This document shows, piece after piece, positions 1 to 64,000 of a stretch of 64,000 bases of DNA. The position numbers were made by a program, and so were the translations under genes. The notes under the pieces were generated by a model, which was not told the origin of the DNA, did no database searches, and worked only from the letters and a program-made list of their open reading frames with translations. The stretch's first letter is position 1. Every line of letters starts with the position of its first letter. Source of the DNA: Albidovulum marisflavi (GTDB taxonomy: Bacteria > Pseudomonadota > Alphaproteobacteria > Rhodobacterales > Rhodobacteraceae); NCBI RefSeq assembly GCF_025751435.1, contig NZ_JAOWKY010000002.1, positions 496,001 to 560,000 on the forward strand, given 5' to 3'.

Positions 1-562
1 TGTCGTCCTCTTCATCCTTGCCAAGCGCCTCGTCCGCCTCGGCCTTGCCCAGTTCCTTGATCAGGGCATTGTAGGCCACGGTGAACTCACCCGCGGGGCC
101 GCTGAAAACGCCCTTGAGCGAAACGGAAGAGATTTCCCGAACGAATTCCAGCCCTTCCTTCAGGAATTTCTTCTCCTCCGCGGCGCCCTGGTTCTTGAGC
201 TCCTCAAGCGCCTTCTTGCACTTCTTCTTGATCAGCTTCTTGGTGTCCTTGAGCGCGGCATCAAGATCCTTGTCGATGATCTTCTTCAGCTTGTCGGGCG
301 ACTTCTCCGCCTCCTTCTGCGCATTGCCGACCGCCGAGGCGAGGTACTTCAGTTCGTAGACGACAAGGCCCTCAAGGGCCTTGGCCAGCTTCTTTTCGCT
401 CCATTTCGAGTCATCAAGCTCAAGCGACTCGGAATGCTCGAGGGGTTCCTTGAAAAGCTTTGCAAGATCCGGGTTCGACTTGATCCAGTCCTTCGACTTC
501 TTGGTGAACTCGGAGCTTGGGCTGATCTTCAGCTCCGCCACCATCATCTTCTTGCCTGCCAT
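1..562 (-). CDS. Unrecognised lysine-rich T6SS-operon protein (partial, runs off window)
   Basis: This reading frame opens at an ATG at 562, preceded by a good Shine-Dalgarno (GGGAGG), and stays open to the window edge, giving at least 187 residues without the C-terminus. It begins 21 bases after the tssH stop on the same strand, so it is very probably the next gene of the type VI operon. The product starts MAGKKMMVAELK, has no signal peptide or membrane segment, and is dominated by charged helical stretches rich in Lys, Glu and Leu (for example around residues 90-130). I do not recognise the family. It could be a T6SS accessory protein, a cytoplasmic chaperone or adaptor, or an effector or immunity component; nothing visible decides between these. 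Confidence 0.75.
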   Translation of the reverse strand, partial: MAGKKMMVAELKISPSSEFTKKSKDWIKSNPDLAKLFKEPLEHSESLELDDSKWSEKKLAKALEGLVVYELKYLASAVGNAQKEAEKSPDKLKKIIDKDLDAALKDTKKLIKKKCKKALEELKNQGAAEEKKFLKEGLEFVREISSVSLKGVFSGPAGEFTVAYNALIKELGKAEADEALGKDEEDD

Positions 563-583
563 CTCGACCTCCCGTTTCCTGTC

Positions 584-3295
584 TCACTCGAACGAGTAAC
601 TGAAGTCACCATCGGCCACGTCGATTTCGACCTTCTTCACCTCTTCCCCCGCCATCATCCGCATGAGGAACTCTCCCGAAATATCGGGCAGCATGGTGTT
701 GGTAACGATCGCGTCGATCATGCGGCCACCACTCTCCAGTTCCTGACACCGTGATACGATCGTATCCACCACCGCGTCGGTGTAGGAGAAGGGGACATTG
801 TGGGTGGATTTCACCCTCTTCCGGATCCGGTCCAGCTGCAACCGCGTGATCGCCGCGATCATCGAGGGCGAAAGCGGATAGTAGGGGATTGTGACAAGCC
901 GTCCCAGCAGCGCCGCGGGGAAGATCTTCAGCAACGGTTCCCGCAGGGCTTTCGCGATCTCTTCCGGGTCGGGCATCAGTTCGGGATCCGAACACATGTC
1001 CATGATCAGATCCGACCCGGCGTTCGATGTCAGCAGGATCAACGTGTTCTTGAAGTCGATCAGCCGGCCCTCGCCATCCTCCATCACGCCCTTGTCGAAG
1101 ACCTGGAAGAAGATCTCGTGCACGTCGGGATGGGCCTTTTCGACCTCGTCCAGGAGGACGACCGAATAGGGCTTGCGGCGCACGGCCTCGGTCAGCACGC
1201 CACCCTCTCCATATCCCACGTAGCCCGGAGGCGCGCCCTTCAGCGAGGACACCGTGTGGGCTTCCTGGTATTCCGACATGTTGATGGTGATGACGTTGTG
1301 CTCTCCACCGTACAGCAGTTCGGCCAGCGCCAGCGCGGTTTCCGTCTTGCCCACACCCGAGGTGCCGGCAAGCATGAAGACCCCGATGGGCTTCGACGGG
1401 TTGTCGAGCCCAGCCCGGCTGGTGCGGATGCGCTTGGCAATCATCTTCATCGCGTGGTCCTGTCCGATCACGCGCTTGGCCAGGTGGTCTTCCAAGTGAA
1501 GGACGGTGTCGATTTCATCCTTCATCATGCGGCCGACGGGAATGCCGGTCCAGTCCCCGACAACCGTCGCCACGGCCTGAGCGTCGACGATCGGCAGGAT
1601 CAGGGGGCTTTCCCCCTGGATGGCGGTCAGCTCCGCATTCTTTGCCCGCAGATCCTCGACCAGTTTGGCGCGTTCTTCAGCCGACAGCGGACTGGCCTTC
1701 GCGGCTTCCTCGCCCGCGGCGTTCGGCGCATCGACCGGCGCGCCGCCCTCGCGCAGCTTGGCGCGGATGGCAAGGATGTCCTCGACCACCGCCTTTTCCT
1801 TTTCCCAGCGATCGTTCAGACCAGCCAGGCGGGCGTCTTCCTCGGCCTTGGCGTGACTGACGGCCGCCCGGCGCTCGGCGACATCGTAGCCCGCGCTCTC
1901 GTCCCGGTCGATGATTTCAAGCTCGATCTGCAGACCCTCGATCCGCTTCCTGCTGTCATCGACCTCGGCGGGGACCGCATGTTGGCTGATGGCGACACGC
2001 GCGCAGGCGGTGTCCAGCACGCTGACCGACTTGTCGGGCAGCTGCCGCGCGGGGATGTAGCGGGCGGACAGCGACACCGCCGCCTCGATCCCCTCGTCCA
2101 GAACCTGAACCCGGTGGTGCTTTTCCAGCATCGACGCGATGCCGCGCATCATGCGGATGGCCTTGGGCACGTCCGGCTCCTCGACCTGCACCACCTGGAA
2201 GCGGCGGGTCAGCGCGGGGTCCTTTTCGATGTGCTTCTTGTATTCGGCCCAGGTCGTCGCGCCGATGGTGCGCAGCGTGCCGCGCGCAAGCGCGGGCTTG
2301 AGCAGGTTCGCCGCATCGCCCGTGCCCGCGGCCCCGCCGGCCCCCACAAGCGTATGGGTTTCGTCGACGAACATGATGATCGGCACGGTGCTGGCCTGCA
2401 CCTCTTCGATCACCTGGCGCAGGCGGTTCTCGAACTCGCCCTTCATCGAGGCGCCGGCCTGCAAGAGCCCCACGTCCAGCGACAGAAGCCGCGCGTCCTT
2501 CAACGATGGTGGCACGTCCCCGCGCGCGATGCGCAGGGCAAAGCCCTCGACGACGGCGGTCTTGCCCACGCCGGCCTCGCCGGTCAGGATCGGGTTGTTC
2601 TGCCGCCGCCGCATCAGCACGTCGACGACCTGTCGGATTTCCTCGTCCCGGCCGACGATCGGGTCGATCTTTCCGTCCCGCGCCTGCTGGGTCATGTCGG
2701 TGCAGAACTGGGCCAGCGCCTCTTCCTTGCCCATCTGCGCGGGTGCACGCGCGCCCGAGGCCTCGCCCGGCTCGGCCCCACCGCCCATGACGGACCCGTC
2801 CTGCGCGCGCAGCCCGTCCTCGGGAGAACCCTCGACCGCAGCGGCGAAACTGTCGGCCAGGTCATCTGCCTTGATCTTTCCGAACTCCGGCGAAATCCCG
2901 GTCAGGATCGCCCGCAGGTGCTTGGTGCGCAGCATGCCGAGCATCAGGAAACCGGTCCTGATCTGGCCCGAATTGAACTGGAGCGAACCATAGACCCAGG
3001 CGCGCTCGGTTGCGTCGTCAAGGTGCTCGGACAGGTCCGAAATCGCGCTGGCGCCGCGGGGCAGAGCATCCAGCGCGCGCGTCATGTCGGCGGCGATCCG
3101 GCCGGGGTCAAGGTCGAAGTGCCGGATGATCCGGTGGATGTCACTGTCCTGGCCCTGCAGGATCTGGTGAAGCCAATGGACGAGTTCCACATAGGGGTTG
3201 CCGCGCATCTTGCAGAAGACGGTCGCGCTTTCGATCGCCTGATAAGCCAGGCGGTTCAGTTTGCCGAACAGGGCAACCCTGCTGATCTCGCTCAT
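584..3295 (-). CDS. tssH: T6SS sheath-recycling ATPase ClpV (TssH)
   Basis: AAA+ disaggregase of 903 residues that disassembles contracted TssB/TssC sheaths so the type VI machine can be reused. An N-terminal Clp-N domain (about 1-150) is followed by the first AAA module with Walker A GEAGVGKTA near residue 240, a coiled middle domain, and a second AAA module with Walker A GTSGVGKTE and the ClpB-type C-terminal cap. The open frame extends further upstream into tssG, but the ATG at 3295 (MSEISRVALF) has a GGAGGGAG ribosome site just upstream and begins at the family's usual N-terminus, so I use it. It is the last recognisable T6SS core gene before the window edge. Confidence 0.96.
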   Translation of the reverse strand: MSEISRVALFGKLNRLAYQAIESATVFCKMRGNPYVELVHWLHQILQGQDSDIHRIIRHFDLDPGRIAADMTRALDALPRGASAISDLSEHLDDATERAWVYGSLQFNSGQIRTGFLMLGMLRTKHLRAILTGISPEFGKIKADDLADSFAAAVEGSPEDGLRAQDGSVMGGGAEPGEASGARAPAQMGKEEALAQFCTDMTQQARDGKIDPIVGRDEEIRQVVDVLMRRRQNNPILTGEAGVGKTAVVEGFALRIARGDVPPSLKDARLLSLDVGLLQAGASMKGEFENRLRQVIEEVQASTVPIIMFVDETHTLVGAGGAAGTGDAANLLKPALARGTLRTIGATTWAEYKKHIEKDPALTRRFQVVQVEEPDVPKAIRMMRGIASMLEKHHRVQVLDEGIEAAVSLSARYIPARQLPDKSVSVLDTACARVAISQHAVPAEVDDSRKRIEGLQIELEIIDRDESAGYDVAERRAAVSHAKAEEDARLAGLNDRWEKEKAVVEDILAIRAKLREGGAPVDAPNAAGEEAAKASPLSAEERAKLVEDLRAKNAELTAIQGESPLILPIVDAQAVATVVGDWTGIPVGRMMKDEIDTVLHLEDHLAKRVIGQDHAMKMIAKRIRTSRAGLDNPSKPIGVFMLAGTSGVGKTETALALAELLYGGEHNVITINMSEYQEAHTVSSLKGAPPGYVGYGEGGVLTEAVRRKPYSVVLLDEVEKAHPDVHEIFFQVFDKGVMEDGEGRLIDFKNTLILLTSNAGSDLIMDMCSDPELMPDPEEIAKALREPLLKIFPAALLGRLVTIPYYPLSPSMIAAITRLQLDRIRKRVKSTHNVPFSYTDAVVDTIVSRCQELESGGRMIDAIVTNTMLPDISGEFLMRMMAGEEVKKVEIDVADGDFSYSFE

Positions 3296-3335
3296 CTCTT
3301 TCACTCCCTCCGGTGGGCCGGTAGCTCCGGTCCCG

Positions 3336-4358
3336 TTATCCCAATCGCGACCTTGGAACGACGCAGAGGTCACCTGCGTCGCCCTTTTCCAGCCGCCTGC
3401 CGATCCACGACGTCTGGCCCAGCTGTGTATCCGCACCAAGCCGTGCCCTTGGAACCTCCTCGGACTTGAGGATCAGGTTCACATCCCAGTCCAGCGTATC
3501 GCCGATGTAGTTCCGCACGATGGCCTCGACCCGCGCCAGGGAATCGCTGCCCGGCAAGAGCCGCTGGTAGTCTGCCAGTGTAAGGGGCCCGATCATCACG
3601 CGAAACTTGGCGCTGCGCGACCAGACCTTCTGACCGATGCTTGTCGCCCGTCCCAGTCCGGCCCGCCCGCCCAGTTGCCAGCGGTCGTCCGGCTCAAGTT
3701 CAAGCCAGGAGCCCACGAACTGGCGCAGATGCACCGGGACGCGAAAGAAGGCGGAGAGGACCGCGACCAGCCCCTCGGCGTTCTTGGCGCCGACCGCCAG
3801 GTGGCCGGCGAAGTACCGTTTGGCCAGGTCCGGCATCGCGTCGCGCTCGGCAAGGCCCTTGCCGACGTGACCGGAAATCGCGGCGATCTTGCGCTGTACG
3901 GGGTCATTGGCTGGCCGGTCGAAAGACGGCGCAGGCTGAGCCGAGGTCCATGCACGGTAAAGAAGGCCCATGAACCGGTGCGTCAGCATGTTCGCGAAGG
4001 CGACGAATGTCGGATCGCGGTGATTGCGTTGACGGTCACGGGCATATTCCGTCATGTGCAGCGGCAGCGGACCGTTCGGACCGAAGAAACCGAAGAACCG
4101 GTTGGTCAGCGAACCGGGGTTGGCATCGGTCGGCGGCTCGAACGCGGCGATCGTCGAGGGCGGAAAGGCCAGCTCTGCCTCCTGGCCCAGACGCACGCGG
4201 TCCTGAGAGGGCCGGCGGCTTTCGCCCAGCCGGGGCGAGGCCGGATGGGCGGCCTCGATCACCCTGAGAGCGTGGAAGATGTGGAAGGACTGGGGGTTTC
4301 CGGTCAGCTGAGCGAGATGCGTCAGATGATCCGGCCCAGTCCCTTTGCCGGACGCCAT
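3336..4358 (-). CDS. tssG: T6SS baseplate protein TssG
   Basis: Baseplate wedge component (ImpH/VasB family) of 340 residues; in characterised systems TssG joins TssE, TssF and TssK to form the wedge on which sheath and tube assemble. The N-terminal HLAQLTGNPQSFHIFHALRV stretch and the RFFGFFGPNGPLP motif near residue 90 are typical of the family. Its start lies inside the end of tssF (37-base overlap), which suggests translational coupling. Cytoplasmic, with no signal peptide or membrane segment. Confidence 0.95.
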   Translation of the reverse strand: MASGKGTGPDHLTHLAQLTGNPQSFHIFHALRVIEAAHPASPRLGESRRPSQDRVRLGQEAELAFPPSTIAAFEPPTDANPGSLTNRFFGFFGPNGPLPLHMTEYARDRQRNHRDPTFVAFANMLTHRFMGLLYRAWTSAQPAPSFDRPANDPVQRKIAAISGHVGKGLAERDAMPDLAKRYFAGHLAVGAKNAEGLVAVLSAFFRVPVHLRQFVGSWLELEPDDRWQLGGRAGLGRATSIGQKVWSRSAKFRVMIGPLTLADYQRLLPGSDSLARVEAIVRNYIGDTLDWDVNLILKSEEVPRARLGADTQLGQTSWIGRRLEKGDAGDLCVVPRSRLG

Positions 4359-6199
4359 CGCGCGATCTCTCCTCGTTGGTGGGTGGTCAGAACGGTTTCG
4401 GTGAAGCTGTTAACGGCCACATATTTTTCGAAGAACTTCTGAAGCACGGCACCCAGAAGATAGACGCTGGTCCCCTCGAAGAAGGATTCGTCGAAATCGA
4501 TCTTGATCTCGATGCCGCGGATCGCGGTCGACAGGACCTCATCCTGGATACGGCGAACGATGGGGCGGCTCGTGACCGACAGAATGCCTTCAAGCTGCTT
4601 TTCCATCACCCTGTCCCCTTGGGGCGCGTAGATGCCGATCAGTTCTTTCAGCGCCTCGATGCCGCCGCCCTGGGTCGTGTCGGCGACCGAAAGATAGTTG
4701 AGGCTCAGGTGACTGATGAGGCGCCAGGCCGTATCGCCCTGTGCCATCGTGGGCCGGGGTCGCGTCGGCGGCACGGGGGTGCGAACCGTCTTGACCGGAC
4801 CACCCTCGGGCAGATGGAAGACGTTGTCGGACCCGGTCGCGAGCAGCAGGGGAAGGTCGCGATTGCTGCACTGCGCCGTGACGGCAAGCTGGTTCAGGTT
4901 CGCCGAGTACGGCGCCTGCCTGCTGTCGACAAGCGAGACATACATCTCGGATCCCAGGTAGGACGTGCGAACGCCCCGCAGCCTTTCCTTTTCCGACCGT
5001 TGCCGCATCCGCCGGTGCTGCGTGTAATAGGCAGGCCAGACGTCACCCGCGGCGGTGAAGTCGTCCGAGGAATAGAACGGCCGGAACTTGACGTCATCCT
5101 CGCCCTCGCCGCTGATCCCGGTCACGGATTCGATCTGGTAAATCTCGTAATCCAGGGGCGCGGTGCGGTCGGCGACGACATGCTGTTCGACGTCACTGGC
5201 CTTGAGATGTATGCGGTCGCAGCGCCGCTGGAACAGGTTTATCGCCGGCGTCGCGAACAGCGTGAACGCGGACGCAGAGATATCGGCCGCGATGCTGGGC
5301 CGGCCCTCGCGCAGAAGGATGTAAAGATCCAGCTGGTCATTGGCGGACTTGCGGACCGCAGGGGAAAGACCGCAAAGGTCTACAAAGTGGAACCGCTCAG
5401 GCATCGCGAAGTATTCCTGAAGCAGCCTGTAGCCGTCGAACGACCTGCGCGGTGTCGGCAACAACGCCTCGGACCGATCGAAGCCGCGGGGTCGCGTCTC
5501 TCCTTCCGGCAGCTGCAAGGTCCAGTCCGCGCGGCGGTCGGTCGAGCGGCCGATGATCCCCGTCACTTCGGTGCACAGAATCTCGTGCAGTTGCCAGTTC
5601 GCGCCGGACTGGCTGTTAAGGAACAGGCTCAGCCTGTCCAGCGCCAGATCCGCCATCGGGATCTGGCCAAGCGTGCGCAGCCTGAGCCGGATGCCCGCCT
5701 TGGCCTCAACGTCCTTGGCGACGCCAGCGGCGACCAGTTCCCCGCGGCCATCAATATATTCCGCCTCGGAGATCTCGATCGGCCAAAGCGTCACATCATG
5801 GGCAGTGCGGAACTGGCAGGCGGTCTGCGCGCCCTCGGCGATCTTGCTGCGCAGGCTTGTTCCGCGCGGCAGGGTGAAGCCATCCACCATCGGCGCTTTC
5901 GACGGATCGGGCTGGAACGAGGTCACCATGACCGACGGCGTCGGCGCAAGATAATGAGGATAAACGATTTCCAGAAGATGAGAGGTCAGCGTGGGAAACT
6001 GCAGCTCAAGTTCAAGCTGAACCCGCGCGGACAGAAAGGCCGCACCCTCGAGCAGGCGTTCGACATAGGGGTCGACCACCTCGAGCCCCTCCATCCCCAG
6101 CCGCGCCGCGATCTTCGGAAACGCCTTGGAGAATTCGGCGCCCATTTCGCGTAGAAAGGCAAGCTCGCCCTCGTAATGTCGAAGAAGCCGGGTATCCAT
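4322..6199 (-). CDS. tssF: T6SS baseplate protein TssF
   Basis: Baseplate wedge protein (ImpG/VasA family), 625 residues, the expected size. The N-terminus has the characteristic order: a helical start (RHYEGELAFLREMGAEF), then DPYVERLLEGAAFLSARVQ, then the HLLEIVYPHYLAPTPS region. It is predicted to sit at the core of the cytosolic baseplate with TssG and TssE. One base separates its start from the tssE stop and its end overlaps tssG, so the three baseplate genes are tightly coupled. Confidence 0.96.
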   Translation of the reverse strand: MDTRLLRHYEGELAFLREMGAEFSKAFPKIAARLGMEGLEVVDPYVERLLEGAAFLSARVQLELELQFPTLTSHLLEIVYPHYLAPTPSVMVTSFQPDPSKAPMVDGFTLPRGTSLRSKIAEGAQTACQFRTAHDVTLWPIEISEAEYIDGRGELVAAGVAKDVEAKAGIRLRLRTLGQIPMADLALDRLSLFLNSQSGANWQLHEILCTEVTGIIGRSTDRRADWTLQLPEGETRPRGFDRSEALLPTPRRSFDGYRLLQEYFAMPERFHFVDLCGLSPAVRKSANDQLDLYILLREGRPSIAADISASAFTLFATPAINLFQRRCDRIHLKASDVEQHVVADRTAPLDYEIYQIESVTGISGEGEDDVKFRPFYSSDDFTAAGDVWPAYYTQHRRMRQRSEKERLRGVRTSYLGSEMYVSLVDSRQAPYSANLNQLAVTAQCSNRDLPLLLATGSDNVFHLPEGGPVKTVRTPVPPTRPRPTMAQGDTAWRLISHLSLNYLSVADTTQGGGIEALKELIGIYAPQGDRVMEKQLEGILSVTSRPIVRRIQDEVLSTAIRGIEIKIDFDESFFEGTSVYLLGAVLQKFFEKYVAVNSFTETVLTTHQRGEIARWRPAKGLGRII

Positions 6200-6200
6200 C

Positions 6201-6698
6201 TCAGCCTCTCCGTTCCAGTTTCAGTTCGCCTGTGGTCACGTCGACCTCGGAGCGCAGATAAAGCTCCATCGGCACCGGTTGCGCCCACATGTCGGCCCGG
6301 ATCTCGAAGGTGACAATCGACTGGCGCGCGCTGTCGCCCGGCAGCAGTTCGACATCAAGCGAGCCGGCGGCGATGCGCGGCTCGAACAGGGTGATCGCGC
6401 GGTTGATCGCGGCGCGGATCATCTGCGCGCGCTCGACCGAGGAATACTCTCCCGTCACCTCCTTGAGCCCGTAGTTCAGCACCGATTTCGACGCATTCGG
6501 AAACCGCGTCGCGTCGATCAGGTTTTCCGCGTTCTGCGAATTCAACAGCCAGGACAGGTCGCGCTGGATGATGTCCCTCAGCCTGCGGATGTCGATGACA
6601 CGGCTGTCGCGTGTTTCGTTCGGATTGGTCGGGTCGGTATCAGTCAGCCTGTCGAGCAGAGACGGCTGAAGCCGCTCGGTGATCGTCAGGTCAGCCAT
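6201..6698 (-). CDS. tssE: T6SS gp25-like baseplate protein TssE
   Basis: Small baseplate protein of 165 residues, homologous to phage T4 gp25. I place the start at the ATG at 6698 (MADLTITERLQPSLLDRLTD); the frame extends upstream, but that part lies over the end of the preceding gene. Recognisable elements are the LLDRLTD start, the block of residues around 40-60 (RDIIQRDLSWLLNS) and the gp25-type region near SSVERAQMIRAAINRAI. It overlaps the end of tagJ by 8 bases. Confidence 0.94.
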   Translation of the reverse strand: MADLTITERLQPSLLDRLTDTDPTNPNETRDSRVIDIRRLRDIIQRDLSWLLNSQNAENLIDATRFPNASKSVLNYGLKEVTGEYSSVERAQMIRAAINRAITLFEPRIAAGSLDVELLPGDSARQSIVTFEIRADMWAQPVPMELYLRSEVDVTTGELKLERRG

Positions 6699-7509
6699 TG
6701 CCCCCCGCTTCCCCGCTCTCATCCTGATGGATTGACAGCGTCCGCAGTTCCATGATCGGCGTTTCGCCGGCATCCGTCGCCAGAAGCCGCTGCCCGACAC
6801 CAAGGAACGTGTCGGCGCCCGCGTCACGCCAGTCCGTCGAACGGGCGAGCTTGGCGGCGTCGTCTCCCTGGGCAAGCGTTCCCGGATAGCGCGTCGGAAC
6901 CAGCGCCACGACGTCGCCGCCGTTGCGCAGCGTCAGTGTTGCCGGCATCCAGACGCAATCGCGCAGATCCTTGGGCGGTTCGACGATCATCGAACCGATC
7001 GCGGTGAAAGGCATCCAGAAGTAGCGCCCGTTGACGATGATCTCTAGCAGCGGGCCAAGCCGCATGTCGGCGTCGGCGATCCATTCGAAAGGCATGCCGT
7101 TGATTTCGCCGCGCGCGGCGGGGGCCGCGTCGAAAGCGCGTTCGCGAAGTGCCGCGGCCTCTTCGGGGCGCCCCTGCCCCAGCACCTTGACCGCCTCGAC
7201 CATCAGGGCCGCCCATTCCTGGGGCTCACCGAAGATAAGCGGGCTCTTTTCACCGGCGAAGACCTTTTCGCGGAACACCTCGCAGATGATCGCTTCGCGG
7301 TAGGTCTGGGCCATCGGTACAGCGGATGGCTCCATCTCCGCCGACAGTTTCAACTGAGCGACGGCGCGGGTCCAGTCGCCGCGTACGCACAGAAGCTGAA
7401 AAAGGAAAATGCGCAGCTTGGGATCTGAGGCGCGCTTGCGCACCTCGGCCTGCAGTTCCTGAAGGGCGCCGTCCAGGTCCCCTGTTTTCAACAGTTCTTC
7501 GGCGCGCAT
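6691..7509 (-). CDS. tagJ: T6SS accessory protein TagJ (ImpE family)
   Basis: ImpE/TagJ-family protein, 272 residues. The N-terminal third is TPR-like (AEELLKTGDLDGALQELQ and following helices) and the C-terminal part carries the family's WIADADMRLGPLLEIIVNG and YFWMPF signatures. Characterised TagJ proteins bind the sheath component TssB and influence ClpV action at the sheath; that role is inferred here from family membership. Position between hcp and tssE is common in alphaproteobacterial T6SS loci. Confidence 0.92.
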   Translation of the reverse strand: MRAEELLKTGDLDGALQELQAEVRKRASDPKLRIFLFQLLCVRGDWTRAVAQLKLSAEMEPSAVPMAQTYREAIICEVFREKVFAGEKSPLIFGEPQEWAALMVEAVKVLGQGRPEEAAALRERAFDAAPAARGEINGMPFEWIADADMRLGPLLEIIVNGRYFWMPFTAIGSMIVEPPKDLRDCVWMPATLTLRNGGDVVALVPTRYPGTLAQGDDAAKLARSTDWRDAGADTFLGVGQRLLATDAGETPIMELRTLSIHQDESGEAGGNG

Positions 7510-7547
7510 AATCGGTCCTTCCCGGAAACTCGTATTCAGAATGGCAA

Positions 7548-7573
7548 GGGCCGCCCGAAATCCCGGACGGCCC
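7548..7573 (-). terminator. GC-rich hairpin downstream of hcp
   Basis: An imperfect inverted repeat with GGGCCG/CGGCCC arms lies in the 76 bases between the hcp stop and the tagJ start. On the transcribed strand no U-run follows it, so it may be an attenuator or a processing/stabilising stem rather than a full terminator. It would fit a need for more hcp than tagJ or baseplate mRNA. Confidence 0.5.
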
Positions 7574-7585
7574 GGAAGTTCTTGA

Positions 7586-8110
7586 TCAGTAGATCATCGA
7601 CTTGTTGTTCTTGACGCGGTTCCACATGGCTTCCTTCGGGGCGCCCATCTTGCCCTTCCCGTCCTGCGCCATGTAGTGGATCTTGATCGCGCCGTACTGA
7701 AGAACGACGGTTTCTTCGCAGACGTCGTCGCCGTCCGAACCCGACCAGGAAATGTCCTGCACCATCACGAGATGCATTTCGAACTTCATGAACACGCCGC
7801 CGGATTTGGTGTCTTCGTGACCCGAACGGCGCAGTTCGATGATCATGTTGTCGAAGTGCTTGCCCGTCACCAGCGCGTGGAACAGGCCCGTGGACGCGGT
7901 GTCGGTCTTCTTGGTGATCGAAACTTCCTTGAAGGTCGCCTTGCCGGCGCCGCCGCCGCCCGAGATCGAGCCGATGTTGATGTTGTTCTCGGCACCGAGT
8001 TCGAACGAGATGATCTCGAACGCCTTTTTCTCGTTATAGGTCTCGTCCTGGGTTTCGCCGGGAATGTCTTCAGCGTTGGTGGTCGAGTAGCAGAAAGCGT
8101 CAAACGACAT
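7586..8110 (-). CDS. hcp: T6SS tube protein Hcp (TssD)
   Basis: Hcp-family inner-tube subunit, 174 residues. The sequence begins MSFDAFCYSTTNAEDIPGET and contains the conserved beta-barrel segments EIISFELGAENNINIGS and the KKTDTASTGLF region typical of Hcp1-type proteins. Hexamer rings stack into the tube that is expelled with VgrG. It lies between tssC and tagJ and is flanked on both sides by stem-loops, which fits its expected high abundance. A ribosome site (CAGGAGAA) sits just upstream of the ATG. Confidence 0.96.
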   Translation of the reverse strand: MSFDAFCYSTTNAEDIPGETQDETYNEKKAFEIISFELGAENNINIGSISGGGGAGKATFKEVSITKKTDTASTGLFHALVTGKHFDNMIIELRRSGHEDTKSGGVFMKFEMHLVMVQDISWSGSDGDDVCEETVVLQYGAIKIHYMAQDGKGKMGAPKEAMWNRVKNNKSMIY

Positions 8111-8153
8111 TTGGTGTTCTCCTGAGTTTCAGATTTGCAACTTATTGTTTTTG

Positions 8154-8180
8154 CAGGGCGACCCTGTCCGGGTCGCCCTG
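8154..8180 (-). promoter_or_regulatory. Perfect 11-bp stem-loop between tssC and hcp
   Basis: The arms CAGGGCGACCC and GGGTCGCCCTG pair perfectly around a 5-base loop, 3 bases after the tssC stop. On the transcribed strand the following bases are A-rich (CAAAAACAATAAG) rather than U-rich, so simple intrinsic termination is unlikely. It is better read as an mRNA processing or stability element setting the tssC/hcp ratio. Confidence 0.55.
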
Positions 8181-8183
8181 ATG

Positions 8184-9677
8184 TCAACCTTTCTCCGACG
8201 GCAGCTTCGACACGAGACGAAGCGACACAGAGAGCCCCTCAAGCTGATAGTGCGGTCTAAGGAAGAACTTGGAAGTGTAATAACCCGGGTTGCCCTCGAC
8301 CTCCTCGACCACGACCTCCGCCGCGGCCAGCGGACGCTTGGCCTTTTCGCTTTCCGCCGATGTGTCGGCCGAGAAGTCGACGTACTGGTTGATCCAGTCC
8401 TGCAGCCACGCCTGCATGTCCGACCGGCTCTTGTACGACCCGATCTTGTCGCGAACGATGCACTTCAGGTAGTGCGCGAAGCGGCAGGTCGCGAACAGGT
8501 AGGGCAGACGCGCAGCGAGGTTGGCGTTCGCCGTTGCGTCCGAGTCGTCGTATTCCGCCGGCTTGTGCAGCGACTGTGCGCCGATGAAGGCCGCCACGTC
8601 CGAGTTCTTGCGGTGGATCAGCGGCATCATGCCGTTCTTGGCCAGTTCCGCTTCGCGACGGTCCGAAATCGCGATCTCGGTGGGGCACTTCTGGTCCACG
8701 CCGCCATCGTCGGTCGGGAAGGTGTGCGAGGGCAGGTTCTCAACCGCGCCGCCAGACTCGATCCCGCGGATGCGGGAACACCAGCCATACTGCTTGAACG
8801 AACGGTTGATGTTGACCGCCATGCCGAAGGCCGCATTGACCCAGCCATACTTGTTGGAATCCGCGCCCTCGGTGTCCTCCTCGAACGCGAACTCCTCGAC
8901 CGGATCGGTCTTGGACCCGTAGGGCAGACGGCCCAGGAAGCGCGGCATCGCAAGGCCGACGTACTTTGAATCCTCGCTTTCGCGCAGGCTGCGCCAGGAC
9001 GCGTACTCCGGCGTCTGGAAGATCTTGGTCAGGTCGCGCGGGTTGGCCAGTTCAGACCAGCTGTCCATCTGGAAAAGCGAAGGCTTGGCGCCGGTGATCA
9101 GGGGGGCGTGGGCCGCTGCGGCGATCTTGGCCATTTCGCCCAGCAGCTCGACGTCGGGGGGCGAATGGTCGAAATGGTAATCGGCAACCAGGCAGCCATA
9201 CGGCTCACCACCGAACTGGCCGAATTCCTCTTCGTAGACCTTCTTGAAGATCGGCGACTGATCCCAGGCCGTTCCTTTGAACTTGCGCAGCGTCTTGTGC
9301 ATGTCCTTCTTGGAGATGTTCATGACGCGGATCTTGAGTTGTTCGTCGGTCTCGGTGTTGTTCACCAGGTAGTGCAGACCGCGCCACGCGCTTTCCAGCT
9401 GCTGGAAATCCTCGTGGTGCAGGATCAGGTTGACCTGTTCGGTCAGCTTCTGGTCGATCACCGAGATGATGCTTTCGATCGAGCGCAGCGCGTCGTCGGA
9501 GATCAGTGCGGTGTTTTCCAGCGCCTGCTGGGCCAGCGTCTTGACGGCCTGCTCGACCGCGGACTTGGCCTGATCCGACTTCGGGCGGAACTCCTTCTGC
9601 AGGAGGTTTGCGAAATCGGACGACCCGAAGGCGGTTTCCGTCGCGGCGCCAGATTGGACTTGTTCAGCTTCGGCCAT
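8184..9677 (-). CDS. tssC: T6SS sheath large subunit TssC
   Basis: Large sheath subunit (VipB/ImpC), 497 residues, that forms the contractile sheath with TssB. Family landmarks include HHEDFQQLESAWRGLHYLV near residue 90, GCLVADYHFDHSPPDVELL in the middle, and the C-terminal FFLRPHYQLEGLSVSLRLVS strand that interlocks with TssB. Only three bases separate it from the tssB stop. Confidence 0.97.
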   Translation of the reverse strand: MAEAEQVQSGAATETAFGSSDFANLLQKEFRPKSDQAKSAVEQAVKTLAQQALENTALISDDALRSIESIISVIDQKLTEQVNLILHHEDFQQLESAWRGLHYLVNNTETDEQLKIRVMNISKKDMHKTLRKFKGTAWDQSPIFKKVYEEEFGQFGGEPYGCLVADYHFDHSPPDVELLGEMAKIAAAAHAPLITGAKPSLFQMDSWSELANPRDLTKIFQTPEYASWRSLRESEDSKYVGLAMPRFLGRLPYGSKTDPVEEFAFEEDTEGADSNKYGWVNAAFGMAVNINRSFKQYGWCSRIRGIESGGAVENLPSHTFPTDDGGVDQKCPTEIAISDRREAELAKNGMMPLIHRKNSDVAAFIGAQSLHKPAEYDDSDATANANLAARLPYLFATCRFAHYLKCIVRDKIGSYKSRSDMQAWLQDWINQYVDFSADTSAESEKAKRPLAAAEVVVEEVEGNPGYYTSKFFLRPHYQLEGLSVSLRLVSKLPSEKG

Positions 9678-9680
9678 GTC

Positions 9681-10199
9681 TTACTCCGTCCCTTCCGCTT
9701 CGTCCGCCTTCGGCGCGGGCGTCGAGGCCAGCGCCTTCAAGAGAGCGGGATCCTGGATGATCTTGCCGATCAGGTTCTCGGCACCCGTCTTGCCGTCCAT
9801 GTAGGTCATCAGGTTCGACAGCTGGGAGCGCGCATCCAGAAGCTTGCGCAGCGGCTCGACCTTGCGGGCGATCGCGGCGGGCGAAAAATCGTCCATGCTT
9901 TCGAAGGTGATATCCACCGCGAGGTTGCCGTCGCCCGTCAGGGTGTTCGGCACCGTGAAGGCCGCGCGCGGCTTCATGGACTTCATCCTGTCGTCAAAGT
10001 TGTCGACGTCGATTTCCAGGAACTTGCGGTCTGCCACGCCGGGCTGCGGCGCCTCGGACTTGCCAGCGAGATCGGACATCACGCCCATCACGAACGGCAG
10101 CTGAACCTTCTTTTCGGCGCCATAGAGCTCGACGTCGTATTCGATCTGCACCCTTGGCGCGCGATTGCGCGCTATGAACTTCTGTGAACTTCCCGCCAT
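9681..10199 (-). CDS. tssB: T6SS sheath small subunit TssB
   Basis: Small sheath subunit (VipA/ImpB), 172 residues. It begins MAGSSQKFIARNRAPRVQIE and contains the typical LPFVMGVMSDLAG segment and the FLEIDVDNFDDRMK region that pairs with TssC. The C-terminal part includes the helical segment bound by ClpV/TagJ in other systems. Order tssA-tssB-tssC is standard. Confidence 0.97.
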   Translation of the reverse strand: MAGSSQKFIARNRAPRVQIEYDVELYGAEKKVQLPFVMGVMSDLAGKSEAPQPGVADRKFLEIDVDNFDDRMKSMKPRAAFTVPNTLTGDGNLAVDITFESMDDFSPAAIARKVEPLRKLLDARSQLSNLMTYMDGKTGAENLIGKIIQDPALLKALASTPAPKADEAEGTE

Positions 10200-10259
10200 C
10201 TAGAACTCCCTCTTACGTCTTGCCGCTCCGGTTCCCGGGGCCGGTGGTCATTAAAAAAA

Positions 10260-11297
10260 TCAATCGTCGTCAAGCCCGCCGATCAGGTTGACGTTCTCGA
10301 CGCCCCTGGGCGCCATGTCCTTGATAATCGTTAGAAAATCGGCGTTAACAAGGCGCTTTGCCCGCACCAGCAGGATCGGCACCGGACTCGAAGGCTCCGC
10401 GCGCTTGTAGTAGGCGATGATGCGGTCCAACGCGTTCGAAACATCATTGGGCGAATTGATCGCGCCGCCGCCAGCGGCGGCCGGCTGCCCCGCGCGCGGC
10501 GCGGCGGCAGGCGCGGCCTCGGCTACGGCGCCCTCGCCTTCTGCGGCCGGATCAGACTCGGCGCCGCCGCCCATCGCGTTGCGAAGCCGCGCGACGATCT
10601 GGTTCATCATGCGCGTCAGTGGCTCAAGATCGGGGCCCTGACCCGGTGTCATCTCGTCGAAGCGCGCCGAGATCGCCTTGATGTTGTCCGCCGCGCGCTC
10701 TGCCGCGTCGCGCAACGCGCCCATCTTTTCGGGGCCGGTTTCCTGGAATGCCGCGCCGATCAGCGTCGTGTCCGGGACGTTTTCATCCTCGGGGCCAGCG
10801 ACGATCTCGCCCTCGGCGATCAGGACGTCGCGCAGCGTGAAGCGCCCGAAGGCGCGGCTATCGGTGAGGGGCGCGCGGCGCAGCCCGCGAAGGATGGTGT
10901 TCGCATCGGCAAGCGCCAGCACGGCGTTGACCCGCATCGTCGGGTCGTCATCATCGTCGGCGTCAAGCTGCGGGTGGCAGGTATCCCAGTAATCCTGCAG
11001 GCAACCGCGGATATAGCCCGTCACTTCGGCAAAGCCGGGCAGCCCGCGCAGCGCAAGTTCGGCAGTGGCAAGGTAGACGGCGGCACGCAGATCATGGCTC
11101 TGCTCGAGAACGGCTGTCGCTTTTTCCGCGACCTCCCGCCAGTCGGGTTCCTCGGCGGCAAGCACGCTGTCGCCCATCTGACGCTCTTCGCCCGGCGCTG
11201 CCGCAAGCTCCATCTCTGTGAAAACCGGATCATACTCCAGGTTTTCGCCGCTGGGCTCCGCGTCACCGAAGCTTCGCAAGAGCGAAGTCACGTCCAT
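10260..11297 (-). CDS. tssA: T6SS protein TssA (ImpA N-terminal family)
   Basis: TssA/ImpA-family protein, 345 residues, first gene of the visible T6SS operon. The ImpA N-terminal motif is clear (GENLEYDPVFTEMELAA, then DWREVAEKATAVLEQSHDLR). An Ala/Pro/Gly linker near 240-270 leads to a short C-terminal domain with SNALDRIIAYYKRAEPSSPV, as in short-type TssA proteins. TssA primes or caps tube-sheath polymerisation. About 255 bases separate its start from the divergent plus-strand gene, so the operon promoter should lie there. Confidence 0.94.
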   Translation of the reverse strand: MDVTSLLRSFGDAEPSGENLEYDPVFTEMELAAAPGEERQMGDSVLAAEEPDWREVAEKATAVLEQSHDLRAAVYLATAELALRGLPGFAEVTGYIRGCLQDYWDTCHPQLDADDDDDPTMRVNAVLALADANTILRGLRRAPLTDSRAFGRFTLRDVLIAEGEIVAGPEDENVPDTTLIGAAFQETGPEKMGALRDAAERAADNIKAISARFDEMTPGQGPDLEPLTRMMNQIVARLRNAMGGGAESDPAAEGEGAVAEAAPAAAPRAGQPAAAGGGAINSPNDVSNALDRIIAYYKRAEPSSPVPILLVRAKRLVNADFLTIIKDMAPRGVENVNLIGGLDDD

Positions 11298-11490
11298 GTT
11301 CCCTCCACTGGCACCGACCTGTCGGGCGCATCTGGCTGCTGCGCCATCGTTTCTTATTACGCTACGTTAACAAACAGTATTGGCGAATTCGTGACACCTT
11401 GCATAGCCTCAAATGCGGTATTTTTAAGGCCCCCCCGCGCCCAAATCCATTACGCTGAGGCTTCCGGACGCATCTTGACCGTCGCCGTTT

Positions 11491-11526
11491 CTTGCATCGA
11501 GACAGGCACCGTGCCCAAGATGCAAG
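11491..11526. promoter_or_regulatory. Nested palindrome in the tssA divergent region
   Basis: An outer inverted repeat CTTGCATC ... GATGCAAG (8/8) encloses an inner perfect inverted repeat GGCAC-C-GTGCC. The 36-base element ends 26 bases before the ATG at 11553. It could be an operator for the plus-strand operon (possibly also tssA) or a 5'-UTR stem-loop. No regulator gene for it is visible nearby. Confidence 0.5.
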
Positions 11527-11552
11527 GTAGGATCTGGACAGGGGAGCGAGGA

Positions 11553-11978
11553 ATGGGAAAGTTTCGCGAAATTTCCATCTGCGTCGCGCTTGCGGTCTCG
11601 CAGGTGTCCGCCGCAGCGGCTCAGGAGGGCCGGCTGACCGTCGAGCTGAACAAGTTCGAATCGGCTGAAGGCGGCGGATGCCGCGCGTTCTTCCTGTTCC
11701 GAAATGAAACCGGCATGGCGCTTGAGCAGTTCGAGATGTCGCTTGCCGTTCTGGATCAGGGCGGCGTCATCGACAGGCTGCTGACGATCGACGCGGCCCC
11801 CCTGCCCGCCCATCGCACGACATTGAAACTGTTCGAAATTCCGGGACTTGGCTGCGATGCGGTTTCGGAAATCCTCATGCATGACATTCCGGCATGCAAG
11901 CCGCAGAACGCCGATCCGGTGGACTGCTATTCGTTCCTGTCGCTGTCCTCCAAGGCCAGCGCGCGTCTGGTTGAATGA
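11553..11978 (+). CDS. Exported protein of unknown function, first gene of ExbBD/TonB-like operon
   Basis: A 141-residue protein with a clear Sec-type signal peptide (MGKFREISICVALAVSQVSA, cleavage probably near AAA-QEG), so probably periplasmic. The mature part is mainly beta in character and has several Cys (GGGCRAFF, GLGCDAV, PACKP, VDCYSF) that could form disulfides. I do not recognise a family; similar proteins are often only called hypothetical. The start at 11553 is supported by GGGGAGCGAGGA upstream. One base separates its stop from the next start, so it belongs with the ExbB/ExbD-like genes and may be a periplasmic partner of that machine. Confidence 0.85.
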   Translation: MGKFREISICVALAVSQVSAAAAQEGRLTVELNKFESAEGGGCRAFFLFRNETGMALEQFEMSLAVLDQGGVIDRLLTIDAAPLPAHRTTLKLFEIPGLGCDAVSEILMHDIPACKPQNADPVDCYSFLSLSSKASARLVE

Positions 11979-11979
11979 C

Positions 11980-12612
11980 ATGGGCGGGCTTTCCCTGGAG
12001 ATGCTCAAGTCCGGCGGTCCGATCCTGGCCGTCCTCGCGCTGCTCTCGATCGCATCGCTGGCCCTGATCGTGGTCAAGACGCTGGACCTGTGGACCTGTC
12101 GTTCCGGCGAATCTCTTCGCAGGGGCGCGATCGCAAAATGGGCGGCGGGCGACACGACGGGTGCGCGGGCCGCCGTGCTTTCCGGCAAGGCCCCGGCGGA
12201 TCGGGTTACGGCCGCGGCAATGGCGGGTCTTCAGTCGGGCATGCCGCGCGAACATCTGGTCGCCGAGCTCACGCGCCGCGGGAACGCCGAGCTGGACCGC
12301 ATGACGCGCCACATCCGGCTGCTCGAACTGATCGCCGTCATCAGCCCGCTTCTGGGGCTTCTGGGCACCGTCACCGGGATGATCCAGTCCTTCCAGGAAC
12401 TTGCGGCGGCCGAAGGTGCGGCCAATGCATCGGTTCTGGCCGGCGGGATCTGGCAGGCGCTTCTGACCACCGCCGCAGGGCTTGTCGTCGCCATTCCTGC
12501 GGCGATCGCGGCCTCGATCCTGTCCGGGCGCGCAGAGGGTGCGGCGGCGATGATCGAACAATCCGTCGGTGCGCTTCTGGTGGCCGCGGACGGCCACCGT
12601 CTGGAAAGCTGA
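11980..12612 (+). CDS. MotA/TolQ/ExbB proton-channel family protein
   Basis: ExbB/TolQ-like inner-membrane protein of 210 residues. A first membrane segment lies at about 12-33 (GGPILAVLALLSIASLALIV), and two more form the TolQ/ExbB core: LLELIAVISPLLGLLGTVTG and the GIWQALLTTAAGLVVAIPAA segment. In this family the channel partners with ExbD/TolR to turn the proton gradient into motion of a TonB/TolA protein. The upstream frame is open, but the ATG at 11980 directly follows the previous stop. Confidence 0.92.
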   Translation: MGGLSLEMLKSGGPILAVLALLSIASLALIVVKTLDLWTCRSGESLRRGAIAKWAAGDTTGARAAVLSGKAPADRVTAAAMAGLQSGMPREHLVAELTRRGNAELDRMTRHIRLLELIAVISPLLGLLGTVTGMIQSFQELAAAEGAANASVLAGGIWQALLTTAAGLVVAIPAAIAASILSGRAEGAAAMIEQSVGALLVAADGHRLES

Positions 12613-12631
12613 GGTCTGAAAGGGGGCGCGC

Positions 12632-13054
12632 GTGGAACTGCGTCGGCGATCACAAGAGAGGCGGCTGATCTCTCTGGTGCCGATGATCGACGTGATGCTG
12701 ATCCTGCTCGTCTTCTTCATGGTCACGTCAAGCTACCTGGACCTGGACATGGTGCCCATGCTGGAGCGGCAGGATGAAACTGCGACCGCGCCTTCGGTGG
12801 GGGGCGGGGACGGCGGCGGTCCTCTGTTCGTGCGCATCGGCGCGGATGGGACGCTTCGTGTCGGCGCCAGAAGCCTGGACCGCGCAGGCTTCGGCGCGCT
12901 TCTGGCCGAGCGCCTGTTGCGGGACCCGGGCCTTCAGGTTCTGATCCTTCCCTCGGGCCACGCGCCCACACAAGCGCTGGTTTCGGTGATGGACCTTGCG
13001 ACCGGCGTCGGGGTTCAACGGCTGAGGATCGTTCGGTTGCAGGGGGCGCCATGA
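12632..13054 (+). CDS. ExbD/TolR-like protein (first copy)
   Basis: ExbD/TolR-family protein, 140 residues, starting at GTG. One N-terminal membrane helix (SLVPMIDVMLILLVFFMVTS) carries the essential family aspartate, in MIDVMLILLVFFM near residue 20. A Gly-rich linker leads to a periplasmic domain ending in the LQVLILPSGHAPTQALVSVM repeat typical of ExbD. It overlaps the next gene by ATGA. Together with the channel protein and second copy it forms a stator-like set. Confidence 0.9.
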   Translation: MELRRRSQERRLISLVPMIDVMLILLVFFMVTSSYLDLDMVPMLERQDETATAPSVGGGDGGGPLFVRIGADGTLRVGARSLDRAGFGALLAERLLRDPGLQVLILPSGHAPTQALVSVMDLATGVGVQRLRIVRLQGAP

Positions 13055-13455
13055 AACTTCGTCGCGCCCCGCACCGCAACGAGCAGGAAACCATCGTCGC
13101 ACTGATCGACGTGGTGTTGTTCCTGCTGATCTTCTTCATGCTGATCGGACGGATGGATGCGACCGCGCCCTTCATGGTGTTCCCTTCGACGGCCCGGACA
13201 GGTCAGGACCTGCCCGCTGGGGGCGCGACCGTGGCCATAGCCGCTGATGGGCGCATGGCGCTGAACGGGCATGAGATCGGGCCCGCCGCGCTTGAGGACG
13301 CGCTGGCCGAAGCCGTCCGGCGCAATCCGGAGCTGGTGGTGCGCATCAACGCCCACCGCGACGCCGAACTGCGGCACACGCTGGCGCTGACCGGTCGCCT
13401 GGACGAGATGGGGGTGAAGGACATCGTGCTGATCGTCACCCCGAAGGAGCCGTGA
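13051..13455 (+). CDS. ExbD/TolR-like protein (second copy)
   Basis: Second ExbD/TolR-family protein, 134 residues. The single membrane helix again holds the conserved aspartate (ALIDVVLFLLIFFM), and the periplasmic domain has the ExbD C-terminal pattern ELVVRINAHRDAELRHTLAL. Two different ExbD proteins with one ExbB also occur in some TonB2-like and gliding or transport systems. Its stop (TGA) shares bases with the next ATG. Confidence 0.9.
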   Translation: MKLRRAPHRNEQETIVALIDVVLFLLIFFMLIGRMDATAPFMVFPSTARTGQDLPAGGATVAIAADGRMALNGHEIGPAALEDALAEAVRRNPELVVRINAHRDAELRHTLALTGRLDEMGVKDIVLIVTPKEP

Positions 13456-14810
13456 TGCGCGGCGTGGCGCCTTGGCTGCTGGGCGGGTCGGTGTCGCTTG
13501 CCTTTCACGGGGCGGCGGTGCTTGTGCTGCCCGGCCTTTGGGCGCCTGATCCGGTCGAGGACCAGCCGATGCCGGAAGCGAAGCTCGAGATGACCACCTA
13601 TGAGGTCGCCCGCGGCGAAGCGGTTCCAAGGGAAGCCGAGGGCGAGGCTGCCCCAGAGGCCAACACGACCGGTGTGCGGGCGCGCCAGGATGTGGTGCCT
13701 GTCGTGCGGGCCGAACCCTTCGCGCCCGAAATCAGCCAGGCCGCCACCGCGCCGATCGAGGCCGACCGGATCGCGCCCGCAGCCGCGCCCGCCGCAACCA
13801 AGGCGGATTTGCCCGACGCCGACGCGCTGGCTGCCGCCGCACCCGCGCCGGTTGTCCTCGCCGCGGCTGAGTTTGCGGGGGGCGATCGCCCGAACCAGAT
13901 CACCCCCGAAGGCGCGCCGCTGCTGGCCGCGCCCCCGCCGTCCGTGGACACGCCGCCATCAGATATTCCGGGCGAACGCGCGACCGCCACGCTGGCATGG
14001 AGCGGCGACGGGGACGCGATCGTCGACCCAGTCTCGATTGCCGCGATACAGTCCTTCATGGAACCCGGCGATGCGGCTGCCTCCCAATCGAACGCGGGCG
14101 ATGTGCGAGACGCGATCGGGCAGCTTCTGGCCTCGGTCCCCTGCGCGCGGCTGCAGGCAGCATTCATCCCCGAATCCGGCGCGTTGGAACTGCGCGGGCA
14201 TGTGCCTGAGGAGGGGTTGCGCGGCCCTGTGCTTGACGCCTTGCGGGCGCAGATCGGCGACGCCATTCCGGTGACCGACAATGTGCTGATCCTGCCGCGG
14301 CCCCAGTGCGGCGCGCTGTCCGGCATCGCAGCGGCCGGACTGCCACAGTCGACCGACCAGGACACCGACGAGCGCCTCGTGGGCGAAAACGCCCATGCCC
14401 GCGAATATGCCTACGCCGAGGGCGAACGGTTGACCTTCGACCTCGTCACGCCCGACTATCCCGCCTTCGTCTATGTCGACTTCTTCGACGCCGACGGCAA
14501 TGTCGTGCACCTTGTGCCGTCGGAATACGCCGCGCTGAGCTTGCTGGAACCGGCCTCGCGTCTGGTGGTTGGCGCTGACACAGGCGCGGCCGCCTTCCGC
14601 ATCACTGTCGGCCCGCCCTTCGGACAGGAAATCGCAGCGGCCTTCGCAGCCTCCTCCCGGCTCTCGGACGCGCCGCGCCCGGTCGTGGAACCGGCTGGCC
14701 CCTACCTTGACTGGCTGAGGAACGCCGTCGCGGTGGCGCGGGCACAAGACCCCGACTTCAAGGGCGAATGGGTGTATTTCTTCATCTCGACCATGGCCGC
14801 GTCGAACTGA
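13455..14810 (+). CDS. TonB/TolA-like protein with C-terminal DUF4384-like domain
   Basis: A 451-residue protein with one N-terminal membrane helix (about 8-28) containing S14-LAF-H18, the same Ser-x3-His spacing used by TonB and TolA to engage ExbB/ExbD or TolQ/TolR. A long Ala/Pro-rich region follows (about 35-195), then a small domain with paired Cys (SVPCARL and LPRPQCGAL, about 225-280) that looks BON-like. The last 140 residues match the DUF4384 pattern (YAEGERLTFDLVTPDYPAFV, FFDADGNVVHLVPSEY). There is no TonB_C or TolA domain. An alternative GTG start at 13452 adds one residue. Function unknown; inferred to be an energised envelope-spanning protein. Confidence 0.8.
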   Translation: MRGVAPWLLGGSVSLAFHGAAVLVLPGLWAPDPVEDQPMPEAKLEMTTYEVARGEAVPREAEGEAAPEANTTGVRARQDVVPVVRAEPFAPEISQAATAPIEADRIAPAAAPAATKADLPDADALAAAAPAPVVLAAAEFAGGDRPNQITPEGAPLLAAPPPSVDTPPSDIPGERATATLAWSGDGDAIVDPVSIAAIQSFMEPGDAAASQSNAGDVRDAIGQLLASVPCARLQAAFIPESGALELRGHVPEEGLRGPVLDALRAQIGDAIPVTDNVLILPRPQCGALSGIAAAGLPQSTDQDTDERLVGENAHAREYAYAEGERLTFDLVTPDYPAFVYVDFFDADGNVVHLVPSEYAALSLLEPASRLVVGADTGAAAFRITVGPPFGQEIAAAFAASSRLSDAPRPVVEPAGPYLDWLRNAVAVARAQDPDFKGEWVYFFISTMAASN

Positions 14811-14817
14811 CGCCGCA

Positions 14818-16443
14818 TCAGCCGATCCCGCCGTGAACCACCTTTCCTCCGAGCATGGTCATCAGCACCTCGGTGTCACCGATGTCGCGTGGATCCGTCA
14901 CCCAGAGGTCGCGGTCGATCACGATCAGGTCGGCCCACTTGCCCGGCGCCAGCGAGCCGGTCGTAGCCTCCCGCCAGCCTGCGCGGGCGGCGTTGATCGT
15001 GTAGCCCGCGACGCATTCGTCCAGAGTCAGGCGCTGTTCGGGCAGGAAGACGGGGAAGTCGCCCTCGGCCTTCGGCGGCTGGCGGGTGATCGCGGTTTCC
15101 ATGATCTGGAACGGGTTCAGGGTCGAAACCGTCCAGTCGCTGGACAGCGCCGCCATCGCACCCGCGTCGACGAGCGAGCGGAAGGCGTACATCCAGCGCC
15201 CACGCTCTGGTCCCACCATTGGCAAGGCGACCTCGGAAACGGAGGGCTCCAGGCGCGCCCAGAGAGGTTGGATGTTCGCAACGACCCCAAGCTCTGCGAA
15301 GCGCGGGACGTCGGTGGGGTCGATGCATTGGATGTGCGCGATCTGGTGCCAGCTTGGCCACGGTGCATTCGCCCTGCGCGCGGCCGCCATCCCATCCAGC
15401 GCCGCGCGCACCGCAAGGTCGCCGATGGCGTGCACGTGGATCTGGAACCTTGCCGCGTCGAAGGCGGTGAACATGTCGCTGATCTGGTCGGGGGAAAACA
15501 TCAGATCCGCGTTTCCGCCCTCGGCGTCCGAATAGTCCCGGATCATCGCGGCCGTTCGGTTTTCGATCACCCCGTCCAGAAAGAACTTGGCCGAATGAAT
15601 GCGAAACATCTCGGACTGGTGCGCCGCGCGCAACGCGCTGACCCTGGCAAGCGCCCCCTCGGTCGTCTCCGAGGCTTCGACCCGAACGGTCGCCAGAATG
15701 CGCGCCGTCAGCGCATCGCGCTCCACCAACCGCTTGTAGACGCGCGCATGGCGTTCCCCGATCGAGGCGTCCAGAAGCCCTGTGAACCCGTTCCGGTTCG
15801 CGTGAGCCTGCGCAAAAAGCACGCCGCCCTCGTAGGACGAATCCGGGACCGGAGGCATCCTGTGTTCGGCCCACATCGTCGCGGTTTCATGCAAAAGCCC
15901 CGTCGGAACCCCGTTCGCGTCCACCACGAAATGCCCGTTTTCCGGGTCGGGCGTGCCCTTGACCAGCCCGACCGCCTCGCATCCCTTGCTGTTCAGGCAG
16001 CCGTTGTGACCGTCAGAGGCCATGATCAGGCAGGGACGATCCGGGACCGCCGCGTCCAGCACATGACGGTCCAGATTGTGCTCTCCAAGAACGCCGGAAT
16101 AGTAGAAGCCGCCCAGCACCCAGGGGCGCTGATGCGTCGCGGCGAAGTCGCGCAACACCTGTTGCACCATCTGGACCGACATCGCGGCGGACAGGTCGGC
16201 GCTTTCGGCGTAGTGCTGCCCACCGTCCTGCACGTGTAGATGCGTGTCGTGAAATCCCGGCAGGACCTGCCTGCCCCGCGCATCGATCACTTCCGCGCCC
16301 TCGCCCGCCAGCGCAGATATCTCGGCGTCTGCACCCATAGCGAGAATTCTGCCCCCCGCCACCGCAAGCGCCGTCGCCCTGGGCTGCAAGGGGTCCATTG
16401 TCCGGATGTCGGCGTTCAGAAGGACAAGCTCGGCGCGGCGCAT
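14818..16443 (-). CDS. YtcJ-type amidohydrolase (amidohydrolase family 3)
   Basis: Metal-dependent amidohydrolase, 541 residues from the ATG at 16443, which is preceded by GGGAG; an in-frame upstream start at 16500 is less likely. Markers are the N-terminal beta-sandwich (LVLLNADIRTMDP), the metal-binding HTHLHV motif in GFHDTHLHVQ, a central FHVHAIGD-like strand (FQIHVHAIGDLAVRAALDG), the SSDWTVSTLNPF aspartate region, and a C-terminal GSLAPGKWADLIVIDRDL. YtcJ relatives hydrolyse cyclic or linear amides, but specificity cannot be read from sequence. It faces the polyamine-type transporter across a shared 188-base region, which suggests a functional link. Confidence 0.88.
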   Translation of the reverse strand: MRRAELVLLNADIRTMDPLQPRATALAVAGGRILAMGADAEISALAGEGAEVIDARGRQVLPGFHDTHLHVQDGGQHYAESADLSAAMSVQMVQQVLRDFAATHQRPWVLGGFYYSGVLGEHNLDRHVLDAAVPDRPCLIMASDGHNGCLNSKGCEAVGLVKGTPDPENGHFVVDANGVPTGLLHETATMWAEHRMPPVPDSSYEGGVLFAQAHANRNGFTGLLDASIGERHARVYKRLVERDALTARILATVRVEASETTEGALARVSALRAAHQSEMFRIHSAKFFLDGVIENRTAAMIRDYSDAEGGNADLMFSPDQISDMFTAFDAARFQIHVHAIGDLAVRAALDGMAAARRANAPWPSWHQIAHIQCIDPTDVPRFAELGVVANIQPLWARLEPSVSEVALPMVGPERGRWMYAFRSLVDAGAMAALSSDWTVSTLNPFQIMETAITRQPPKAEGDFPVFLPEQRLTLDECVAGYTINAARAGWREATTGSLAPGKWADLIVIDRDLWVTDPRDIGDTEVLMTMLGGKVVHGGIG

Positions 16444-16534
16444 CGGGTAACTCCCATCGGACAAGGCCGTATCTTTCAGCGCGAACCCCTTGATACGCAA
16501 GTGAATGATGCAGACTGCCGAAAGATTTTGAAAA

Positions 16535-16619
16535 TTCCACCAAAATGACGATGGCCGCCATACGTTTTGTACTTCCCAGACGGAAATCCGGTGTTACGCT
16601 TCCATCAAAATCACAACGG
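16535..16619. repeat. Two 20-bp direct repeats between amidohydrolase and transporter genes
   Basis: Positions 16535-16554 and 16600-16619 share 16 of 20 bases (pattern TTCCAYCAAAATSACRAYGG), 65 bp apart, inside the divergent intergenic region. A dyad ATTTTG-N10-CAAAAT at 16525-16546 overlaps the first copy. They are candidate operator sites for both the amidohydrolase gene and the transporter operon. Confidence 0.45.
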
Positions 16620-16631
16620 GGAGACGATCAA

Positions 16632-17753
16632 ATGCAGCGGATCAAGTTCATTGACCGGATGAGCCAGGGCAAGGTCAGCCGGCGTGAGATGATGAAGGCG
16701 GCAACCGCGTTCGGGGTGGGTACGCTGGTCCTGCCGAAGGTGGCAAACGCCGCAGAAGTGCTGACCTGCCTCGAATGGGGCGGCTACGACTCCGCCGATT
16801 ACTTCCAGGCCTATGTCGACAAGTATGGCGCCCAGCCCAACTTCTCGATCTTCGCGGGCGAAGAGGACGCTCTGGCCAAGGTACTTGCGGGTTTTGCCGC
16901 CGACGTCATGCACCCCTGCAACTATTCCGTCGCCAGGTTCGTGAACGCAGGTGTCGCCAGTGAGCTTGACACATCGCGCCTGTCGCACTGGAACGACGTC
17001 TTCCCCGCGCTGCAATCGGCCGAGGGCGTTATCTGGGAAGGCAAGACGGTGATGGCGCCAGCCGACTGGGGCAATTCCTCGCTTGCGTTCCGGCCCGATC
17101 TCATGCCCGCCGAATTCGCCGAGGATCCGACCTGGGCGATCTTCTACGACGAGGCCTACAAGGGCAAGGTCGCGATGAACGACAACGAGATGGCGATCAT
17201 CATCGGCGCCATGGTCGGCGGGATGCCCTACGACGAAGCTTACAAGCTGGAAGGCGCGGCGCTCGAGGCGGCCGCCAAGGAATGGGGTGCCAAGGCCGTC
17301 AATGTCAGCCGCTTCCTGTGGAACGACAGTTCGGAAGTGCAGCAGGCCATGGCATCGGGCGAGATCGTCGCCTGCTATGCCTGGAACGACCTGGTCGCGA
17401 ACCTGCGCGCCGAGGGCGTGCCGGTGACTTTCGCGAAGCCGAAAGAGGGCATGTTCACATGGTTCTGCGGGCTGACGCTTCTGAACACCGGCAAGGCGGA
17501 CGAACAGGCGGCCTACGATTTCATCGACGCCTGGCTGTCGCCTGAAACCGGCAAGGCCCTGATCGAGGGTTCGGGCTACGGCCACGCCAACATGAAGGCG
17601 TTCGAGATCTCCGATCCCGAAGCGATCGCCAACATGGGCATCACCGATCCGGTCGAAATGATGAAGGACACCATCGTCTTCAAGACGCCGACGGACGAGG
17701 TTCAGGAAGGCTTCAACAAGGTGTGGTCGGATACCAAGGCGCTGAAGGGCTGA
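16632..17753 (+). CDS. Polyamine-type ABC transporter, substrate-binding protein (Tat-exported)
   Basis: PotD/PotF-like periplasmic binding protein of 373 residues. The N-terminus carries a twin-arginine signal (SRREMMKAATAFGVG, cleavage probably after ANA), so it is folded before export. The mature part has the spermidine/putrescine-binding pattern (TCLEWGGYDSADYFQAYVDK, GEIVACYAWNDLVANLRAEG, ETGKALIEGSGYGHAN). Start chosen at the ATG at 16632 because GGGGAG lies 8 bases upstream; the open frame extends further without a ribosome site. True ligand unknown: an amine, a polyamine conjugate or a modified amino acid are all possible. Confidence 0.92.
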   Translation: MQRIKFIDRMSQGKVSRREMMKAATAFGVGTLVLPKVANAAEVLTCLEWGGYDSADYFQAYVDKYGAQPNFSIFAGEEDALAKVLAGFAADVMHPCNYSVARFVNAGVASELDTSRLSHWNDVFPALQSAEGVIWEGKTVMAPADWGNSSLAFRPDLMPAEFAEDPTWAIFYDEAYKGKVAMNDNEMAIIIGAMVGGMPYDEAYKLEGAALEAAAKEWGAKAVNVSRFLWNDSSEVQQAMASGEIVACYAWNDLVANLRAEGVPVTFAKPKEGMFTWFCGLTLLNTGKADEQAAYDFIDAWLSPETGKALIEGSGYGHANMKAFEISDPEAIANMGITDPVEMMKDTIVFKTPTDEVQEGFNKVWSDTKALKG

Positions 17754-17761
17754 CCTCCGCC

Positions 17762-18733
17762 GTGACCACCGCATCGATCGAAAGACCCGCGGAAAGACCG
17801 GCGGGGCCGCGCAGCGACCCCGCCGTCATCAGGAAGCGGCTTGCCGGTTTCGGGTTGCTTGCGCCGGCGCTCGTACTCATGTTCATGATGCTGGCGCTGC
17901 CAGTCGTGGCGCTGGTTTTGATGAGTTTCTGGACCCAGAGCGGGTTCGAGCTTGACCGCAGCATCTCGCTGGAAAACTACCGCCAGCTTGTCGCGCCATC
18001 GGACGAAACGACCTGGTGGTACGGCATCCCCTTTCCACTCGCCTATCCGGTTCCGGCGATCCTCATGCTGAAGTCGCTGGCGATGTCGCTAGTCGCGACG
18101 ATCGCAGTGATCGCGGTGTCCTACCCGATGGCCTATTTCATGGCATTCCGGGTCACGCGCCACAAGGCGCTTTGGATCATCCTCATCACGATCCCCTTCT
18201 GGACAAGCTACCTGCTGCGCGTCTTTTCGTGGAAGATCGTGCTTGGCTTCAACGGGGCCATAAACTCGGGCCTCAAGGCGATGGGGCTGATCGAAGAGCC
18301 GCTTGAGTTCCTGCTTTACAACCCCACCGCCGTCGTCATCACGCTGGCGCACGCCTGGGTCGCCTTCGCGATCCTCCCGATCTATGTTTCGCTGGAAAAG
18401 ATCGACCGGAACCTGCTTGAAGCCGCGTCCGACCTGGGCGATTCCCGGCTCAAGCGTTTCTTCCGCATCACGTTGCCGCTGTCCGCGCCCGGCACGATCG
18501 CGGCATCGCTGCTGGTATTCATTCCGACCGTGGGCGACTACGTGACGCCCGCACTTGTCGGTGGGCCGGGCGGCACGATGATCGGCAGCCTCGTGCAGGA
18601 CCTGTTCCTGAAGCAGAACAACGCCCCCCTCGGCGCGGCGGTGTCGATCGTGATGATGCTGATCATCGCGGTGCTTGTGCTCTTGTTCCTCTGGGCCATC
18701 GGCTACGGCAAGCTCAGGGCGAGGAGGTCGTGA
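17762..18733 (+). CDS. Polyamine-type ABC transporter permease (PotB-like)
   Basis: Inner-membrane permease of 323 residues with about six helices and the permease EAA-type loop (NLLEAASDLGDSRLKRFFRI). The N-terminal TM is LLAPALVLMFMMLALPVVAL. A GTG at 17762 (VTTASIERPAERP) is the best start, 9 bases after the binding-protein stop; an earlier GTG would overlap that gene. It pairs with the following permease. Confidence 0.92.
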   Translation: MTTASIERPAERPAGPRSDPAVIRKRLAGFGLLAPALVLMFMMLALPVVALVLMSFWTQSGFELDRSISLENYRQLVAPSDETTWWYGIPFPLAYPVPAILMLKSLAMSLVATIAVIAVSYPMAYFMAFRVTRHKALWIILITIPFWTSYLLRVFSWKIVLGFNGAINSGLKAMGLIEEPLEFLLYNPTAVVITLAHAWVAFAILPIYVSLEKIDRNLLEAASDLGDSRLKRFFRITLPLSAPGTIAASLLVFIPTVGDYVTPALVGGPGGTMIGSLVQDLFLKQNNAPLGAAVSIVMMLIIAVLVLLFLWAIGYGKLRARRS

Positions 18734-18735
18734 CA

Positions 18736-19539
18736 ATGCTCAGGCGTCCCGACTTCCTCTGGGTCTACGCGATCGTCTTCATCGCGTTCCTTTACGGCCC
18801 CGTGCTGCTGATGCCGCTCTTCAGCCTGAACGACGGCAACTTCGCCACCTTTCCGCTGAAGGGGTTCACGCTGCGCCACTACAGTTCGATGGCGGCGAAT
18901 ACCTCGATGATCCTCGCGCTGGAAAACAGCCTCAAGATCGCGGTCGTCGTGTCGGTGGTATCCACGGGCCTGGGCATTCCGGCGGCCCTTGCGCTGACGC
19001 GCTTCAGGCTGCCGGGGTCGCGCTCGATCGTCAGCTTCATGATGCTGCCGCTCGTGATCCCGTCGATCGTGATGGGCGTGGCGCTGCTGGTGATCATCCT
19101 GAAGTTTCTTGGCATTCAGCTTTCGCTTTGGACGGTGGCGGCCGGGCACATCCTGATCTGCCTGCCTTACTGCATGTCCGTCCTGATGTCGCGGCTTGAG
19201 GGGTTCGACCCCTCGCTTGAGGAGGCTTCGCGCGACCTTGGCTGCAACGCCTGGCAGACCTTCGTGCGGGTCACCCTGCCCCTGGCCATGCCGGGTGTGA
19301 TCTCGAGCCTGCTGATGGGGTTCATCATCTCGTTCGACGAATTCGTCATCGCCTTCTTCCTGACCGGCACCGAAAACACGCTGCCCGTCTATCTTTACAG
19401 CCAGCTGCGCTTTCCGAACAAACTGCCCGGCACGCTGGCGCTTGGCTCGCTCATCCTGCTTGTATCGGCCGTGCTCGTCGTCGTGGCCGAGATCATCCGC
19501 AAGCGCGGCGTGCAGTCGGGCAACCCCGGAGACCTGTGA
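18736..19539 (+). CDS. Polyamine-type ABC transporter permease (PotC-like)
   Basis: Second permease, 267 residues, with the EAA loop SLEEASRDLGCNAWQTFVRV and typical PotC helices (GPVLLMPLFSLNDGN, SLIVSFMMLPLVIPSIV-like segment). Two starts compete: GTG at 18730 overlapping the upstream stop, and ATG at 18736. The GAGGAGG ribosome site at 18721-18727 is only 2 bases from the GTG but 8 from the ATG, so I take the ATG. Confidence 0.92.
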   Translation: MLRRPDFLWVYAIVFIAFLYGPVLLMPLFSLNDGNFATFPLKGFTLRHYSSMAANTSMILALENSLKIAVVVSVVSTGLGIPAALALTRFRLPGSRSIVSFMMLPLVIPSIVMGVALLVIILKFLGIQLSLWTVAAGHILICLPYCMSVLMSRLEGFDPSLEEASRDLGCNAWQTFVRVTLPLAMPGVISSLLMGFIISFDEFVIAFFLTGTENTLPVYLYSQLRFPNKLPGTLALGSLILLVSAVLVVVAEIIRKRGVQSGNPGDL

Positions 19540-19542
19540 CCC

Positions 19543-20634
<1,092 letters not shown>

Positions 20635-20735
20635 CGCAAGGGAACCGTGCCACTTGACTGTGCCATGCCTCTGGTGCCCTCCGTTAATGTGTGCAATCAC
20701 TTGGGTAACAGCGCGCAAACGGAGCAGTCTAAAGC

Positions 20736-21704
20736 ATGACGCCCTTCGCCATCGCCGGCATCCAGATGCATGTCGCGGCGGTCCATTCGAACGTCGAGGC
20801 CATGCGCCACCGGATAGAGATCGCCATGGCGCGATTTCCCTGGACACAGATGGTCCTGTTCTCCGAGCTTGCGCCCTTTGGCCCTCTGGACCATTACGCC
20901 CAGCCCTTCCCCAACCAGGTGCTCGACCAGTTCTGCGTCGATGCGCGCCGCTTCGGCATCTGGCTGATCCCCGGCTCGATGTTCGAAAAGACGCCCGACG
21001 GGCGGATCTTCAACACCTCTGTCGTGATCAACCCCGAGGGCGAGATCGTCGCGAAGTACTCCAAGATGTTCCCTTTCCGCCCGTATGAGGCCGGCATTTC
21101 CGCGGGAACCGAGTTCTGCGTGTTCGACGTGCCAGAGGTCGGGCGGTTCGGGCTTTCGATCTGTTATGACATCTGGTTTCCGGAAACCACGCGGCAGCTC
21201 ACGTCCCAGGGCGTTGAGGTCCTGCTGCACCCTGTGCTGACGGGCACCACGGACCGCGACGCCGAACTGGCCATTGCGCGCGCGACCGCGGCGCAATTCC
21301 AGTGCTATGTCATCGACGTCAACGGTCTGGGCGCAGGCGGCGTGGGCCGGTCGCTGGTGGTGGACCCGACCGCGACGGTGTTGCACCAGTCGGCGGGCCA
21401 GGAGGACATCTTCCCGATCGAGATCGATCTGGACTACGTCCGGCGGCAACGGGAAACGGGCATCAAGGGCCTGGGCCAGGTGCTGAAAAGCTTCCGCGAC
21501 CGGGAAGCGGACTTCTCCGTCTACGACCGCACCAGCGGCGCCGACGCCTATCTGCACACGCTTGGGCCGCTGGCCATGCCCCAGAAGGGATCGCGCCTTG
21601 GTGTGCATGCCGACAACCCCCGCAGCGCCCTGTCGGCGCTGACCGACAAGCAGACCAGCATCGGTCAGGTGACCTATCTGAAGGGGAGATCGGCCATCGA
21701 CTAG
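20736..21704 (+). CDS. Carbon-nitrogen hydrolase (nitrilase superfamily)
   Basis: Nitrilase-superfamily amidase, 322 residues. The catalytic triad is visible: Glu44 (VLFSELAPFG), Lys110 (KYSKMFPF) and Cys143 (SICYDIWFPE). The C-terminus has about 40 residues beyond the usual core. Relatives include N-carbamoylputrescine amidase, omega-amidase and aliphatic amidases; the substrate cannot be assigned. Its place between a polyamine-type importer and a basic amino-acid-type decarboxylase suggests it cleaves an amide or carbamoyl group on an amine. A 101-base gap separates it from the transporter ATPase, so a separate promoter is possible. Confidence 0.88.
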   Translation: MTPFAIAGIQMHVAAVHSNVEAMRHRIEIAMARFPWTQMVLFSELAPFGPLDHYAQPFPNQVLDQFCVDARRFGIWLIPGSMFEKTPDGRIFNTSVVINPEGEIVAKYSKMFPFRPYEAGISAGTEFCVFDVPEVGRFGLSICYDIWFPETTRQLTSQGVEVLLHPVLTGTTDRDAELAIARATAAQFQCYVIDVNGLGAGGVGRSLVVDPTATVLHQSAGQEDIFPIEIDLDYVRRQRETGIKGLGQVLKSFRDREADFSVYDRTSGADAYLHTLGPLAMPQKGSRLGVHADNPRSALSALTDKQTSIGQVTYLKGRSAID

Positions 21705-21738
21705 ACGCCCCGTCGGCGTCGCCACGGAGGGAGAAGGG

Positions 21739-24486
21739 ATGAACGCTCAGACCCACGGCCGCAAGATACCGAGCATCGGCGACTATTACAGCGCCACGCA
21801 GCTTCGGGCGGACAGATGGAGCGCGCTGCGCGAAGCGGTCGAGGCGTTGAGCCGCCACGGTGTCGAGGGTCGTCAGGGCCAGAAGATACTCGCCTCGGTC
21901 GAGGAGCTTTTCGAAGCCTTGGCCCCCATCGAGCTCTACTGGGCGTTTCCGGGCGCGGGGGCCTTCGACCATCTGCGCCGCCTGCTTGAAAACCGCAACT
22001 TCGAAGACCTGACGACCGTCATACGGCGTGTGGTGCGGGCCCTGACCTCGGGCGCCTACCGCCGCCGCAGCATTCCCCTTGTGGCCAACGAAGCGGATGC
22101 GGAGGATTACGAGGACGAAGGCGCGCTCGCGCCCGAGGCGCGCGCGCTTGGTCGGCCCTACTTCGAGATCATGATCGTCGATCATGTGAACGAACACCAG
22201 GAAAGGTTCCTGAAATCGAGCCTGCAGCGGATGCGCCGGCCCGAGGACCCGTTCATCTACGAGGCCGTCATCGTGCCCTCGCTTGAGGATGCGCTCATCG
22301 GCATCCTGTTCAACCACAACGTCCAGGCGGTCGTCGTCCGCCCAGGATTGACGCTGAAGTCCCGCAACACCCTGGAGATCCTCAACAAGTACCTGCGCCG
22401 CGTCGGCGAGGAAGAGGACGTGGACGCGCTGGAGCCAAGCGACTACGGACCCGAGGCCTGCCGCCTGATCGCGAAGGTCCGCCCCGAGCTTGACGCCTAC
22501 CTGGTCACGGATCGCTCGGCCGAGGAAATCGCCGGACTGGACCTGGGCCGGTGCCGTCGCGTCTTCTACAATCAGGAAGACTTTCTTGAATTGCACCTGA
22601 ACCTGCTGCGGGGCGTGAACCGGCGCTTCAAGACGCCCTTCTTCAACGCCCTCAAGGAATATTCACGGCAACCGACGGGCGTCTTTCACGCGCTGCCCAT
22701 CAGCCGCGGCAAGTCGATTTCCCGCAGTCACTGGATCCAGGACATGGGGGCTTTCTACGGCCCCAACATCTTCCTCGCGGAAACCTCCGCGACATCGGGA
22801 GGGCTCGACAGCCTGCTTGAGCCGCGCGGCCCGATCAAGGAGGCGCAGGAACTGGCTGCCCGCGCGTTTGGCGCAAAGCAGACCTTCTTTGCCACCAACG
22901 GCACATCCACCTGCAACAAGATCGTGGTTCAGGCGCTGGTGCGTCCGGGCGACATCGTCCTGATCGACCGGGACTGCCACAAGTCGCATCACTACGGCAT
23001 GGTGCTTGCGGGGGCGAGCGTCGTCTACATGGAAAGCTATCCGCTTCATCCCTATTCGATGTACGGCGCGGTGCCGCTGAGCGAGATCAAGGGAAAGCTT
23101 CTTGCGCTTCGCGCGGCGGGCAAGCTTGAGAAGGTCCGCATGGTCCTGCTGACGAATTGCACGTTCGACGGCATCGTCTACGACGTCGAACGCGTCATGT
23201 CGGAATGTCTTGCCATCAAGAAGGACCTGATCTTCCTGTGGGACGAAGCCTGGTTCGCCTTCGCGCGTTTCGGCCCGACATACCGCCAGCGAACCGCGAT
23301 GAATGCCGCGAACAACCTGCGCGAAAACCTGAAACGCCCCGCAACGGCAAAGGCGTTCGAAAAGCAGGCAAAGGCGCTTCAAGGAGCGGCGGACGACGTC
23401 TGGATCAGGACCCGGCTGGCTCCGCCACCGGACGCCCGCGTGCGCGTCTACGCGACCCATTCGACCCACAAGACGCTGACCGCGCTGAGGCAGGGATCGA
23501 TGATCCATGTCAACGACCAGGACTTCAAGGGCGAGGTGGAACAAAGCTTCCACGAAGCCTACATGACCCACACTTCGACCTCGCCGAACTACCAGATCAT
23601 CGCATCGCTCGACGTGGGCCGGCGGCAGGTCGAACTTGAGGGCTTCGAGTTCGTCCAGCGCCAGATCGAAAGTGCGATGTCGATCCGCCGCGCGGTTGCG
23701 ACCCATCCGCTTTTGCAGAAGTATTTCAAGGTGCTGACCGCAGGTGACATGATCCCGGCGGAATACCGCGAAAGCGGCATGACCAGCTACTACGACCCCG
23801 AACAGGGCTGGCAGGACATCTGGCACAGCTGGGCGCAGGACGAATTCGTGCTGGACCCCACGCGGATCACGCTTGCCGTGGGCGGCACCGGCTGGGACGG
23901 CGACACGTTCAAGACGCAGATCCTGATGGACAAGTACGGGATCCAGATCAACAAGACCTCTCGCAATACGGTGCTGTTCATGACGAACATCGGCACCACG
24001 CGATCCTCGGTCGCCTACCTGATCGAGGTGCTGGTCGAGATCGCGAAGGAGCTGGACGAGCTGCTTGACGACGCCTCGCGGATGGAACGGATGGCATTCG
24101 AGCGCAGGGTGACAAGCCTTGTCGAACACGTCCCGCCGCTGCCCGATTTCTCGCGCTTTCACGCCGCCTTCCGCAGCGCCGAGGGGACGCCTGCGGGTGA
24201 CATACGCAGCGCGTTCTTTCTCGCTTATGACGAGGACGATTGCGATTACGAGGAGCTGAGCAAGTCGCTGATCGAACGCGTCGAGGCGGGGGAGGAACTT
24301 GTTTCCGCCTCCTTCGTCATCCCCTACCCGCCCGGATTTCCGATCCTGATGCCGGGACAGGTCATCAGCGCCGAAATCCTGGCCTTCATGCGCGCGCTCG
24401 ACGTGAGCGAGATCCATGGCTACCGCCACGATCTGGGGTTGAGGGTGTTCAACAAGGCCGCGCTCGCGCGCGCCGCCAATCGATAG
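21739..24486 (+). CDS. Orn/Lys/Arg decarboxylase-family PLP enzyme
   Basis: Large fold-type I PLP enzyme of 915 residues. An N-terminal wing-like region (about 1-310) precedes the Orn/Lys/Arg decarboxylase core: ATSGGLDSLLEP, FATNGTSTCNK near 385, HKSHHYG near 414, the pyridine-N aspartate in FLWDEAWFAF (Asp502) and the PLP lysine in HSTHKTLTALRQ (Lys578). About 50 extra residues lie between the DEAW and HSTHK motifs compared with ordinary family members (about 515-565). The C-terminal domain ends in the usual PPGFPILMPGQ motif. Expected chemistry is decarboxylation of a basic amino acid to an amine, but the insertion and context suggest an unusual substrate. Confidence 0.9.
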   Translation: MNAQTHGRKIPSIGDYYSATQLRADRWSALREAVEALSRHGVEGRQGQKILASVEELFEALAPIELYWAFPGAGAFDHLRRLLENRNFEDLTTVIRRVVRALTSGAYRRRSIPLVANEADAEDYEDEGALAPEARALGRPYFEIMIVDHVNEHQERFLKSSLQRMRRPEDPFIYEAVIVPSLEDALIGILFNHNVQAVVVRPGLTLKSRNTLEILNKYLRRVGEEEDVDALEPSDYGPEACRLIAKVRPELDAYLVTDRSAEEIAGLDLGRCRRVFYNQEDFLELHLNLLRGVNRRFKTPFFNALKEYSRQPTGVFHALPISRGKSISRSHWIQDMGAFYGPNIFLAETSATSGGLDSLLEPRGPIKEAQELAARAFGAKQTFFATNGTSTCNKIVVQALVRPGDIVLIDRDCHKSHHYGMVLAGASVVYMESYPLHPYSMYGAVPLSEIKGKLLALRAAGKLEKVRMVLLTNCTFDGIVYDVERVMSECLAIKKDLIFLWDEAWFAFARFGPTYRQRTAMNAANNLRENLKRPATAKAFEKQAKALQGAADDVWIRTRLAPPPDARVRVYATHSTHKTLTALRQGSMIHVNDQDFKGEVEQSFHEAYMTHTSTSPNYQIIASLDVGRRQVELEGFEFVQRQIESAMSIRRAVATHPLLQKYFKVLTAGDMIPAEYRESGMTSYYDPEQGWQDIWHSWAQDEFVLDPTRITLAVGGTGWDGDTFKTQILMDKYGIQINKTSRNTVLFMTNIGTTRSSVAYLIEVLVEIAKELDELLDDASRMERMAFERRVTSLVEHVPPLPDFSRFHAAFRSAEGTPAGDIRSAFFLAYDEDDCDYEELSKSLIERVEAGEELVSASFVIPYPPGFPILMPGQVISAEILAFMRALDVSEIHGYRHDLGLRVFNKAALARAANR

Positions 24487-24506
24487 ACAGGGACAGGGAG
24501 GATCAG

Positions 24507-25958
24507 ATGCCCAAGAAGGAACTCGGCAACATCTCGGAAATCCGCCGCTTCTTCCACACCAACAAGGACCCGATCTATTTCGTGTCGGCCACCAACTTCA
24601 ACCTGCTCGGACTTGATGAGTGGGTGAAGAACTTCAAGTACATCTGCTACATCGACTGCTTCGACGGGCGCCACCCGAACGTCTTTGTCCCCTCTGAAGC
24701 CCCGCATGAGGAATTCCAGTCGATCGAGGACATCAACAACTACCTGCTGAGCCACAAGGAGGTCATCGACCTTGTCAAGCGGCGCGGCGGAAAGCCCAAG
24801 TTCGTGTTCCTGATGTTCGACAAGAAGACCGAGGAACTGGTCAAGCAGTTGGGCGGGGAACTGTGGTTCCCGAAGGCGAAGTTGCGCGAATACTGCGACA
24901 ACAAGATCAACACCGTCCGCATCGGCAACAAGGCGGGCGTGCCCTCGGTCCCCAACACGCTGTCCGAGGTCAAGAGCTACGACCACTTGACGAAGGTCTG
25001 CGAAAAGGCCGGTCTTGGAAGCGACCTGGTGCTGCAATCGGCCTTCGGCGACAGCGGGCACACCACATTCTTCATCAAGTCCGCCGCCGATTTTCGCCGG
25101 CATGAACACGAGATCGTCGGGCAGGGCGAAATCAAGATCATGAAGCGGATCGACTGCCGCGGCTCGGCAATCGAGGCCTGCGCGACCAAGGAAGGAACGA
25201 TCGTCGGTCCGCTGATGACGGAACTGGTGGGCTTCAAGGAGCTGACCCCGTATCGTGGCGGCTGGTGCGGAAACGAGATCTTTTCGACCGCCTTCCCCGC
25301 CAAGACCCGCCAAAGGGCGCGGGAGCTGACCTTCCAGTTCGGCGAGCAGCTTCGCAAGGAGGGTTACCGGGGCTATTTCGAGCTTGATTTCCTTGTCGAC
25401 AAGAAGACCGGCGACATCTGGCTGGGTGAGTTGAACCCGCGCATCACGGGCGCATCCTCGATGACGAACCACGCGGCCTTCGCCCATGCCGACGCGCCGC
25501 TGTTCCTGTTCCACCTGCTGGAGTTCACCGGCCAGAAGTTCAAGCTGGACGTGGACGAACTGAACGCCCGCTGGGCCGACCCCGAGATGATCGACAGCTG
25601 GTCGCAGATGGTGATCAAGCACACCGAGGACACGGTCGACATCGTCACCCACGCGCCGCAATCGGGCATCTACCGGATGCTTGAGGACGGGCGGGTCGTC
25701 TATGACCGCTTCGACTATCACCGCCGAGCGGTCGAAAGCGAAAACGAGGCGTTCTTCCTGCGCATCGCGCGCCCGGGCGATTTCCGATACGAAGGCGCGG
25801 ATCTTGGCATCCTCGTGACGCGCGGGCGGTCGATGACATCGGGCTTCAAGCTGACGGACCGGTCACAGCGCTGGATCCACGGCATCAAGCAGGCGTTTTC
25901 GGCCCGTCCGCTGCCAGCGGTCAACGCCTTTGAGGATCACGCCTTCAAGATCATGTGA
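24507..25958 (+). CDS. ATP-grasp ligase of unknown substrate
   Basis: ATP-grasp family protein, 483 residues, often annotated loosely as a biotin carboxylase although no biotin-carboxylase partner is present. The start at 24507 (MPKKELGNISEI) has GGGAGG upstream; the open frame extends back into the decarboxylase gene. ATP-grasp features are the nucleotide-binding lysine region (LVLQSAFGDSGHTTFFIK), the metal-binding glutamates in GYFELDFLVD and the WLGELNPRITGASS motif. Such enzymes join a carboxylate to an amine or thiol through an acyl phosphate. Position 20 bases after the decarboxylase suggests that the amine produced there is one of the partners; that is inference. Confidence 0.85.
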   Translation: MPKKELGNISEIRRFFHTNKDPIYFVSATNFNLLGLDEWVKNFKYICYIDCFDGRHPNVFVPSEAPHEEFQSIEDINNYLLSHKEVIDLVKRRGGKPKFVFLMFDKKTEELVKQLGGELWFPKAKLREYCDNKINTVRIGNKAGVPSVPNTLSEVKSYDHLTKVCEKAGLGSDLVLQSAFGDSGHTTFFIKSAADFRRHEHEIVGQGEIKIMKRIDCRGSAIEACATKEGTIVGPLMTELVGFKELTPYRGGWCGNEIFSTAFPAKTRQRARELTFQFGEQLRKEGYRGYFELDFLVDKKTGDIWLGELNPRITGASSMTNHAAFAHADAPLFLFHLLEFTGQKFKLDVDELNARWADPEMIDSWSQMVIKHTEDTVDIVTHAPQSGIYRMLEDGRVVYDRFDYHRRAVESENEAFFLRIARPGDFRYEGADLGILVTRGRSMTSGFKLTDRSQRWIHGIKQAFSARPLPAVNAFEDHAFKIM

Positions 25959-25960
25959 CG

Positions 25961-26938
25961 ATGCACCTGACGTTCCGTGCAATATCGGAACCCCAGCCCG
26001 GCCCCCGCTGGGCCGGGCTTTTCGAGGAATACTGGCCCGCCTACCGCCGCTGGTGGGCAAAGGACGGGGTGTCGGTGCGCCCCTCCTTCGCGGAATGTCA
26101 GCGCGCGCTCAAGCGCCACATGCCCGAAATCCTGCCCCTGTGGGAAGAACTGACGGACCTTGCCGGCGGCGGCGACGACGCGGCGCGGTTTCTCAGTTTC
26201 TATGGTCCGCCAGCCTATCTTTCGGCCTGTTCGCAGGCGATCTGGCCGGGGGAAGAGCCGCTTCTGGTGCGCAACTACGACTACAGCCCCCGGGCTTTCG
26301 ACGCCCTGATCCTTCGCAGCGAATGGCAGGGACGCTTGGTCCTGGGCATGACCGACGGGCTTTTCGGCCTGGTGGACGGGATGAACGACGCGGGCCTCTG
26401 CCTGTCTCTGACCTTCGGCGGACGGCGCGAAGTGGGTGAAGGCTTCGGCGTGCCGCTGATCCTGCGCTACATCCTTCAGACCTGCGAAACCACGGCCGAG
26501 GCGGGGGCGGCGCTGAAGCGCATCCCCTCGCACATGAGCTACAACGTCACCGTTATCGACCGTGACCGGCGCTACCTCACGGCCTATCTGGCGCCGGACC
26601 GTGAAACGATCCTGACCCACGCAGCGGTGGCGACGAACCACCAGGAGCGGGTCGAATGGGTGGGCCATGCGCGCTTTACCGCCACGATCGAACGCGAAAG
26701 GTTCCTGCTGCAGCGACTGACACTGCACGTCGACCCAGAGGACAAGTTCATCGGCGCCTTCCTGCGTCCGCCCCTTTACTCGACGGCTTTCGGACAGGGC
26801 TTCGGCACCCTCTACACCGCCGCGTACCGCCCCGCCCGCGGCCTTCTGGACATCCACTGGCCCGGATCTGTCTGGCCCCTGTCCATCGCTGACTTCGCCC
26901 AGGGCGGGCGTTCGATCGTGGTTCCGGTCTCTGGCTAG
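25961..26938 (+). CDS. C45-type Ntn-hydrolase (acyltransferase/amidase family)
   Basis: About 325 residues, resembling the C45 acyl-CoA:6-aminopenicillanate acyltransferase / carcinine hydrolase-like group. The likely N-terminal nucleophile is the Cys in AYLSACSQAIW (about residue 90), followed by the family's LLVRNYDYSP motif and, later, SYNVTVIDRDRR and AVATNHQE. Family members mature by self-cleavage before Cys and hydrolyse or form amide bonds. It overlaps or directly follows the ATP-grasp gene (an alternative GTG at 25955 makes a GTGA overlap), so ligase and amide-acting hydrolase are translationally linked. No signal peptide. Confidence 0.82.
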   Translation: MHLTFRAISEPQPGPRWAGLFEEYWPAYRRWWAKDGVSVRPSFAECQRALKRHMPEILPLWEELTDLAGGGDDAARFLSFYGPPAYLSACSQAIWPGEEPLLVRNYDYSPRAFDALILRSEWQGRLVLGMTDGLFGLVDGMNDAGLCLSLTFGGRREVGEGFGVPLILRYILQTCETTAEAGAALKRIPSHMSYNVTVIDRDRRYLTAYLAPDRETILTHAAVATNHQERVEWVGHARFTATIERERFLLQRLTLHVDPEDKFIGAFLRPPLYSTAFGQGFGTLYTAAYRPARGLLDIHWPGSVWPLSIADFAQGGRSIVVPVSG

Positions 26939-26941
26939 GTA

Positions 26942-28963
26942 TCAGACGGCATTGGGCACCAGCGGAAGCAGGATCTCAAACGTTGTCCCCCGGCCTTCCA
27001 CGCTTTCCGCACTGATCCGGCCCCCGGCCTGTGCAACGATCTTGCGGCTGATGGACAGGCCCAGGCCGGTGCCCAGGCTGCGCTTGGTGGTAAAGAACGG
27101 GTCGAATATCCGGTTCACGATTTCCGGCGGCATCCCGTGCCCGGTATCGCGGACGATGATGCGCATGGCCTGGCCGATCTCGCTTTCCTCGACGCGCTCC
27201 GTTCCCAGGGTCAGCGTCCCGCCATCCGGCATCGCCTGAATCGCATTGACCATCAGGTTCACGAGAACCTGCTGAAGCTCGGTGCCGTTCAAAGCGATCT
27301 GCCCGGCCGATCGGAGGTTCAGTTCGATCCGGATCTCGGACTTCGACAGGATATGCTGAACAAGCGGAAGCGTGTCATGGATCACCTGTCCCGGATCGGT
27401 GCCGGTGTCGTCGTCGGCATATTCTTCGGGGCGCGCGAAGCGCAGAAGCTTGCTGACGAGGACATGGATTGCCTGAATCTGTTCCTGGATCAGGGAAAAC
27501 TCCGTCGAAAGCGGCTTGGCGCGCGCGCCCAGATCATCGCGCACGACGTCCAGGTTTCCCTGGATCACGGCAAGCGGGTTGTTGATCTCATGCGCGACGC
27601 CTGCGGTGATCTCGCCGATCGCGGCCAGCTTCTCGGACACGATCAGCTGGCGCGTCGTCGTTTCCAGTTCCCGGTTGGCATTCTCAAGGTCCAGGGTGCG
27701 CTCGGTGACCCGCCGCTCGAGTTCCTCCGCCCATTCCCGCAGACGCCGGTCGCGGTCCTGCAACTGATCCAGAAGCGTATCCAGATGGGCCGAGACGCGG
27801 CTGATCTCGTCCTGCCCGGTCTGCGCGCCCGTCCGCGCCCCAAGATCGCCCGCCTCGACCTGTTCGATCGTCGCGTTCATCCGTTCAAGCGGGGCGAAGA
27901 TGCCCCGCGCCCATCGCAGCAGCACCGGCACCGCAATCGCAATAACAAGGGCAAAGGTTATGGCGATCTCGATCAGGGTGGCCCGCTGGGCATCCCGGAA
28001 CGGTCGTTCCAGAAACCCGACATACAGCATCCCCACACGCTTGCCGAAGCTGTCGATGACTGGTTCGTAGGCTGAAACGTACCAGTCGTTCACCACGAAT
28101 GCCCGATCACGCCATACCTGCCCGTCGTCCAGAACACTGGCGCGAACGGCGGCAGAGACTCGCGTGCCCAGGGCGCGAACGTCCTCGAACAGCCGGACGT
28201 TGGTGCTGATGCGTACGTCGTCAAGGAACAGCGTGGCGGTGCCCTGTCGATCGCCGGGCAGGCTGCCCACGGGGTAGACCAGGTTGTTGATCTCGTCGAT
28301 GAAGCCAAGGTTGCGGTTCAGAAGCGTTCCACTGACCAATGCCCCGCCCGGCGCCGGCGCAGCGGCATGGACGATCATGCCCCGCTCTTCTTCGCTCCGG
28401 TCACTCGGCACTGCAGCCTCGGTCGGCACCAGTTGCAGGCTCGCGTGTTCGGCAAGGTGAGACGATATTTCCGCCAGGTCCGATGGCAAGAAGATGTCGA
28501 TCTCGGTCCTGCTCTGCCCTTTCAGCGCCGCGGCCACCACAGGCCAGTCCAGCGGAGCGGACATGGTGCCGTTGCGCGGGGACATCGTGACCGCGCCCCG
28601 CCGATCCACGAAGTAGAGAAAATCCAGTCCCAACGCCTGACGCTGGCGTTCAAGGAAATCGGCAAGCGCATCGCCGCGTCGGGGATCGATCGAGGCGAAT
28701 TCTGCGGAACGGCTCAGGGCCGCGACGTCGGCGCCGCGGCTTGCCAGAAGGCCCGCAAGGTGCTGGTGCGCGATCGTCAACTCGCCGCCGACCCTGTCGA
28801 TCAGCACCTGTTCGAAACGGTCGGTCCAGTTCTTGGCGGTTGACAGAAGCAGAAGGGGCAGCAGGATCAGTGTCGGGATCAGCGCGATCAGCAGAAGACG
28901 GGCGCGTACCGACTTGCGGAAAGGCAGTCCGCCGAGGGACGCAGAGGACGCCCCTTCAGACAT
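26942..28963 (-). CDS. Membrane sensor histidine kinase (Cache-HAMP-HisKA type)
   Basis: Sensor kinase of 673 residues. A first TM helix (about 20-42, LLLIALIPTLILLPLLLLST) is followed by a roughly 300-residue periplasmic Cache-like domain, a second TM (TFALVIAIAVPVLLRW), HAMP, a coiled coil and the kinase core. The H-box is AAIGEITAGVAHEINNPLAV, the N-box LVNLMVNAIQAMPDGG, and the G boxes DTGHGMPPE and SLGTGLGLSIS. The ATG at 28963 overlaps the end of the regulator gene by 8 bases, so the two form a pair. Location beside the formate dehydrogenase operon suggests control of that operon in response to an extracytoplasmic signal. Convergent with the Ntn-hydrolase gene. Confidence 0.93.
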   Translation of the reverse strand: MSEGASSASLGGLPFRKSVRARLLLIALIPTLILLPLLLLSTAKNWTDRFEQVLIDRVGGELTIAHQHLAGLLASRGADVAALSRSAEFASIDPRRGDALADFLERQRQALGLDFLYFVDRRGAVTMSPRNGTMSAPLDWPVVAAALKGQSRTEIDIFLPSDLAEISSHLAEHASLQLVPTEAAVPSDRSEEERGMIVHAAAPAPGGALVSGTLLNRNLGFIDEINNLVYPVGSLPGDRQGTATLFLDDVRISTNVRLFEDVRALGTRVSAAVRASVLDDGQVWRDRAFVVNDWYVSAYEPVIDSFGKRVGMLYVGFLERPFRDAQRATLIEIAITFALVIAIAVPVLLRWARGIFAPLERMNATIEQVEAGDLGARTGAQTGQDEISRVSAHLDTLLDQLQDRDRRLREWAEELERRVTERTLDLENANRELETTTRQLIVSEKLAAIGEITAGVAHEINNPLAVIQGNLDVVRDDLGARAKPLSTEFSLIQEQIQAIHVLVSKLLRFARPEEYADDDTGTDPGQVIHDTLPLVQHILSKSEIRIELNLRSAGQIALNGTELQQVLVNLMVNAIQAMPDGGTLTLGTERVEESEIGQAMRIIVRDTGHGMPPEIVNRIFDPFFTTKRSLGTGLGLSISRKIVAQAGGRISAESVEGRGTTFEILLPLVPNAV

Positions 28964-30329
28964 TCCACATCGCGCATTTCCGGTCGATGGTCTTGCGCGA
29001 CACGCCCAGCCTTCGCGCGGCCTCTGCCCGATTGCCGCCGCAGGCCTCGAGCACGGACAGGATGTGCTGCCGTTCGACGGCATGAAGGGATTCGGTCGGT
29101 TCGCCCCCCGCACGTTCGCCGTCGTCGGCGAACTCTGGCGGGATCTCCCCCAGGATCAGCGACCGCTCGATGAGGTTTCGCAACTCGCGCACGTTACCCG
29201 GCCAGCGGTAGCGCGCGAAGTTCAGCAGTACCCCTTCGCTCAGCTTCAGGGGCGGCACGCCAAGCTGGCGGGCGAACTTGCCGACGAAAAGCTCTGCCAG
29301 TTCCGCGATATCCCCAACCCTTTCGCGCAGGGGCGGCATTTCGACCCGCAGGACGTTGATGCGGTGGAACAGGTCGCGCCGGAAGCGTCCCTGCTCCATC
29401 GCCTTTTCCAGGTCGGCATTCGTCGCGAACAGGAACCGCAGGTTCAGCGGCACCTCTCGTTCGGATGCGCCGGGCCTTATGCGATTGTCCTCGATCACCC
29501 TTAGCAGGGTTGCCTGCACGGGCAGCGGCAACTCGGTCACCTCGTCCAGAAGCATGACGCCGCCGCTGGCGTTCAGCAGCAAGCCATCCCGACCTGCCGC
29601 GCCGTCGCCTCCGAACAGTTCCGCCGCCATCCGATCGGGCGAAGTGGCCGCGCAGTTGAACGGAACAAAGGGTTTGTCCGCCCGATCGGACATGGCGTGC
29701 AGCGTGCGCGCGGCGATTTCCTTGCCGGTTCCGCTTTCGCCGGTGAACAGGACCGGCGTCGGCAAGGGCGCCAGCCTTTCCAGTGTCTTGCGGATCGCCT
29801 CGATACGGGGTGAGCGACCGATCAGCCGACCCTGGGCAGCCATCCGGTCGGTGCGCAGTTCGTACTTCAGCAGGAAATTTTCGCGACGAAGATAGCGTTG
29901 GTCCATGCAGCGCGCGACCGCATTGAGGATCTGGTTCGAGCGGAAGGGCTTGAGCACGAAGTCCGCGGCGCCGACCCGCAGCGCGTGGATCGCGGTCTCC
30001 AGATCCGCGTAGGCGGTCATAAGGATCGCCTCGGCAAAGAAACCGACGCGACGCTGCTCGGCCAGCCAGTCAAGACCGGACTGCCCCGGCATGACGTTGT
30101 CCAGAACGACAAGATCGAAATGATGGACATCCAGAAGGCGCGACGCTTCTTCGGCGCTGCCCGCCGCCTCGACCCTACGGCAGCGCGGGCCCAGCGTCCG
30201 CACGAGGAAGTTGCGCATTCCGGGTTCGTCGTCGACCACGAGGACCGACACATGTTGCAGAACACGCCCGATGCCCCCGGACGGAGCATCGTCCCCGCCC
30301 TGCCGGGAGGGTGTCGGTTCTTCTGGCAT
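28956..30329 (-). CDS. NtrC-family response regulator lacking GAFTGA
   Basis: Response regulator of 457 residues from ATG 30329; an upstream TTG at 30353 is possible but less likely. The receiver domain has the acidic pair Asp-Asp at 33-34 and phospho-acceptor Asp77 (VVLDNVMP). The AAA+ domain has Walker A GESGTGKE (197-204), Walker B GVMLLDEV, and the arginine finger region GRFRRDLFHR. Where sigma54 activators carry GAFTGA it reads GGDGAAGRDG (240-249), with about 10 residues deleted, so normal sigma54 contact looks lost. A Fis-type HTH ends the protein (NRAEAARRLGVSRKTID). Rhodobacter capsulatus NtrC also lacks GAFTGA and works with sigma70 polymerase. Likely regulator of the FDH genes. Confidence 0.93.
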   Translation of the reverse strand: MPEEPTPSRQGGDDAPSGGIGRVLQHVSVLVVDDEPGMRNFLVRTLGPRCRRVEAAGSAEEASRLLDVHHFDLVVLDNVMPGQSGLDWLAEQRRVGFFAEAILMTAYADLETAIHALRVGAADFVLKPFRSNQILNAVARCMDQRYLRRENFLLKYELRTDRMAAQGRLIGRSPRIEAIRKTLERLAPLPTPVLFTGESGTGKEIAARTLHAMSDRADKPFVPFNCAATSPDRMAAELFGGDGAAGRDGLLLNASGGVMLLDEVTELPLPVQATLLRVIEDNRIRPGASEREVPLNLRFLFATNADLEKAMEQGRFRRDLFHRINVLRVEMPPLRERVGDIAELAELFVGKFARQLGVPPLKLSEGVLLNFARYRWPGNVRELRNLIERSLILGEIPPEFADDGERAGGEPTESLHAVERQHILSVLEACGGNRAEAARRLGVSRKTIDRKCAMWNV

Positions 30330-30349
30330 CAGCTCTCGAAATCCTTCGA

Positions 30350-30475
30350 TCAATCCAGCCGGACGTCCGGTCCACTGGTCACATCGCGGGTGGAAAAGCC
30401 CGCGTAGTCAAGCCCGAAATGGGCTGCCACCGCGATCAGCGCAGAGGCCAGGAACGCGAGATACATCGACTTCAT
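30350..30475 (-). CDS. 41-residue single-span membrane peptide in FDH operon
   Basis: A short frame between the cytochrome b subunit and the regulator encodes MKSMYLAFLASALIAVAAHF followed by a polar tail ending GPDVRLD. The first 20 residues form one hydrophobic helix, either a membrane anchor or signal peptide. A strong ribosome site (AAGGGGGAAA) precedes the ATG at 30475, 19 bases after the FDH gamma stop. It is too short for usual gene callers. It may be a small structural or assembly partner of the membrane FDH; that is inferred from position only. Confidence 0.68.
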   Translation of the reverse strand: MKSMYLAFLASALIAVAAHFGLDYAGFSTRDVTSGPDVRLD

Positions 30476-30494
30476 GCGTTTCCCCCTTTGCAAC

Positions 30495-31706
30495 CTACTC
30501 TGCCGGCGCGCGATGGTGCGCATCCTGGCCCGTCACGTCCTCGTACCAGAGGCTGTGGTGTTCCTTTGCCCACTGCACGTCGACTTGGCCAGAGCCCATC
30601 GCGTCGAACGCGCCCTCCATGCCGACCGATCCGATGTAGATATGCGCGAGGATCACGGCAATGAAGACGAACGCGACGATCGCGTGCCAGCCCTGCGCGA
30701 ACTGCATTTCCTGATGCGGGGTCATCGTGGCGGGCAGTTCGCCCAGTCCCAGCAACTGGGGCAGCCCGGTCGCGTTCAGGATGTCGAATGTCTTGGCGAA
30801 CATCGGCATCTCGAACGGGAAAAGCAGGGAAAGCCCCGACAGCGATATCGACACGCCCAGCAGCACGACAAGCCAGAAGATGATCTTCTGTCCGGCGTTG
30901 AACTTGCGCGCCGGGGGATGGACACCCTTTGAAAACAGCCCGCCGCCCTTGGCAAGCCAGACAAGGTCCTGACGGTTGGGAATGTTGTGGGCGACCCACA
31001 TCACGGTCACCATCGCCAGCCCCAGCATGAAGGCCCAGGCGACATTGTTGTGGACCCATTTTCCCGCCCCCATGATCGGGGCGTAGATATCCTTGCCGAA
31101 AAGGGGGATCAGGGCGACGCGGCCGAACAGCATCATCAGGCCGGTCAGGCCCAGGACGATGAAAGACCCGGCCATCAGCCAGTGGCCGAAACGTTCCAGG
31201 GAAGTGAATCGCAGGACTGTCTGCCCCGTCCAGCCGCCGTCGATGCGTATCCGCCCCCTGAGTAGATAGAACAATGCCAGAAGGGCCAGCATCGCCAGCA
31301 ACAGATAGCCGCCGTATTCAAGCAGTGGGCCTTCGCGGAAACTGAGCCAGGTCATCCCGCTGTCCTGGATGATCACATCGGCTGCGGGGCTGCGCGACGC
31401 GACGGTCACGTCGGCCGAACCGAAGCGAAGCGCGCGCCAAAGGTCAGGATCGGAGGCGCCGCCGAGCGTGCCAAGCTGACCGGTGATCGGCGCCGCGCTG
31501 TCAGGGTCGCCCACAGCATCGCGTCGAAAGGATTGGTCGACCTTCAGCCCTTCTTGACGGGCCAGGATATCCTCGAGCGTCGTCGCGCCACCGGTGGCCT
31601 CGCGGTCGAAGGAAGCTTGCGCGATGGCCGGCGCACCCAAGCCGCCAAGCAGCAGGGCCGCCGTCAGCACCAGCGCCACGCAAATTCGAAGCGTCATCCG
31701 AGCCAT
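30495..31706 (-). CDS. fdoI: Formate dehydrogenase gamma subunit (cytochrome b556)
   Basis: Membrane cytochrome b subunit of the quinone-linked formate dehydrogenase, about 403 residues. It has an N-terminal signal sequence (LRICVALVLTAALLLGG, AQA cleavage), a periplasmic stretch, and then a set of TM helices with haem-binding histidines expected in ERFGHWLMAGSFIVLGLTG and in GWHAIVAFVFIAVILAHIYI. It passes electrons from the beta subunit to quinone. The start is set at the ATG at 31706 because AAGG lies 8 bases before it; a GTG three codons earlier is an alternative. Confidence 0.92.
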   Translation of the reverse strand: MARMTLRICVALVLTAALLLGGLGAPAIAQASFDREATGGATTLEDILARQEGLKVDQSFRRDAVGDPDSAAPITGQLGTLGGASDPDLWRALRFGSADVTVASRSPAADVIIQDSGMTWLSFREGPLLEYGGYLLLAMLALLALFYLLRGRIRIDGGWTGQTVLRFTSLERFGHWLMAGSFIVLGLTGLMMLFGRVALIPLFGKDIYAPIMGAGKWVHNNVAWAFMLGLAMVTVMWVAHNIPNRQDLVWLAKGGGLFSKGVHPPARKFNAGQKIIFWLVVLLGVSISLSGLSLLFPFEMPMFAKTFDILNATGLPQLLGLGELPATMTPHQEMQFAQGWHAIVAFVFIAVILAHIYIGSVGMEGAFDAMGSGQVDVQWAKEHHSLWYEDVTGQDAHHRAPAE

Positions 31707-31779
31707 CTTGTCCACCTTGCCCAGTTTCCCGACTTTGCCTGCGCGAGGGACTGCAGCGGCGCCCTGTTGAGGAACGCCG

Positions 31780-31793
31780 CCTGCCCCGGCAGG
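31780..31793 (-). other. Short hairpin directly after the FDH beta stop
   Basis: CCTGCC-CC-GGCAGG is a self-complementary 14-mer starting at the base after the beta-subunit stop codon. It may form a small stem in the mRNA between beta and gamma. It is short and has no U-run, so a stability or processing role is only a possibility. Confidence 0.3.
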
Positions 31794-32390
31794 TCAGTTC
31801 CCGGCCTTCTGTTCGTAAGCCGTTCCCCAGCCCCAGGCGCCGGACCCGAAACCGCGCGCGACCACGCGTTCCCGGTAGATCGCCGACACGACGTCGCCGT
31901 CACCCGCAAGAAGCGCCTTGGTCGCACACATCTCGGCGCAGAGCGGCAGCTTGCCCTCGGCAATCCGGTTGCGACCGTACTTCTGGAACTCTGCCGCCGA
32001 ATTGTCCTCTTCGGGACCACCCGCACAGAAGGTGCACTTGTCCATCTTGCCGCGCGACCCGAAGTTTCCGGCCTGCGGATACTGCGGCGCGCCGAAGGGG
32101 CAGGCGTAGAAGCAGTAGCCGCAGCCGATGCACAGGTCCTTGGAGTGAAGGACGATGCCGTCCTCGGTCTGGTAGAAGCAGTCCACCGGACAGACGGCCA
32201 TACAGGGCGCGTCGGAACAATGCATGCAGGCGACCGAGATCGACCGTTCACCGGGCATGCCGTCGTTGATCGTCACGACGCGGCGGCGGTTGATGCCCCA
32301 GGGGACCTCATGCTCGTTCTTGCAGGCGGTGACGCAGGCATTGCACTCGATGCAGCGTTCGGCGTCACAGAGGAATTTTACACGTGCCAT
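31794..32390 (-). CDS. fdh3B: Formate dehydrogenase iron-sulfur (beta) subunit
   Basis: Ferredoxin-type subunit of 198 residues with the cysteine clusters for four [4Fe-4S] centres (CIECNACVTACKNEHEV; CMHCSDAPCMAVCPVDCF; CIGCGYCFYACPFGAP; and CTFCAGG ... CAEMCATKAL). It has no C-terminal membrane anchor, matching the shorter FdhB form (fdh3B) rather than E. coli FdnH. It links the catalytic subunit to the cytochrome b. Thirteen bases separate it from the alpha-subunit stop. Confidence 0.95.
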   Translation of the reverse strand: MARVKFLCDAERCIECNACVTACKNEHEVPWGINRRRVVTINDGMPGERSISVACMHCSDAPCMAVCPVDCFYQTEDGIVLHSKDLCIGCGYCFYACPFGAPQYPQAGNFGSRGKMDKCTFCAGGPEEDNSAAEFQKYGRNRIAEGKLPLCAEMCATKALLAGDGDVVSAIYRERVVARGFGSGAWGWGTAYEQKAGN

Positions 32391-32403
32391 ATCTCTGAAC
32401 TCC

Positions 32404-35316
32404 TTAAGCGGCGCTGATCTTGCAAAGCGTGCACTTGGTTTCCTGCATCAGCGTGACCGAGTCGTAGCCGTAGGTCTGCGCTGTGTTTGAGGCTTCGCCC
32501 AGAACATAGGGGTCCGCGCCCTCCGGGTAGTTGCTTCGCAGATCCTTGCCCTGGAAATGCCCGCCGAAGTGGAAGGGCATGAAGGCGACGCCCGCCCCCA
32601 CCCTTTCGGTGATCATCGCCATGACCTTCACCGCCGAGCCTTCGGCGCCCTCGACCCAGACCTGCTGCCGGTCGCGGATGCCAAGGTTGTTGGCGTCGCG
32701 CGGGTTGATCTCGACGAACATGTCCTGCTGAAGTTCCGCAAGCCAGGGGTTCGACCGGGTTTCGTCGCCGCCACCTTCGTACTCCACAAGGCGGCCAGAG
32801 GTCAGGATGATCGGGTATTCCTGGCTGAAGTCCTTCTGCTGGATCGACGCATAAAGCGTCGGCAGACGATATAGCCGCCGGTCGTCATAGGTCGGGTAGT
32901 CGGCGACCAGATCGCGGCGGTTGGTGTAAAGCGGCTCGCGATGCAGTGGCACCGGGTCGGGGAAGGTCCAGACCACCGCGCGGGCCTTCGCATTGCCGAA
33001 GGGCGCGCATTCGTGCTTGATCGCGACCCTCTGGATGCCGCCCGAAAGGTCGACCTTCCAGTTGGCCTTCGGACCGCCGGCCACCTCGATCGCGGCGCGC
33101 TCATCGTCTGTCAGGTCGCTATCCCAGCCCAGGTCCATCAGCATCTGCATGGTGAATTCGGGATAGCCGTCCTGGATCTCAGAACCCTGCGAATAGACAC
33201 CCTCGGCCAGCAGGTTCTGGCCGTCACGCTCCACCCCGAAACGGGCGCGGAAGGTCAGGCCGCCCTTGGACACAGGCAGGGACATATCATACAGGTTCGC
33301 CGTGCCCGGGTGGTTCAGTTCGGGCGTTCCCCAGCATGGCCATGGCAGCCCGTAGAAGTCACCGTCGCAGGGGCCGCCGTTCGCGCGAAGCGTGGTCTTG
33401 TCGAACGTGTGCTGGTTCGCCATGTGCAACTTGAGCCGTTCAGGCGACTGGCCGGTGTAGCCGATGGTCCACATGCCGCGGTTGAACTCGCGGGTGATGT
33501 CCTCGACAACCGGTTCGCCGTTTTCAACGGCGATATTGCGGAACAGACGGTCGGCGAAACCGAACTTCTCGGCGAACTTCGCGATGATGGTCTGGTCCGG
33601 AAGGCTTTCGAACACCGGCGCCACGATCTCTTCGCGCCATTGCAGCGACCGGTTCGAAGCGGTGACCGACCCGCGCGTTTCGAACTGCGTCGACGCAGGC
33701 AGCAGATAGACGCCGTCGGTCCGGTCATGCATCACGGCCGAAACGGTCGGATAGGGATCGACGACGACGAGCGTGTCGAGCTTTTCCATCGCCGTCTTCA
33801 TCTCGGCCCCGCGGGTTTGCGAGTTCGGCGCGTGGCCCCACAGCACCATGACACGGACGTTGTCGTTCTGTTCGATGTTCGCCTTGTCCTCCAGAACGCC
33901 ATCGATCCAGCGGCTGACCGGGATGCCGTTTTCGTTCATCAGGCTGCGGTCGTTGCCGTCCTTGTCCTTGGCGACATTGCCATCCGCATCAAGAAGCATG
34001 GCGAACCGGCCCTTGAGCCAATCCAGATCCTCGCCCCAGACCCGCGCCCAGTGCGCCCAGGCGCCGGGGGCCAGGCCGTAGTAGCCAGGCAGGTCGTGCG
34101 ACAGAACGCCCAGGTCGGTCGCGCCCTGCACGTTGTCGTGGCCGCGGAAGATGTTCGTGCCGCCGCCGGAAACCCCCATGTTCCCCAGGGCGAGTTGCAG
34201 CACGCAGTAGGCGCGCGTGTTGTTGTTGCCTGTGGTGTGCTGGGTGCCGCCCATGCACCAGATCACGGTGCCCGGCCGGTTGTTCGCCAGCGTCCGGGCG
34301 ACACGCTCAAGCTGGCTGCCCGGCACGCCGGTGACCCGCTCGGTTTCCTCGGGCGTCCATTTCTTCACCTCGTCGCGGATCTGATCCATCCCCCAGACGC
34401 GGGTGCGGATGAACTCCCTGTCCTCCCACCCGTTCTCGAAGATGTGCCAGAGGATCCCCCAGACGAGCGCGACGTCCGTTCCCGGACGCAGGCGGACATA
34501 TTCATCCGCATGGGCCGCGGTGCGGGTGAAGCGCGGGTCGCAGACGATCAGAGGCGCGTTATTCTCCTCTTTGGCCTTCAGGATGTGCATCAGCGAAACG
34601 GGATGCGCCTCGGCCGGGTTGCCGCCAATCAGGAAGATCGCCTTCGACTTGTGGATGTCGTTGTAGCTGTTGGTCATGGCGCCGTAGCCCCATGTGTTTG
34701 CAACACCCGCAACGGTCGTCGAATGGCAGATCCGCGCCTGGTGGTCGACGTTGTTCGATCCCCAGTACGCCGCGAACTTGCGGAACAGATAGGCCTGTTC
34801 GTTGGAATGCTTTGCCGATCCCAGCCAGTAGACGCTGTCCGGTCCGCTTTCCTCGCGCACCTGAAGCATCTTGTCGCCGATCTCGTTGATGGCGTCGTCC
34901 CAGCTCATGCGCTTCCAGACGCCGCCTTCCTTCTTCATCGGGTACTTCAGCCGGCGTTCGCCATGCGCGTGTTCGCGCACGGATGCGCCCTTGGCGCAAT
35001 GCGCACCAAGGTTGAAGGGGCTGTCGAAGCCAGGCTCCTGTCCGACCCAGACCCCGTTGTCCAGTTCGGCGATCACCGTGCAGCCGACGGAACAGTGCGT
35101 GCAGACCGACTTGGCCGTGGTCAACGCGCCCGTCGCCGCCTGCGCCGCGGCCTTGGTCACGGTCCCGCCCGTCGCCCCGACAAGCGCCAGCCCGCCGATG
35201 GCAAGCCCCGACCCCCGCAGGAAGGCACGCCTGTCGACCTTGGCCTCGGCGACCTGCGACAGGATCGTCGAACGCTGCGCCTGCCTGGTAACTCCGCTGG
35301 TCTTTTTCCTGAGCAT
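32404..35316 (-). CDS. fdhA: Periplasmic formate dehydrogenase alpha subunit (Mo/W-bis-MGD)
   Basis: Catalytic subunit, about 970 residues. A twin-arginine signal (VDRRAFLRGSGLAIGG) sends it to the periplasm. The N-terminal [4Fe-4S] site is CTHCSVGC ... CAKG, and the active-site ligand is cysteine in QARICHSTTVAG, so no selenocysteine is used. The rest is the DMSO-reductase/FdhG-type core and C-terminal molybdopterin-binding domain. Start at ATG 35316: a GGGGAG lies 6 bases before it and abuts the earlier ATG at 35322. Neighbouring tungstate uptake genes make tungsten a plausible metal, but sequence alone does not decide Mo or W. Confidence 0.96.
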   Translation of the reverse strand: MLRKKTSGVTRQAQRSTILSQVAEAKVDRRAFLRGSGLAIGGLALVGATGGTVTKAAAQAATGALTTAKSVCTHCSVGCTVIAELDNGVWVGQEPGFDSPFNLGAHCAKGASVREHAHGERRLKYPMKKEGGVWKRMSWDDAINEIGDKMLQVREESGPDSVYWLGSAKHSNEQAYLFRKFAAYWGSNNVDHQARICHSTTVAGVANTWGYGAMTNSYNDIHKSKAIFLIGGNPAEAHPVSLMHILKAKEENNAPLIVCDPRFTRTAAHADEYVRLRPGTDVALVWGILWHIFENGWEDREFIRTRVWGMDQIRDEVKKWTPEETERVTGVPGSQLERVARTLANNRPGTVIWCMGGTQHTTGNNNTRAYCVLQLALGNMGVSGGGTNIFRGHDNVQGATDLGVLSHDLPGYYGLAPGAWAHWARVWGEDLDWLKGRFAMLLDADGNVAKDKDGNDRSLMNENGIPVSRWIDGVLEDKANIEQNDNVRVMVLWGHAPNSQTRGAEMKTAMEKLDTLVVVDPYPTVSAVMHDRTDGVYLLPASTQFETRGSVTASNRSLQWREEIVAPVFESLPDQTIIAKFAEKFGFADRLFRNIAVENGEPVVEDITREFNRGMWTIGYTGQSPERLKLHMANQHTFDKTTLRANGGPCDGDFYGLPWPCWGTPELNHPGTANLYDMSLPVSKGGLTFRARFGVERDGQNLLAEGVYSQGSEIQDGYPEFTMQMLMDLGWDSDLTDDERAAIEVAGGPKANWKVDLSGGIQRVAIKHECAPFGNAKARAVVWTFPDPVPLHREPLYTNRRDLVADYPTYDDRRLYRLPTLYASIQQKDFSQEYPIILTSGRLVEYEGGGDETRSNPWLAELQQDMFVEINPRDANNLGIRDRQQVWVEGAEGSAVKVMAMITERVGAGVAFMPFHFGGHFQGKDLRSNYPEGADPYVLGEASNTAQTYGYDSVTLMQETKCTLCKISAA

Positions 35317-35381
35317 TCTCATCTCCCCATCTGTTCCGGCGCCACTGGCCGGGGGCGGCGCACCGCCCGCTCATGCCGGTG

Positions 35382-35573
35382 TCAGAACCGGGCGCTATCG
35401 TAGTAGGCGCGCGTATGCGCGGTATCCTGCAGGCCGCCGCTCTTGGCCGTTTCCGATGCCTCGGCCTCGGTGCCGGTCATGACACTGGCGGCAACCGCGG
35501 CGGGCGCCGCGGTGGTCGCGAGCTTGAGAAATCCGCGGCGGTTGGTGCCTTCGGTCTTGCTGGTGTTTCCCAT
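35382..35573 (-). CDS. Formate dehydrogenase region Tat-target peptide
   Basis: A 63-residue protein with a twin-arginine motif (TNRRGFLKLATTAAPAAVAA) and a short polar tail (YYDSARF). It matches the small family known as formate dehydrogenase region TAT target proteins, found just upstream of FDH alpha genes. Its function is unknown; possible roles are piggy-back partner or Tat-related assembly peptide. Two ATGs are close; the one at 35573 (MGNTSKTEG) is 8 bases from a GGAGG ribosome site. Confidence 0.85.
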   Translation of the reverse strand: MGNTSKTEGTNRRGFLKLATTAAPAAVAASVMTGTEAEASETAKSGGLQDTAHTRAYYDSARF

Positions 35574-35623
35574 CTGCATATCCTCCGTCCGTCTGCCTCG
35601 GCGGCTCACGCCGCCACGTTTGG

Positions 35624-36232
35624 TCACGCCCCGATCAGCCGGAACGCCTCTCTTTCAATCTGCATGAACAACCGCCCGATCGCGCCCACAGGCGTGTAGA
35701 ATACCGAGGTCTTTGCGCCTTCGAGGTCCGCGAAGAAATGGCCCGCCCAGGGGCCGATGTTGCGGTTGAAAAAGTCGCGCTGCTCCTCGACAGATGCTGG
35801 CGGCCCAAACCGGCCCTCGATCAGGGAGGCCATCATCTCCATCAGGCTTGCGATGCCGTCTTCGGGTTCAAAGACGCCCTTGGCGCGGGCAAGGCCATGG
35901 CGCGCCATGTCGCCGCGCAGGACCGCCAACGGCTTCTCATTAAGAAAGCCCGTCAGGTAGAAACTGGCGTAGGGCACAAGTTCCCCGCGTCCAAGGCCGA
36001 TGAAAAGATCGTTGAACTCACGCTCGACCGATCCCGGAGTCGCTGCCCTTGCGAGCTTGTTCAGGGTGGTGATCGCGGCGCCAAGCTGCGTCGCGTCGCC
36101 CTTCAACCGCGCGCATTTGTCCAGCAACTCTCGGCTGGGTGGCGCGGCGAGCAAGGCCGAAAGGAACGAATAAAGATCGGCGCGCATCCGGTCTTCTTCG
36201 GCAATCCGCGTATCCGTGGCAGCTTCGGTCAT
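35624..36232 (-). CDS. TorD/DmsD-family molybdoenzyme chaperone
   Basis: Cytoplasmic chaperone of 202 residues, all-helical, with TorD-family motifs (ADLYSFLSALLAAPPS, then EFNDLFIGLGRGELVPYASFYLTGF near residue 80 and the NRNIGPWAGHFFADL segment). Such proteins bind the Tat signal of a specific molybdoenzyme and hold export until cofactor insertion; the FDH alpha subunit is the evident client. Its start overlaps the DUF3306 stop by ATGA. Confidence 0.92.
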   Translation of the reverse strand: MTEAATDTRIAEEDRMRADLYSFLSALLAAPPSRELLDKCARLKGDATQLGAAITTLNKLARAATPGSVEREFNDLFIGLGRGELVPYASFYLTGFLNEKPLAVLRGDMARHGLARAKGVFEPEDGIASLMEMMASLIEGRFGPPASVEEQRDFFNRNIGPWAGHFFADLEGAKTSVFYTPVGAIGRLFMQIEREAFRLIGA

Positions 36233-36831
36233 CTCATACCCTCTGATGCGGAACCCGCAAAGGTGAACCGCGGGCTGCGGCGCACGGGCTGGTTTTCAGG
36301 TTCTTCCTGCACAGGCGCAGCGACCGCTTCAACTTCCGCGTCCTCTTCGTCGATCGGCTCCGGAGGAACTGCGATTGCCGCAGGCTCGGCGACCGCCGGG
36401 GTTTCATGCTCCGCTTCGGCAGCGCGGGCGAGGGCCTCGATGTGGCCCATCATGCCGCGGCCGACCTGGTAGGCCGTCTTCATGCCATCCTGCACGGTGG
36501 CCGCATTTGAAAAATCCTCGCCGTGGTCCACAAGACCGTCAAGGTTAGCCAGAACCGGGTTCGAGCGCCACAGCCGCCGAAGTGCGCGCTGACGCAGATG
36601 CAGCGGCACGCTCTCTTTCAGGAACGCGGCGAAGTCATCGCCCTGTTCCATCGTGTCGGGATCCTTCAGCCCCAGTTCGGCAAGAATATCGGCGTCGGAG
36701 CGTTGCACTTCTGGCGCCTCTTCGACAGCCAAGTCCCTATTCGGCTCGCTGGACGCTTGCCGGGCCTCTTCCTCGGCGCGGACTGCGGCGCGGCGGCGAG
36801 ACCAGAAATCCGTGGGGGCGTTCCGGCTCAC
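36229..36831 (-). CDS. DUF3306 protein, FDH-associated
   Basis: A 200-residue DUF3306-family protein starting DFWSRRRAAVRAEEEA and with the conserved core FLKESVPLHLRQRALRRLWR near residues 75-95, followed by an acidic Glu/Ala/Pro-rich tail. No signal or membrane segment, so cytoplasmic. The family co-occurs with DUF3305 and formate dehydrogenase genes in Proteobacteria; its biochemical role is unknown. Overlaps both neighbours by four bases. Confidence 0.9.
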   Translation of the reverse strand: MSRNAPTDFWSRRRAAVRAEEEARQASSEPNRDLAVEEAPEVQRSDADILAELGLKDPDTMEQGDDFAAFLKESVPLHLRQRALRRLWRSNPVLANLDGLVDHGEDFSNAATVQDGMKTAYQVGRGMMGHIEALARAAEAEHETPAVAEPAAIAVPPEPIDEEDAEVEAVAAPVQEEPENQPVRRSPRFTFAGSASEGMR

Positions 36832-37394
36832 TGGACATCCTCCCGGCCGCCGCCACGCGGGGCGCGGAACACGTCAGACATCTGGCGAATGCGCGCATCC
36901 CCCTTGCCGTCCTCGACAAGGTCCACCCTCATGCGGTCGCGCTTGCGTTTGATGAAGCCTTCCTCGACGTGGTGCTGCCTGACGAAGTCACGAACCCAGC
37001 CAATCATGCTCAGCGGCATCGGCACCAGTTCGATCAGGCCGTCGCCGCTGTCCATGTAATCCTGCCCCTCGTAAGGGGAGGCGGTGATGATTGCGGGCTT
37101 CCAGGGGATGTCCCTGTCCGGGTCCGGATCGTCGCGCAACACGACAACAACGCCGGGCGTCTTGGCTGCAAGCGCCGCGCGGTAGGCCTCGGTGTCGGAA
37201 GACCAAAGATCAAGCGTCAGCGTCGCGGCGTGGTATTCGACCGCATCGCCTTCGCGCCGAAGTTCGCGCCAGTTCGCCGGGGGCGCACCGGGAAGCACCG
37301 CGACAACTTTCCAGGCCCATTTTGCCCAACGCGTGACGCCCGGTGTTCTACGGACGACAATTCCGACGGGCATGCTCGCGCGTTCAAGCGCCAT
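36828..37394 (-). CDS. DUF3305 protein, FDH-associated
   Basis: A 188-residue DUF3305-family protein, first gene of the periplasmic FDH operon. It starts MALERASMPVGIVVRRTPG and includes the family's WAKWAWKVVAVLPGAP and LDLWSSDTEAYR segments. Role unknown; conserved co-occurrence points to FDH assembly. Its start follows a regulatory region with paired 13-bp palindromes, so its promoter is the operon promoter. Confidence 0.9.
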   Translation of the reverse strand: MALERASMPVGIVVRRTPGVTRWAKWAWKVVAVLPGAPPANWRELRREGDAVEYHAATLTLDLWSSDTEAYRAALAAKTPGVVVVLRDDPDPDRDIPWKPAIITASPYEGQDYMDSGDGLIELVPMPLSMIGWVRDFVRQHHVEEGFIKRKRDRMRVDLVEDGKGDARIRQMSDVFRAPRGGGREDVQ

Positions 37395-37516
37395 GGTTCC
37401 GTCCTTCCTCCCCTAGGGTCCTCCAACCCTCTGGTCGAAGCCTGTACCGAAGCTGTTGTCCCACCAAGGAAAAACAGCGTGATTCGCGGGAAAATTTCCG
37501 TGTACTCGAACGAGTT

Positions 37517-37529
37517 GGACAAAATGTCC
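37517..37529. promoter_or_regulatory. FDH operator 1, GGACA-AAA-TGTCC
   Basis: Perfect 5+5 palindrome with a 3-base centre, extended by GTT/AAC flanks to GTTGGACA ... TGTCCCAAC. Its centre is 129 bases upstream of the DUF3305 start and exactly 42 bp (four helical turns) from operator 2. The same motif recurs before tupB. Confidence 0.65.
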
Positions 37530-37558
37530 CAACTTGAGCGGCAGCGCCCCGCCACGCC

Positions 37559-37571
37559 GGACGTAATGTCC
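37559..37571. promoter_or_regulatory. FDH operator 2, GGACG-TAA-TGTCC
   Basis: Same 13-bp motif with one mismatch between arms (G for A at position 5). Helical phasing with operator 1 suggests cooperative binding of one dimeric regulator on one face of the DNA. Confidence 0.6.
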
Positions 37572-37713
37572 AGTTTCGGCTTGCCGCCTGTTTTGGTCAG
37601 GAAAACAGACCAACAAATTACCCCCGAATCACACAGCTTTGATGGCAGGTCCTTTACGGGCGCGGCCCATTCATGCGTAGCTTCGTTCGAAGAAAGCACG
37701 ACAAGGGGGGAGC

Positions 37714-39669
37714 ATGACCAAAAGCGTCCTGCTTTGCGATTGCCTGGGAAGCCAGTCGGTCGACGGGAAGGCCATTGAAAAGGCAACCGGCCTTGCCTGT
37801 TCCCGTGTCCACAGCGCGCTTTGCACGCGTGAGATCGACCTCGCCGCAAAGGCGATGGCCGAGGGCGAGGTGATCATCGCCTGCGGCCAGGAAATGCAGC
37901 GATTTTCCGAACTTGCCGCCGATCTTGGCTGCTCGCCCCCCGATTGCGTGGACATTCGCGACCGCGCCGGCTGGAGCGATCATGACGGCACGACGCCGAA
38001 GATGGCGGCCCTGCTGGCGATGTCGCGTGTCGCGGTAAGCCCTGCCAGGACGATGGACGTGGAGTCCGAGGGCAGCTGCCTGATCATCGGCGGCGGGGAC
38101 TGCGCCTTTCAGGCCGCCGACCGCCTGGCTGGATCGCTCGCGGTCACGGTTCTTCTGACCGAACCTTGCGACATCCCGCCGATCCGCGCCTACGAAGTGG
38201 CGTCCGGCCGAATCCGCTCGGCGACCGGAAGCCTGGGCCACTTTGTCCTCACGCTCGACGCCGTCCGGCAGCTTGAGCCAGGCGGCCGGGGCGCCCCTGC
38301 GCTTGGCGAAGCGCGCGATGGGGCGGAAACCCGGTGCGACGTCGTGCTGGACCTGTCCGGAAATGCGCCGCTGTTCCCGGCCTGGCGCAAGCGCGACGGA
38401 TATCTGCGCGCCGATCCGGGCGATCCGGCCGCCGTGGCCAGCGCAGTCTTCGAGGCTGCACAGCATCAGGGAACCTTCGAAAAGACCGTCCATGTGAGGA
38501 TGGAGGAACACCTTTGCGCGCATTCGCGGGCAGGCAAGACCGGCTGCACCCGCTGCCTGGACAACTGCCCGACCGGGGCCATCACCCCCGCGGGCGATCA
38601 TGTTTCCGTCGATCCGCTGATCTGCGCCGGCTGCGGCGCCTGTTCATCGCTCTGCCCCTCGGGCGCGATCAACTATGACGCGCCGCCAGTGGGCGATGTG
38701 CTGCGGCAAGTGCGCGTGCTGGCCGAAACCTACGGCAAGGCGGGCGGCACTGCACCACGGCTCCTTGTGCACGATGCCGAACACGGATTGCCCATGATCG
38801 CCCTCGCAGCGCGCTTCGGACGCGGTCTGCCGGCCGACGTCCTGCCGCTTGAGGTGGCTGCCCTGACCGGCTTCGGCCATGCCGAGATCCTGGCGGCAGT
38901 GGCGATGGGCTTCGTCTCGGTCGATGTCCTGGCCGGACCACGCACGGAGCGACCGGTGCTTGAGCGCGAGATCGAGCTTGCGCGCGCGATGGGCGCCGAC
39001 GGGCGTATCCGCCTTCTTGACCTGAACGACCCCGACGCTCTTTCGGACGCGCTTTATGACCAGCCACGGCAGGCGCCCGCCTCTGCGCCCATCCTTCCGA
39101 TGGGAAGCCGCAGGCAGATCGCCCGGCTTGCCGCCCGGACCCTGTTGTCCGATGCGACGGAACCGGTTGCCCTGCCAGACGGCGCCCCCTACGGCGCCGT
39201 CGTCGTGGACACCGATGCCTGCACGCTGTGTCTGTCCTGCGCCTCGCTCTGCCCGTCTGGGGCCCTTCTGGACAACCCCGACAAGCCGCAGTTGCGGTTC
39301 CAGGAAGACGCCTGCCTGCAATGCGGACTTTGCGCCACGATCTGTCCTGAACGCGCGATCACGCTGGTGCCGCGCTTCGATCCAAGCGACGCAGCGCTGA
39401 CGCAGAAGGTGATGCACGAAGAGGAACCCTTCGAATGTATCGAATGCGGCAAGCCCTTTGGCGTCAGGTCGACGATTGAAAAGATTATGGACAAGCTTGC
39501 GGGCAAGCATCCGATGTTCATGGAGACGGATGCCGGCCGGCTGATGCAGATGTGCGACGACTGCCGTGTCAGGGCGCACTATCACGGCACGTCCAATCCG
39601 ATGCAGCTGGGGGAAAGGCCACGTCCGCGGACGACGGATGACTACCTGTCCAAGCGCCGGGATCATTGA
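37714..39669 (+). CDS. FDH-associated multi-cluster Fe-S protein with Rossmann-like N-terminus
   Basis: A 651-residue protein. The N-terminal part has a Cys motif (LLCDCLGS) and a dinucleotide-binding-like loop (CLIIGGGDCAFQAADRLAG, near 125-145), reminiscent of HdrA-type proteins. Two ferredoxin modules follow: CTRCLDNCPTG/CAGCGACSSLCPSG (about 275-320) and CTLCLSCASLCPSG/CLQCGLCATICPERAI (about 500-550). The C-terminus has further Cys pairs (CIECGKPF and CDDCRVRAHYH). No signal or membrane helix, so cytosolic. Relatives sit beside FDH operons and are annotated only as 4Fe-4S binding proteins. It may route electrons to or from FDH maturation or a cytosolic acceptor. Confidence 0.88.
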   Translation: MTKSVLLCDCLGSQSVDGKAIEKATGLACSRVHSALCTREIDLAAKAMAEGEVIIACGQEMQRFSELAADLGCSPPDCVDIRDRAGWSDHDGTTPKMAALLAMSRVAVSPARTMDVESEGSCLIIGGGDCAFQAADRLAGSLAVTVLLTEPCDIPPIRAYEVASGRIRSATGSLGHFVLTLDAVRQLEPGGRGAPALGEARDGAETRCDVVLDLSGNAPLFPAWRKRDGYLRADPGDPAAVASAVFEAAQHQGTFEKTVHVRMEEHLCAHSRAGKTGCTRCLDNCPTGAITPAGDHVSVDPLICAGCGACSSLCPSGAINYDAPPVGDVLRQVRVLAETYGKAGGTAPRLLVHDAEHGLPMIALAARFGRGLPADVLPLEVAALTGFGHAEILAAVAMGFVSVDVLAGPRTERPVLEREIELARAMGADGRIRLLDLNDPDALSDALYDQPRQAPASAPILPMGSRRQIARLAARTLLSDATEPVALPDGAPYGAVVVDTDACTLCLSCASLCPSGALLDNPDKPQLRFQEDACLQCGLCATICPERAITLVPRFDPSDAALTQKVMHEEEPFECIECGKPFGVRSTIEKIMDKLAGKHPMFMETDAGRLMQMCDDCRVRAHYHGTSNPMQLGERPRPRTTDDYLSKRRDH

Positions 39670-39677
39670 TGGTGGCC

Positions 39678-40415
39678 TCAGCGGTTCTGGATCTGCGCGC
39701 CGAGATCGGCGGGCTTCACGTCGCTGGCGTAGGCAAGAAGCGCCTCGAATTCATCCAGCGTGATCTTCAGCGGGACGATCGCCGGCGGGCTGGCCGGATC
39801 GAAAGGCGCGCTCAGATCCTCGATCTGGACGAAGGTGGGGTGCGGCCTTCGGACGAAGAACGTCTGAAACCGCTCGTCCCAGTCGGGCAGAGCTCTGAGC
39901 GCGGCAAAGGACGGGGTCGTGCCGATCCCCATCGCCTTGCCCTCCTCCACGCGGTGACAACGGGCGCAATGCCGCCGCGCGATCTCGCGGCCCAAGGCCG
40001 CGTCGCCTTCGAACGCCGCCTCGGCAAGGGCTTCCTTGCGTTCGGGGACGTGGAAGGCCGGCCCCTCACCGGGCTCGAATCCTGTGATCGCCGCCCGTCC
40101 GGGGGCCGAGGACAACCAGCCTGCGAAAAGCGCGGCTGCCGGGTTGTCGGTGACAAGCGTCAGGCTATAGCCGGTGTCGCCCCTGGCGAGTTGGGGCTGC
40201 TCATTCGGCCCGGCGACGCGGATTTCGGCATCGCCGTCCGAATTGACGATGACGGCGCGCCGTCCCGTCTTCAATGTGAAGCGCGGCAGGATATATTCGA
40301 TAAGGCCTGTTTCGATGACTTCGGGCGTGACGAAAAGCGCAAAGCTACGCTCTTCTTCGGCCCGGACAGAGCCGGCCGCAAGACTTGCGACAAGAATGAC
40401 AAGACGCAGAAGCAT
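39678..40415 (-). CDS. Exported cytochrome c with N-terminal binding-protein-like domain
   Basis: A 245-residue protein with signal peptide (MLLRLVILVASLAAGSVRAE). Residues about 22-115 resemble a shortened periplasmic binding-protein fold of the molybdate/tungstate type: FVTPEVIETGLIEYILPRFT aligns by eye with the start of the TupA in this window, and NPAAALFAGWLSSAPGRAAI with the usual C-terminal helix. A class I haem site follows, CARCH at 150-154. Start chosen at ATG 40415, where the signal peptide begins; the frame extends upstream. Convergent with the Fe-S protein gene. It may be a periplasmic electron carrier for FDH or an oxyanion-sensing cytochrome; the latter is inference. Confidence 0.82.
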   Translation of the reverse strand: MLLRLVILVASLAAGSVRAEEERSFALFVTPEVIETGLIEYILPRFTLKTGRRAVIVNSDGDAEIRVAGPNEQPQLARGDTGYSLTLVTDNPAAALFAGWLSSAPGRAAITGFEPGEGPAFHVPERKEALAEAAFEGDAALGREIARRHCARCHRVEEGKAMGIGTTPSFAALRALPDWDERFQTFFVRRPHPTFVQIEDLSAPFDPASPPAIVPLKITLDEFEALLAYASDVKPADLGAQIQNR

Positions 40416-40487
40416 GACCGCCACCTTCGGCCCTGAATCTAGGAAAGATGGCGAAACGCGGTCAAGCAAAGACGAAGGGAGAAGACG

Positions 40488-40688
40488 ATGGACGACGAAT
40501 TCAACATGTCGATGCGGAAGTTCCTCAAGCAGGTCGGTGTGACCTCGCAGCAGGCGATCGAGGCGGCGATGCGCGATGCCGGGGCCTCGGCCACGGGCAA
40601 GACGTTCGAGGCCCGCGTGGTGCTGACCATCGACGGGCTCGACCTTGAACATGTCGTGACCGGAAAGATCGTGAGCCCCAGCGAATGA
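40488..40688 (+). CDS. DUF6494-family small protein
   Basis: A 66-residue protein (MDDEFNMSMRKFLKQVGVTS) of the DUF6494 family: an N-terminal helix-turn-helix-like region followed by a short beta hairpin (FEARVVLTIDGLDLEHVVTG). Function unknown. GGGAG precedes the ATG by 6 bases and its stop overlaps the Mrp start (ATGA), so it is co-translated with that Fe-S carrier. Confidence 0.88.
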   Translation: MDDEFNMSMRKFLKQVGVTSQQAIEAAMRDAGASATGKTFEARVVLTIDGLDLEHVVTGKIVSPSE

Positions 40689-41746
40689 GCGTCACGCGTG
40701 AGGCGGTTCTGAAACTGCTGGGCACCGTCACCGATCCGATCGGCGGAAAAGACATCGTCAGCGCCGGGCTGGTCCGGGCGCTGAACATCGAGGACGGCAA
40801 CGTCCGTTTCGTGCTTGAAATCGACCCGGCCCGCGCCTCGCGGATGGAGGCTGCGCGGGCCGAGGCGGAAGCGAAGCTGCGCGACGTGCCGGGCGTCGCC
40901 TCGGTCTCGGTCGTCATGACAGCCCACAGCGCCCCGCCACCCGACCTGAAACTTGGCGGCCACGCCAAGCCCAAGGGACCGGAGAAGATACCCGGCGTCG
41001 CGCGCGTGATCGCCATCGCCTCGGGCAAGGGCGGCGTCGGGAAATCGACGGTCGCGGCGAACCTTGCCGTGGCGCTTGCCGCCGAAGGGCGCCGCGTCGG
41101 GCTTCTGGACGCGGATGTCTACGGACCGTCTCAACCGCGAATGCTGGGCGTGTCGGGGCGCCCCGCATCGCCTGACGGAAAGACCATCCTGCCACTGCGA
41201 AACCATGGCGTGACGCTGATGTCATTGGGCCTTCTCACGCAAGAGGACGAGGCTGTCGTCTGGCGCGGGCCGATGCTGATGGGGGCGCTGCAGCAGATGC
41301 TGTTCCAGGTGCAGTGGGGGGCGCTCGACGTGCTGATCGTCGATCTTCCGCCGGGCACGGGCGACGTACAGATGACCCTGGCGCAGAAGGCCGAACTGGC
41401 AGGCGCCATCGTCGTCTCCACGCCGCAGGACATTGCACTGCTGGATGCGCGCAAGGGGATCGACATGTTCCGCAAGATGGGAACGCCGATCATCGGGCTG
41501 ATCGAGAACATGGCCGTTCACATCTGTTCGAAGTGCGGCAATGCAGAGCATATCTTCGGCCACGGCGGCGTTGCCGCCGAGGCGGGAAAGCTGGGCGTAC
41601 CCCTGCTGGCGGAAATTCCGCTGCACATCGGCATCCGCCGCGCCGCGGATGGTGGTGCGCCCATCGTCGTGTCGAACCCCGAGGCGGCCGAGGCGCGGGC
41701 CTTCCGCGACCTTGCCCGCGACCTTGTCGAACGAGGAGTCGCATGA
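40685..41746 (+). CDS. apbC: Mrp/ApbC-type Fe-S cluster carrier ATPase
   Basis: Mrp/NBP35/ApbC P-loop protein, 353 residues. It has an N-terminal DUF59/MIP18-like domain (about 1-80), the deviant Walker A SGKGGVGKSTVAANLAVAL near 115, Walker B-type VDLPPGTGDVQ, and the cluster-binding C-x2-C in HICSKCGNAE near 280. These proteins bind and transfer [4Fe-4S] clusters. Placement among FDH accessory genes suggests a copy dedicated to the Fe-S-rich formate dehydrogenases, although it may also be the cell's general one. Confidence 0.93.
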   Translation: MSVTREAVLKLLGTVTDPIGGKDIVSAGLVRALNIEDGNVRFVLEIDPARASRMEAARAEAEAKLRDVPGVASVSVVMTAHSAPPPDLKLGGHAKPKGPEKIPGVARVIAIASGKGGVGKSTVAANLAVALAAEGRRVGLLDADVYGPSQPRMLGVSGRPASPDGKTILPLRNHGVTLMSLGLLTQEDEAVVWRGPMLMGALQQMLFQVQWGALDVLIVDLPPGTGDVQMTLAQKAELAGAIVVSTPQDIALLDARKGIDMFRKMGTPIIGLIENMAVHICSKCGNAEHIFGHGGVAAEAGKLGVPLLAEIPLHIGIRRAADGGAPIVVSNPEAAEARAFRDLARDLVERGVA

Positions 41747-42465
41747 GCAGGACGCCCGTCTTTCCGCCGCTGATGAAAGGGCTTGCGGCGGGACCGGCCA
41801 ACCCCTTTGTCATCGCCTGTGATCAGGCGCGGCGCGGGGTGGACGCTGGCCTGATCGCCTGGTCGGTTTCGAATGAACGGTTGCGCGCGGCACTGGTGCT
41901 GGCCCCGGAGGAGCCGCTGGAAAAGGCCATGGTGGCCTTGATCGCCTGTGGCGTCGGGTTCCAGAACGCCTTCGGCGCGCTGGCGCCGTCCGAAACCGCC
42001 CTGCATCTGGAATGGGCGGGCGGCATCCGCGTGAACGGCGCCCATTGCGGCGCGCTTCACGTCGGCGCATCGACGGCCGATCCCACCGCCGTTCCAGGTT
42101 GGCTTGTCGTCGCGCTCGACCTGACACTCAGCCTTCCCGATGAGTGGGAGCCAGGCGAAACCCCGGACTGGACGGCGATCGACCAGGAAGGCTGCGGCCA
42201 GATCGACCCGATCGACCTTCTGGAAAGCTGGTCGCGCCACACGCTGCGGTGGATCAACACGCTGGAAGACCCGGACGGCCGCAGCGTCCTCGCGCGTGAC
42301 TGGCAGGGGCTGGCTTGGAACCTTGGCAGCCAGATTTCCCTTGCCGCGGACGGGATCAGGCTGGATGGCACATTCCTTGGCGTCGACGAAAACTTCGGCA
42401 TGCTGCTGAAAACCGGCGGGGAAACGCGCCTGATCCCGCTTACCGCCCTGCTTGAAGAGGTCTAG
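41743..42465 (+). CDS. Biotin/lipoate ligase-like protein (DUF4444 C-terminus)
   Basis: A 240-residue protein that looks like a degenerate biotin/lipoate A/B ligase fold followed by a DUF4444-like C-terminal domain (GTFLGVDENFGMLLKTGGET). The catalytic lysine region of true ligases is not evident, and HLEWAGGIRVNGAHCGALHV resembles the ligase WPND/GxKxxG area with altered residues. Activity is therefore unclear. It overlaps Mrp by ATGA and sits one base before DUF6505. Confidence 0.82.
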   Translation: MSRTPVFPPLMKGLAAGPANPFVIACDQARRGVDAGLIAWSVSNERLRAALVLAPEEPLEKAMVALIACGVGFQNAFGALAPSETALHLEWAGGIRVNGAHCGALHVGASTADPTAVPGWLVVALDLTLSLPDEWEPGETPDWTAIDQEGCGQIDPIDLLESWSRHTLRWINTLEDPDGRSVLARDWQGLAWNLGSQISLAADGIRLDGTFLGVDENFGMLLKTGGETRLIPLTALLEEV

Positions 42466-42466
42466 A

Positions 42467-42946
42467 ATGCTTCTTGCCCGCGCCATTCACTTCGACGAAA
42501 GCGACCAGAACGTCTTTCACAACCCGGCCCGGACGGGCGAATGGGCCATCTCGGGCGGTTTCGAGTTCTCGAACTGGGCCGAGGCGGACTTGGTCGGTAA
42601 GTCGCGGCAGGCATTCGCCAATGGATGGCTGGGGGTCGAGACGTTCGGCCGCGTGACCTTCGTCGCGGTGACGCAGATCGAACCGGCCGAATACGATGCG
42701 CTGGTCGAGCGGCTTACACGGCACTTCGTGGACGTCTACGGCGCGCCCTCGCCCGAAGTCGCGCGCCCGGTGGCCGAGGAAGAGCTGTCGCAGATGGCCG
42801 CACTTTGTGCCGACCACGCGCCCAACACCATCCTGACCGTGATGCGCACCCTGACCGAGGCTGGGGTGCGCGAACAGTATCGCTTCATCGAACCCGGCGA
42901 GGCGGGGCTTGAGATGTTCGCCATCCACGCCACGCCGGAGGAATAG
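42467..42946 (+). CDS. DUF6505-family protein
   Basis: A 159-residue cytoplasmic protein of the DUF6505 family, recognised from MLLARAIHFDESDQNVFHNP, the GEWAISGGFEFSNW segment and the EEELSQMAALCADH block. Function unknown. It closes the four-gene DUF6494-Mrp-ligase-like-DUF6505 set; its start is the ATG at 42467, one base after the preceding stop. Confidence 0.88.
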   Translation: MLLARAIHFDESDQNVFHNPARTGEWAISGGFEFSNWAEADLVGKSRQAFANGWLGVETFGRVTFVAVTQIEPAEYDALVERLTRHFVDVYGAPSPEVARPVAEEELSQMAALCADHAPNTILTVMRTLTEAGVREQYRFIEPGEAGLEMFAIHATPEE

Positions 42947-42947
42947 G

Positions 42948-42961
42948 CCCGCAGGCGCGGG
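42948..42961. terminator. Short hairpin between convergent DUF6505 and tupA
   Basis: CCCGC-AGGC-GCGGG forms a 5-bp GC stem in the 24 bases between the two convergent stop codons. It could serve as a weak bidirectional terminator. Confidence 0.35.
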
Positions 42962-42970
42962 ACCGCCGGT

Positions 42971-43777
42971 TTATTCGGACGTTGCGTTGAAGTTGAACAG
43001 CTGCTGACCCGCGATCTGGTAGCCGTTGATCAGCTCTTTTGCCTTGTCCGAGGTGAGCCAGGCCTCAAGCTGTTCGGCAGCGGCGGCCTTGACATGCGGA
43101 TATTTCGTCGGGCTCACCGGCAGGTAGGCATACTGGTTGAACAGCGCCGGGTCGCCTTCGAACAGCAGCTCAAGACCGGCCTTGTTCTCAAAGCTCAGCC
43201 AGGTCGCGCGATCCGAGAAGATGTAGGCGTCAAGCCCCGCGGCGGTGTTCAGAGCCGCGCCCATCCCCTGCCCGACAGCTTTGTACCAGTCGCCAGTCGG
43301 TTCGACGCCCGCGGCTTTCCAGAGCTTCAGTTCGGCCTTGTGGGTTCCGCTGTCGTCACCGCGCGATACGAAAGGCGCCTGCGCGGTCGCGATGGCGGCG
43401 AAGGCGTCGGCCGCGGTCGCGGCAGAATGCGCGCCGGCCGGATCGGCGGCAGGGCCGACCACGATGAAGTCGTTGTACATGATCTCGCGCCGGTGGGTGC
43501 CGTTGCCCTCGGCAAGCCACTTTTCCTCAGCCGCGCGGGAATGCACCAACACCGTATCCACGTCTCCGTTCGCGCCCAGTTCCAGCGCCTGGCCGGTGCC
43601 CACCACCAGCAGTTCGACGGTGATGCCCGTGTCCTTTTCGATCTCTGGAAGCAGAACCTCGGCCAGACCCGAGTTCGCGAAGGAGGTCGTGACCGACATC
43701 TTCATCGTTTCCGCAAGACCAGCGGTCGCCGTGAATGCGGCAAGTGCGATTGGCAAAAGGGCTTTCACAAGTTTCAT
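42971..43777 (-). CDS. tupA: Tungstate ABC transporter substrate-binding protein TupA
   Basis: Periplasmic oxyanion-binding protein, 268 residues, with a Sec signal (ALLPIALAAFTATAGLAE). The family pattern VTTSFANSGLAEVLLPEIEK, VVGTGQALELGANGDVD and FVSRGDDSGTHKAE is that of TupA-type tungstate binders rather than ModA. It is the last gene of tupBCA and overlaps tupC by ATGA. Confidence 0.93.
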   Translation of the reverse strand: MKLVKALLPIALAAFTATAGLAETMKMSVTTSFANSGLAEVLLPEIEKDTGITVELLVVGTGQALELGANGDVDTVLVHSRAAEEKWLAEGNGTHRREIMYNDFIVVGPAADPAGAHSAATAADAFAAIATAQAPFVSRGDDSGTHKAELKLWKAAGVEPTGDWYKAVGQGMGAALNTAAGLDAYIFSDRATWLSFENKAGLELLFEGDPALFNQYAYLPVSPTKYPHVKAAAAEQLEAWLTSDKAKELINGYQIAGQQLFNFNATSE

Positions 43778-44490
43778 GGCAACAGGTCTCCGTTGATATG
43801 CGCCCTTGCCTCGGGCGTCTTGGGTAAGGCGAAGAAGGCGTCGGACGGGGCGGCCTCGATCACCCGGCCGTCACAAAGGAACAGGATGTCCTGGGCAAGC
43901 CGCCGGGCCTGGCCCGAGTCGTGGGTCGACATCACGATCTTGGTTCCCGCATCCGCGGCCTTGCGCAGGATCGTCTCGATGTCGCGCATGGCGCGCGGGT
44001 CAAGGTTGGCGCAGGGCTCGTCCAGGAACAGGACCTCCGGCTCGCGCATCAGGGCGCGCGCGAGCGCGAGCTTCTGCTTCTCGCCGCCGGAAATGACCTG
44101 GGCGGGTCTGCCAAGCAATTCGCCCAGACCAACTTCTTCGGCCCGCGCGGCGGCCAGCGCCCGCGCCGCCTTGCGGGACATGCCGTCAAGGATCAGCGGA
44201 TAGGCGATATTATCGACGACCGAGCGGCGCAGCACGATGGGCGACTGGAAGACGAACGCCTGGCGCGCGCGCGTCTCGATCTCGGGGACGCGCCAGTGCA
44301 GGCTTCCCGCGCTTAACCGCTCAAGCCCGTGCATGGCGCGCAACAGGCTGGTCTTGCCGCTTCCGTTGGGGCCCATCAGGATCGTGATGCCGCCCGCCTC
44401 GACGTTCAGCGACACCGGCCCCAGGATCCGCCGCCCTTGCCGGCGCAGCACGATTTCATCCAGGACGAGCGGGAGGATAGCGGCTACCAT
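43774..44490 (-). CDS. tupC: Tungstate ABC transporter ATPase TupC
   Basis: ABC ATPase, 238 residues: Walker A GPNGSGKTS, signature ISGGEKQKLALARALM, Walker B VLFLDEPCANLD, and the switch histidine in MSTHDSGQARRL. It energises tungstate uptake with TupB. Overlaps both neighbours. Confidence 0.93.
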   Translation of the reverse strand: MVAAILPLVLDEIVLRRQGRRILGPVSLNVEAGGITILMGPNGSGKTSLLRAMHGLERLSAGSLHWRVPEIETRARQAFVFQSPIVLRRSVVDNIAYPLILDGMSRKAARALAAARAEEVGLGELLGRPAQVISGGEKQKLALARALMREPEVLFLDEPCANLDPRAMRDIETILRKAADAGTKIVMSTHDSGQARRLAQDILFLCDGRVIEAAPSDAFFALPKTPEARAHINGDLLP

Positions 44491-45188
44491 CTGCTGCTCC
44501 TTTCGGTCCGCGTTCCGTAGTGGATGGCAAGATTGACAAGCACCGCCAGCGCGATCAGCACGAACCCAAGCGCAAGGGCCAGGTCGAAGTTCCCCTTGCC
44601 GGTTTCAAGCGCGATGGCTGTGGTCAGCACCCGCGTGGAATGGTCGATATTACCGCCCACGATCATGATCGCCCCGACCTCTCCGATCGCGCGGCCGAAG
44701 CCTGCCAGCGATGCCGTCATCAAAGCGCGGCGCCCATCCCACAAAAGTGCGCCGATGCGCTGCCAGCGGCTGGCATGCAGCGATATCAGAAGGTCGTGGT
44801 AGTCGGCCCAAAGATCGCGAACCGCCTGGTGGGCAATCGAGGCGACGATCGGAGTGATTATGATGACCTGCGCGATCACCATCGCCGTGGGCGTGAACAG
44901 AAGCCCCAGCACCCCCAGCGGTCCTGACCGTGAAAACAGCACATAGACGAACAGACCGACGACCACCGGCGGCAAGCCCATGAGCGCGTTCAGGATCGCG
45001 ATCACCAGCCTGCGGGCGCGAAATCGGTGAACGGCGATCCAGGCCCCCAGTGGCAGGCCGATCAGAGACGCGATGGCGGTCGCGCTGAGCGTTACAGCCA
45101 TCGACAGCCGCGTGATCTCGACAAGGTCGGGGTCCAGCGTCACCACGCGCCGTGCGGCTTCAGCAAGCCCTAACAGGATATCATTCAT
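44484..45188 (-). CDS. tupB: Tungstate ABC transporter permease TupB
   Basis: Inner-membrane permease, 234 residues, with about five helices and the permease loop region (LISLHASRWQRIGALLWDGR, GFGRAIGEVGAIMIVGGN). First gene of the tup operon; its upstream 142 bases contain a GGACAAATTGTCC palindrome shared with the FDH control region. Confidence 0.93.
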   Translation of the reverse strand: MNDILLGLAEAARRVVTLDPDLVEITRLSMAVTLSATAIASLIGLPLGAWIAVHRFRARRLVIAILNALMGLPPVVVGLFVYVLFSRSGPLGVLGLLFTPTAMVIAQVIIITPIVASIAHQAVRDLWADYHDLLISLHASRWQRIGALLWDGRRALMTASLAGFGRAIGEVGAIMIVGGNIDHSTRVLTTAIALETGKGNFDLALALGFVLIALAVLVNLAIHYGTRTERSSRW

Positions 45189-45264
45189 GGGTTTTCTTCG
45201 GTCTTCCGTGGCGCCTTCGGATCTGATCTAGGTCTGAATAACTTGCGCAAACGCGCTCAAGAAC

Positions 45265-45277
45265 GGACAAATTGGGG
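45265..45277. promoter_or_regulatory. Degenerate second operator before tupB
   Basis: GGACAAATTGGGG repeats the left arm and centre of the full palindrome exactly but has lost the right arm. Its centre is 31 bp from the full site, close to three helical turns. Confidence 0.45.
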
Positions 45278-45295
45278 GTTAATGCGGCGCGACAC

Positions 45296-45308
45296 GGACA
45301 AATTGTCC
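45296..45308. promoter_or_regulatory. tup operator, GGACA-AAT-TGTCC
   Basis: Perfect palindrome (GGACAA-A-TTGTCC) centred 114 bases upstream of the tupB start, in the gap after DUF2478. It matches the two FDH operators in arms, spacing and A/T-rich centre. Confidence 0.65.
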
Positions 45309-45330
45309 ACGTCAAACCTGATCGCGCCCG

Positions 45331-45834
45331 TCAGCGCGCCATCGCGGCCTTGCACCAGCCAAGAACCGCGTCCGCTTCGGATGGCAGTTCCCTTTCCATC
45401 CCGGCGGCAAACTCGGCGAACTTGGCGGCGTTATCGCTGTTCACGGCGCAAAGCACCGGGACGCCATCGGCCAGCGCACGTCCGATCAGCGGGCGAAAGC
45501 CGCGCCCGTCCAGTTCCTGCTTGCCGAACTTGTTCACGATCAGCAGTTGCGGGCCGCGGTCCAGGGCGCGCTCCACATGGCCCACCACAGACTCAAGCGC
45601 GGCGGGATCAAGCCGGCACCCCTTGGCAAGCGCACCAAGGTTCTGGCTGATGCGGATGACCTTGTCCAAGGCCAGAACATGCAGGTCCATTTCGCAGGGG
45701 CGCCCATCGCGCGTCTCGACGTTGACCTGCACCGCGCCGGCCAGCTTGCAGCCGTCGGACATCAGCCGATCAGCGACATCGGCCAGAAGCAGATCGGCCT
45801 CGCCCCGCCCCCTGGATACGATAAAGCCAAGCAT
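45331..45834 (-). CDS. DUF2478 protein (molybdate/tungstate-metabolism NTPase-like)
   Basis: A 167-residue DUF2478-family protein. Members resemble nucleotide-binding proteins and are found next to molybdenum transport or cofactor genes. Visible elements: VADRLMSDGCKLAGAVQVNV, the CEMDLHVLALDKVIRISQNLG block, and QLLIVNKFGKQELDGRGF, which looks like a Walker B/NKxG-type segment. The classic N-terminal P-loop is not obvious. Located between tupBCA and fdhD; probably part of W/Mo handling. Confidence 0.85.
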   Translation of the reverse strand: MLGFIVSRGRGEADLLLADVADRLMSDGCKLAGAVQVNVETRDGRPCEMDLHVLALDKVIRISQNLGALAKGCRLDPAALESVVGHVERALDRGPQLLIVNKFGKQELDGRGFRPLIGRALADGVPVLCAVNSDNAAKFAEFAAGMERELPSEADAVLGWCKAAMAR

Positions 45835-45917
45835 CGCCGCCCCCTGCCCCGCGAAATCCGGGGCCTTGCACCTGCCCGAACCTCATTACAAGATGCCCGG
45901 CACAGAGGAAACACCCC

Positions 45918-46835
45918 ATGACGCCCGACCTGCCGATCCTTCCCAACCTGTCCGATCCCCGCCTGACGAGGCGCGTGACCGGCACCGATCAGACCGGCGC
46001 CGCGGTCGAGATATCGGTGGTCGAAGAACGCCCCCTGACGATCTACCTGAACTCTCAGGAAATCGTCACGGCGATGACGATCGGGGACTATCCCGAATAC
46101 CTGGCGCTTGGCTTCCTGCGGAACCAGGGAATGTTGCGTCCCGACGACCGGGTAACTGCCGTCGATTTCGATGACGAGATCGAAACGGTCGTGGTGCGGA
46201 CCGAAAGGGTCACGTCCTACGAAGAGAAGGTGAAGAAGAAGACCCGCACATCCGGCTGCGCGGTCGGGACCGTCTTTGGCGACATGATGGAGGGCCTTGA
46301 GGGCCTGCTCCTTCCCCGCTCAGAGGTGCGGACAAGCTGGCTTTACGCGCTTGCCCACCAGATCAACACGACGCCTTCGCTGTACCTCGAGGCGGGCGCC
46401 ATCCATGGCACCGTTCTGTGCCAGGCCGACCAGCCGTTGGTCTACATGGAGGACGTGGGCCGGCACAACGCCGTCGACAAGATCGCCGGTTTCATGTTCC
46501 GGCACCAAGTCCCTGCGGCGGACAAGATCCTGTACACGACGGGGCGTCTGACCTCGGAGATGGTGATCAAGACCGCGCTGATGGGCATTCCCGTCCTGGC
46601 GTCCCGGTCGGGCTTCACCGCCTGGGGCGTGGAAATCGCGCAGCAAGTGGGCCTTACGCTGATCGGCCGGATGCGGGGGCAACGCTTCGTCTGCCTTTCG
46701 GGCGAGGATCGGTTGTTGCGCGACGCCGACCCCGCGTCCGTACCGGACGAAGGCCGCAAGCATCGCCGCAAGGGTGCCGATCATGACGACCGCGGGGGCT
46801 ACTCCGCGTCGGCAAGCGGGGAAACGGCAGAATGA
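45918..46835 (+). CDS. fdhD: Formate dehydrogenase sulfurtransferase FdhD
   Basis: FdhD-family protein, 305 residues, which in E. coli transfers sulfur from IscS to the bis-MGD cofactor of FDH and is needed for activity. Typical motifs are EERPLTIYLNSQEIVTAMT, YLALGFLRNQGML, YMEDVGRHNAVDKIAG and TTGRLTSEMVIK. The mobile-loop motif, CxxC in E. coli, reads SGCAVGT here, with a single Cys. A charged C-terminal tail of about 30 residues is extra. Overlaps mobA by ATGA; both FDHs in the window are likely clients. Confidence 0.94.
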   Translation: MTPDLPILPNLSDPRLTRRVTGTDQTGAAVEISVVEERPLTIYLNSQEIVTAMTIGDYPEYLALGFLRNQGMLRPDDRVTAVDFDDEIETVVVRTERVTSYEEKVKKKTRTSGCAVGTVFGDMMEGLEGLLLPRSEVRTSWLYALAHQINTTPSLYLEAGAIHGTVLCQADQPLVYMEDVGRHNAVDKIAGFMFRHQVPAADKILYTTGRLTSEMVIKTALMGIPVLASRSGFTAWGVEIAQQVGLTLIGRMRGQRFVCLSGEDRLLRDADPASVPDEGRKHRRKGADHDDRGGYSASASGETAE

Positions 46836-47434
46836 CGGTGCCCGGGGTCATCCTGGCAGGTGGGCGCGCAACCCGCATGGGCGGCGGCGACAAGGGCCTG
46901 CGCAGCGTCGCCGGGCGTCGGTTGCTGGACCGCGTGATCGACCGCCTTTCGCCCCAATGCGCACCGTTAGCGATCAATGCGAACGGCGACCCGTCCCGCT
47001 TCGCCGAGTTCGGCCTGCCGGTTCTTGCAGACAGCCTGCCGGATCATCCGGGACCGCTGGCCGGTGTTCTGGCGGGGCTGGATTGGTCGGCGGCGATCGG
47101 CGCGGACGCGATCGTGACGGTGGCCGCCGACACGCCCTTTTTCCCCGAGGATCTTGTAGCGCAGCTTCGCGCCGCTGCCGGGCCTTCGGGGCTCGCGCTT
47201 GCGGCCAGCCGGGACGGGACGGGCAAGCTGTGGCAGCATCCGACCTTCGGCCTCTGGCCGGTCGCGCTGCGGAACGATCTGCGCTCCGCGCTTGAGGGCG
47301 GTTTGCGCAAGATCGTGCTCTGGACCGAACGGCACGCCGCAGGGTCCGCCGAATTCGCATCCGACCCGTTCGATCCGTTCTTCAACATCAACACGCCCGA
47401 GGATATCGAGATCGCCGAAAGGCTGATCGGATGA
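46832..47434 (+). CDS. mobA: Molybdenum cofactor guanylyltransferase MobA
   Basis: MobA, 200 residues, adds GMP to molybdopterin to give the MGD cofactor used by both FDHs. The nucleotidyltransferase signature LAGGRATRMGGGDKGLRSV is intact and the C-terminal FFNINTPEDIEIAERL motif is present. Overlaps fdhD and mobB by four bases each. Confidence 0.95.
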   Translation: MTVPGVILAGGRATRMGGGDKGLRSVAGRRLLDRVIDRLSPQCAPLAINANGDPSRFAEFGLPVLADSLPDHPGPLAGVLAGLDWSAAIGADAIVTVAADTPFFPEDLVAQLRAAAGPSGLALAASRDGTGKLWQHPTFGLWPVALRNDLRSALEGGLRKIVLWTERHAAGSAEFASDPFDPFFNINTPEDIEIAERLIG

Positions 47435-47925
47435 ATATCTATGGCGTCACAGGCTGGAAGAATTCGGGCAAGACGCATCTGATGGTGCGGCTTGTCGAAG
47501 AGATGACCCGGCGCGGACTTGTCGTGTCGACCATCAAGCACGCGCATCACGCCAGCGACGTCGACCATCCCGGCCGCGACAGCTTTCGCCACCGGGAAGC
47601 CGGCGCGCAAGAGGTGATCGTCGCCTCTCCGGGCCGGTGGGCCCTTATGCACGAACTTCGCGGCGCGGCCGAGCCGCCACTGGCAGAGCTGCTAGCCCGG
47701 CTTTCCCCCGCCGATCTGGTCTTGATCGAAGGGTACAAGCGCGAGGCCCATCCGAAGATCGAGGCGCACCGCACCGAAACCGGTCGCCCGCTGATCGCGC
47801 CGGGCAACACGACGATCCGGGCGGTGGCGTCGAACTGCGCGCCTGGCGGATTGACCGTCCCCGTGCTCGACCTGGACGACACGTCGGGGATCGCGGATTT
47901 CATCTTGAAAGAGGTCGGCCTGTGA
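47431..47925 (+). CDS. mobB: Molybdopterin-guanine dinucleotide biosynthesis adaptor MobB
   Basis: MobB, 164 residues, GTP-binding accessory to MobA. P-loop VTGWKNSGKTHLMV at the N-terminus, then STIKHAHHASDVDHPGRDSF and LVLIEGYKREAHPKIEAHR, both diagnostic. Followed after 70 bases by moeA. Confidence 0.95.
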   Translation: MNIYGVTGWKNSGKTHLMVRLVEEMTRRGLVVSTIKHAHHASDVDHPGRDSFRHREAGAQEVIVASPGRWALMHELRGAAEPPLAELLARLSPADLVLIEGYKREAHPKIEAHRTETGRPLIAPGNTTIRAVASNCAPGGLTVPVLDLDDTSGIADFILKEVGL

Positions 47926-47995
47926 CCTTCTTCGGCTGCGCCACGCCCCAGGGCCGGGGCGGACACCGACCTGCACAGCGCCTTCGGAGGCAGAC

Positions 47996-49267
47996 ATGAG
48001 TGACGAACTGACCCCGCCGCGTCTGCGCAACGATTGCTTCGCGATGCCGCAGGGCGTTTCCTGGGTCCCGGTGGAAGAGGCGCTGGAGCGGTTGCGCGGC
48101 GTTCTGAACCCGGTGGTCGCGACCGAAACCGTGGCGACCGCGAAGGCCGCGGGGCGGGTTCTTGCCACCGACGCCGTGGCCCGCCGCGCGAATCCGCCCG
48201 CGCCCAATTCCGCCGTGGACGGGTACGGCTTCGCCCACACATCCACGGGCGAGGGCGTTCAGCGCCTTCCTCTGGTTTCTGGCCGCGCCGCTGCGGGGCA
48301 GCCTTTTGCAGGCGCGGTCCCGCCCGGCCACGCCGTGCGTATCCTGACCGGCGCGATCCTGCCCGATGGTGTCGATACCGTCGTGCTTGAGGAAGACTGC
48401 GCGACGGACGGGGCGACTCTTGCCTTCGACGGACCGGTGCGGCACGGCGCCAACACCCGAAACGCCGGCGAGGACGTGACTGCGGGCGCGCGGGCGCTGC
48501 CCGCCGGACGGCGGCTGACCCCGGCCGATCTCGCCCTTCTCTCGGCGCTTGGGGTCGCAACGGTCGAGGTCTATCGCCCTTTGCGCGTCGCCGTCCTGTC
48601 GACAGGGGACGAGATCGTGGGCGACCCGGCCCAGTCTGCCGCGCCGCACCAGATCTTCGATGCCAACAGGCCGATGCTGCTGGCGCTGGCCGCGGCCTGG
48701 GGCTGCGTTCCCGTCGATCTGGGCCATGCGAACGACAGTCCCGACCTCATCGCCGCCCGACTCGATCGCGGTGCCGCCGAGGCGGACGTGATCCTGACCT
48801 CGGGCGGGGCATCTGCGGGGGATGAGGATCACGTGTCCGCCCTGCTTGGCCGCCATGGCCAATTGTCCTGCTGGCGCATCGCGATGAAGCCGGGCCGACC
48901 GTTGGCGCTTGCGCTGTGGAAGGGCGTGCCGGTCTTCGGACTGCCCGGAAACCCGGTAGCGGCCTTCGTCTGCGCGCTGATCTTTGCACGTCCGGCGCTG
49001 GACGCCATGTCTGGCGCGGGCTGGTCCGCCCCGCTGGCCTTCACCGTTCCCGCCGCCTTTTCGAAGCGCAAGAAGGCGGGGCGGCGCGAATATCTGCGCG
49101 CGCGGCTGAACGCGGAAGGGCGCGCCGAGGTCTTCGCATCGGAAGGGTCGGGTCGGATCAGCGGCCTGAGCTGGGCGACAGGACTGGTCGAGCTTCCCGA
49201 TGGCGCCGCGGAATTCGCGCCGGGACATGCGGTCCGATACCTTCCGTTCGCGGGATTTGGCCTGTAG
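47996..49267 (+). CDS. moeA: Molybdopterin molybdotransferase MoeA
   Basis: MoeA, 423 residues, inserts the metal into adenylylated molybdopterin. The family motifs NSAVDGYGFA, GHAVRILTGAILPDGVDTVV, VLSTGDEIVG and SGGASAGDEDHVSALL are present, and the C-terminal domain IV follows. A GGAGG site lies upstream of the ATG. A dedicated copy within the FDH maturation region, or the only one in the cell; not decidable here. Confidence 0.95.
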   Translation: MSDELTPPRLRNDCFAMPQGVSWVPVEEALERLRGVLNPVVATETVATAKAAGRVLATDAVARRANPPAPNSAVDGYGFAHTSTGEGVQRLPLVSGRAAAGQPFAGAVPPGHAVRILTGAILPDGVDTVVLEEDCATDGATLAFDGPVRHGANTRNAGEDVTAGARALPAGRRLTPADLALLSALGVATVEVYRPLRVAVLSTGDEIVGDPAQSAAPHQIFDANRPMLLALAAAWGCVPVDLGHANDSPDLIAARLDRGAAEADVILTSGGASAGDEDHVSALLGRHGQLSCWRIAMKPGRPLALALWKGVPVFGLPGNPVAAFVCALIFARPALDAMSGAGWSAPLAFTVPAAFSKRKKAGRREYLRARLNAEGRAEVFASEGSGRISGLSWATGLVELPDGAAEFAPGHAVRYLPFAGFGL

Positions 49268-49293
49268 CGCGCGCCGCTGTCCTGCGGCGCTTG

Positions 49294-49521
49294 TCAGGTG
49301 CGGCGGATCAGGTAGACTTGGGCGGCGCCTTCCGAGGATGTGCTGACAAGTTCGTGCCCGGATTGGGCGCAGAAGTGTGGAACATCGACCACGGCGGCGG
49401 GATCGGTGGACACAAGGCGCAGAACCGCGCCCGGCGCCATGCCCGCAAGGCGCTTGCGCGCCTTCAGCACCGGCAGGGGGCACAGCAGACCCGTCGCGTC
49501 GATTTCCTGATCCCAGTTCAT
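49294..49521 (-). CDS. TusA-family sulfurtransferase
   Basis: A 75-residue TusA/SirA-like protein beginning MNWDQEIDATGLLCPLPVLK; the CPxP motif with its sulfur-carrying Cys is intact. A six-codon upstream extension from a TTG is possible. It lies on the opposite strand between moeA and the NAD-linked FDH. TusA proteins pass persulfide sulfur and have been linked to molybdenum-cofactor maturation, so a role with FdhD is plausible. Confidence 0.88.
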   Translation of the reverse strand: MNWDQEIDATGLLCPLPVLKARKRLAGMAPGAVLRLVSTDPAAVVDVPHFCAQSGHELVSTSSEGAAQVYLIRRT

Positions 49522-49597
49522 GGCGCAGGAGATATGCAAAGCGACGCATCCTGTCCATTGATCTTATAGGGGCCATGAGAAGATAATTCACTGGAAA

Positions 49598-49631
49598 TTG
49601 CCCATTACGATTAGGAATCCCTATCGGGCAA
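49598..49631. promoter_or_regulatory. Dyad upstream of the NAD-linked FDH operon
   Basis: TTGCCC and GGGCAA are the outer arms of a 34-base dyad whose centre contains ATTAGGAATCCCTAT, an imperfect LysR-type-looking palindrome. It ends about 95 bases before the fdhB start. No LysR gene is visible in the window. Confidence 0.4.
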
Positions 49632-49725
49632 CGGAAATACCGAATTGATCTGGCCCAAGCGCTTTGACACTAGGGCGCGAACGGAAAGTAGCCCTGACGG
49701 GCGTGGAAACGAACGGAAGAAGGTC

Positions 49726-51411
49726 ATGGCACTGGACGACAAGAACGGAATCTGGAAATCCGGCAAGGGGCGTGGCCGCAAGACCCCGAAGGGGCGGCAG
49801 CTGGAAGACCAGGCCTGGGCCGAGGTCCGCGTGCTTCTGGGTGAAGCGCCCCGGCGGCGCGATCTGCTGATCGAGTATCTGCACCGCATCCAGGATACCT
49901 ACGGGTGTCTGTCGGCGCCCCACCTGCGCGCCCTGGCGGAGGAACTGGGAACCGGCATGGCCGAGATCTGGGAAGTCGCGACCTTCTACGCCCATTTCGA
50001 TCCCGTGCGCGAAGGCGAAGCCCCGCCCCCCGACCTGACCATCCGCGTGTGCGAGTCGCTGTCGTGCGAGCTGGCCGGGTCAGAGGCGCTGATCTCGGCG
50101 CTGGAAGCGGGCATGGACCCCAAGAAGATCCGCGTGCTGCGCGCGCCCTGCATGGGCCGCTGCGACACCGCCCCGGTTCTGGAAATCGGCCACCTGCACA
50201 TTGACCACGCGACCCCCGAAAAGGTCGAGGCCGCGCTGAGCGAAGGCCACTTCCACCCCGAGATCCCGGCCTACGAAACCTTCGAGGCCTACCGCGCCGC
50301 CGGCGGCTACGAAAAGCTGTCCGAACTGCGCAAGTCCGGCGACTGGAAGGCGGTGCAGGGACAGGTGGCGGCCTCTGGTCTCAGGGGCCTTGGCGGGGCG
50401 GGCTTCCCGTCCGGCCGGAAATGGGAATTCGTCCGCGCCAATCCGGGCCTGCGCTACCTTGCGGTGAACGGTGACGAAGGCGAACCGGGGACGTTCAAGG
50501 ACCGCTACTATCTTGAACGCACGCCGCACCTGATGCTTGAGGGCATGCTGATCGCCGCCTGGGCGGTCGAGGCCGAGAAGTGCTTCATCTACATGCGCGA
50601 CGAATATCCTGCGGTGCTCGAGATCCTGCGGCGCGAAATCGCCGCGCTCGAGGAGGCGGGGATCGTCCTGCCCGGCGAGGTCGAACTGCGCCGTGGCGCG
50701 GGCGCCTACATCTGCGGCGAGGAAAGCGCGATGATCGAGTCGATCGAGGGCAAGCGCGGCATCCCGCGCCTGCGCCCGCCCTACGTCGCCGCGGTCGGCA
50801 TCTTCGACCGTCCGACCTTGGTCCACAACGTCGAGACGCTGCACTGGGTCGCGCGCGTCCTACGCGAAGGACCCGAGATCCTGTCTTCGACCGAAAAGAA
50901 CGGCCGCAAGGGGCTGCGTTCCTACTCGGTCTCGGGCCGCGTGGCGAAACCCGGCGTATACCTGCTTCCGGCGGGCTCAACGATCACCGACATCATCGAA
51001 GCCTGCGGCGGCATGGCCGAAGGGCACTCGTTCAAGGCATACCAGCCGGGCGGGCCGTCCTCGGGCCTTCTTCCCGCCTCGATGCACGACGTGCCGCTGG
51101 ACTTTGACACGCTCCAGCCGCACGGCACCTTCATCGGATCGGCCGCGGTTGTCTTGCTGTCCGACAAGGACAGCGCAAAACAGGCGGCGCTCAACATGCT
51201 GCGGTTCTTCGAATCCGAATCCTGCGGCCAGTGCACGCCTTGCCGCGTCGGTTGTGAAAAGGCGGTCAAGCTGATGCAGGCGGACCGCTGGGATCGCGAC
51301 CTGCTTGAGGACCTTTGCCAGGTGATGGGCGATGCTTCGATCTGCGGCCTGGGCCAGGCCGCGCCGAACCCGATCCGCCTGACCATGAAACATTTCCCGG
51401 AAGAAGTCTGA
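49726..51411 (+). CDS. fdh1B: NAD-dependent formate dehydrogenase beta subunit (NuoE-NuoF fusion)
   Basis: Diaphorase subunit of 561 residues. The N-terminal third is NuoE-like with a [2Fe-2S] site (VCESLSCELAG and APCMGRCDTAP, about 105-145). The rest is NuoF-like, with the NADH-binding GLRGLGGAGFPSGRKWEF and FMN-binding GDEGEPGTFKDR motifs and a C-terminal [4Fe-4S] site (ESCGQCTPCRVGCEKAV). The fused architecture matches Methylorubrum extorquens Fdh1B rather than separate FdsG/FdsB. Start at ATG 49726 with GGAAGAAGG upstream. It delivers electrons to NAD in the cytosol, or takes them in the reverse reaction. Confidence 0.94.
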   Translation: MALDDKNGIWKSGKGRGRKTPKGRQLEDQAWAEVRVLLGEAPRRRDLLIEYLHRIQDTYGCLSAPHLRALAEELGTGMAEIWEVATFYAHFDPVREGEAPPPDLTIRVCESLSCELAGSEALISALEAGMDPKKIRVLRAPCMGRCDTAPVLEIGHLHIDHATPEKVEAALSEGHFHPEIPAYETFEAYRAAGGYEKLSELRKSGDWKAVQGQVAASGLRGLGGAGFPSGRKWEFVRANPGLRYLAVNGDEGEPGTFKDRYYLERTPHLMLEGMLIAAWAVEAEKCFIYMRDEYPAVLEILRREIAALEEAGIVLPGEVELRRGAGAYICGEESAMIESIEGKRGIPRLRPPYVAAVGIFDRPTLVHNVETLHWVARVLREGPEILSSTEKNGRKGLRSYSVSGRVAKPGVYLLPAGSTITDIIEACGGMAEGHSFKAYQPGGPSSGLLPASMHDVPLDFDTLQPHGTFIGSAAVVLLSDKDSAKQAALNMLRFFESESCGQCTPCRVGCEKAVKLMQADRWDRDLLEDLCQVMGDASICGLGQAAPNPIRLTMKHFPEEV

Positions 51412-51412
51412 C

Positions 51413-54172
51413 ATGACCGACATGATCAAGTTCACCCTCGACGGCCGCGAAGTCACCGCCGCCCCCGAAGAGACGATCTGGGAAGTGGCCAAGCGGGAAG
51501 GCACGACCATCCCGCACCTGTGTCACAAGGACCAGAACGGCTACCGCCCGGACGGCAACTGCCGCGCTTGCGTGGTCGAGGTGGAAGGCGAACGGGTGCT
51601 GGCCGCCTCGTGCTGCCGCAACCCCTCGAACGGCATGGTCGTCAAGACCGACACCGAGCGGGCAAAGAAATCGCGCGAGATGGTTATGGAACTGCTTCTG
51701 GCCGACCAGCCGGAGCAGGCCAAGGCGCATGACAAGTCCTCCCACCTTTGGGACATGGCCGTAGCCAACGGCGTGTCCGAAAGCCGCTTCCCCAAGCTGG
51801 AGCGCGAGCGGATCCCGCTTCTGGACGACAGCCACGTCGCCATGCGTGTCAATCTTGACGCCTGCATCCAGTGCGGGCTTTGCGTGCGCGCATGCCGCGA
51901 GGTGCAGGTCAACGACGTGATCGGCATGGCGGGCCGCGGCCACGACGCCTACCCGATCTTCGACATGGCCGATCCGATGGGGCAATCGACCTGCGTGGCC
52001 TGCGGCGAATGCGTGCAGGCCTGCCCGACCGGCGCGCTGATGCCCGCCACGGTCGTCGACGCCGAACAGCTGGGCGACAGCGCCGATTTCGATAGCGAAA
52101 CCACTTCGGTCTGCCCGTTCTGCGGCGTCGGATGCCAGGTGTCGCTGAAGGTGAAGGACGGCAAGGTCAAGTATGTCGAGGGTATCAACGGCCCCGCGAA
52201 CGAAGGCCGCCTTTGCGTCAAGGGCCGCTTCGGCTTCGACTACATCCACCACCCGCACCGCCTGACCAAGCCGCTGATCCGGCGTGAAGACGCCCCGGCA
52301 AAGGGCCTGAACGTCGATCCGGCGAATTGGCAGGCGCATTTCCGCGAAGCCAGCTGGGAAGAAGCATTGGACTTCGCCGCCGGCGGCCTCAAGCGCCTTG
52401 CGGACCAGAACGGCGGTCGCGCGGTGGCGGGCTTCGGGTCGGCCAAGTGTTCGAACGAAGAGGCCTATCTGTTCCAGAAGTTCATCCGCCAGGGCTTCGG
52501 TCACAACAACGTCGACCACTGCACCCGGCTTTGCCACGCCTCTTCGGTGGCGGCACTTCTTGAAAACGTCGGCTCGGGCGCCGTTTCCGCGACCTTCAAC
52601 GAGATCGAGAACGCCGACGTCGCCATAGTTATCGGCTGCAACCCGATTGAAAACCACCCCGTCGCCGCGACCTACTTCAAGCAGTTCACCAAGCGCGGCG
52701 GCAAGCTGATCGTCATGGATCCGCGCGGCGTGGGTCTGCGCCGCTTCGCGACGCACATGCTGAAGTTCCGTCCCGGCGCCGACGTCTCGATGCTGAACGC
52801 GATCATGAACGTGATCGTCGAGGAAGAGCTTTACGACCGCCAGTATATCGAGGCCTATACCGAGAACTGGGAAGCCGAGAAGGCGCATCTGGCAAACTTT
52901 ACGCCCGAGAAGATGGAGTCGATCTGCGGCATCCCGGCAGAGCAGCTGCGTCAGGTTGCCCGCGACTTCGCCACGGCAAAGGCCGGCATGATCTTCTGGG
53001 GCATGGGCGTGTCGCAGCACATCCACGGCACCGACAACTCCCGCTGCCTCATCTCGCTCGCGCTGATGTGCGGCCATGTCGGCCGTCCCGGCGCCGGCCT
53101 TCACCCGTTGCGCGGCCAGAACAACGTTCAGGGCGCCTCGGACGCGGGCCTGATCCCGATGTTCCTGCCGGATTACCAGACCGTCACCGACGACTCGATC
53201 CGCTCCAAGTTCACGGGCGTCTGGGGTTCGGACGACTTCTCGAACGAAAAGGGTCTGACCGTGACCGAGATCCTCGATGCCGTCCACCATGGCGACATCA
53301 AGGGCATGTACATCCTGGGCGAAAACCCGGCGATGTCGGACCCGGATCTGAACCACGCGCGCGAAGCGCTGGCGATGCTGGAACACCTTGTGGTGCAGGA
53401 CATCTTCCTGACGGAAACTGCGAACTATGCCGACGTAATCCTGCCCGCCGCGGCGTTCTACGAAAAGAACGGCACGGTCACGAACACCAACCGTCAGGTC
53501 CAGATCGGACGCGCGGCGGTCACGCCTCCGGGTGAGGCGCGCGAGGATTGGGTTATCACCGTGGACCTGGCGAACCGGATCGGACTGGGCTGGACCTATA
53601 CCCACCCGTCCGAGGTCTTCGCCGAGATGAAGAAGACGATGAAGTCGCTGGACAACATCACCTGGGAACGCCTGGAAAGGGAAGGCGCTGTGACCTATCC
53701 GTCACTTTCGCCGGAAGATCCCGGCCAGCCGATCGTCTTCGGAACCGGGTTCCCGCGTGCGGGCGGCCGCGCGAAGTTCACACCGGCCTCGGTCATTTCT
53801 CCGGCAGAGTTGCCCGATGCCGATTATCCTATGATCATGACCACCGGCCGTCAGCTTGAGCATTGGCATACCGGATCGATGACCCGTCGATCCAAGGTCT
53901 TGGACTCCGTCGAACCAGAGGCGAACTGCTCGCTCCATCCCGACACGCTGAAGCGTCTGGGCGTGGAACCGGGCGGCCGGGTCAAGCTTGCGACCCGGCG
54001 CGGCGAGATCGAGATCATGGCGCGCGCCGACCGCGCCATCGCCGAGGACATGGTGTTTGTCCCCTTCGCCTATGTCGAGGCGGCGGCCAACATCCTGACC
54101 AACCCACAGCTGGACCCTTACGGCAAGATCCCGGAGTTCAAGTTCGCCGCCGTGCGTGTCACGGCCGCTTGA
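51413..54172 (+). CDS. fdh1A: NAD-dependent formate dehydrogenase alpha subunit (Mo/W-bis-MGD)
   Basis: Cytosolic catalytic subunit, 919 residues, without Tat signal. Order: an N-terminal [2Fe-2S] ferredoxin domain (GNCRACVVEVEG, about 40-60), two [4Fe-4S] ferredoxin motifs (CIQCGLCVRACREVQV and CVACGECVQACPTGAL), the CPFCGVGCQ ... LCVKG cluster, and the molybdopterin core. The metal ligand is Cys in CTRLCHASSVAAL, so no selenocysteine. Starts one base after the beta stop, giving a two-gene operon. In M. extorquens the equivalent enzyme uses tungsten; tup genes nearby make that likely here. Confidence 0.96.
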   Translation: MTDMIKFTLDGREVTAAPEETIWEVAKREGTTIPHLCHKDQNGYRPDGNCRACVVEVEGERVLAASCCRNPSNGMVVKTDTERAKKSREMVMELLLADQPEQAKAHDKSSHLWDMAVANGVSESRFPKLERERIPLLDDSHVAMRVNLDACIQCGLCVRACREVQVNDVIGMAGRGHDAYPIFDMADPMGQSTCVACGECVQACPTGALMPATVVDAEQLGDSADFDSETTSVCPFCGVGCQVSLKVKDGKVKYVEGINGPANEGRLCVKGRFGFDYIHHPHRLTKPLIRREDAPAKGLNVDPANWQAHFREASWEEALDFAAGGLKRLADQNGGRAVAGFGSAKCSNEEAYLFQKFIRQGFGHNNVDHCTRLCHASSVAALLENVGSGAVSATFNEIENADVAIVIGCNPIENHPVAATYFKQFTKRGGKLIVMDPRGVGLRRFATHMLKFRPGADVSMLNAIMNVIVEEELYDRQYIEAYTENWEAEKAHLANFTPEKMESICGIPAEQLRQVARDFATAKAGMIFWGMGVSQHIHGTDNSRCLISLALMCGHVGRPGAGLHPLRGQNNVQGASDAGLIPMFLPDYQTVTDDSIRSKFTGVWGSDDFSNEKGLTVTEILDAVHHGDIKGMYILGENPAMSDPDLNHAREALAMLEHLVVQDIFLTETANYADVILPAAAFYEKNGTVTNTNRQVQIGRAAVTPPGEAREDWVITVDLANRIGLGWTYTHPSEVFAEMKKTMKSLDNITWERLEREGAVTYPSLSPEDPGQPIVFGTGFPRAGGRAKFTPASVISPAELPDADYPMIMTTGRQLEHWHTGSMTRRSKVLDSVEPEANCSLHPDTLKRLGVEPGGRVKLATRRGEIEIMARADRAIAEDMVFVPFAYVEAAANILTNPQLDPYGKIPEFKFAAVRVTAA

Positions 54173-54182
54173 GAGCAAAGGA

Positions 54183-54206
54183 AGGGCCGCCGGAAACGGC
54201 GGCCCT
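54183..54206 (+). terminator. Terminator hairpin after fdh1A
   Basis: AGGGCCGCCG-GAAA-CGGCGGCCCT is a perfect 10-bp stem with a GAAA tetraloop, 10 bases after the fdh1A stop. The trailing bases (GTCCTTCATAG) are only modestly T-rich. It likely ends transcription of the NAD-FDH operon and separates it from the convergent gene. Confidence 0.75.
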
Positions 54207-54232
54207 GTCCTTCATAGCCGGGCAGTACACGA

Positions 54233-54622
54233 TCAGTCGGCGCCCCGATCCGATGAATTCCTGGGACGCCGGTTTTCGCACAAACCTTGGGCATGCCCGG
54301 CAGTGATGCCACCGCCGCGCGCGCCCAGAACGAAAAGCCCCGTCTTCGCCGCAGATTGGGACGGATCAAGGGTAAATCGCACGGGCTCACCCGCCTTCCG
54401 CTTCGGCGGCGAGGCGCGGTAAACGATCTGCGTCGGGTTCAGGCGCAGCGCACGGATCGCGTAATCACCCGCAGCGCACCAGAAGCTGTCGGGCCCCGCC
54501 AAACCGCGCCATGAAACCACGAAACCATCGCCATCCGGCTCGACGACAAGGCCGTTCTGGGCGGTGAAGGCATGGACCGGGGCGGCCAGGGTCAGGGCGA
54601 GAAGGAAAGCCAAGGGGCGCAT
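54233..54622 (-). CDS. Secreted hypothetical protein
   Basis: A 129-residue protein from ATG 54622 with a signal peptide (MRPLAFLLALTLAAPVHAFT). The mature part has a small beta-type domain (VVEPDGDGFVVSWRGLAGPD) with two Cys (FWCAAGDYA and GLCENRR) that may pair. I do not recognise the family beyond roseobacter hypothetical proteins. AAAGG precedes the start. The upstream open frame to 54958 is not credible, as it runs into DUF4256. Confidence 0.75.
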   Translation of the reverse strand: MRPLAFLLALTLAAPVHAFTAQNGLVVEPDGDGFVVSWRGLAGPDSFWCAAGDYAIRALRLNPTQIVYRASPPKRKAGEPVRFTLDPSQSAAKTGLFVLGARGGGITAGHAQGLCENRRPRNSSDRGAD

Positions 54623-54878
54623 TGGTAGGCCTTTCGGTTGGTCTGGTCCCAAGATAAGCCCGCGATGCGGACAATCCAAGCGGCGCCGTCGCGGGGCCGG
54701 CGAGAAATCCGAGTCCGAAAGCCGTGTGCGGGGCTTTGCGCCGCGTGTGAGCCGGGCCCCGGCCAGAGGTGCCGGACCGGGCTGCATGATCCGGGCCGCA
54801 TGATCCGGGTATCGGTGGATGTGCGCGAACCGTACTGCGGTCGCGTCGCGGCCGGCCCGAACGCCTGGTCGCGGCCCT

Positions 54879-55424
54879 TCACACCACCAGCCGGGTACGA
54901 AACCCGCGTGATGCGTAATAGGAGTCCGCGCCGTTGTGATAGGTGAACACGGCGCCATAGCGCCGGTCGCAGAACAGTGCGCCGCCGCGATCCCGGATCG
55001 CGGACGGGGTCTGGATCCAACTCGATGTCTTGCGATCGAACTCCCCGAGATCCTGCAGGGCGCGATACTGCGACTCGGTCAGCAACTCGGCGCCCAGTGC
55101 CGCGGCCAGTTCGAGCGCGGCACCCCGGGGCTTGTTGGCCCTGCGCGCATCCAGCGCCTTGCGGTCGTAGCAGAGGCTGCGGCGCCCCGCGGGGCTTTCG
55201 GCGGCGCAGTCGACGAAGACCAGCGCCCCGTCCGATCCGGCGCGCCCGACGACATCCGGCTCGCCCCCGGTGCGTTCCATCTCTTCGAGAACGCGGCATT
55301 TGTCCGGGTTGCCGCGCAGCCGCGCCTCCACCTCGGGCCAGGCCAGTCCGGGGTGTCGCTGCTGGTTCATCGCGAAGCGATCCTTCAGCACCCGGATCAT
55401 CTCCTCATCTGGCGATGTCGTCAT
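54879..55424 (-). CDS. DUF4256-family protein
   Basis: A 181-residue cytoplasmic protein of the DUF4256 family: MNQQRHPGLAWPEVEARLRG near the N-terminus, MERTGGEPDVVG, and the C-terminal CDRRYGAVFTYHNGADSYYA block are recognisable. Function unknown. The 256 bases between it and the secreted hypothetical hold no gene I can support, only a short repeat CATGATCCGG near 54785-54806. Confidence 0.88.
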   Translation of the reverse strand: MTTSPDEEMIRVLKDRFAMNQQRHPGLAWPEVEARLRGNPDKCRVLEEMERTGGEPDVVGRAGSDGALVFVDCAAESPAGRRSLCYDRKALDARRANKPRGAALELAAALGAELLTESQYRALQDLGEFDRKTSSWIQTPSAIRDRGGALFCDRRYGAVFTYHNGADSYYASRGFRTRLVV

Positions 55425-55455
55425 GCGTTGACCCCCATGCGACCCCGATGGGCTT

Positions 55456-57444
55456 TCACTGATCCAGGAAGCTCCTCAGCTTGCGGCTGCGGCTCGGATG
55501 CTTCAGCTTCCTGAGCGCCTTTGCTTCGATCTGGCGGATGCGTTCGCGGGTGACGGAGAACTGCTGGCCCACCTCTTCGAGCGTGTGATCGGTGTTCATG
55601 CCGATGCCGAAACGCATCCGCAGAACCCGCTCCTCGCGCGGGGTCAGCGAGGCCAGGACCCGCGTCGTCGTTTCCTTCAGGTTTTCCTGGATGGCGCTGT
55701 CCAGCGGCAGGATCGCGTTCTTGTCCTCGATGAAGTCGCCAAGCTGGCTGTCCTCCTCGTCGCCGATGGGCGTTTCGAGGCTGATCGGCTCCTTCGCGAT
55801 CTTCATCACCTTGCGGACTTTCTCCAGCGGCATCTGGAGCTTTTCGGCCAGTTCCTCGGGCGTCGGTTCGCGGCCGATCTCGTGCAGCATCTGGCGGCCG
55901 GTGCGGACCAGCTTGTTGATCGTCTCGATCATGTGGACCGGGATGCGGATCGTGCGGGCCTGGTCGGCAATCGAGCGGGTGATCGCCTGACGGATCCACC
56001 ATGTTGCATAAGTGGAAAACTTGTAGCCGCGGCGGTATTCGAACTTGTCCACCGCCTTCATCAGGCCGATGTTCCCTTCCTGAATGAGATCAAGGAATTG
56101 CAGGCCGCGGTTCGTGTATTTCTTGGCGATGGAGATAACGAGGCGAAGGTTCGCTTCCACCATTTCCTTCTTTGCCTGACGGGCTTCCTTTTCACCCTTC
56201 TGGACCTGGCTGACGATGCGGCGGAACTCCTGGATGTCGACGCCGACATACTGGCCGACCTGCGCCATCTCTGCGCGCAGGTCTTCCACCTTGCCCTGGC
56301 TTCTTTCCAGCAGCGTCTGCCAGCCGCGACCCGACTTTTCCGCCATGCGGTCGACCCAGGTCGGGTCCAGCTCGTAGCCGCGGTATTCGTCGATGAATTC
56401 GCGCCGGTTGATGCGGGCGGCGTCCGCCAGCTTCACCATGTTCGAGTCGATCTGCATGATCTTGCGGTTGATGCCGTAGAGCTGGTCGATCAGCGCCTCG
56501 ATGCGGTTGTTGTGCAGGTGCAGTTCGTTCACCAGCAGCACAATCTCGGAGCGCAGCTTCTGATAGGCGGCCTCGTCCGAAAGCGAGAAGGTGTCGTCCT
56601 CGTTCAACGTCGCGGACATGCGCTGGTCCTGCATGTCGGCCAGCTTGGCGTAGTCGCGCGCGATGATTTCCAGCGTTTCCAGCACGCGCGGCTTCAGCGT
56701 CGCTTCCATCGCGGCAAGCGACATGTTGGAGCCGTCGTCCTCGTCCTCGTCGTCATCGTTGCGCGCAATCGGGTTGCCGTCCGCGTCCAGCTCCGGTTCG
56801 TCCGCGTTCTGGCGCTTGGGCTGCTGGGACTCCGAGACGTCACCCATCACCGGCTCGTCGATATCGCCATCGCCGTCCAGATTCCGCCCGAAAGTCGCCT
56901 CGAGGTCGATCACGTCGCGAAGCAGGATGTCTTCGTTGAGCAGTTCGTCGCGCCAGATCGTGATTGCCTGGAAGGTCAGAGGGCTTTCGCAAAGCCCGGC
57001 GATCATCGTGTTGCGCCCGGCCTCGATCCGCTTCGCGATGGCGATCTCGCCCTCACGAGACAGCAGCTCGACCGAGCCCATTTCGCGCAGGTACATCCGC
57101 ACCGGATCATCGGTCCGGTCCAGCGTTTCGCCGGCGGAGCTGGCGATAGCCACCTCACGAGAGCCCGAGGTTTCGACGACCGCACCGCCCTGGGACGGCT
57201 CGTCCTCGGCTTCCTCCTCCTCAATCACGTTGATGCCCATCTCGGAGAGCATCGACATCACATCCTCGATCTGTTCCGAGGACACCTGTTCCGGCGGCAG
57301 AACCTGGTTCAGCTGGTCATAGGTGATGTAGCCACGCTCGCGCGCGTCGGCGATCATCTTCTTGACCGCGGCCTGGCTCATGTCGAGCGTATGCTCGTTG
57401 TCATCGCCTTCCGGTTTCTGGTCGTCGGTGTCTTTGGCGGCCAT
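55456..57444 (-). CDS. rpoD: Primary sigma factor RpoD (sigma70)
   Basis: Housekeeping sigma factor, 662 residues. Region 1.1 and an acidic insert (about 185-240) precede region 1.2, region 2 ([21 protein letters not shown] and [12 protein letters not shown]), region 3 and region 4.2 ([20 protein letters not shown]). The start at 57444 (MAAKDTDD) has GAAGGAGC 7 bases upstream; the earlier ATG at 57462 has none. Downstream of dnaG in the usual dnaG-rpoD order. The gap before it carries four GANTC sites. Confidence 0.97.
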
Positions 57445-57470
57445 AGGCGCTCCTTCGGTCATCGTCGGGC

Positions 57471-57524
57471 GAATCGCACAGGGCGAATCGACTAAGTGTT
57501 TCTATCGAATCGTGACGGCGAATC
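57471..57524. promoter_or_regulatory. Cluster of four GANTC methylation sites upstream of rpoD
   Basis: GAATC occurs at 57471, 57485, 57507 and 57520, all inside the 95-base dnaG-rpoD gap. Two lie in near-repeats of GCGAATC(GC)ACAGGGC. GANTC is the CcrM methylation target and part of the GcrA promoter code in Alphaproteobacteria. Confidence 0.55.
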
Positions 57525-57539
57525 ACAGGGCAGGCGGCA

Positions 57540-59504
57540 TCAGTGCCGCTTCTTCTCCCAAACCGCGCGATCTATCAGGTTCTGCAGCTGCGCCGACAGC
57601 GCGGCGCGGTCCTCTCCCATGTCGCTGTCGTCGTCAAGTTTTGAGCGTTCGGCCTTGTGACGGGCAGCCGCGGCCTGGCTGAGACGCCAGGTAAGGCCCT
57701 CATCCACGAGCCCGGTCAGATCCTCCATCGCCTCTTCGACTTCGGCTGCGGCACCCCGTCGCGCCTCTAGCTTCGCCAACTCTTCTGCCAGACACATCGT
57801 GGCCAGATCGCTGTCCTCGAAATTGCGAACCGGGGGGGCGATGCGGACGTGGGCAAGCGACATGAGCTTTTCAAGGTCATCGCCCGCCTGAGCCGCGATT
57901 TTGTTCCGAAACGCGCCCGGGTCAACCGCGATCGCGGGATCGTGCGAGGCCAGAAGCAGCGCATGGCGCAACCGGTCATGGCCCGGATCGCGCATCGCGA
58001 CCGTCTCCAGCTGGCTTTCGAAGCGCGTAACGCAGGCGGGATGCGTCAGGCAAATGGCAAGTATCATGGCCTCGCGCAGGTGTTCCTCGACCTCCGCGCC
58101 GCCGGGCGTCGCCAGAAGCGAGGTCCGGGTGACCGGCAACGGCGCGTCGGGCACGAACGGCCGCCCCTTTCCCGGCGCCATCCGCGCTGCCCGCGTTCCC
58201 GGCTGCGGTGCGCGGCGATTGGTGCCGAACAGCTCCCACCTCAGCCGCTTGATCTCCTCGCCGTAATGGCTGCGGATCGAGGGGTCAGCGATCTTGCGCA
58301 GGGTTTCGCGCAGGGTCTTGTCCAGCGCCGCCTTGCGTTCGGGACTGTCGAATATCTTGCCTTCGGTCTCTCTCTGCCAAAGCAGGTTGACCATCGGCTG
58401 CGCCGCTTCCAGCAGGTTGCGCATCGCCTGTGCGCCCCGCGCGCGGATCAGGTCGTCGGGGTCCATGCCCTCGGGCAGGATGACGAAACGCAGACCATAG
58501 CCCGCCTCGAGCATGGGCAGGGCAAGGTCGATCAGGCGCATGGCCGCGCGGATGCCGGCCGCGTCCCCGTCAAGCATCACCAGGGGTTCATGGTGGATGC
58601 GCCACAGAAGCCTCAGCTGGTCTTCGGTTACGGCGGTGCCCAGCGGGGCGACGGCCGCGTGAAGCCCCGCCGTCACCAAGGCGATCACGTCCATGTAGCC
58701 TTCGGCGACGATCAGGGGCTCACCCTTGCCGGCGGCCTCGCGCGCGGGACCGTGGTTGTAAAGGCTGCGGCCCTTGTCGAACAGCTCGGTTTCGGGGGAG
58801 TTCAGGTATTTCGCGCTGTCGGCCGGGTCCATCGCCCGCCCGCCGAAGGCGATACAGCGGCCGCGCGCATCGCGGATCGGGAACATGATCCGGTTGCGAA
58901 ACGTGTCGTAGGGCGCCTTGCCCCCGGCGACGGGCTTGGCAAGTCCGGCGGCAAGGATCAATTCGTCCTCGATGCCCTTGGCCTTCAGGTGATCCCAAAG
59001 CCCGCGCCAACCCTCGGGGGCAAACCCGATCTCGAACCGGTCACGGTCTGCCTCGGACAGCTTGCGCTTGGCCAGGTAGTCGCGCGCGCCCGCGCCCGTG
59101 CCGGTGCGTAGCTGCATGCGGTAGTGCTGGACGGCCGCTTCCATGACCTCGGCCAGCTGGCTGCGTCGGTCGGCCCTTTCGGCGGCCTGCGGATCGCGCG
59201 CGGGCATCTGCATGCCCGCCTCGCGTGCGAGGACCTCGATCGCCTCCATGAAGCCCATGTTCTCGGCCTCTCGCAGGAAGCTGACGGCATCGCCCTTGGC
59301 GTGGCAGCCAAAGCAATAGTAGTAGCCCTTGCGGTCGTCGACATGGAAGCTGGCGGTCTTTTCCTGGTGGAACGGACAGGGCGCCCAAAGGTCGCCCTTG
59401 GCCTGGTTGGACTTGCGGTTGTCCCACGTCACCTTTCGCCCCACGACGCGCGACAGCGACGTGCGGTTCCTCAGTTCATCAAGAAATCCGGGGGGCAGAC
59501 TCAT
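57540..59504 (-). CDS. dnaG: DNA primase DnaG
   Basis: Replicative primase, 654 residues. The N-terminal CHC2 zinc finger is clear (CPFHQEKTASFH and YCFGCHAKGDAVSFL), then the TOPRIM core with LIVAEGYMDVIAL near 265 and the metal site VMLDGDAAG. The C-terminal DnaB-binding domain follows. Start at ATG 59504 (MSLPPGFLDELRNRTSLSRV), the normal DnaG N-terminus. Confidence 0.97.
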   Translation of the reverse strand: MSLPPGFLDELRNRTSLSRVVGRKVTWDNRKSNQAKGDLWAPCPFHQEKTASFHVDDRKGYYYCFGCHAKGDAVSFLREAENMGFMEAIEVLAREAGMQMPARDPQAAERADRRSQLAEVMEAAVQHYRMQLRTGTGAGARDYLAKRKLSEADRDRFEIGFAPEGWRGLWDHLKAKGIEDELILAAGLAKPVAGGKAPYDTFRNRIMFPIRDARGRCIAFGGRAMDPADSAKYLNSPETELFDKGRSLYNHGPAREAAGKGEPLIVAEGYMDVIALVTAGLHAAVAPLGTAVTEDQLRLLWRIHHEPLVMLDGDAAGIRAAMRLIDLALPMLEAGYGLRFVILPEGMDPDDLIRARGAQAMRNLLEAAQPMVNLLWQRETEGKIFDSPERKAALDKTLRETLRKIADPSIRSHYGEEIKRLRWELFGTNRRAPQPGTRAARMAPGKGRPFVPDAPLPVTRTSLLATPGGAEVEEHLREAMILAICLTHPACVTRFESQLETVAMRDPGHDRLRHALLLASHDPAIAVDPGAFRNKIAAQAGDDLEKLMSLAHVRIAPPVRNFEDSDLATMCLAEELAKLEARRGAAAEVEEAMEDLTGLVDEGLTWRLSQAAAARHKAERSKLDDDSDMGEDRAALSAQLQNLIDRAVWEKKRH

Positions 59505-59513
59505 CCCGCGAAT

Positions 59514-59533
59514 ATCGGCCCTTGCGGGCCGAT
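59514..59533 (-). terminator. Hairpin between soxG and dnaG
   Basis: ATCGGCCC-TTGC-GGGCCGAT is a perfect 8-bp stem in the 38 bases between the soxG stop and the dnaG start, both on the minus strand. It has no U-run; it may end most sarcosine-oxidase transcripts before dnaG. Confidence 0.55.
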
Positions 59534-59542
59534 CGGCAAGGG

Positions 59543-60082
59543 TCAGACCGCAGCCCGGGCTGCGAGCGCCTTCATGGCGTGATGAAGCTCATGCACTGCC
59601 GTCGCCGCCATGGACCGGAAGACCATGATGTCGAAGATCCCCGGCGCGGGAGAGATCAGGATCATCATCATGTGCCCAAGTTGCGATCGCGCGGCCTGTC
59701 CGGGCGCGAAGGCGCGCAGATCCAGCGGGACAAGACGGGCCAGAACGTCCGCTGCCCCCGGCCCCTCAAGCCGAATCCTTGCCCATCCGTCGGTTTGGTC
59801 GGTCAGCGCGGCAAGCCCCGCAAGCGTGTCAGGGTCGGCACCGATCAGGAAGGCCTGATCACGCCCCGTCCATGTGATCGACGCCCGATCCTTCGCGATC
59901 ACGCGGTTGGGCTCGGGCCAGGCAAGCCCAAGCTTCTTGAGGGCGGCGGCCAGTTTGGTCTTCTGGCCGCGGAGCGGTGCGACCGATGTCACGCGGTCCC
60001 CCACCAGTTCCCTCAGCGTCAGGGCGCCGCAGGTGACGGGCAAAAGCGCCTCGCACGGGGTCTTTTCGATCAGCCTAGCCAC
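59543..60082 (-). CDS. soxG: Sarcosine oxidase gamma subunit
   Basis: SoxG, 179 residues, the small gamma subunit of heterotetrameric sarcosine oxidase. It is similar to a GcvT-like fold: LTLRELVGDRVTSVAPLRGQ, ITWTGRDQAFLIGADP, and the C-terminal FDIMVFRSMAATAVHELHHA signature. Overlaps soxA by 8 bases. Last gene of soxBDAG. Confidence 0.93.
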   Translation of the reverse strand: MARLIEKTPCEALLPVTCGALTLRELVGDRVTSVAPLRGQKTKLAAALKKLGLAWPEPNRVIAKDRASITWTGRDQAFLIGADPDTLAGLAALTDQTDGWARIRLEGPGAADVLARLVPLDLRAFAPGQAARSQLGHMMMILISPAPGIFDIMVFRSMAATAVHELHHAMKALAARAAV

Positions 60083-63011
60083 GGGCGCGCCCTCCCTCGG
60101 GGTCGAAGAACACGGGGTTTACCACCTCGCACAGGATATCGTTGCCGCGCACATGGTCGACCAGGCGCACGGTTTCGCCATGGCGGGCGCGACCGTTCCT
60201 GAGGAACGCGAGCCCAAGGTGGGTCTTGAGCGTGGGCGACCAGCAAACCGAGGTCACGTAGCCCTGGTCATTCGCGGAGACCGGCTTGGCGTCCTTGTCG
60301 AAAAGGTGCGCGCCCGCGCCGAAACCCTTGGTCGGCTGAACCGGGCGCAGGCCGACAAGCTGCTCGCGCTCCGGCCCGGAAAGACCCGGCCGCTGGCTTG
60401 CCGCCTTGCCGATGCAGTCCTTCTTCTTCGACACCATGCCCTGCAGGCCGATGTCGAATGCGGTGGTCCGGCCGTGGATCTCGGCATGGGTTATGAAGCC
60501 CTTTTCGATCCGCAGGACGTTGAGCGCCTCCATCCCGTAGGCGCCACCGCCCATGCTTTCGGCCCGCGCGACCAGATCGCGGAACAGCCCCTCGCCAAAG
60601 CGGGAAGGCACCGCGATCTCGTACCCAGCCTCGCCCGAGAACGAGATGCGGAAAAGCCGGGCTGGAACGCCCCGGATCTCGATTTCGCCACAGCCCATGA
60701 AGGGGAAATCGGCATCTTCAAGCGGCGCCAGCAGCATCGAGTTCAGCAATTCGCGCGACCTGGGCCCTGCAACCGCGAACTGCGCCCACTGCTCGGTGAC
60801 CGAGATCATGTGCACGTCCCAGTCCGGGCAATGCGCCTGGTGGACGAACTCCAGATGGCGCATCACGAGCCCCGCCGCGGCGGTCGTCGTCGTCATCAGA
60901 TAGTGGTTCTCGCCCAGCCGCGCGGTTGTGCCGTCGTCCAGAACAAGTCCGTCCTCGCGCAGCATCAGCCCGTAACGGACGCGACCGACGGGAAGGGTCG
61001 AGAAGGTGTTGGTGTAGACGAAGTCAAGGAAACGCGCCGCGTCCTTGCCTTGTATGTCGATCTTGCCAAGGGTCGAAACATCGCAGACGCCCGCCGCCTC
61101 GCGCACCGCCATGACCTCTCGGTCGCAGGACTCGCGCCATGTCTTTTCACCCGGGCGCGGGAAGTAGGACGGCCGGTACCACAGCCCCGCCTCGAGCATG
61201 GGCGCGCCACGTTCAACACTTGCCTTGTGCGAGGTCGTGAACCGTTGCGGCGCGAAACCCGCGCCCTGCCCGCCCGCGCCCATCGCGGCAATGGACACGG
61301 GAACGAAGGGCGGGCGGAAGGTTGTCGTTCCGGTTTCGGGAATTCCGCGGCCCGTCGCGTCGGCCAGGACGGCAAGCGCGGAGATGTTGGAATTCTTTCC
61401 CTGATCCGGCGCCATGCCCTGGGTGGTGTACCGCTTCATATGCTCGACCGAGCGGTAGTTTTCCTGTGCGGCCAGCCGCACGTCCTTGGTCGTGACGTCG
61501 TTGGCGAAATCAAGCCACGCGCGGCCCTTGCCTTCGGTCACCTCCCAGAAGGCCGTGATCCGCGTGCCACCGTTTTCGGCGTTCGGCAGATCGATCGACT
61601 TCGCCTCGATCCCGAGGTCGGACAGCGCGGCCTCGGCCGCCCGGCGGCCATCGGCCAGGGCGCCCGCGGTGGTCATGACGCCCGCCGCCGCGCCGCAGGC
61701 GGTCAGCCCCGGCACCATGCCGGGCTTCGGAACGAAGGCGGCAATCGTGTCGTCCCACGCGGGGCGGCCGTTCATGTGGCAGGTCAGATGCAGCGCCGGG
61801 TTCCAACCACCCGAGACGGCCAGGCAGTCAGCCTCTATCCGTTCCTCGCCCGATGCCGTGGTCACGGTGATCTCGCGCAGGCCCAGTCGACCGCGCGTGC
61901 CAGTCACCTGACCGCCCGAAATCACGCGATAGCCTGCGGGCTGGGGCGCGTCTTCGCGCACGTCGATCAGCGCCGCGACCTCAACCCCCGCGGCGACAAG
62001 GTCACGCGCGGTGCGATGGGCATCGTCGTTGTTTGCGAAGATCGCGACACGCCGCCCAGACGCCACACCCCAGCGGTTCAGATAGGCGCGCACCGCACCG
62101 GCGGTCATCACGCCGGGACGGTCGTTCATCGGAAACGCTATCTGGCGCTCGTGCGCGCCGGCGGCAAGGATCGTGCGCCGTGCCACGATCCGCCAGAAAC
62201 ACTCGCGCGGCAGTTCGGCGGGCGCGTTCGCCAGGTGCAGGCCCACACGTTCCAGCGCACCATAGGTACCGTCGTCGTAGGCACCGGTCACGGTCGTGCG
62301 GGTCATGAGACGAACGTTGGGCATGGCTTCAAGCTCTGCCAGAACCTCGTCTGCCCACAGATGCGCAGGCTTGCCGTCTATCTCTTCGGATTCTGCCAGC
62401 AGGCGGCCACCCATGCGGGCGTCTTCTTCGGCCAGGATCACATCGGCCCCCGAACGCGCCGCCGTCAGCGCCGCCATGAGGCCCGCAGGCCCGGACCCGA
62501 CGACCAGCACATCACAGAATGCGAAGGCCTTTTCATAGCTCTCGTCGTTGTGCTTGCCCGACAGCGCGCCAAGGCCCGCGGCGCGGCGGATCAGAGGTTC
62601 GTAGACGCGTTCCCAGAAGGCCCGCGGCCACATGAATGTCTTGTAGTAGAAGCCGGCGCTGAAGAAGGGCGCCATCAGGTCATTGACCTGCATCATGTCG
62701 AACGCCAGCGACGGCCAGCGGTTCTGGCTTTTCGCCTCAAGCCCCGGAAAAACTTCCTGCATCGTCGCGCGCACGTTCGGAACCATACGGGCGCCCTGCC
62801 CCACGGTGACCAGCGCGTTGGGATCCTCGGAGCCCGCCGTCATCACGCCGCGCGGGCGGTGATACTTGAAGGACCGCCCGATCAGCCGGTTCCCCCCAGC
62901 CAGAAGCGCGGATGCCAAAGTGTCGCCCGCGAAGCCGACGTGGTCCCGTCCGTCGAAGCGGAACCCGACACTTGCGCCGCGATCGATAAGGCCCTTGCCC
63001 GCGATCCTCAT
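60075..63011 (-). CDS. soxA: Sarcosine oxidase alpha subunit
   Basis: SoxA, 978 residues, with NAD/FAD-binding and folate-handling (GcvT-like) halves. The dinucleotide motif VLVVGSGPAGLMAALTAARS is near residue 170; the C-terminal half (from about 580) has GcvT-type motifs including CDVSTLGKIDIQGKDAARFL and SGEAGYEIAVPSRFG. With SoxB, D and G it oxidises sarcosine to glycine, H2O2 and methylene-tetrahydrofolate or formaldehyde. ATG at 63011 overlaps soxD by ATGA; upstream open frame is spurious. Confidence 0.95.
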   Translation of the reverse strand: MRIAGKGLIDRGASVGFRFDGRDHVGFAGDTLASALLAGGNRLIGRSFKYHRPRGVMTAGSEDPNALVTVGQGARMVPNVRATMQEVFPGLEAKSQNRWPSLAFDMMQVNDLMAPFFSAGFYYKTFMWPRAFWERVYEPLIRRAAGLGALSGKHNDESYEKAFAFCDVLVVGSGPAGLMAALTAARSGADVILAEEDARMGGRLLAESEEIDGKPAHLWADEVLAELEAMPNVRLMTRTTVTGAYDDGTYGALERVGLHLANAPAELPRECFWRIVARRTILAAGAHERQIAFPMNDRPGVMTAGAVRAYLNRWGVASGRRVAIFANNDDAHRTARDLVAAGVEVAALIDVREDAPQPAGYRVISGGQVTGTRGRLGLREITVTTASGEERIEADCLAVSGGWNPALHLTCHMNGRPAWDDTIAAFVPKPGMVPGLTACGAAAGVMTTAGALADGRRAAEAALSDLGIEAKSIDLPNAENGGTRITAFWEVTEGKGRAWLDFANDVTTKDVRLAAQENYRSVEHMKRYTTQGMAPDQGKNSNISALAVLADATGRGIPETGTTTFRPPFVPVSIAAMGAGGQGAGFAPQRFTTSHKASVERGAPMLEAGLWYRPSYFPRPGEKTWRESCDREVMAVREAAGVCDVSTLGKIDIQGKDAARFLDFVYTNTFSTLPVGRVRYGLMLREDGLVLDDGTTARLGENHYLMTTTTAAAGLVMRHLEFVHQAHCPDWDVHMISVTEQWAQFAVAGPRSRELLNSMLLAPLEDADFPFMGCGEIEIRGVPARLFRISFSGEAGYEIAVPSRFGEGLFRDLVARAESMGGGAYGMEALNVLRIEKGFITHAEIHGRTTAFDIGLQGMVSKKKDCIGKAASQRPGLSGPEREQLVGLRPVQPTKGFGAGAHLFDKDAKPVSANDQGYVTSVCWSPTLKTHLGLAFLRNGRARHGETVRLVDHVRGNDILCEVVNPVFFDPEGGRARG

Positions 63012-63358
63012 TCTTCTGTCCCTTTCGGCTCGGGTTTGGTCGCTTGCGGCTTGATTTCCCTCAGATCGCCCTCTTGGTAGACGAACTTGTCGCGCCGGCT
63101 GTTGCGTTCGCTGACAAGCCGCGTGCCAAGGATCGCGTGGGTGACGGTGTTGCGCGTCACTTCGATCCAAGATGAGCAGCCCATCTCGTGATACCACAGG
63201 TCGCGTGTTTCGCCGGCCGGGTTGTCACGAAGGTGCAGATAGTCATTCCAGGCTTCGGGCACGGCGCCCGCATCCGGGCGATCGGCATAGACCGCATCGC
63301 CGTAGTAGTAGAATTCACGCCGGTCGCGGGTGCCGCACAGGGGGCAGGTAATGCGCAT
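63008..63358 (-). CDS. soxD: Sarcosine oxidase delta subunit
   Basis: SoxD, 116 residues, a zinc-binding subunit: Zn ligands are expected in MRITCPLCGTRDRREF and in HEMGCSSWIEVTRNT. The FYYYGDAVYADRPD segment and the long charged tail are typical. Eleven bases lie between it and the soxB stop. Confidence 0.95.
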   Translation of the reverse strand: MRITCPLCGTRDRREFYYYGDAVYADRPDAGAVPEAWNDYLHLRDNPAGETRDLWYHEMGCSSWIEVTRNTVTHAILGTRLVSERNSRRDKFVYQEGDLREIKPQATKPEPKGTEE

Positions 63359-63369
63359 GTCGTTCTACC

Positions 63370-64000
63370 TCAGTGCAGGTTGTGCTGGCTGCCCGTGCCT
63401 TCCTCGTCGAGGAGGTGGCCGGTCACGAAGCGGTCAAGGCGGAAACGGCGGGCGACCTCATGCGACTCTCCGGTTGCCATGAGATGCGCCATGCACCAAC
63501 CCGAGGCGGGCACGGCCTTGAAGCCGCCGTAGTTCCAGCCGCAGTCGATGAAGAGCCCGTCGATATGGGTCCGGTCGATGATCGGGGATCCGTCGGGCGT
63601 CATGTCCATGATGCCGCCCCAGGACCGCAGCACCTTGGCCTTGCCGATCATCGGCATCAGCGTCATGCCGGCCTCCATCACATGCTCGACCATCGGCAGG
63701 TTCCCCCGCGCGGCGTAGGAGGCGTAGAAGTCCAGGTCGCCACCAAAGACAAGACCGCCCTTGTCGGACTGGCTGATGTAAAAGTGTCCCATGCCGAAGC
63801 TGACGACATGGTCGATCACCGGCTTTAGCCCTTCGGTCACGAAGGCCTGCAGGATGTGGCTTTCGACCGGCAGGCGCATGCCCGCCATGGCCGCGACCTG
63901 ACCCGAGCGCCCCGCGACGATGATCCCCACCTTCTTTGCCCGGATCGCACCGCGCGTGGTCTGAACCCCGGTCACCCGGCCGTCTTGAATGTCGATGCCC
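63370..64000 (-). CDS. soxB: Sarcosine oxidase beta subunit (partial)
   Basis: C-terminal 209 residues of SoxB, open at the window edge. It carries the flavoprotein segments VGIIVAGRSGQVAAMAGMRL and FGMGHFYISQSDKGGLVFGG, then GLFIDCGWNYGGFKAVPASG. SoxB holds the covalently bound FMN and the sarcosine site in characterised enzymes, in its N-terminal part which is outside this window. First gene of the visible sox operon. Confidence 0.95.
   Translation of the reverse strand, partial: GIDIQDGRVTGVQTTRGAIRAKKVGIIVAGRSGQVAAMAGMRLPVESHILQAFVTEGLKPVIDHVVSFGMGHFYISQSDKGGLVFGGDLDFYASYAARGNLPMVEHVMEAGMTLMPMIGKAKVLRSWGGIMDMTPDGSPIIDRTHIDGLFIDCGWNYGGFKAVPASGWCMAHLMATGESHEVARRFRLDRFVTGHLLDEEGTGSQHNLH

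Follow-up and report, generated by a model that had tools for sequence, protein, structure and literature searches.

A conserved nitrilase, decarboxylase, ATP-grasp ligase and C45 hydrolase cassette of Albidovulum marisflavi and other proteobacteria, probably an undescribed nitrogen-compound pathway

We have analyzed a 64,000 nucleotide stretch of the Albidovulum marisflavi genome (contig NZ_JAOWKY010000002.1, here called the window), in which genes for an importer and for four enzymes follow one another. The locus raises the question of which of these genes form a unit, and of what that unit might do. A sequence-only reading had proposed that all eight serve to import a basic amino acid derivative, to decarboxylate it and to build or dismantle an amide conjugate, with a facing YtcJ-type amidohydrolase perhaps acting on the same compound. 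The run of eight same-strand genes with short gaps is present as described, four importer genes preceding those for the nitrilase, decarboxylase, ligase and C45 hydrolase, and Pfam matches agree with the families assigned (Table 1). The core genes are tightly spaced, with 34 bases between nitrilase and decarboxylase, 20 between decarboxylase and ligase, and the expected overlap of the C45 and ligase genes, which amounts to 4 bases of start and stop. The ligase start was refined to the ATG at 24507, the open reading frame list having placed it too early, at 24240.

Table 1. Features of the locus, with positions in the window
Feature	Position	Strand	Matches and residues
YtcJ-type amidohydrolase, divergent, local companion	14818..16500	-	Amidohydro_3; 0/80 loci
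Periplasmic binding protein, PotD/PotF-like family, local companion	16632..17753	+	SBP_bac_8; 0/80 loci
ABC permease, PotB-like, local companion	17762..18733	+	BPD_transp_1
ABC permease, PotC-like, local companion	18730..19539	+	BPD_transp_1
ABC ATPase, PotA-like, local companion	19543..20634	+	ABC_tran, TOBE_2; TIGR01187 above cut-off
Nitrilase-superfamily amidase, core gene 1	20736..21704	+	CN_hydrolase 7.6e-32; Glu44-Lys110-Cys143
Large Orn/Lys/Arg-type PLP decarboxylase, core gene 2	21739..24486	+	OKR_DC_1 2.5e-77, OKR_DC_1_C; PLP Lys578
ATP-grasp ligase-like protein, core gene 3	24507..25958	+	NF005096 759 bits
C45 autoproteolytic Ntn hydrolase/acyltransferase, core gene 4	25955..26938	+	PF03417 6.2e-28; NF040521; Cys92

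Gene content was compared across 80 fetched loci of relatives, and two decarboxylase positions (K578 and Asn738) were checked over 153 loci. All four core genes occur in the same order and on one strand in 75 of the 80 loci; four of the exceptions are cut by contig ends and one is rearranged. The nitrilase is matched in 77, the remaining three being cut by contig ends. In a class sample of 289 genomes the ligase scores above its cut-off in 7, the decarboxylase is present in 8 and the C45 protein in 12, and all 7 genomes with the ligase also hold the other two. The overlap of ligase and decarboxylase has a chance probability of 2.6e-13 assuming independent genomes, which these are not quite. 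Cassette bearers are found among alpha-, beta- and gammaproteobacteria, and the ligase and C45 genes stay paired whatever their neighbours. The conserved unit is almost certainly the nitrilase - decarboxylase - ligase - C45 cassette. The co-occurrence in other genomes on which the sequence-only reading had staked its proposal is thus seen for these four enzymes but not for the importer or the YtcJ protein. Since the block is shared by many bacteria and often lies in arginine, GABA or ectoine clusters, the four enzymes probably form an undescribed nitrogen-compound pathway. A literature search, covering mainly titles and the beginnings of abstracts outside subscription journals, returned no description of the four-enzyme set and no assigned chemistry for this metabolic unit of three proteobacterial classes.

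The nitrilase has the intact triad first read from its sequence, E44, K110 and C143 being invariant in nine aligned rows including the window. It exceeds the cut-off of no NCBIfam equivalog; scores are 63.9 against 410 bits for AguB (N-carbamoylputrescine amidase) and 71 against 355 bits for deaminated glutathione amidase. The decarboxylase matches the PF01276 major domain with 260.8 bits (gathering cut-off 27), and the lysine assigned to PLP, K578 of a THK motif, is kept in every one of the 153 loci in which this position is covered. It fails every NCBIfam lysine, arginine or ornithine decarboxylase model (best 208 against 968 bits). The nearest solved structure is that of Rv2531c (9n0n/9n0o, E 5.7e-249, residues 19-912). 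The homology to the Rv2531c type (PDB 9n0n, 9n0o, 9n0p) is full-length, but the window decarboxylase is accompanied by a ligase and a C45 protein; the activity of Rv2531c is given as not known in the part of PMC12910592 consulted. With AdiA, LdcI and SpeF the decarboxylase shares the PLP core, the THK lysine and a C-terminal PYPPG motif, but it is longer and carries Asn738 in place of the Glu of the AdiA/LdcI VEKTG motif, a position that is Asn in 153 of 153 loci. The VEKTG glutamate of AdiA and LdcI has a role in substrate binding. The part of PMC4832331 consulted describes a negative patch in the active-site channel and states no more specific role.

The ligase is named biotin carboxylase in public annotation, and it passes the NCBIfam model of that name (NF005096) with 759.4 bits against a cut-off of 684. 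The name was rejected because the Pfam biotin carboxylase domains are missing: no Pfam family matches at E<=0.001, and at a relaxed E<=5 only CPSase_L_D2 (0.025) and ATP-grasp_3 (0.25) appear. E308, N310 and R312, which we take to be Mg-ATP residues of the ExNPR type, are invariant in 32 aligned rows. The profile is closest to pyruvate and biotin carboxylases and to carbamoyl-phosphate synthetase. The structure model is of low confidence (pLDDT 60), too weak for the substrate pocket to be read; the folds it matches are those of D-Ala-D-Ala ligase, PurK and biotin carboxylase. Core gene 3 is a candidate ATP-grasp amide ligase, which would join a carboxylate to an amine. A carnosine-type ligase was also considered and rejected, as none of the 11 PDB matches of the ligase is named carnosine synthase.

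The C45 protein exceeds the NF040521 cut-off of 85 with 178.7 bits, and Cys92, the predicted site of autoproteolytic maturation, is invariant in 26 aligned rows. Its structure model (pLDDT 89) finds its best fold match in isopenicillin N acyltransferase (2x1c/2x1d), with which it has the C45 Ntn fold and nucleophile in common, at 14-16% identity in the fold match. With the exception of NF005096 for the ligase, the core enzymes pass no reaction-naming NCBIfam cut-off.

Genes surrounding the cassette elsewhere provide some clues about its function. A gabT homolog of at least 50% identity lies in the fetched flanks of 30 of the 80 loci; the other 50 have none at 50% identity within their flanks. 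The R. ponti copy scores above the TIGR00700 cut-off, as does that of locus L143 and one gene of the window's own genome, on another contig. In the gammaproteobacterial locus L142, gabT and SSADH above their cut-offs and speB at 69% stand beside the cassette; speB is found in none of the 80 loci of close relatives. The nitrilase, ligase and C45 genes accompany D-arginine/ketoarginine genes in Shinella, Sinorhizobium RAC02 and XES5, and likewise in the gammaproteobacterium G944, whose ligase branches apart from these three in a FastTree tree read without support values. Three cassette genes thus lie, at two places of the ligase tree, inside clusters for the arginine transaminase and D-arginine dehydrogenase routes to 4-guanidinobutyrate and GABA. 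On paper the ketoarginine route reaches GABA without ligase or C45 protein. Transport genes are varied: a TRAP-type importer is near the cassette in 30 of the 80 loci, Shinella has an amino acid permease near the cassette genes, and a urea-transporter-family gene is upstream of the operon in locus L131. The consulted part of the CATCH-N paper (PMC7268258) names no ATP-grasp or C45 step.

In one gammaproteobacterial family all four core genes lie inside the doe (doe/eut) ectoine degradation operon, with DoeB in 39 of 39 and DoeA in 38 of 39 such loci. Relatives also hold the doe operon without the cassette; among 14 cassette-free relatives with DoeA, the same site holds FdhD and a molybdopterin oxidoreductase (2), FdhD (1) or other sequence (2). 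Since the site accepts other inserts, finding the cassette at it says less about a shared function. The window cassette was rejected as a doe-operon member, as DoeA and DoeB of locus L127 have no match in the window (1e-15, over half their length). Taken together, the flanking genes in other genomes suggest a connection with arginine/GABA, with acidic amino acids or with compounds derived from ectoine. For the decarboxylase itself these hints conflict: arginine is suggested by nearby speB and ketoarginine gene sets; acidic amino acids by a sister clade beside aspT/aspD and by a symporter-family gene, under specificity cut-offs, after the C45 gene of Cupriavidus oxalaticus; and diaminobutyrate by the doe operon and by ectB near the cassette genes of S. 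meliloti ml66, with an IS element between.

Whether the cassette is a catabolic module acting near GABA seems to us an even question; GABA as the meeting point and the catabolic direction are inferred with moderate confidence. The best explanation overall, to which we give slightly less than even chances, is a four-gene catabolic cassette inserted into routes that degrade nitrogen-rich amino acids or osmolytes to GABA or to a comparable omega-amino acid. In this scheme the decarboxylase would yield a decarboxylated compound, its place apparently being taken in some lineages by a racemase, D-amino-acid dehydrogenase, ketoarginine decarboxylase and aldehyde dehydrogenase set. The ligase would spend ATP on an amide conjugate that carries this compound or its carboxylate. 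The C45 protein would then cleave the amide, and the omega-amino acid so released would be converted to succinate by GabT and SSADH; the nitrilase would act on a terminal amide or ureido group, liberating ammonia. This order of steps around a conjugate carrier is doubtful, and the carrier role of ligase and C45 protein is the weaker part of the scheme. The earlier proposal of decarboxylation and of an amide built or dismantled is still a fair one; the importer, for its part, gives no reading of the substrate.

The nearest known logic is that of the Puu pathway, in which an amine is conjugated as an amide at the expense of ATP and oxidized, and the amide is then hydrolysed to GABA. The proposed cassette route shares conjugation followed by hydrolysis to GABA with this gamma-glutamylated putrescine pathway, but the window has an ATP-grasp-like ligase and a C45 protein rather than glutamine-synthetase-like PuuA or PuuD, and no cassette family is an oxidase. 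At its most speculative, and we think it rather improbable in full, the proposal would be an undescribed ATP-dependent amide-carrier route of ATP-grasp and C45 enzymes, unrelated to PuuA/PuuD, that leads from decarboxylated amino acids to GABA and has been recruited to arginine and ectoine metabolism and to nitrogen metabolism in roseobacters; certain symbiosis plasmids of rhizobia would have placed it under NifA/sigma-54 control, where, with a linked importer-amidase set, it might form a rhizopine-like exchange compound. Solving the cassette chemistry would identify a step of nitrogen use in roseobacters and of the ectoine operon in a gammaproteobacterial family, possibly also one in root nodules, and would offer substrates to try on Rv2531c-class decarboxylases.

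The rhizobial loci also bear on the alternative that survives best, which is possible but unlikely: that the cassette makes and recycles a small amide derived from a decarboxylated amino acid, which might serve as a dipeptide-like osmolyte, as a storage compound or as a signal, the ligase joining, the C45 protein transferring or hydrolysing, and the nitrilase trimming. On rhizobial plasmids three cassette genes adjoin nif genes, the operon of the Vaf10 symbiosis plasmid lying beside nifHDKEN. NifA-type and sigma-54-type sites precede the decarboxylase in three of six rhizobial loci examined, and in five of the six the operon adjoins a conserved set of peptide-type importer, amidase, regulator and serine hydrolase. 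Rhizopine synthesis and catabolism genes have a layout like that of this operon and importer set. These features, and the constant pairing of ligase and C45 genes, favour biosynthesis, but the other neighbours that could be named serve mostly in breakdown and import.

Quite unlikely is a ligase that acts as a biotin-independent, PurK-like carboxylase of guanidino or urea nitrogen, with the C45 protein and nitrilase degrading the product to ammonia and CO2. The carboxylase-like profile, the PurK match of the model, the urea that speB would release in arginine settings and the urea-transporter-family gene of L131 agree with it, but D-Ala-D-Ala ligases match the weak fold model as well as PurK does, and the ectoine and rhizobial settings are without obvious guanidine. 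An oxidative decarboxylase is less probable again: it would convert arginine to 4-guanidinobutyramide, from which the nitrilase would make 4-guanidinobutyrate and SpeB GABA, with a separate role for ligase and C45 protein. This would make of L142 (decarboxylase, nitrilase, speB, gabT, SSADH) a complete route, parallel to the DavB/DavA lysine route, but the nitrilase persists in clusters of the Shinella type, from which the decarboxylase is missing.

The least likely account is the original one of a single importer-plus-enzymes pathway, for which the shared strand, the 101-base gap and a scan of the region (of little power here) that found no sigma-70-like promoter can be cited, but which does not hold as a general rule, the binding protein and the YtcJ protein having a match in none of the 80 cassette loci. 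The YtcJ protein was accordingly rejected as a pathway partner, and the permeases have distant matches in only 1 and 2 of the 80 loci. Importer and YtcJ gene alike look like local companions outside the conserved unit. The importer is polyamine-type by family only, its ATPase passing the polyamine subfamily model TIGR01187 (366 against 355.6 bits). When the binding protein is aligned to the putrescine-binding protein 7xjm, Cys occupies the presumed place of PotD Asp257, and that of Glu171 aligns ambiguously, with Ala but with acidic residues close by; both are acidic polyamine contacts of PotD. The importer was set aside as a substrate clue because it is not conserved with the cassette and at least one such contact is apparently lost. 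The likeliest start of its first permease is the GTG at 17762, 8 bases past the stop of the binding protein gene, and the binding protein carries a putative Tat signal, read by eye.

The eight same-strand genes that the sequence-only reading had described in the window are all present, and sequence and domain checks read their families as it had done. Four of them form the cassette (nitrilase, Orn/Lys/Arg-type PLP decarboxylase, ATP-grasp ligase and C45 Ntn hydrolase); the importer genes and a facing YtcJ amidohydrolase gene are its neighbours. The C45 and ligase genes share an overlap of 4 bases. A scan from 16400 to 27100 gave no sigma-70-like promoter (shuffle mean 1.9), a result that says little in a genome of this kind. 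The window's genome measures 3.8 Mb. Refined gene starts are included in the table.

Coordinates of features in the window and in fetched loci of relatives (L numbers)
Sequence	Feature	Position	Strand	Remark
Window	First permease, refined start	17762		most likely start
Window	Ligase, refined start	24507		
Window	Molybdopterin oxidoreductase-like stretch	34105-34953	-	27-28% identity
Window	Molybdopterin oxidoreductase-like stretch	52208-53371	+	27-28% identity
L106 (Roseobacter group)	Glutamate-synthase-family gene near cassette	3856-5475		in 6 of the best 80 of at least 470 loci
L110 (rhizobial)	NifA-type, then sigma-54-type sites before decarboxylase	8583-8702		sigma-54-type score 11/12
L141 (R. 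leguminosarum Vaf10 plasmid)	Aspartate-semialdehyde dehydrogenase gene and gene labelled uridylate kinase	33388-35522		behind nif genes
L142	Second C45 gene	12087-13391		immediately behind cassette C45

The species genome collection was scanned with the ligase alignment, giving at least 470 relatives (tblastn, E≤1e-3) among 589 candidate stretches; the best 80 relatives were examined. Among the matches listed, the closest named ones belong to the Rhodobacterales; Defluviimonas aestuarii, for example, reaches 87%. Co-conservation of the decarboxylase, ATP-grasp and C45 genes, proposed earlier as a check on the pathway, was found in both gene order and genome content. The order nitrilase-decarboxylase-ligase-C45 on one strand is kept in 75 of the 80 loci, which as closest relatives, chiefly Rhodobacterales, are non-independent; the decarboxylase precedes the nitrilase in L036, and a contig end cuts off the nitrilase in L034, L079 and L088 and the C45 gene in L103. 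In an even sample of 289 genomes from the class, seven have a ligase above its cut-off, and all seven also carry the decarboxylase and C45 (found in 8 genomes at E≤1e-100 and 12 at E≤1e-30, respectively). Weaker ligase matches in most of these genomes are other ATP-grasp proteins. Only G184 has the decarboxylase without the ligase; C45 occurs without a full ligase in G197, where a 38% ligase remnant adjoins it, and at 39-43% identity in G056, G093, G107 and G182. Elsewhere the ligase was found in 11 of 398 genomes of the phylum sample (E≤1e-60), in 2/48 of the order of genome G350, and in 10/369 of the class and 40/151 of the family of genome G640. The distribution of the cassette is patchy and its linkage tight.

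None of the 80 loci (best of at least 470) matches the window binding protein or the YtcJ gene at 1e-10, and the permeases have only distant matches, one in L029 and the other in L029 and L032; ABC ATPases of whatever kind occur in 21. Distant members also differ in composition and arrangement. The decarboxylase comes last in L128 and in the ectoine-operon family described below; C45 and nitrilase are oriented toward decarboxylase and ligase in L130; and in L147 the decarboxylase is on the opposite strand and the ligase and C45 lie ~2.8 kb apart. A nitrilase match is absent in L131, L132, L146 and L149, a decarboxylase match in L145 and L148, and in L150 ligase and C45 alone were matched. These two are present in all 34 loci recounted outside the 80, although L025 and L109 each retain one of them as a remnant. 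The ligase and C45 pair is the constant element of the system.

All 40 ligase loci from 151 sampled genomes of one, probably halomonad-like, gammaproteobacterial family were read. In 39 of them (L127, L129, L151-L187) one strand carries DoeB, Lrp, nitrilase, ligase, C45, decarboxylase, aldehyde dehydrogenase and aminotransferase, with DoeA in 38 (none is shown in L160); the fortieth is L150. DoeA, DoeB and EhuR of L127 exceed their NCBIfam cut-offs. Of 20 genomes of the family that lack the cassette, 14 also have DoeA. Among these 14, aldehyde dehydrogenase follows Lrp within about 0.2-0.3 kb in four, FdhD lies between them in one, FdhD with a molybdopterin oxidoreductase in two, and other sequence in two (1.6 kb and 7 kb); in five, neither gene is found nearby. 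What fills the gap between Lrp and aldehyde dehydrogenase (noted at L188-L201) differs between genomes: in some it is the cassette, and in others FdhD, alone or together with a molybdopterin oxidoreductase, different genes, or nothing at all. The gap is an insertion site, which weakens any functional argument from the place of the cassette in the doe operon.

We favour the reading that the cassette is a small catabolic operon, a module in which an amide conjugate would form and then be opened en route to GABA or an omega-amino acid like it. This reading is favoured because three contexts meet at GABA. The first is the 80 loci (best of at least 470), where a gabT homolog at ≥50% identity and a TRAP-type importer (NMT1_3-family binding protein, of the TAXI type, and fused DctM permease; L071 served for the family check) are each found in 30, a cupin regulator at ≥50% in 25, a universal stress protein at ≥40% in 23, and speB in none. 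The R. ponti gabT exceeds the TIGR00700 cut-off; in the window's genome, with 18 matches at any strength, the sole gene to do so is on another contig, so gabT is unlinked to the cassette there.

In the second context, nitrilase, ligase and C45 lie together in clusters that lack the decarboxylase; these occur in Shinella zoogloeoides, whose nitrilase is 60% identical, on plasmid XES5 and in Sinorhizobium RAC02. The surrounding genes in Shinella and XES5 are annotated as alanine racemase, D-amino acid dehydrogenase, 5-guanidino-2-oxopentanoate decarboxylase, aldehyde dehydrogenase and agmatinase; the Shinella ketoarginine decarboxylase and agmatinase exceed their cut-offs (NF005712, 737 vs 500 bits; TIGR01230, 212 vs 174 bits). 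For Shinella, RAC02 and Cupriavidus necator (pBB1) the plasmid records alone were searched, and they contain no decarboxylase match; XES5 has one, elsewhere on the plasmid. Gammaproteobacterium G944 (L145) has a cluster of the same kind, and its ligase branches apart from the Shinella-type ligases (FastTree, read without branch supports). In L021 a 45% speB relative lies upstream of a full cassette. The ketoarginine set can take the place of the decarboxylase, which may also be missing, as on pBB1 of C. necator. The weakest point of the catabolic reading is that on paper this set reaches GABA without ligase and C45. Third, SSADH, gabT and a 69% speB are divergent from a complete cassette in L142, and one gabT is near that of L143. 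Other neighbours include a urea-transporter-family gene upstream in L131. In Cupriavidus oxalaticus, C45 is followed by a gene of the dicarboxylate/glutamate symporter family and one for a family-3 binding protein, both below specificity cut-offs.

The main rival is a biosynthetic role, to which the rhizobial setting points. Six loci on symbiosis plasmids of Rhizobium leguminosarum and S. meliloti have decarboxylase, ligase and C45 and lack the nitrilase; on the R. leguminosarum Vaf10 plasmid this operon adjoins nif genes. NifA-type (TGT-N10-ACA) and then sigma-54-type sites precede the decarboxylase in three of the six (L110, L109 and L113), the sigma-54-type sites scoring 11/12, 11/12 and 10/12; in 2000 random 1-kb stretches of fetched loci, a score of 11 is reached 10 times and one of at least 10 is reached 79 times. 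In L112 no good sigma-54 site accompanies the NifA-type sites, L117 has one site far upstream, and the same scan found none upstream in L111. Several rhizobial copies are broken (a 22% C45 remnant in L109, a fragmented decarboxylase in L109 and L112), and L113 has an additional partial ligase. The catabolic reading remains the favoured one. Literature searches, judged from their listings, showed no description of the gene set; the families of the parts are known, while the combination and its chemistry are apparently undescribed.

Hints about the decarboxylase substrate disagree. A sister clade, about 49% identical and with no ligase in its annotated stretches, neighbours aspartate-alanine antiporters (aspT; L137, L138, L139), in one case with an aspartate 4-decarboxylase and HdeA-type chaperone alongside. 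This setting resembles acid resistance, and an undescribed acid-resistance pair with aspT is possible. The Glu of the AdiA/LdcI VEKTG motif is replaced by Asn738 in the decarboxylase at all 153 loci, 150 of which also have Arg742 after it (loci non-independent). Near a relative in S. meliloti ml66 is ectB, with an IS element in between. Rv2531c, homologous to the window decarboxylase over its full length, shares the Asn but lacks the Arg; a 2026 review (PMC12910592) calls it a probable decarboxylase whose activity a structural study left unclarified.

The predicted C45 model matches the isopenicillin N acyltransferase fold, and its Cys92 is invariant. The ligase model appears, at low confidence, about equally similar to D-Ala-D-Ala ligase, PurK and biotin carboxylase. 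Public annotation (NCBIfam NF005096, PRK06524) calls the ligase family 'biotin carboxylase'; the window protein is without the Pfam biotin carboxylase domains.
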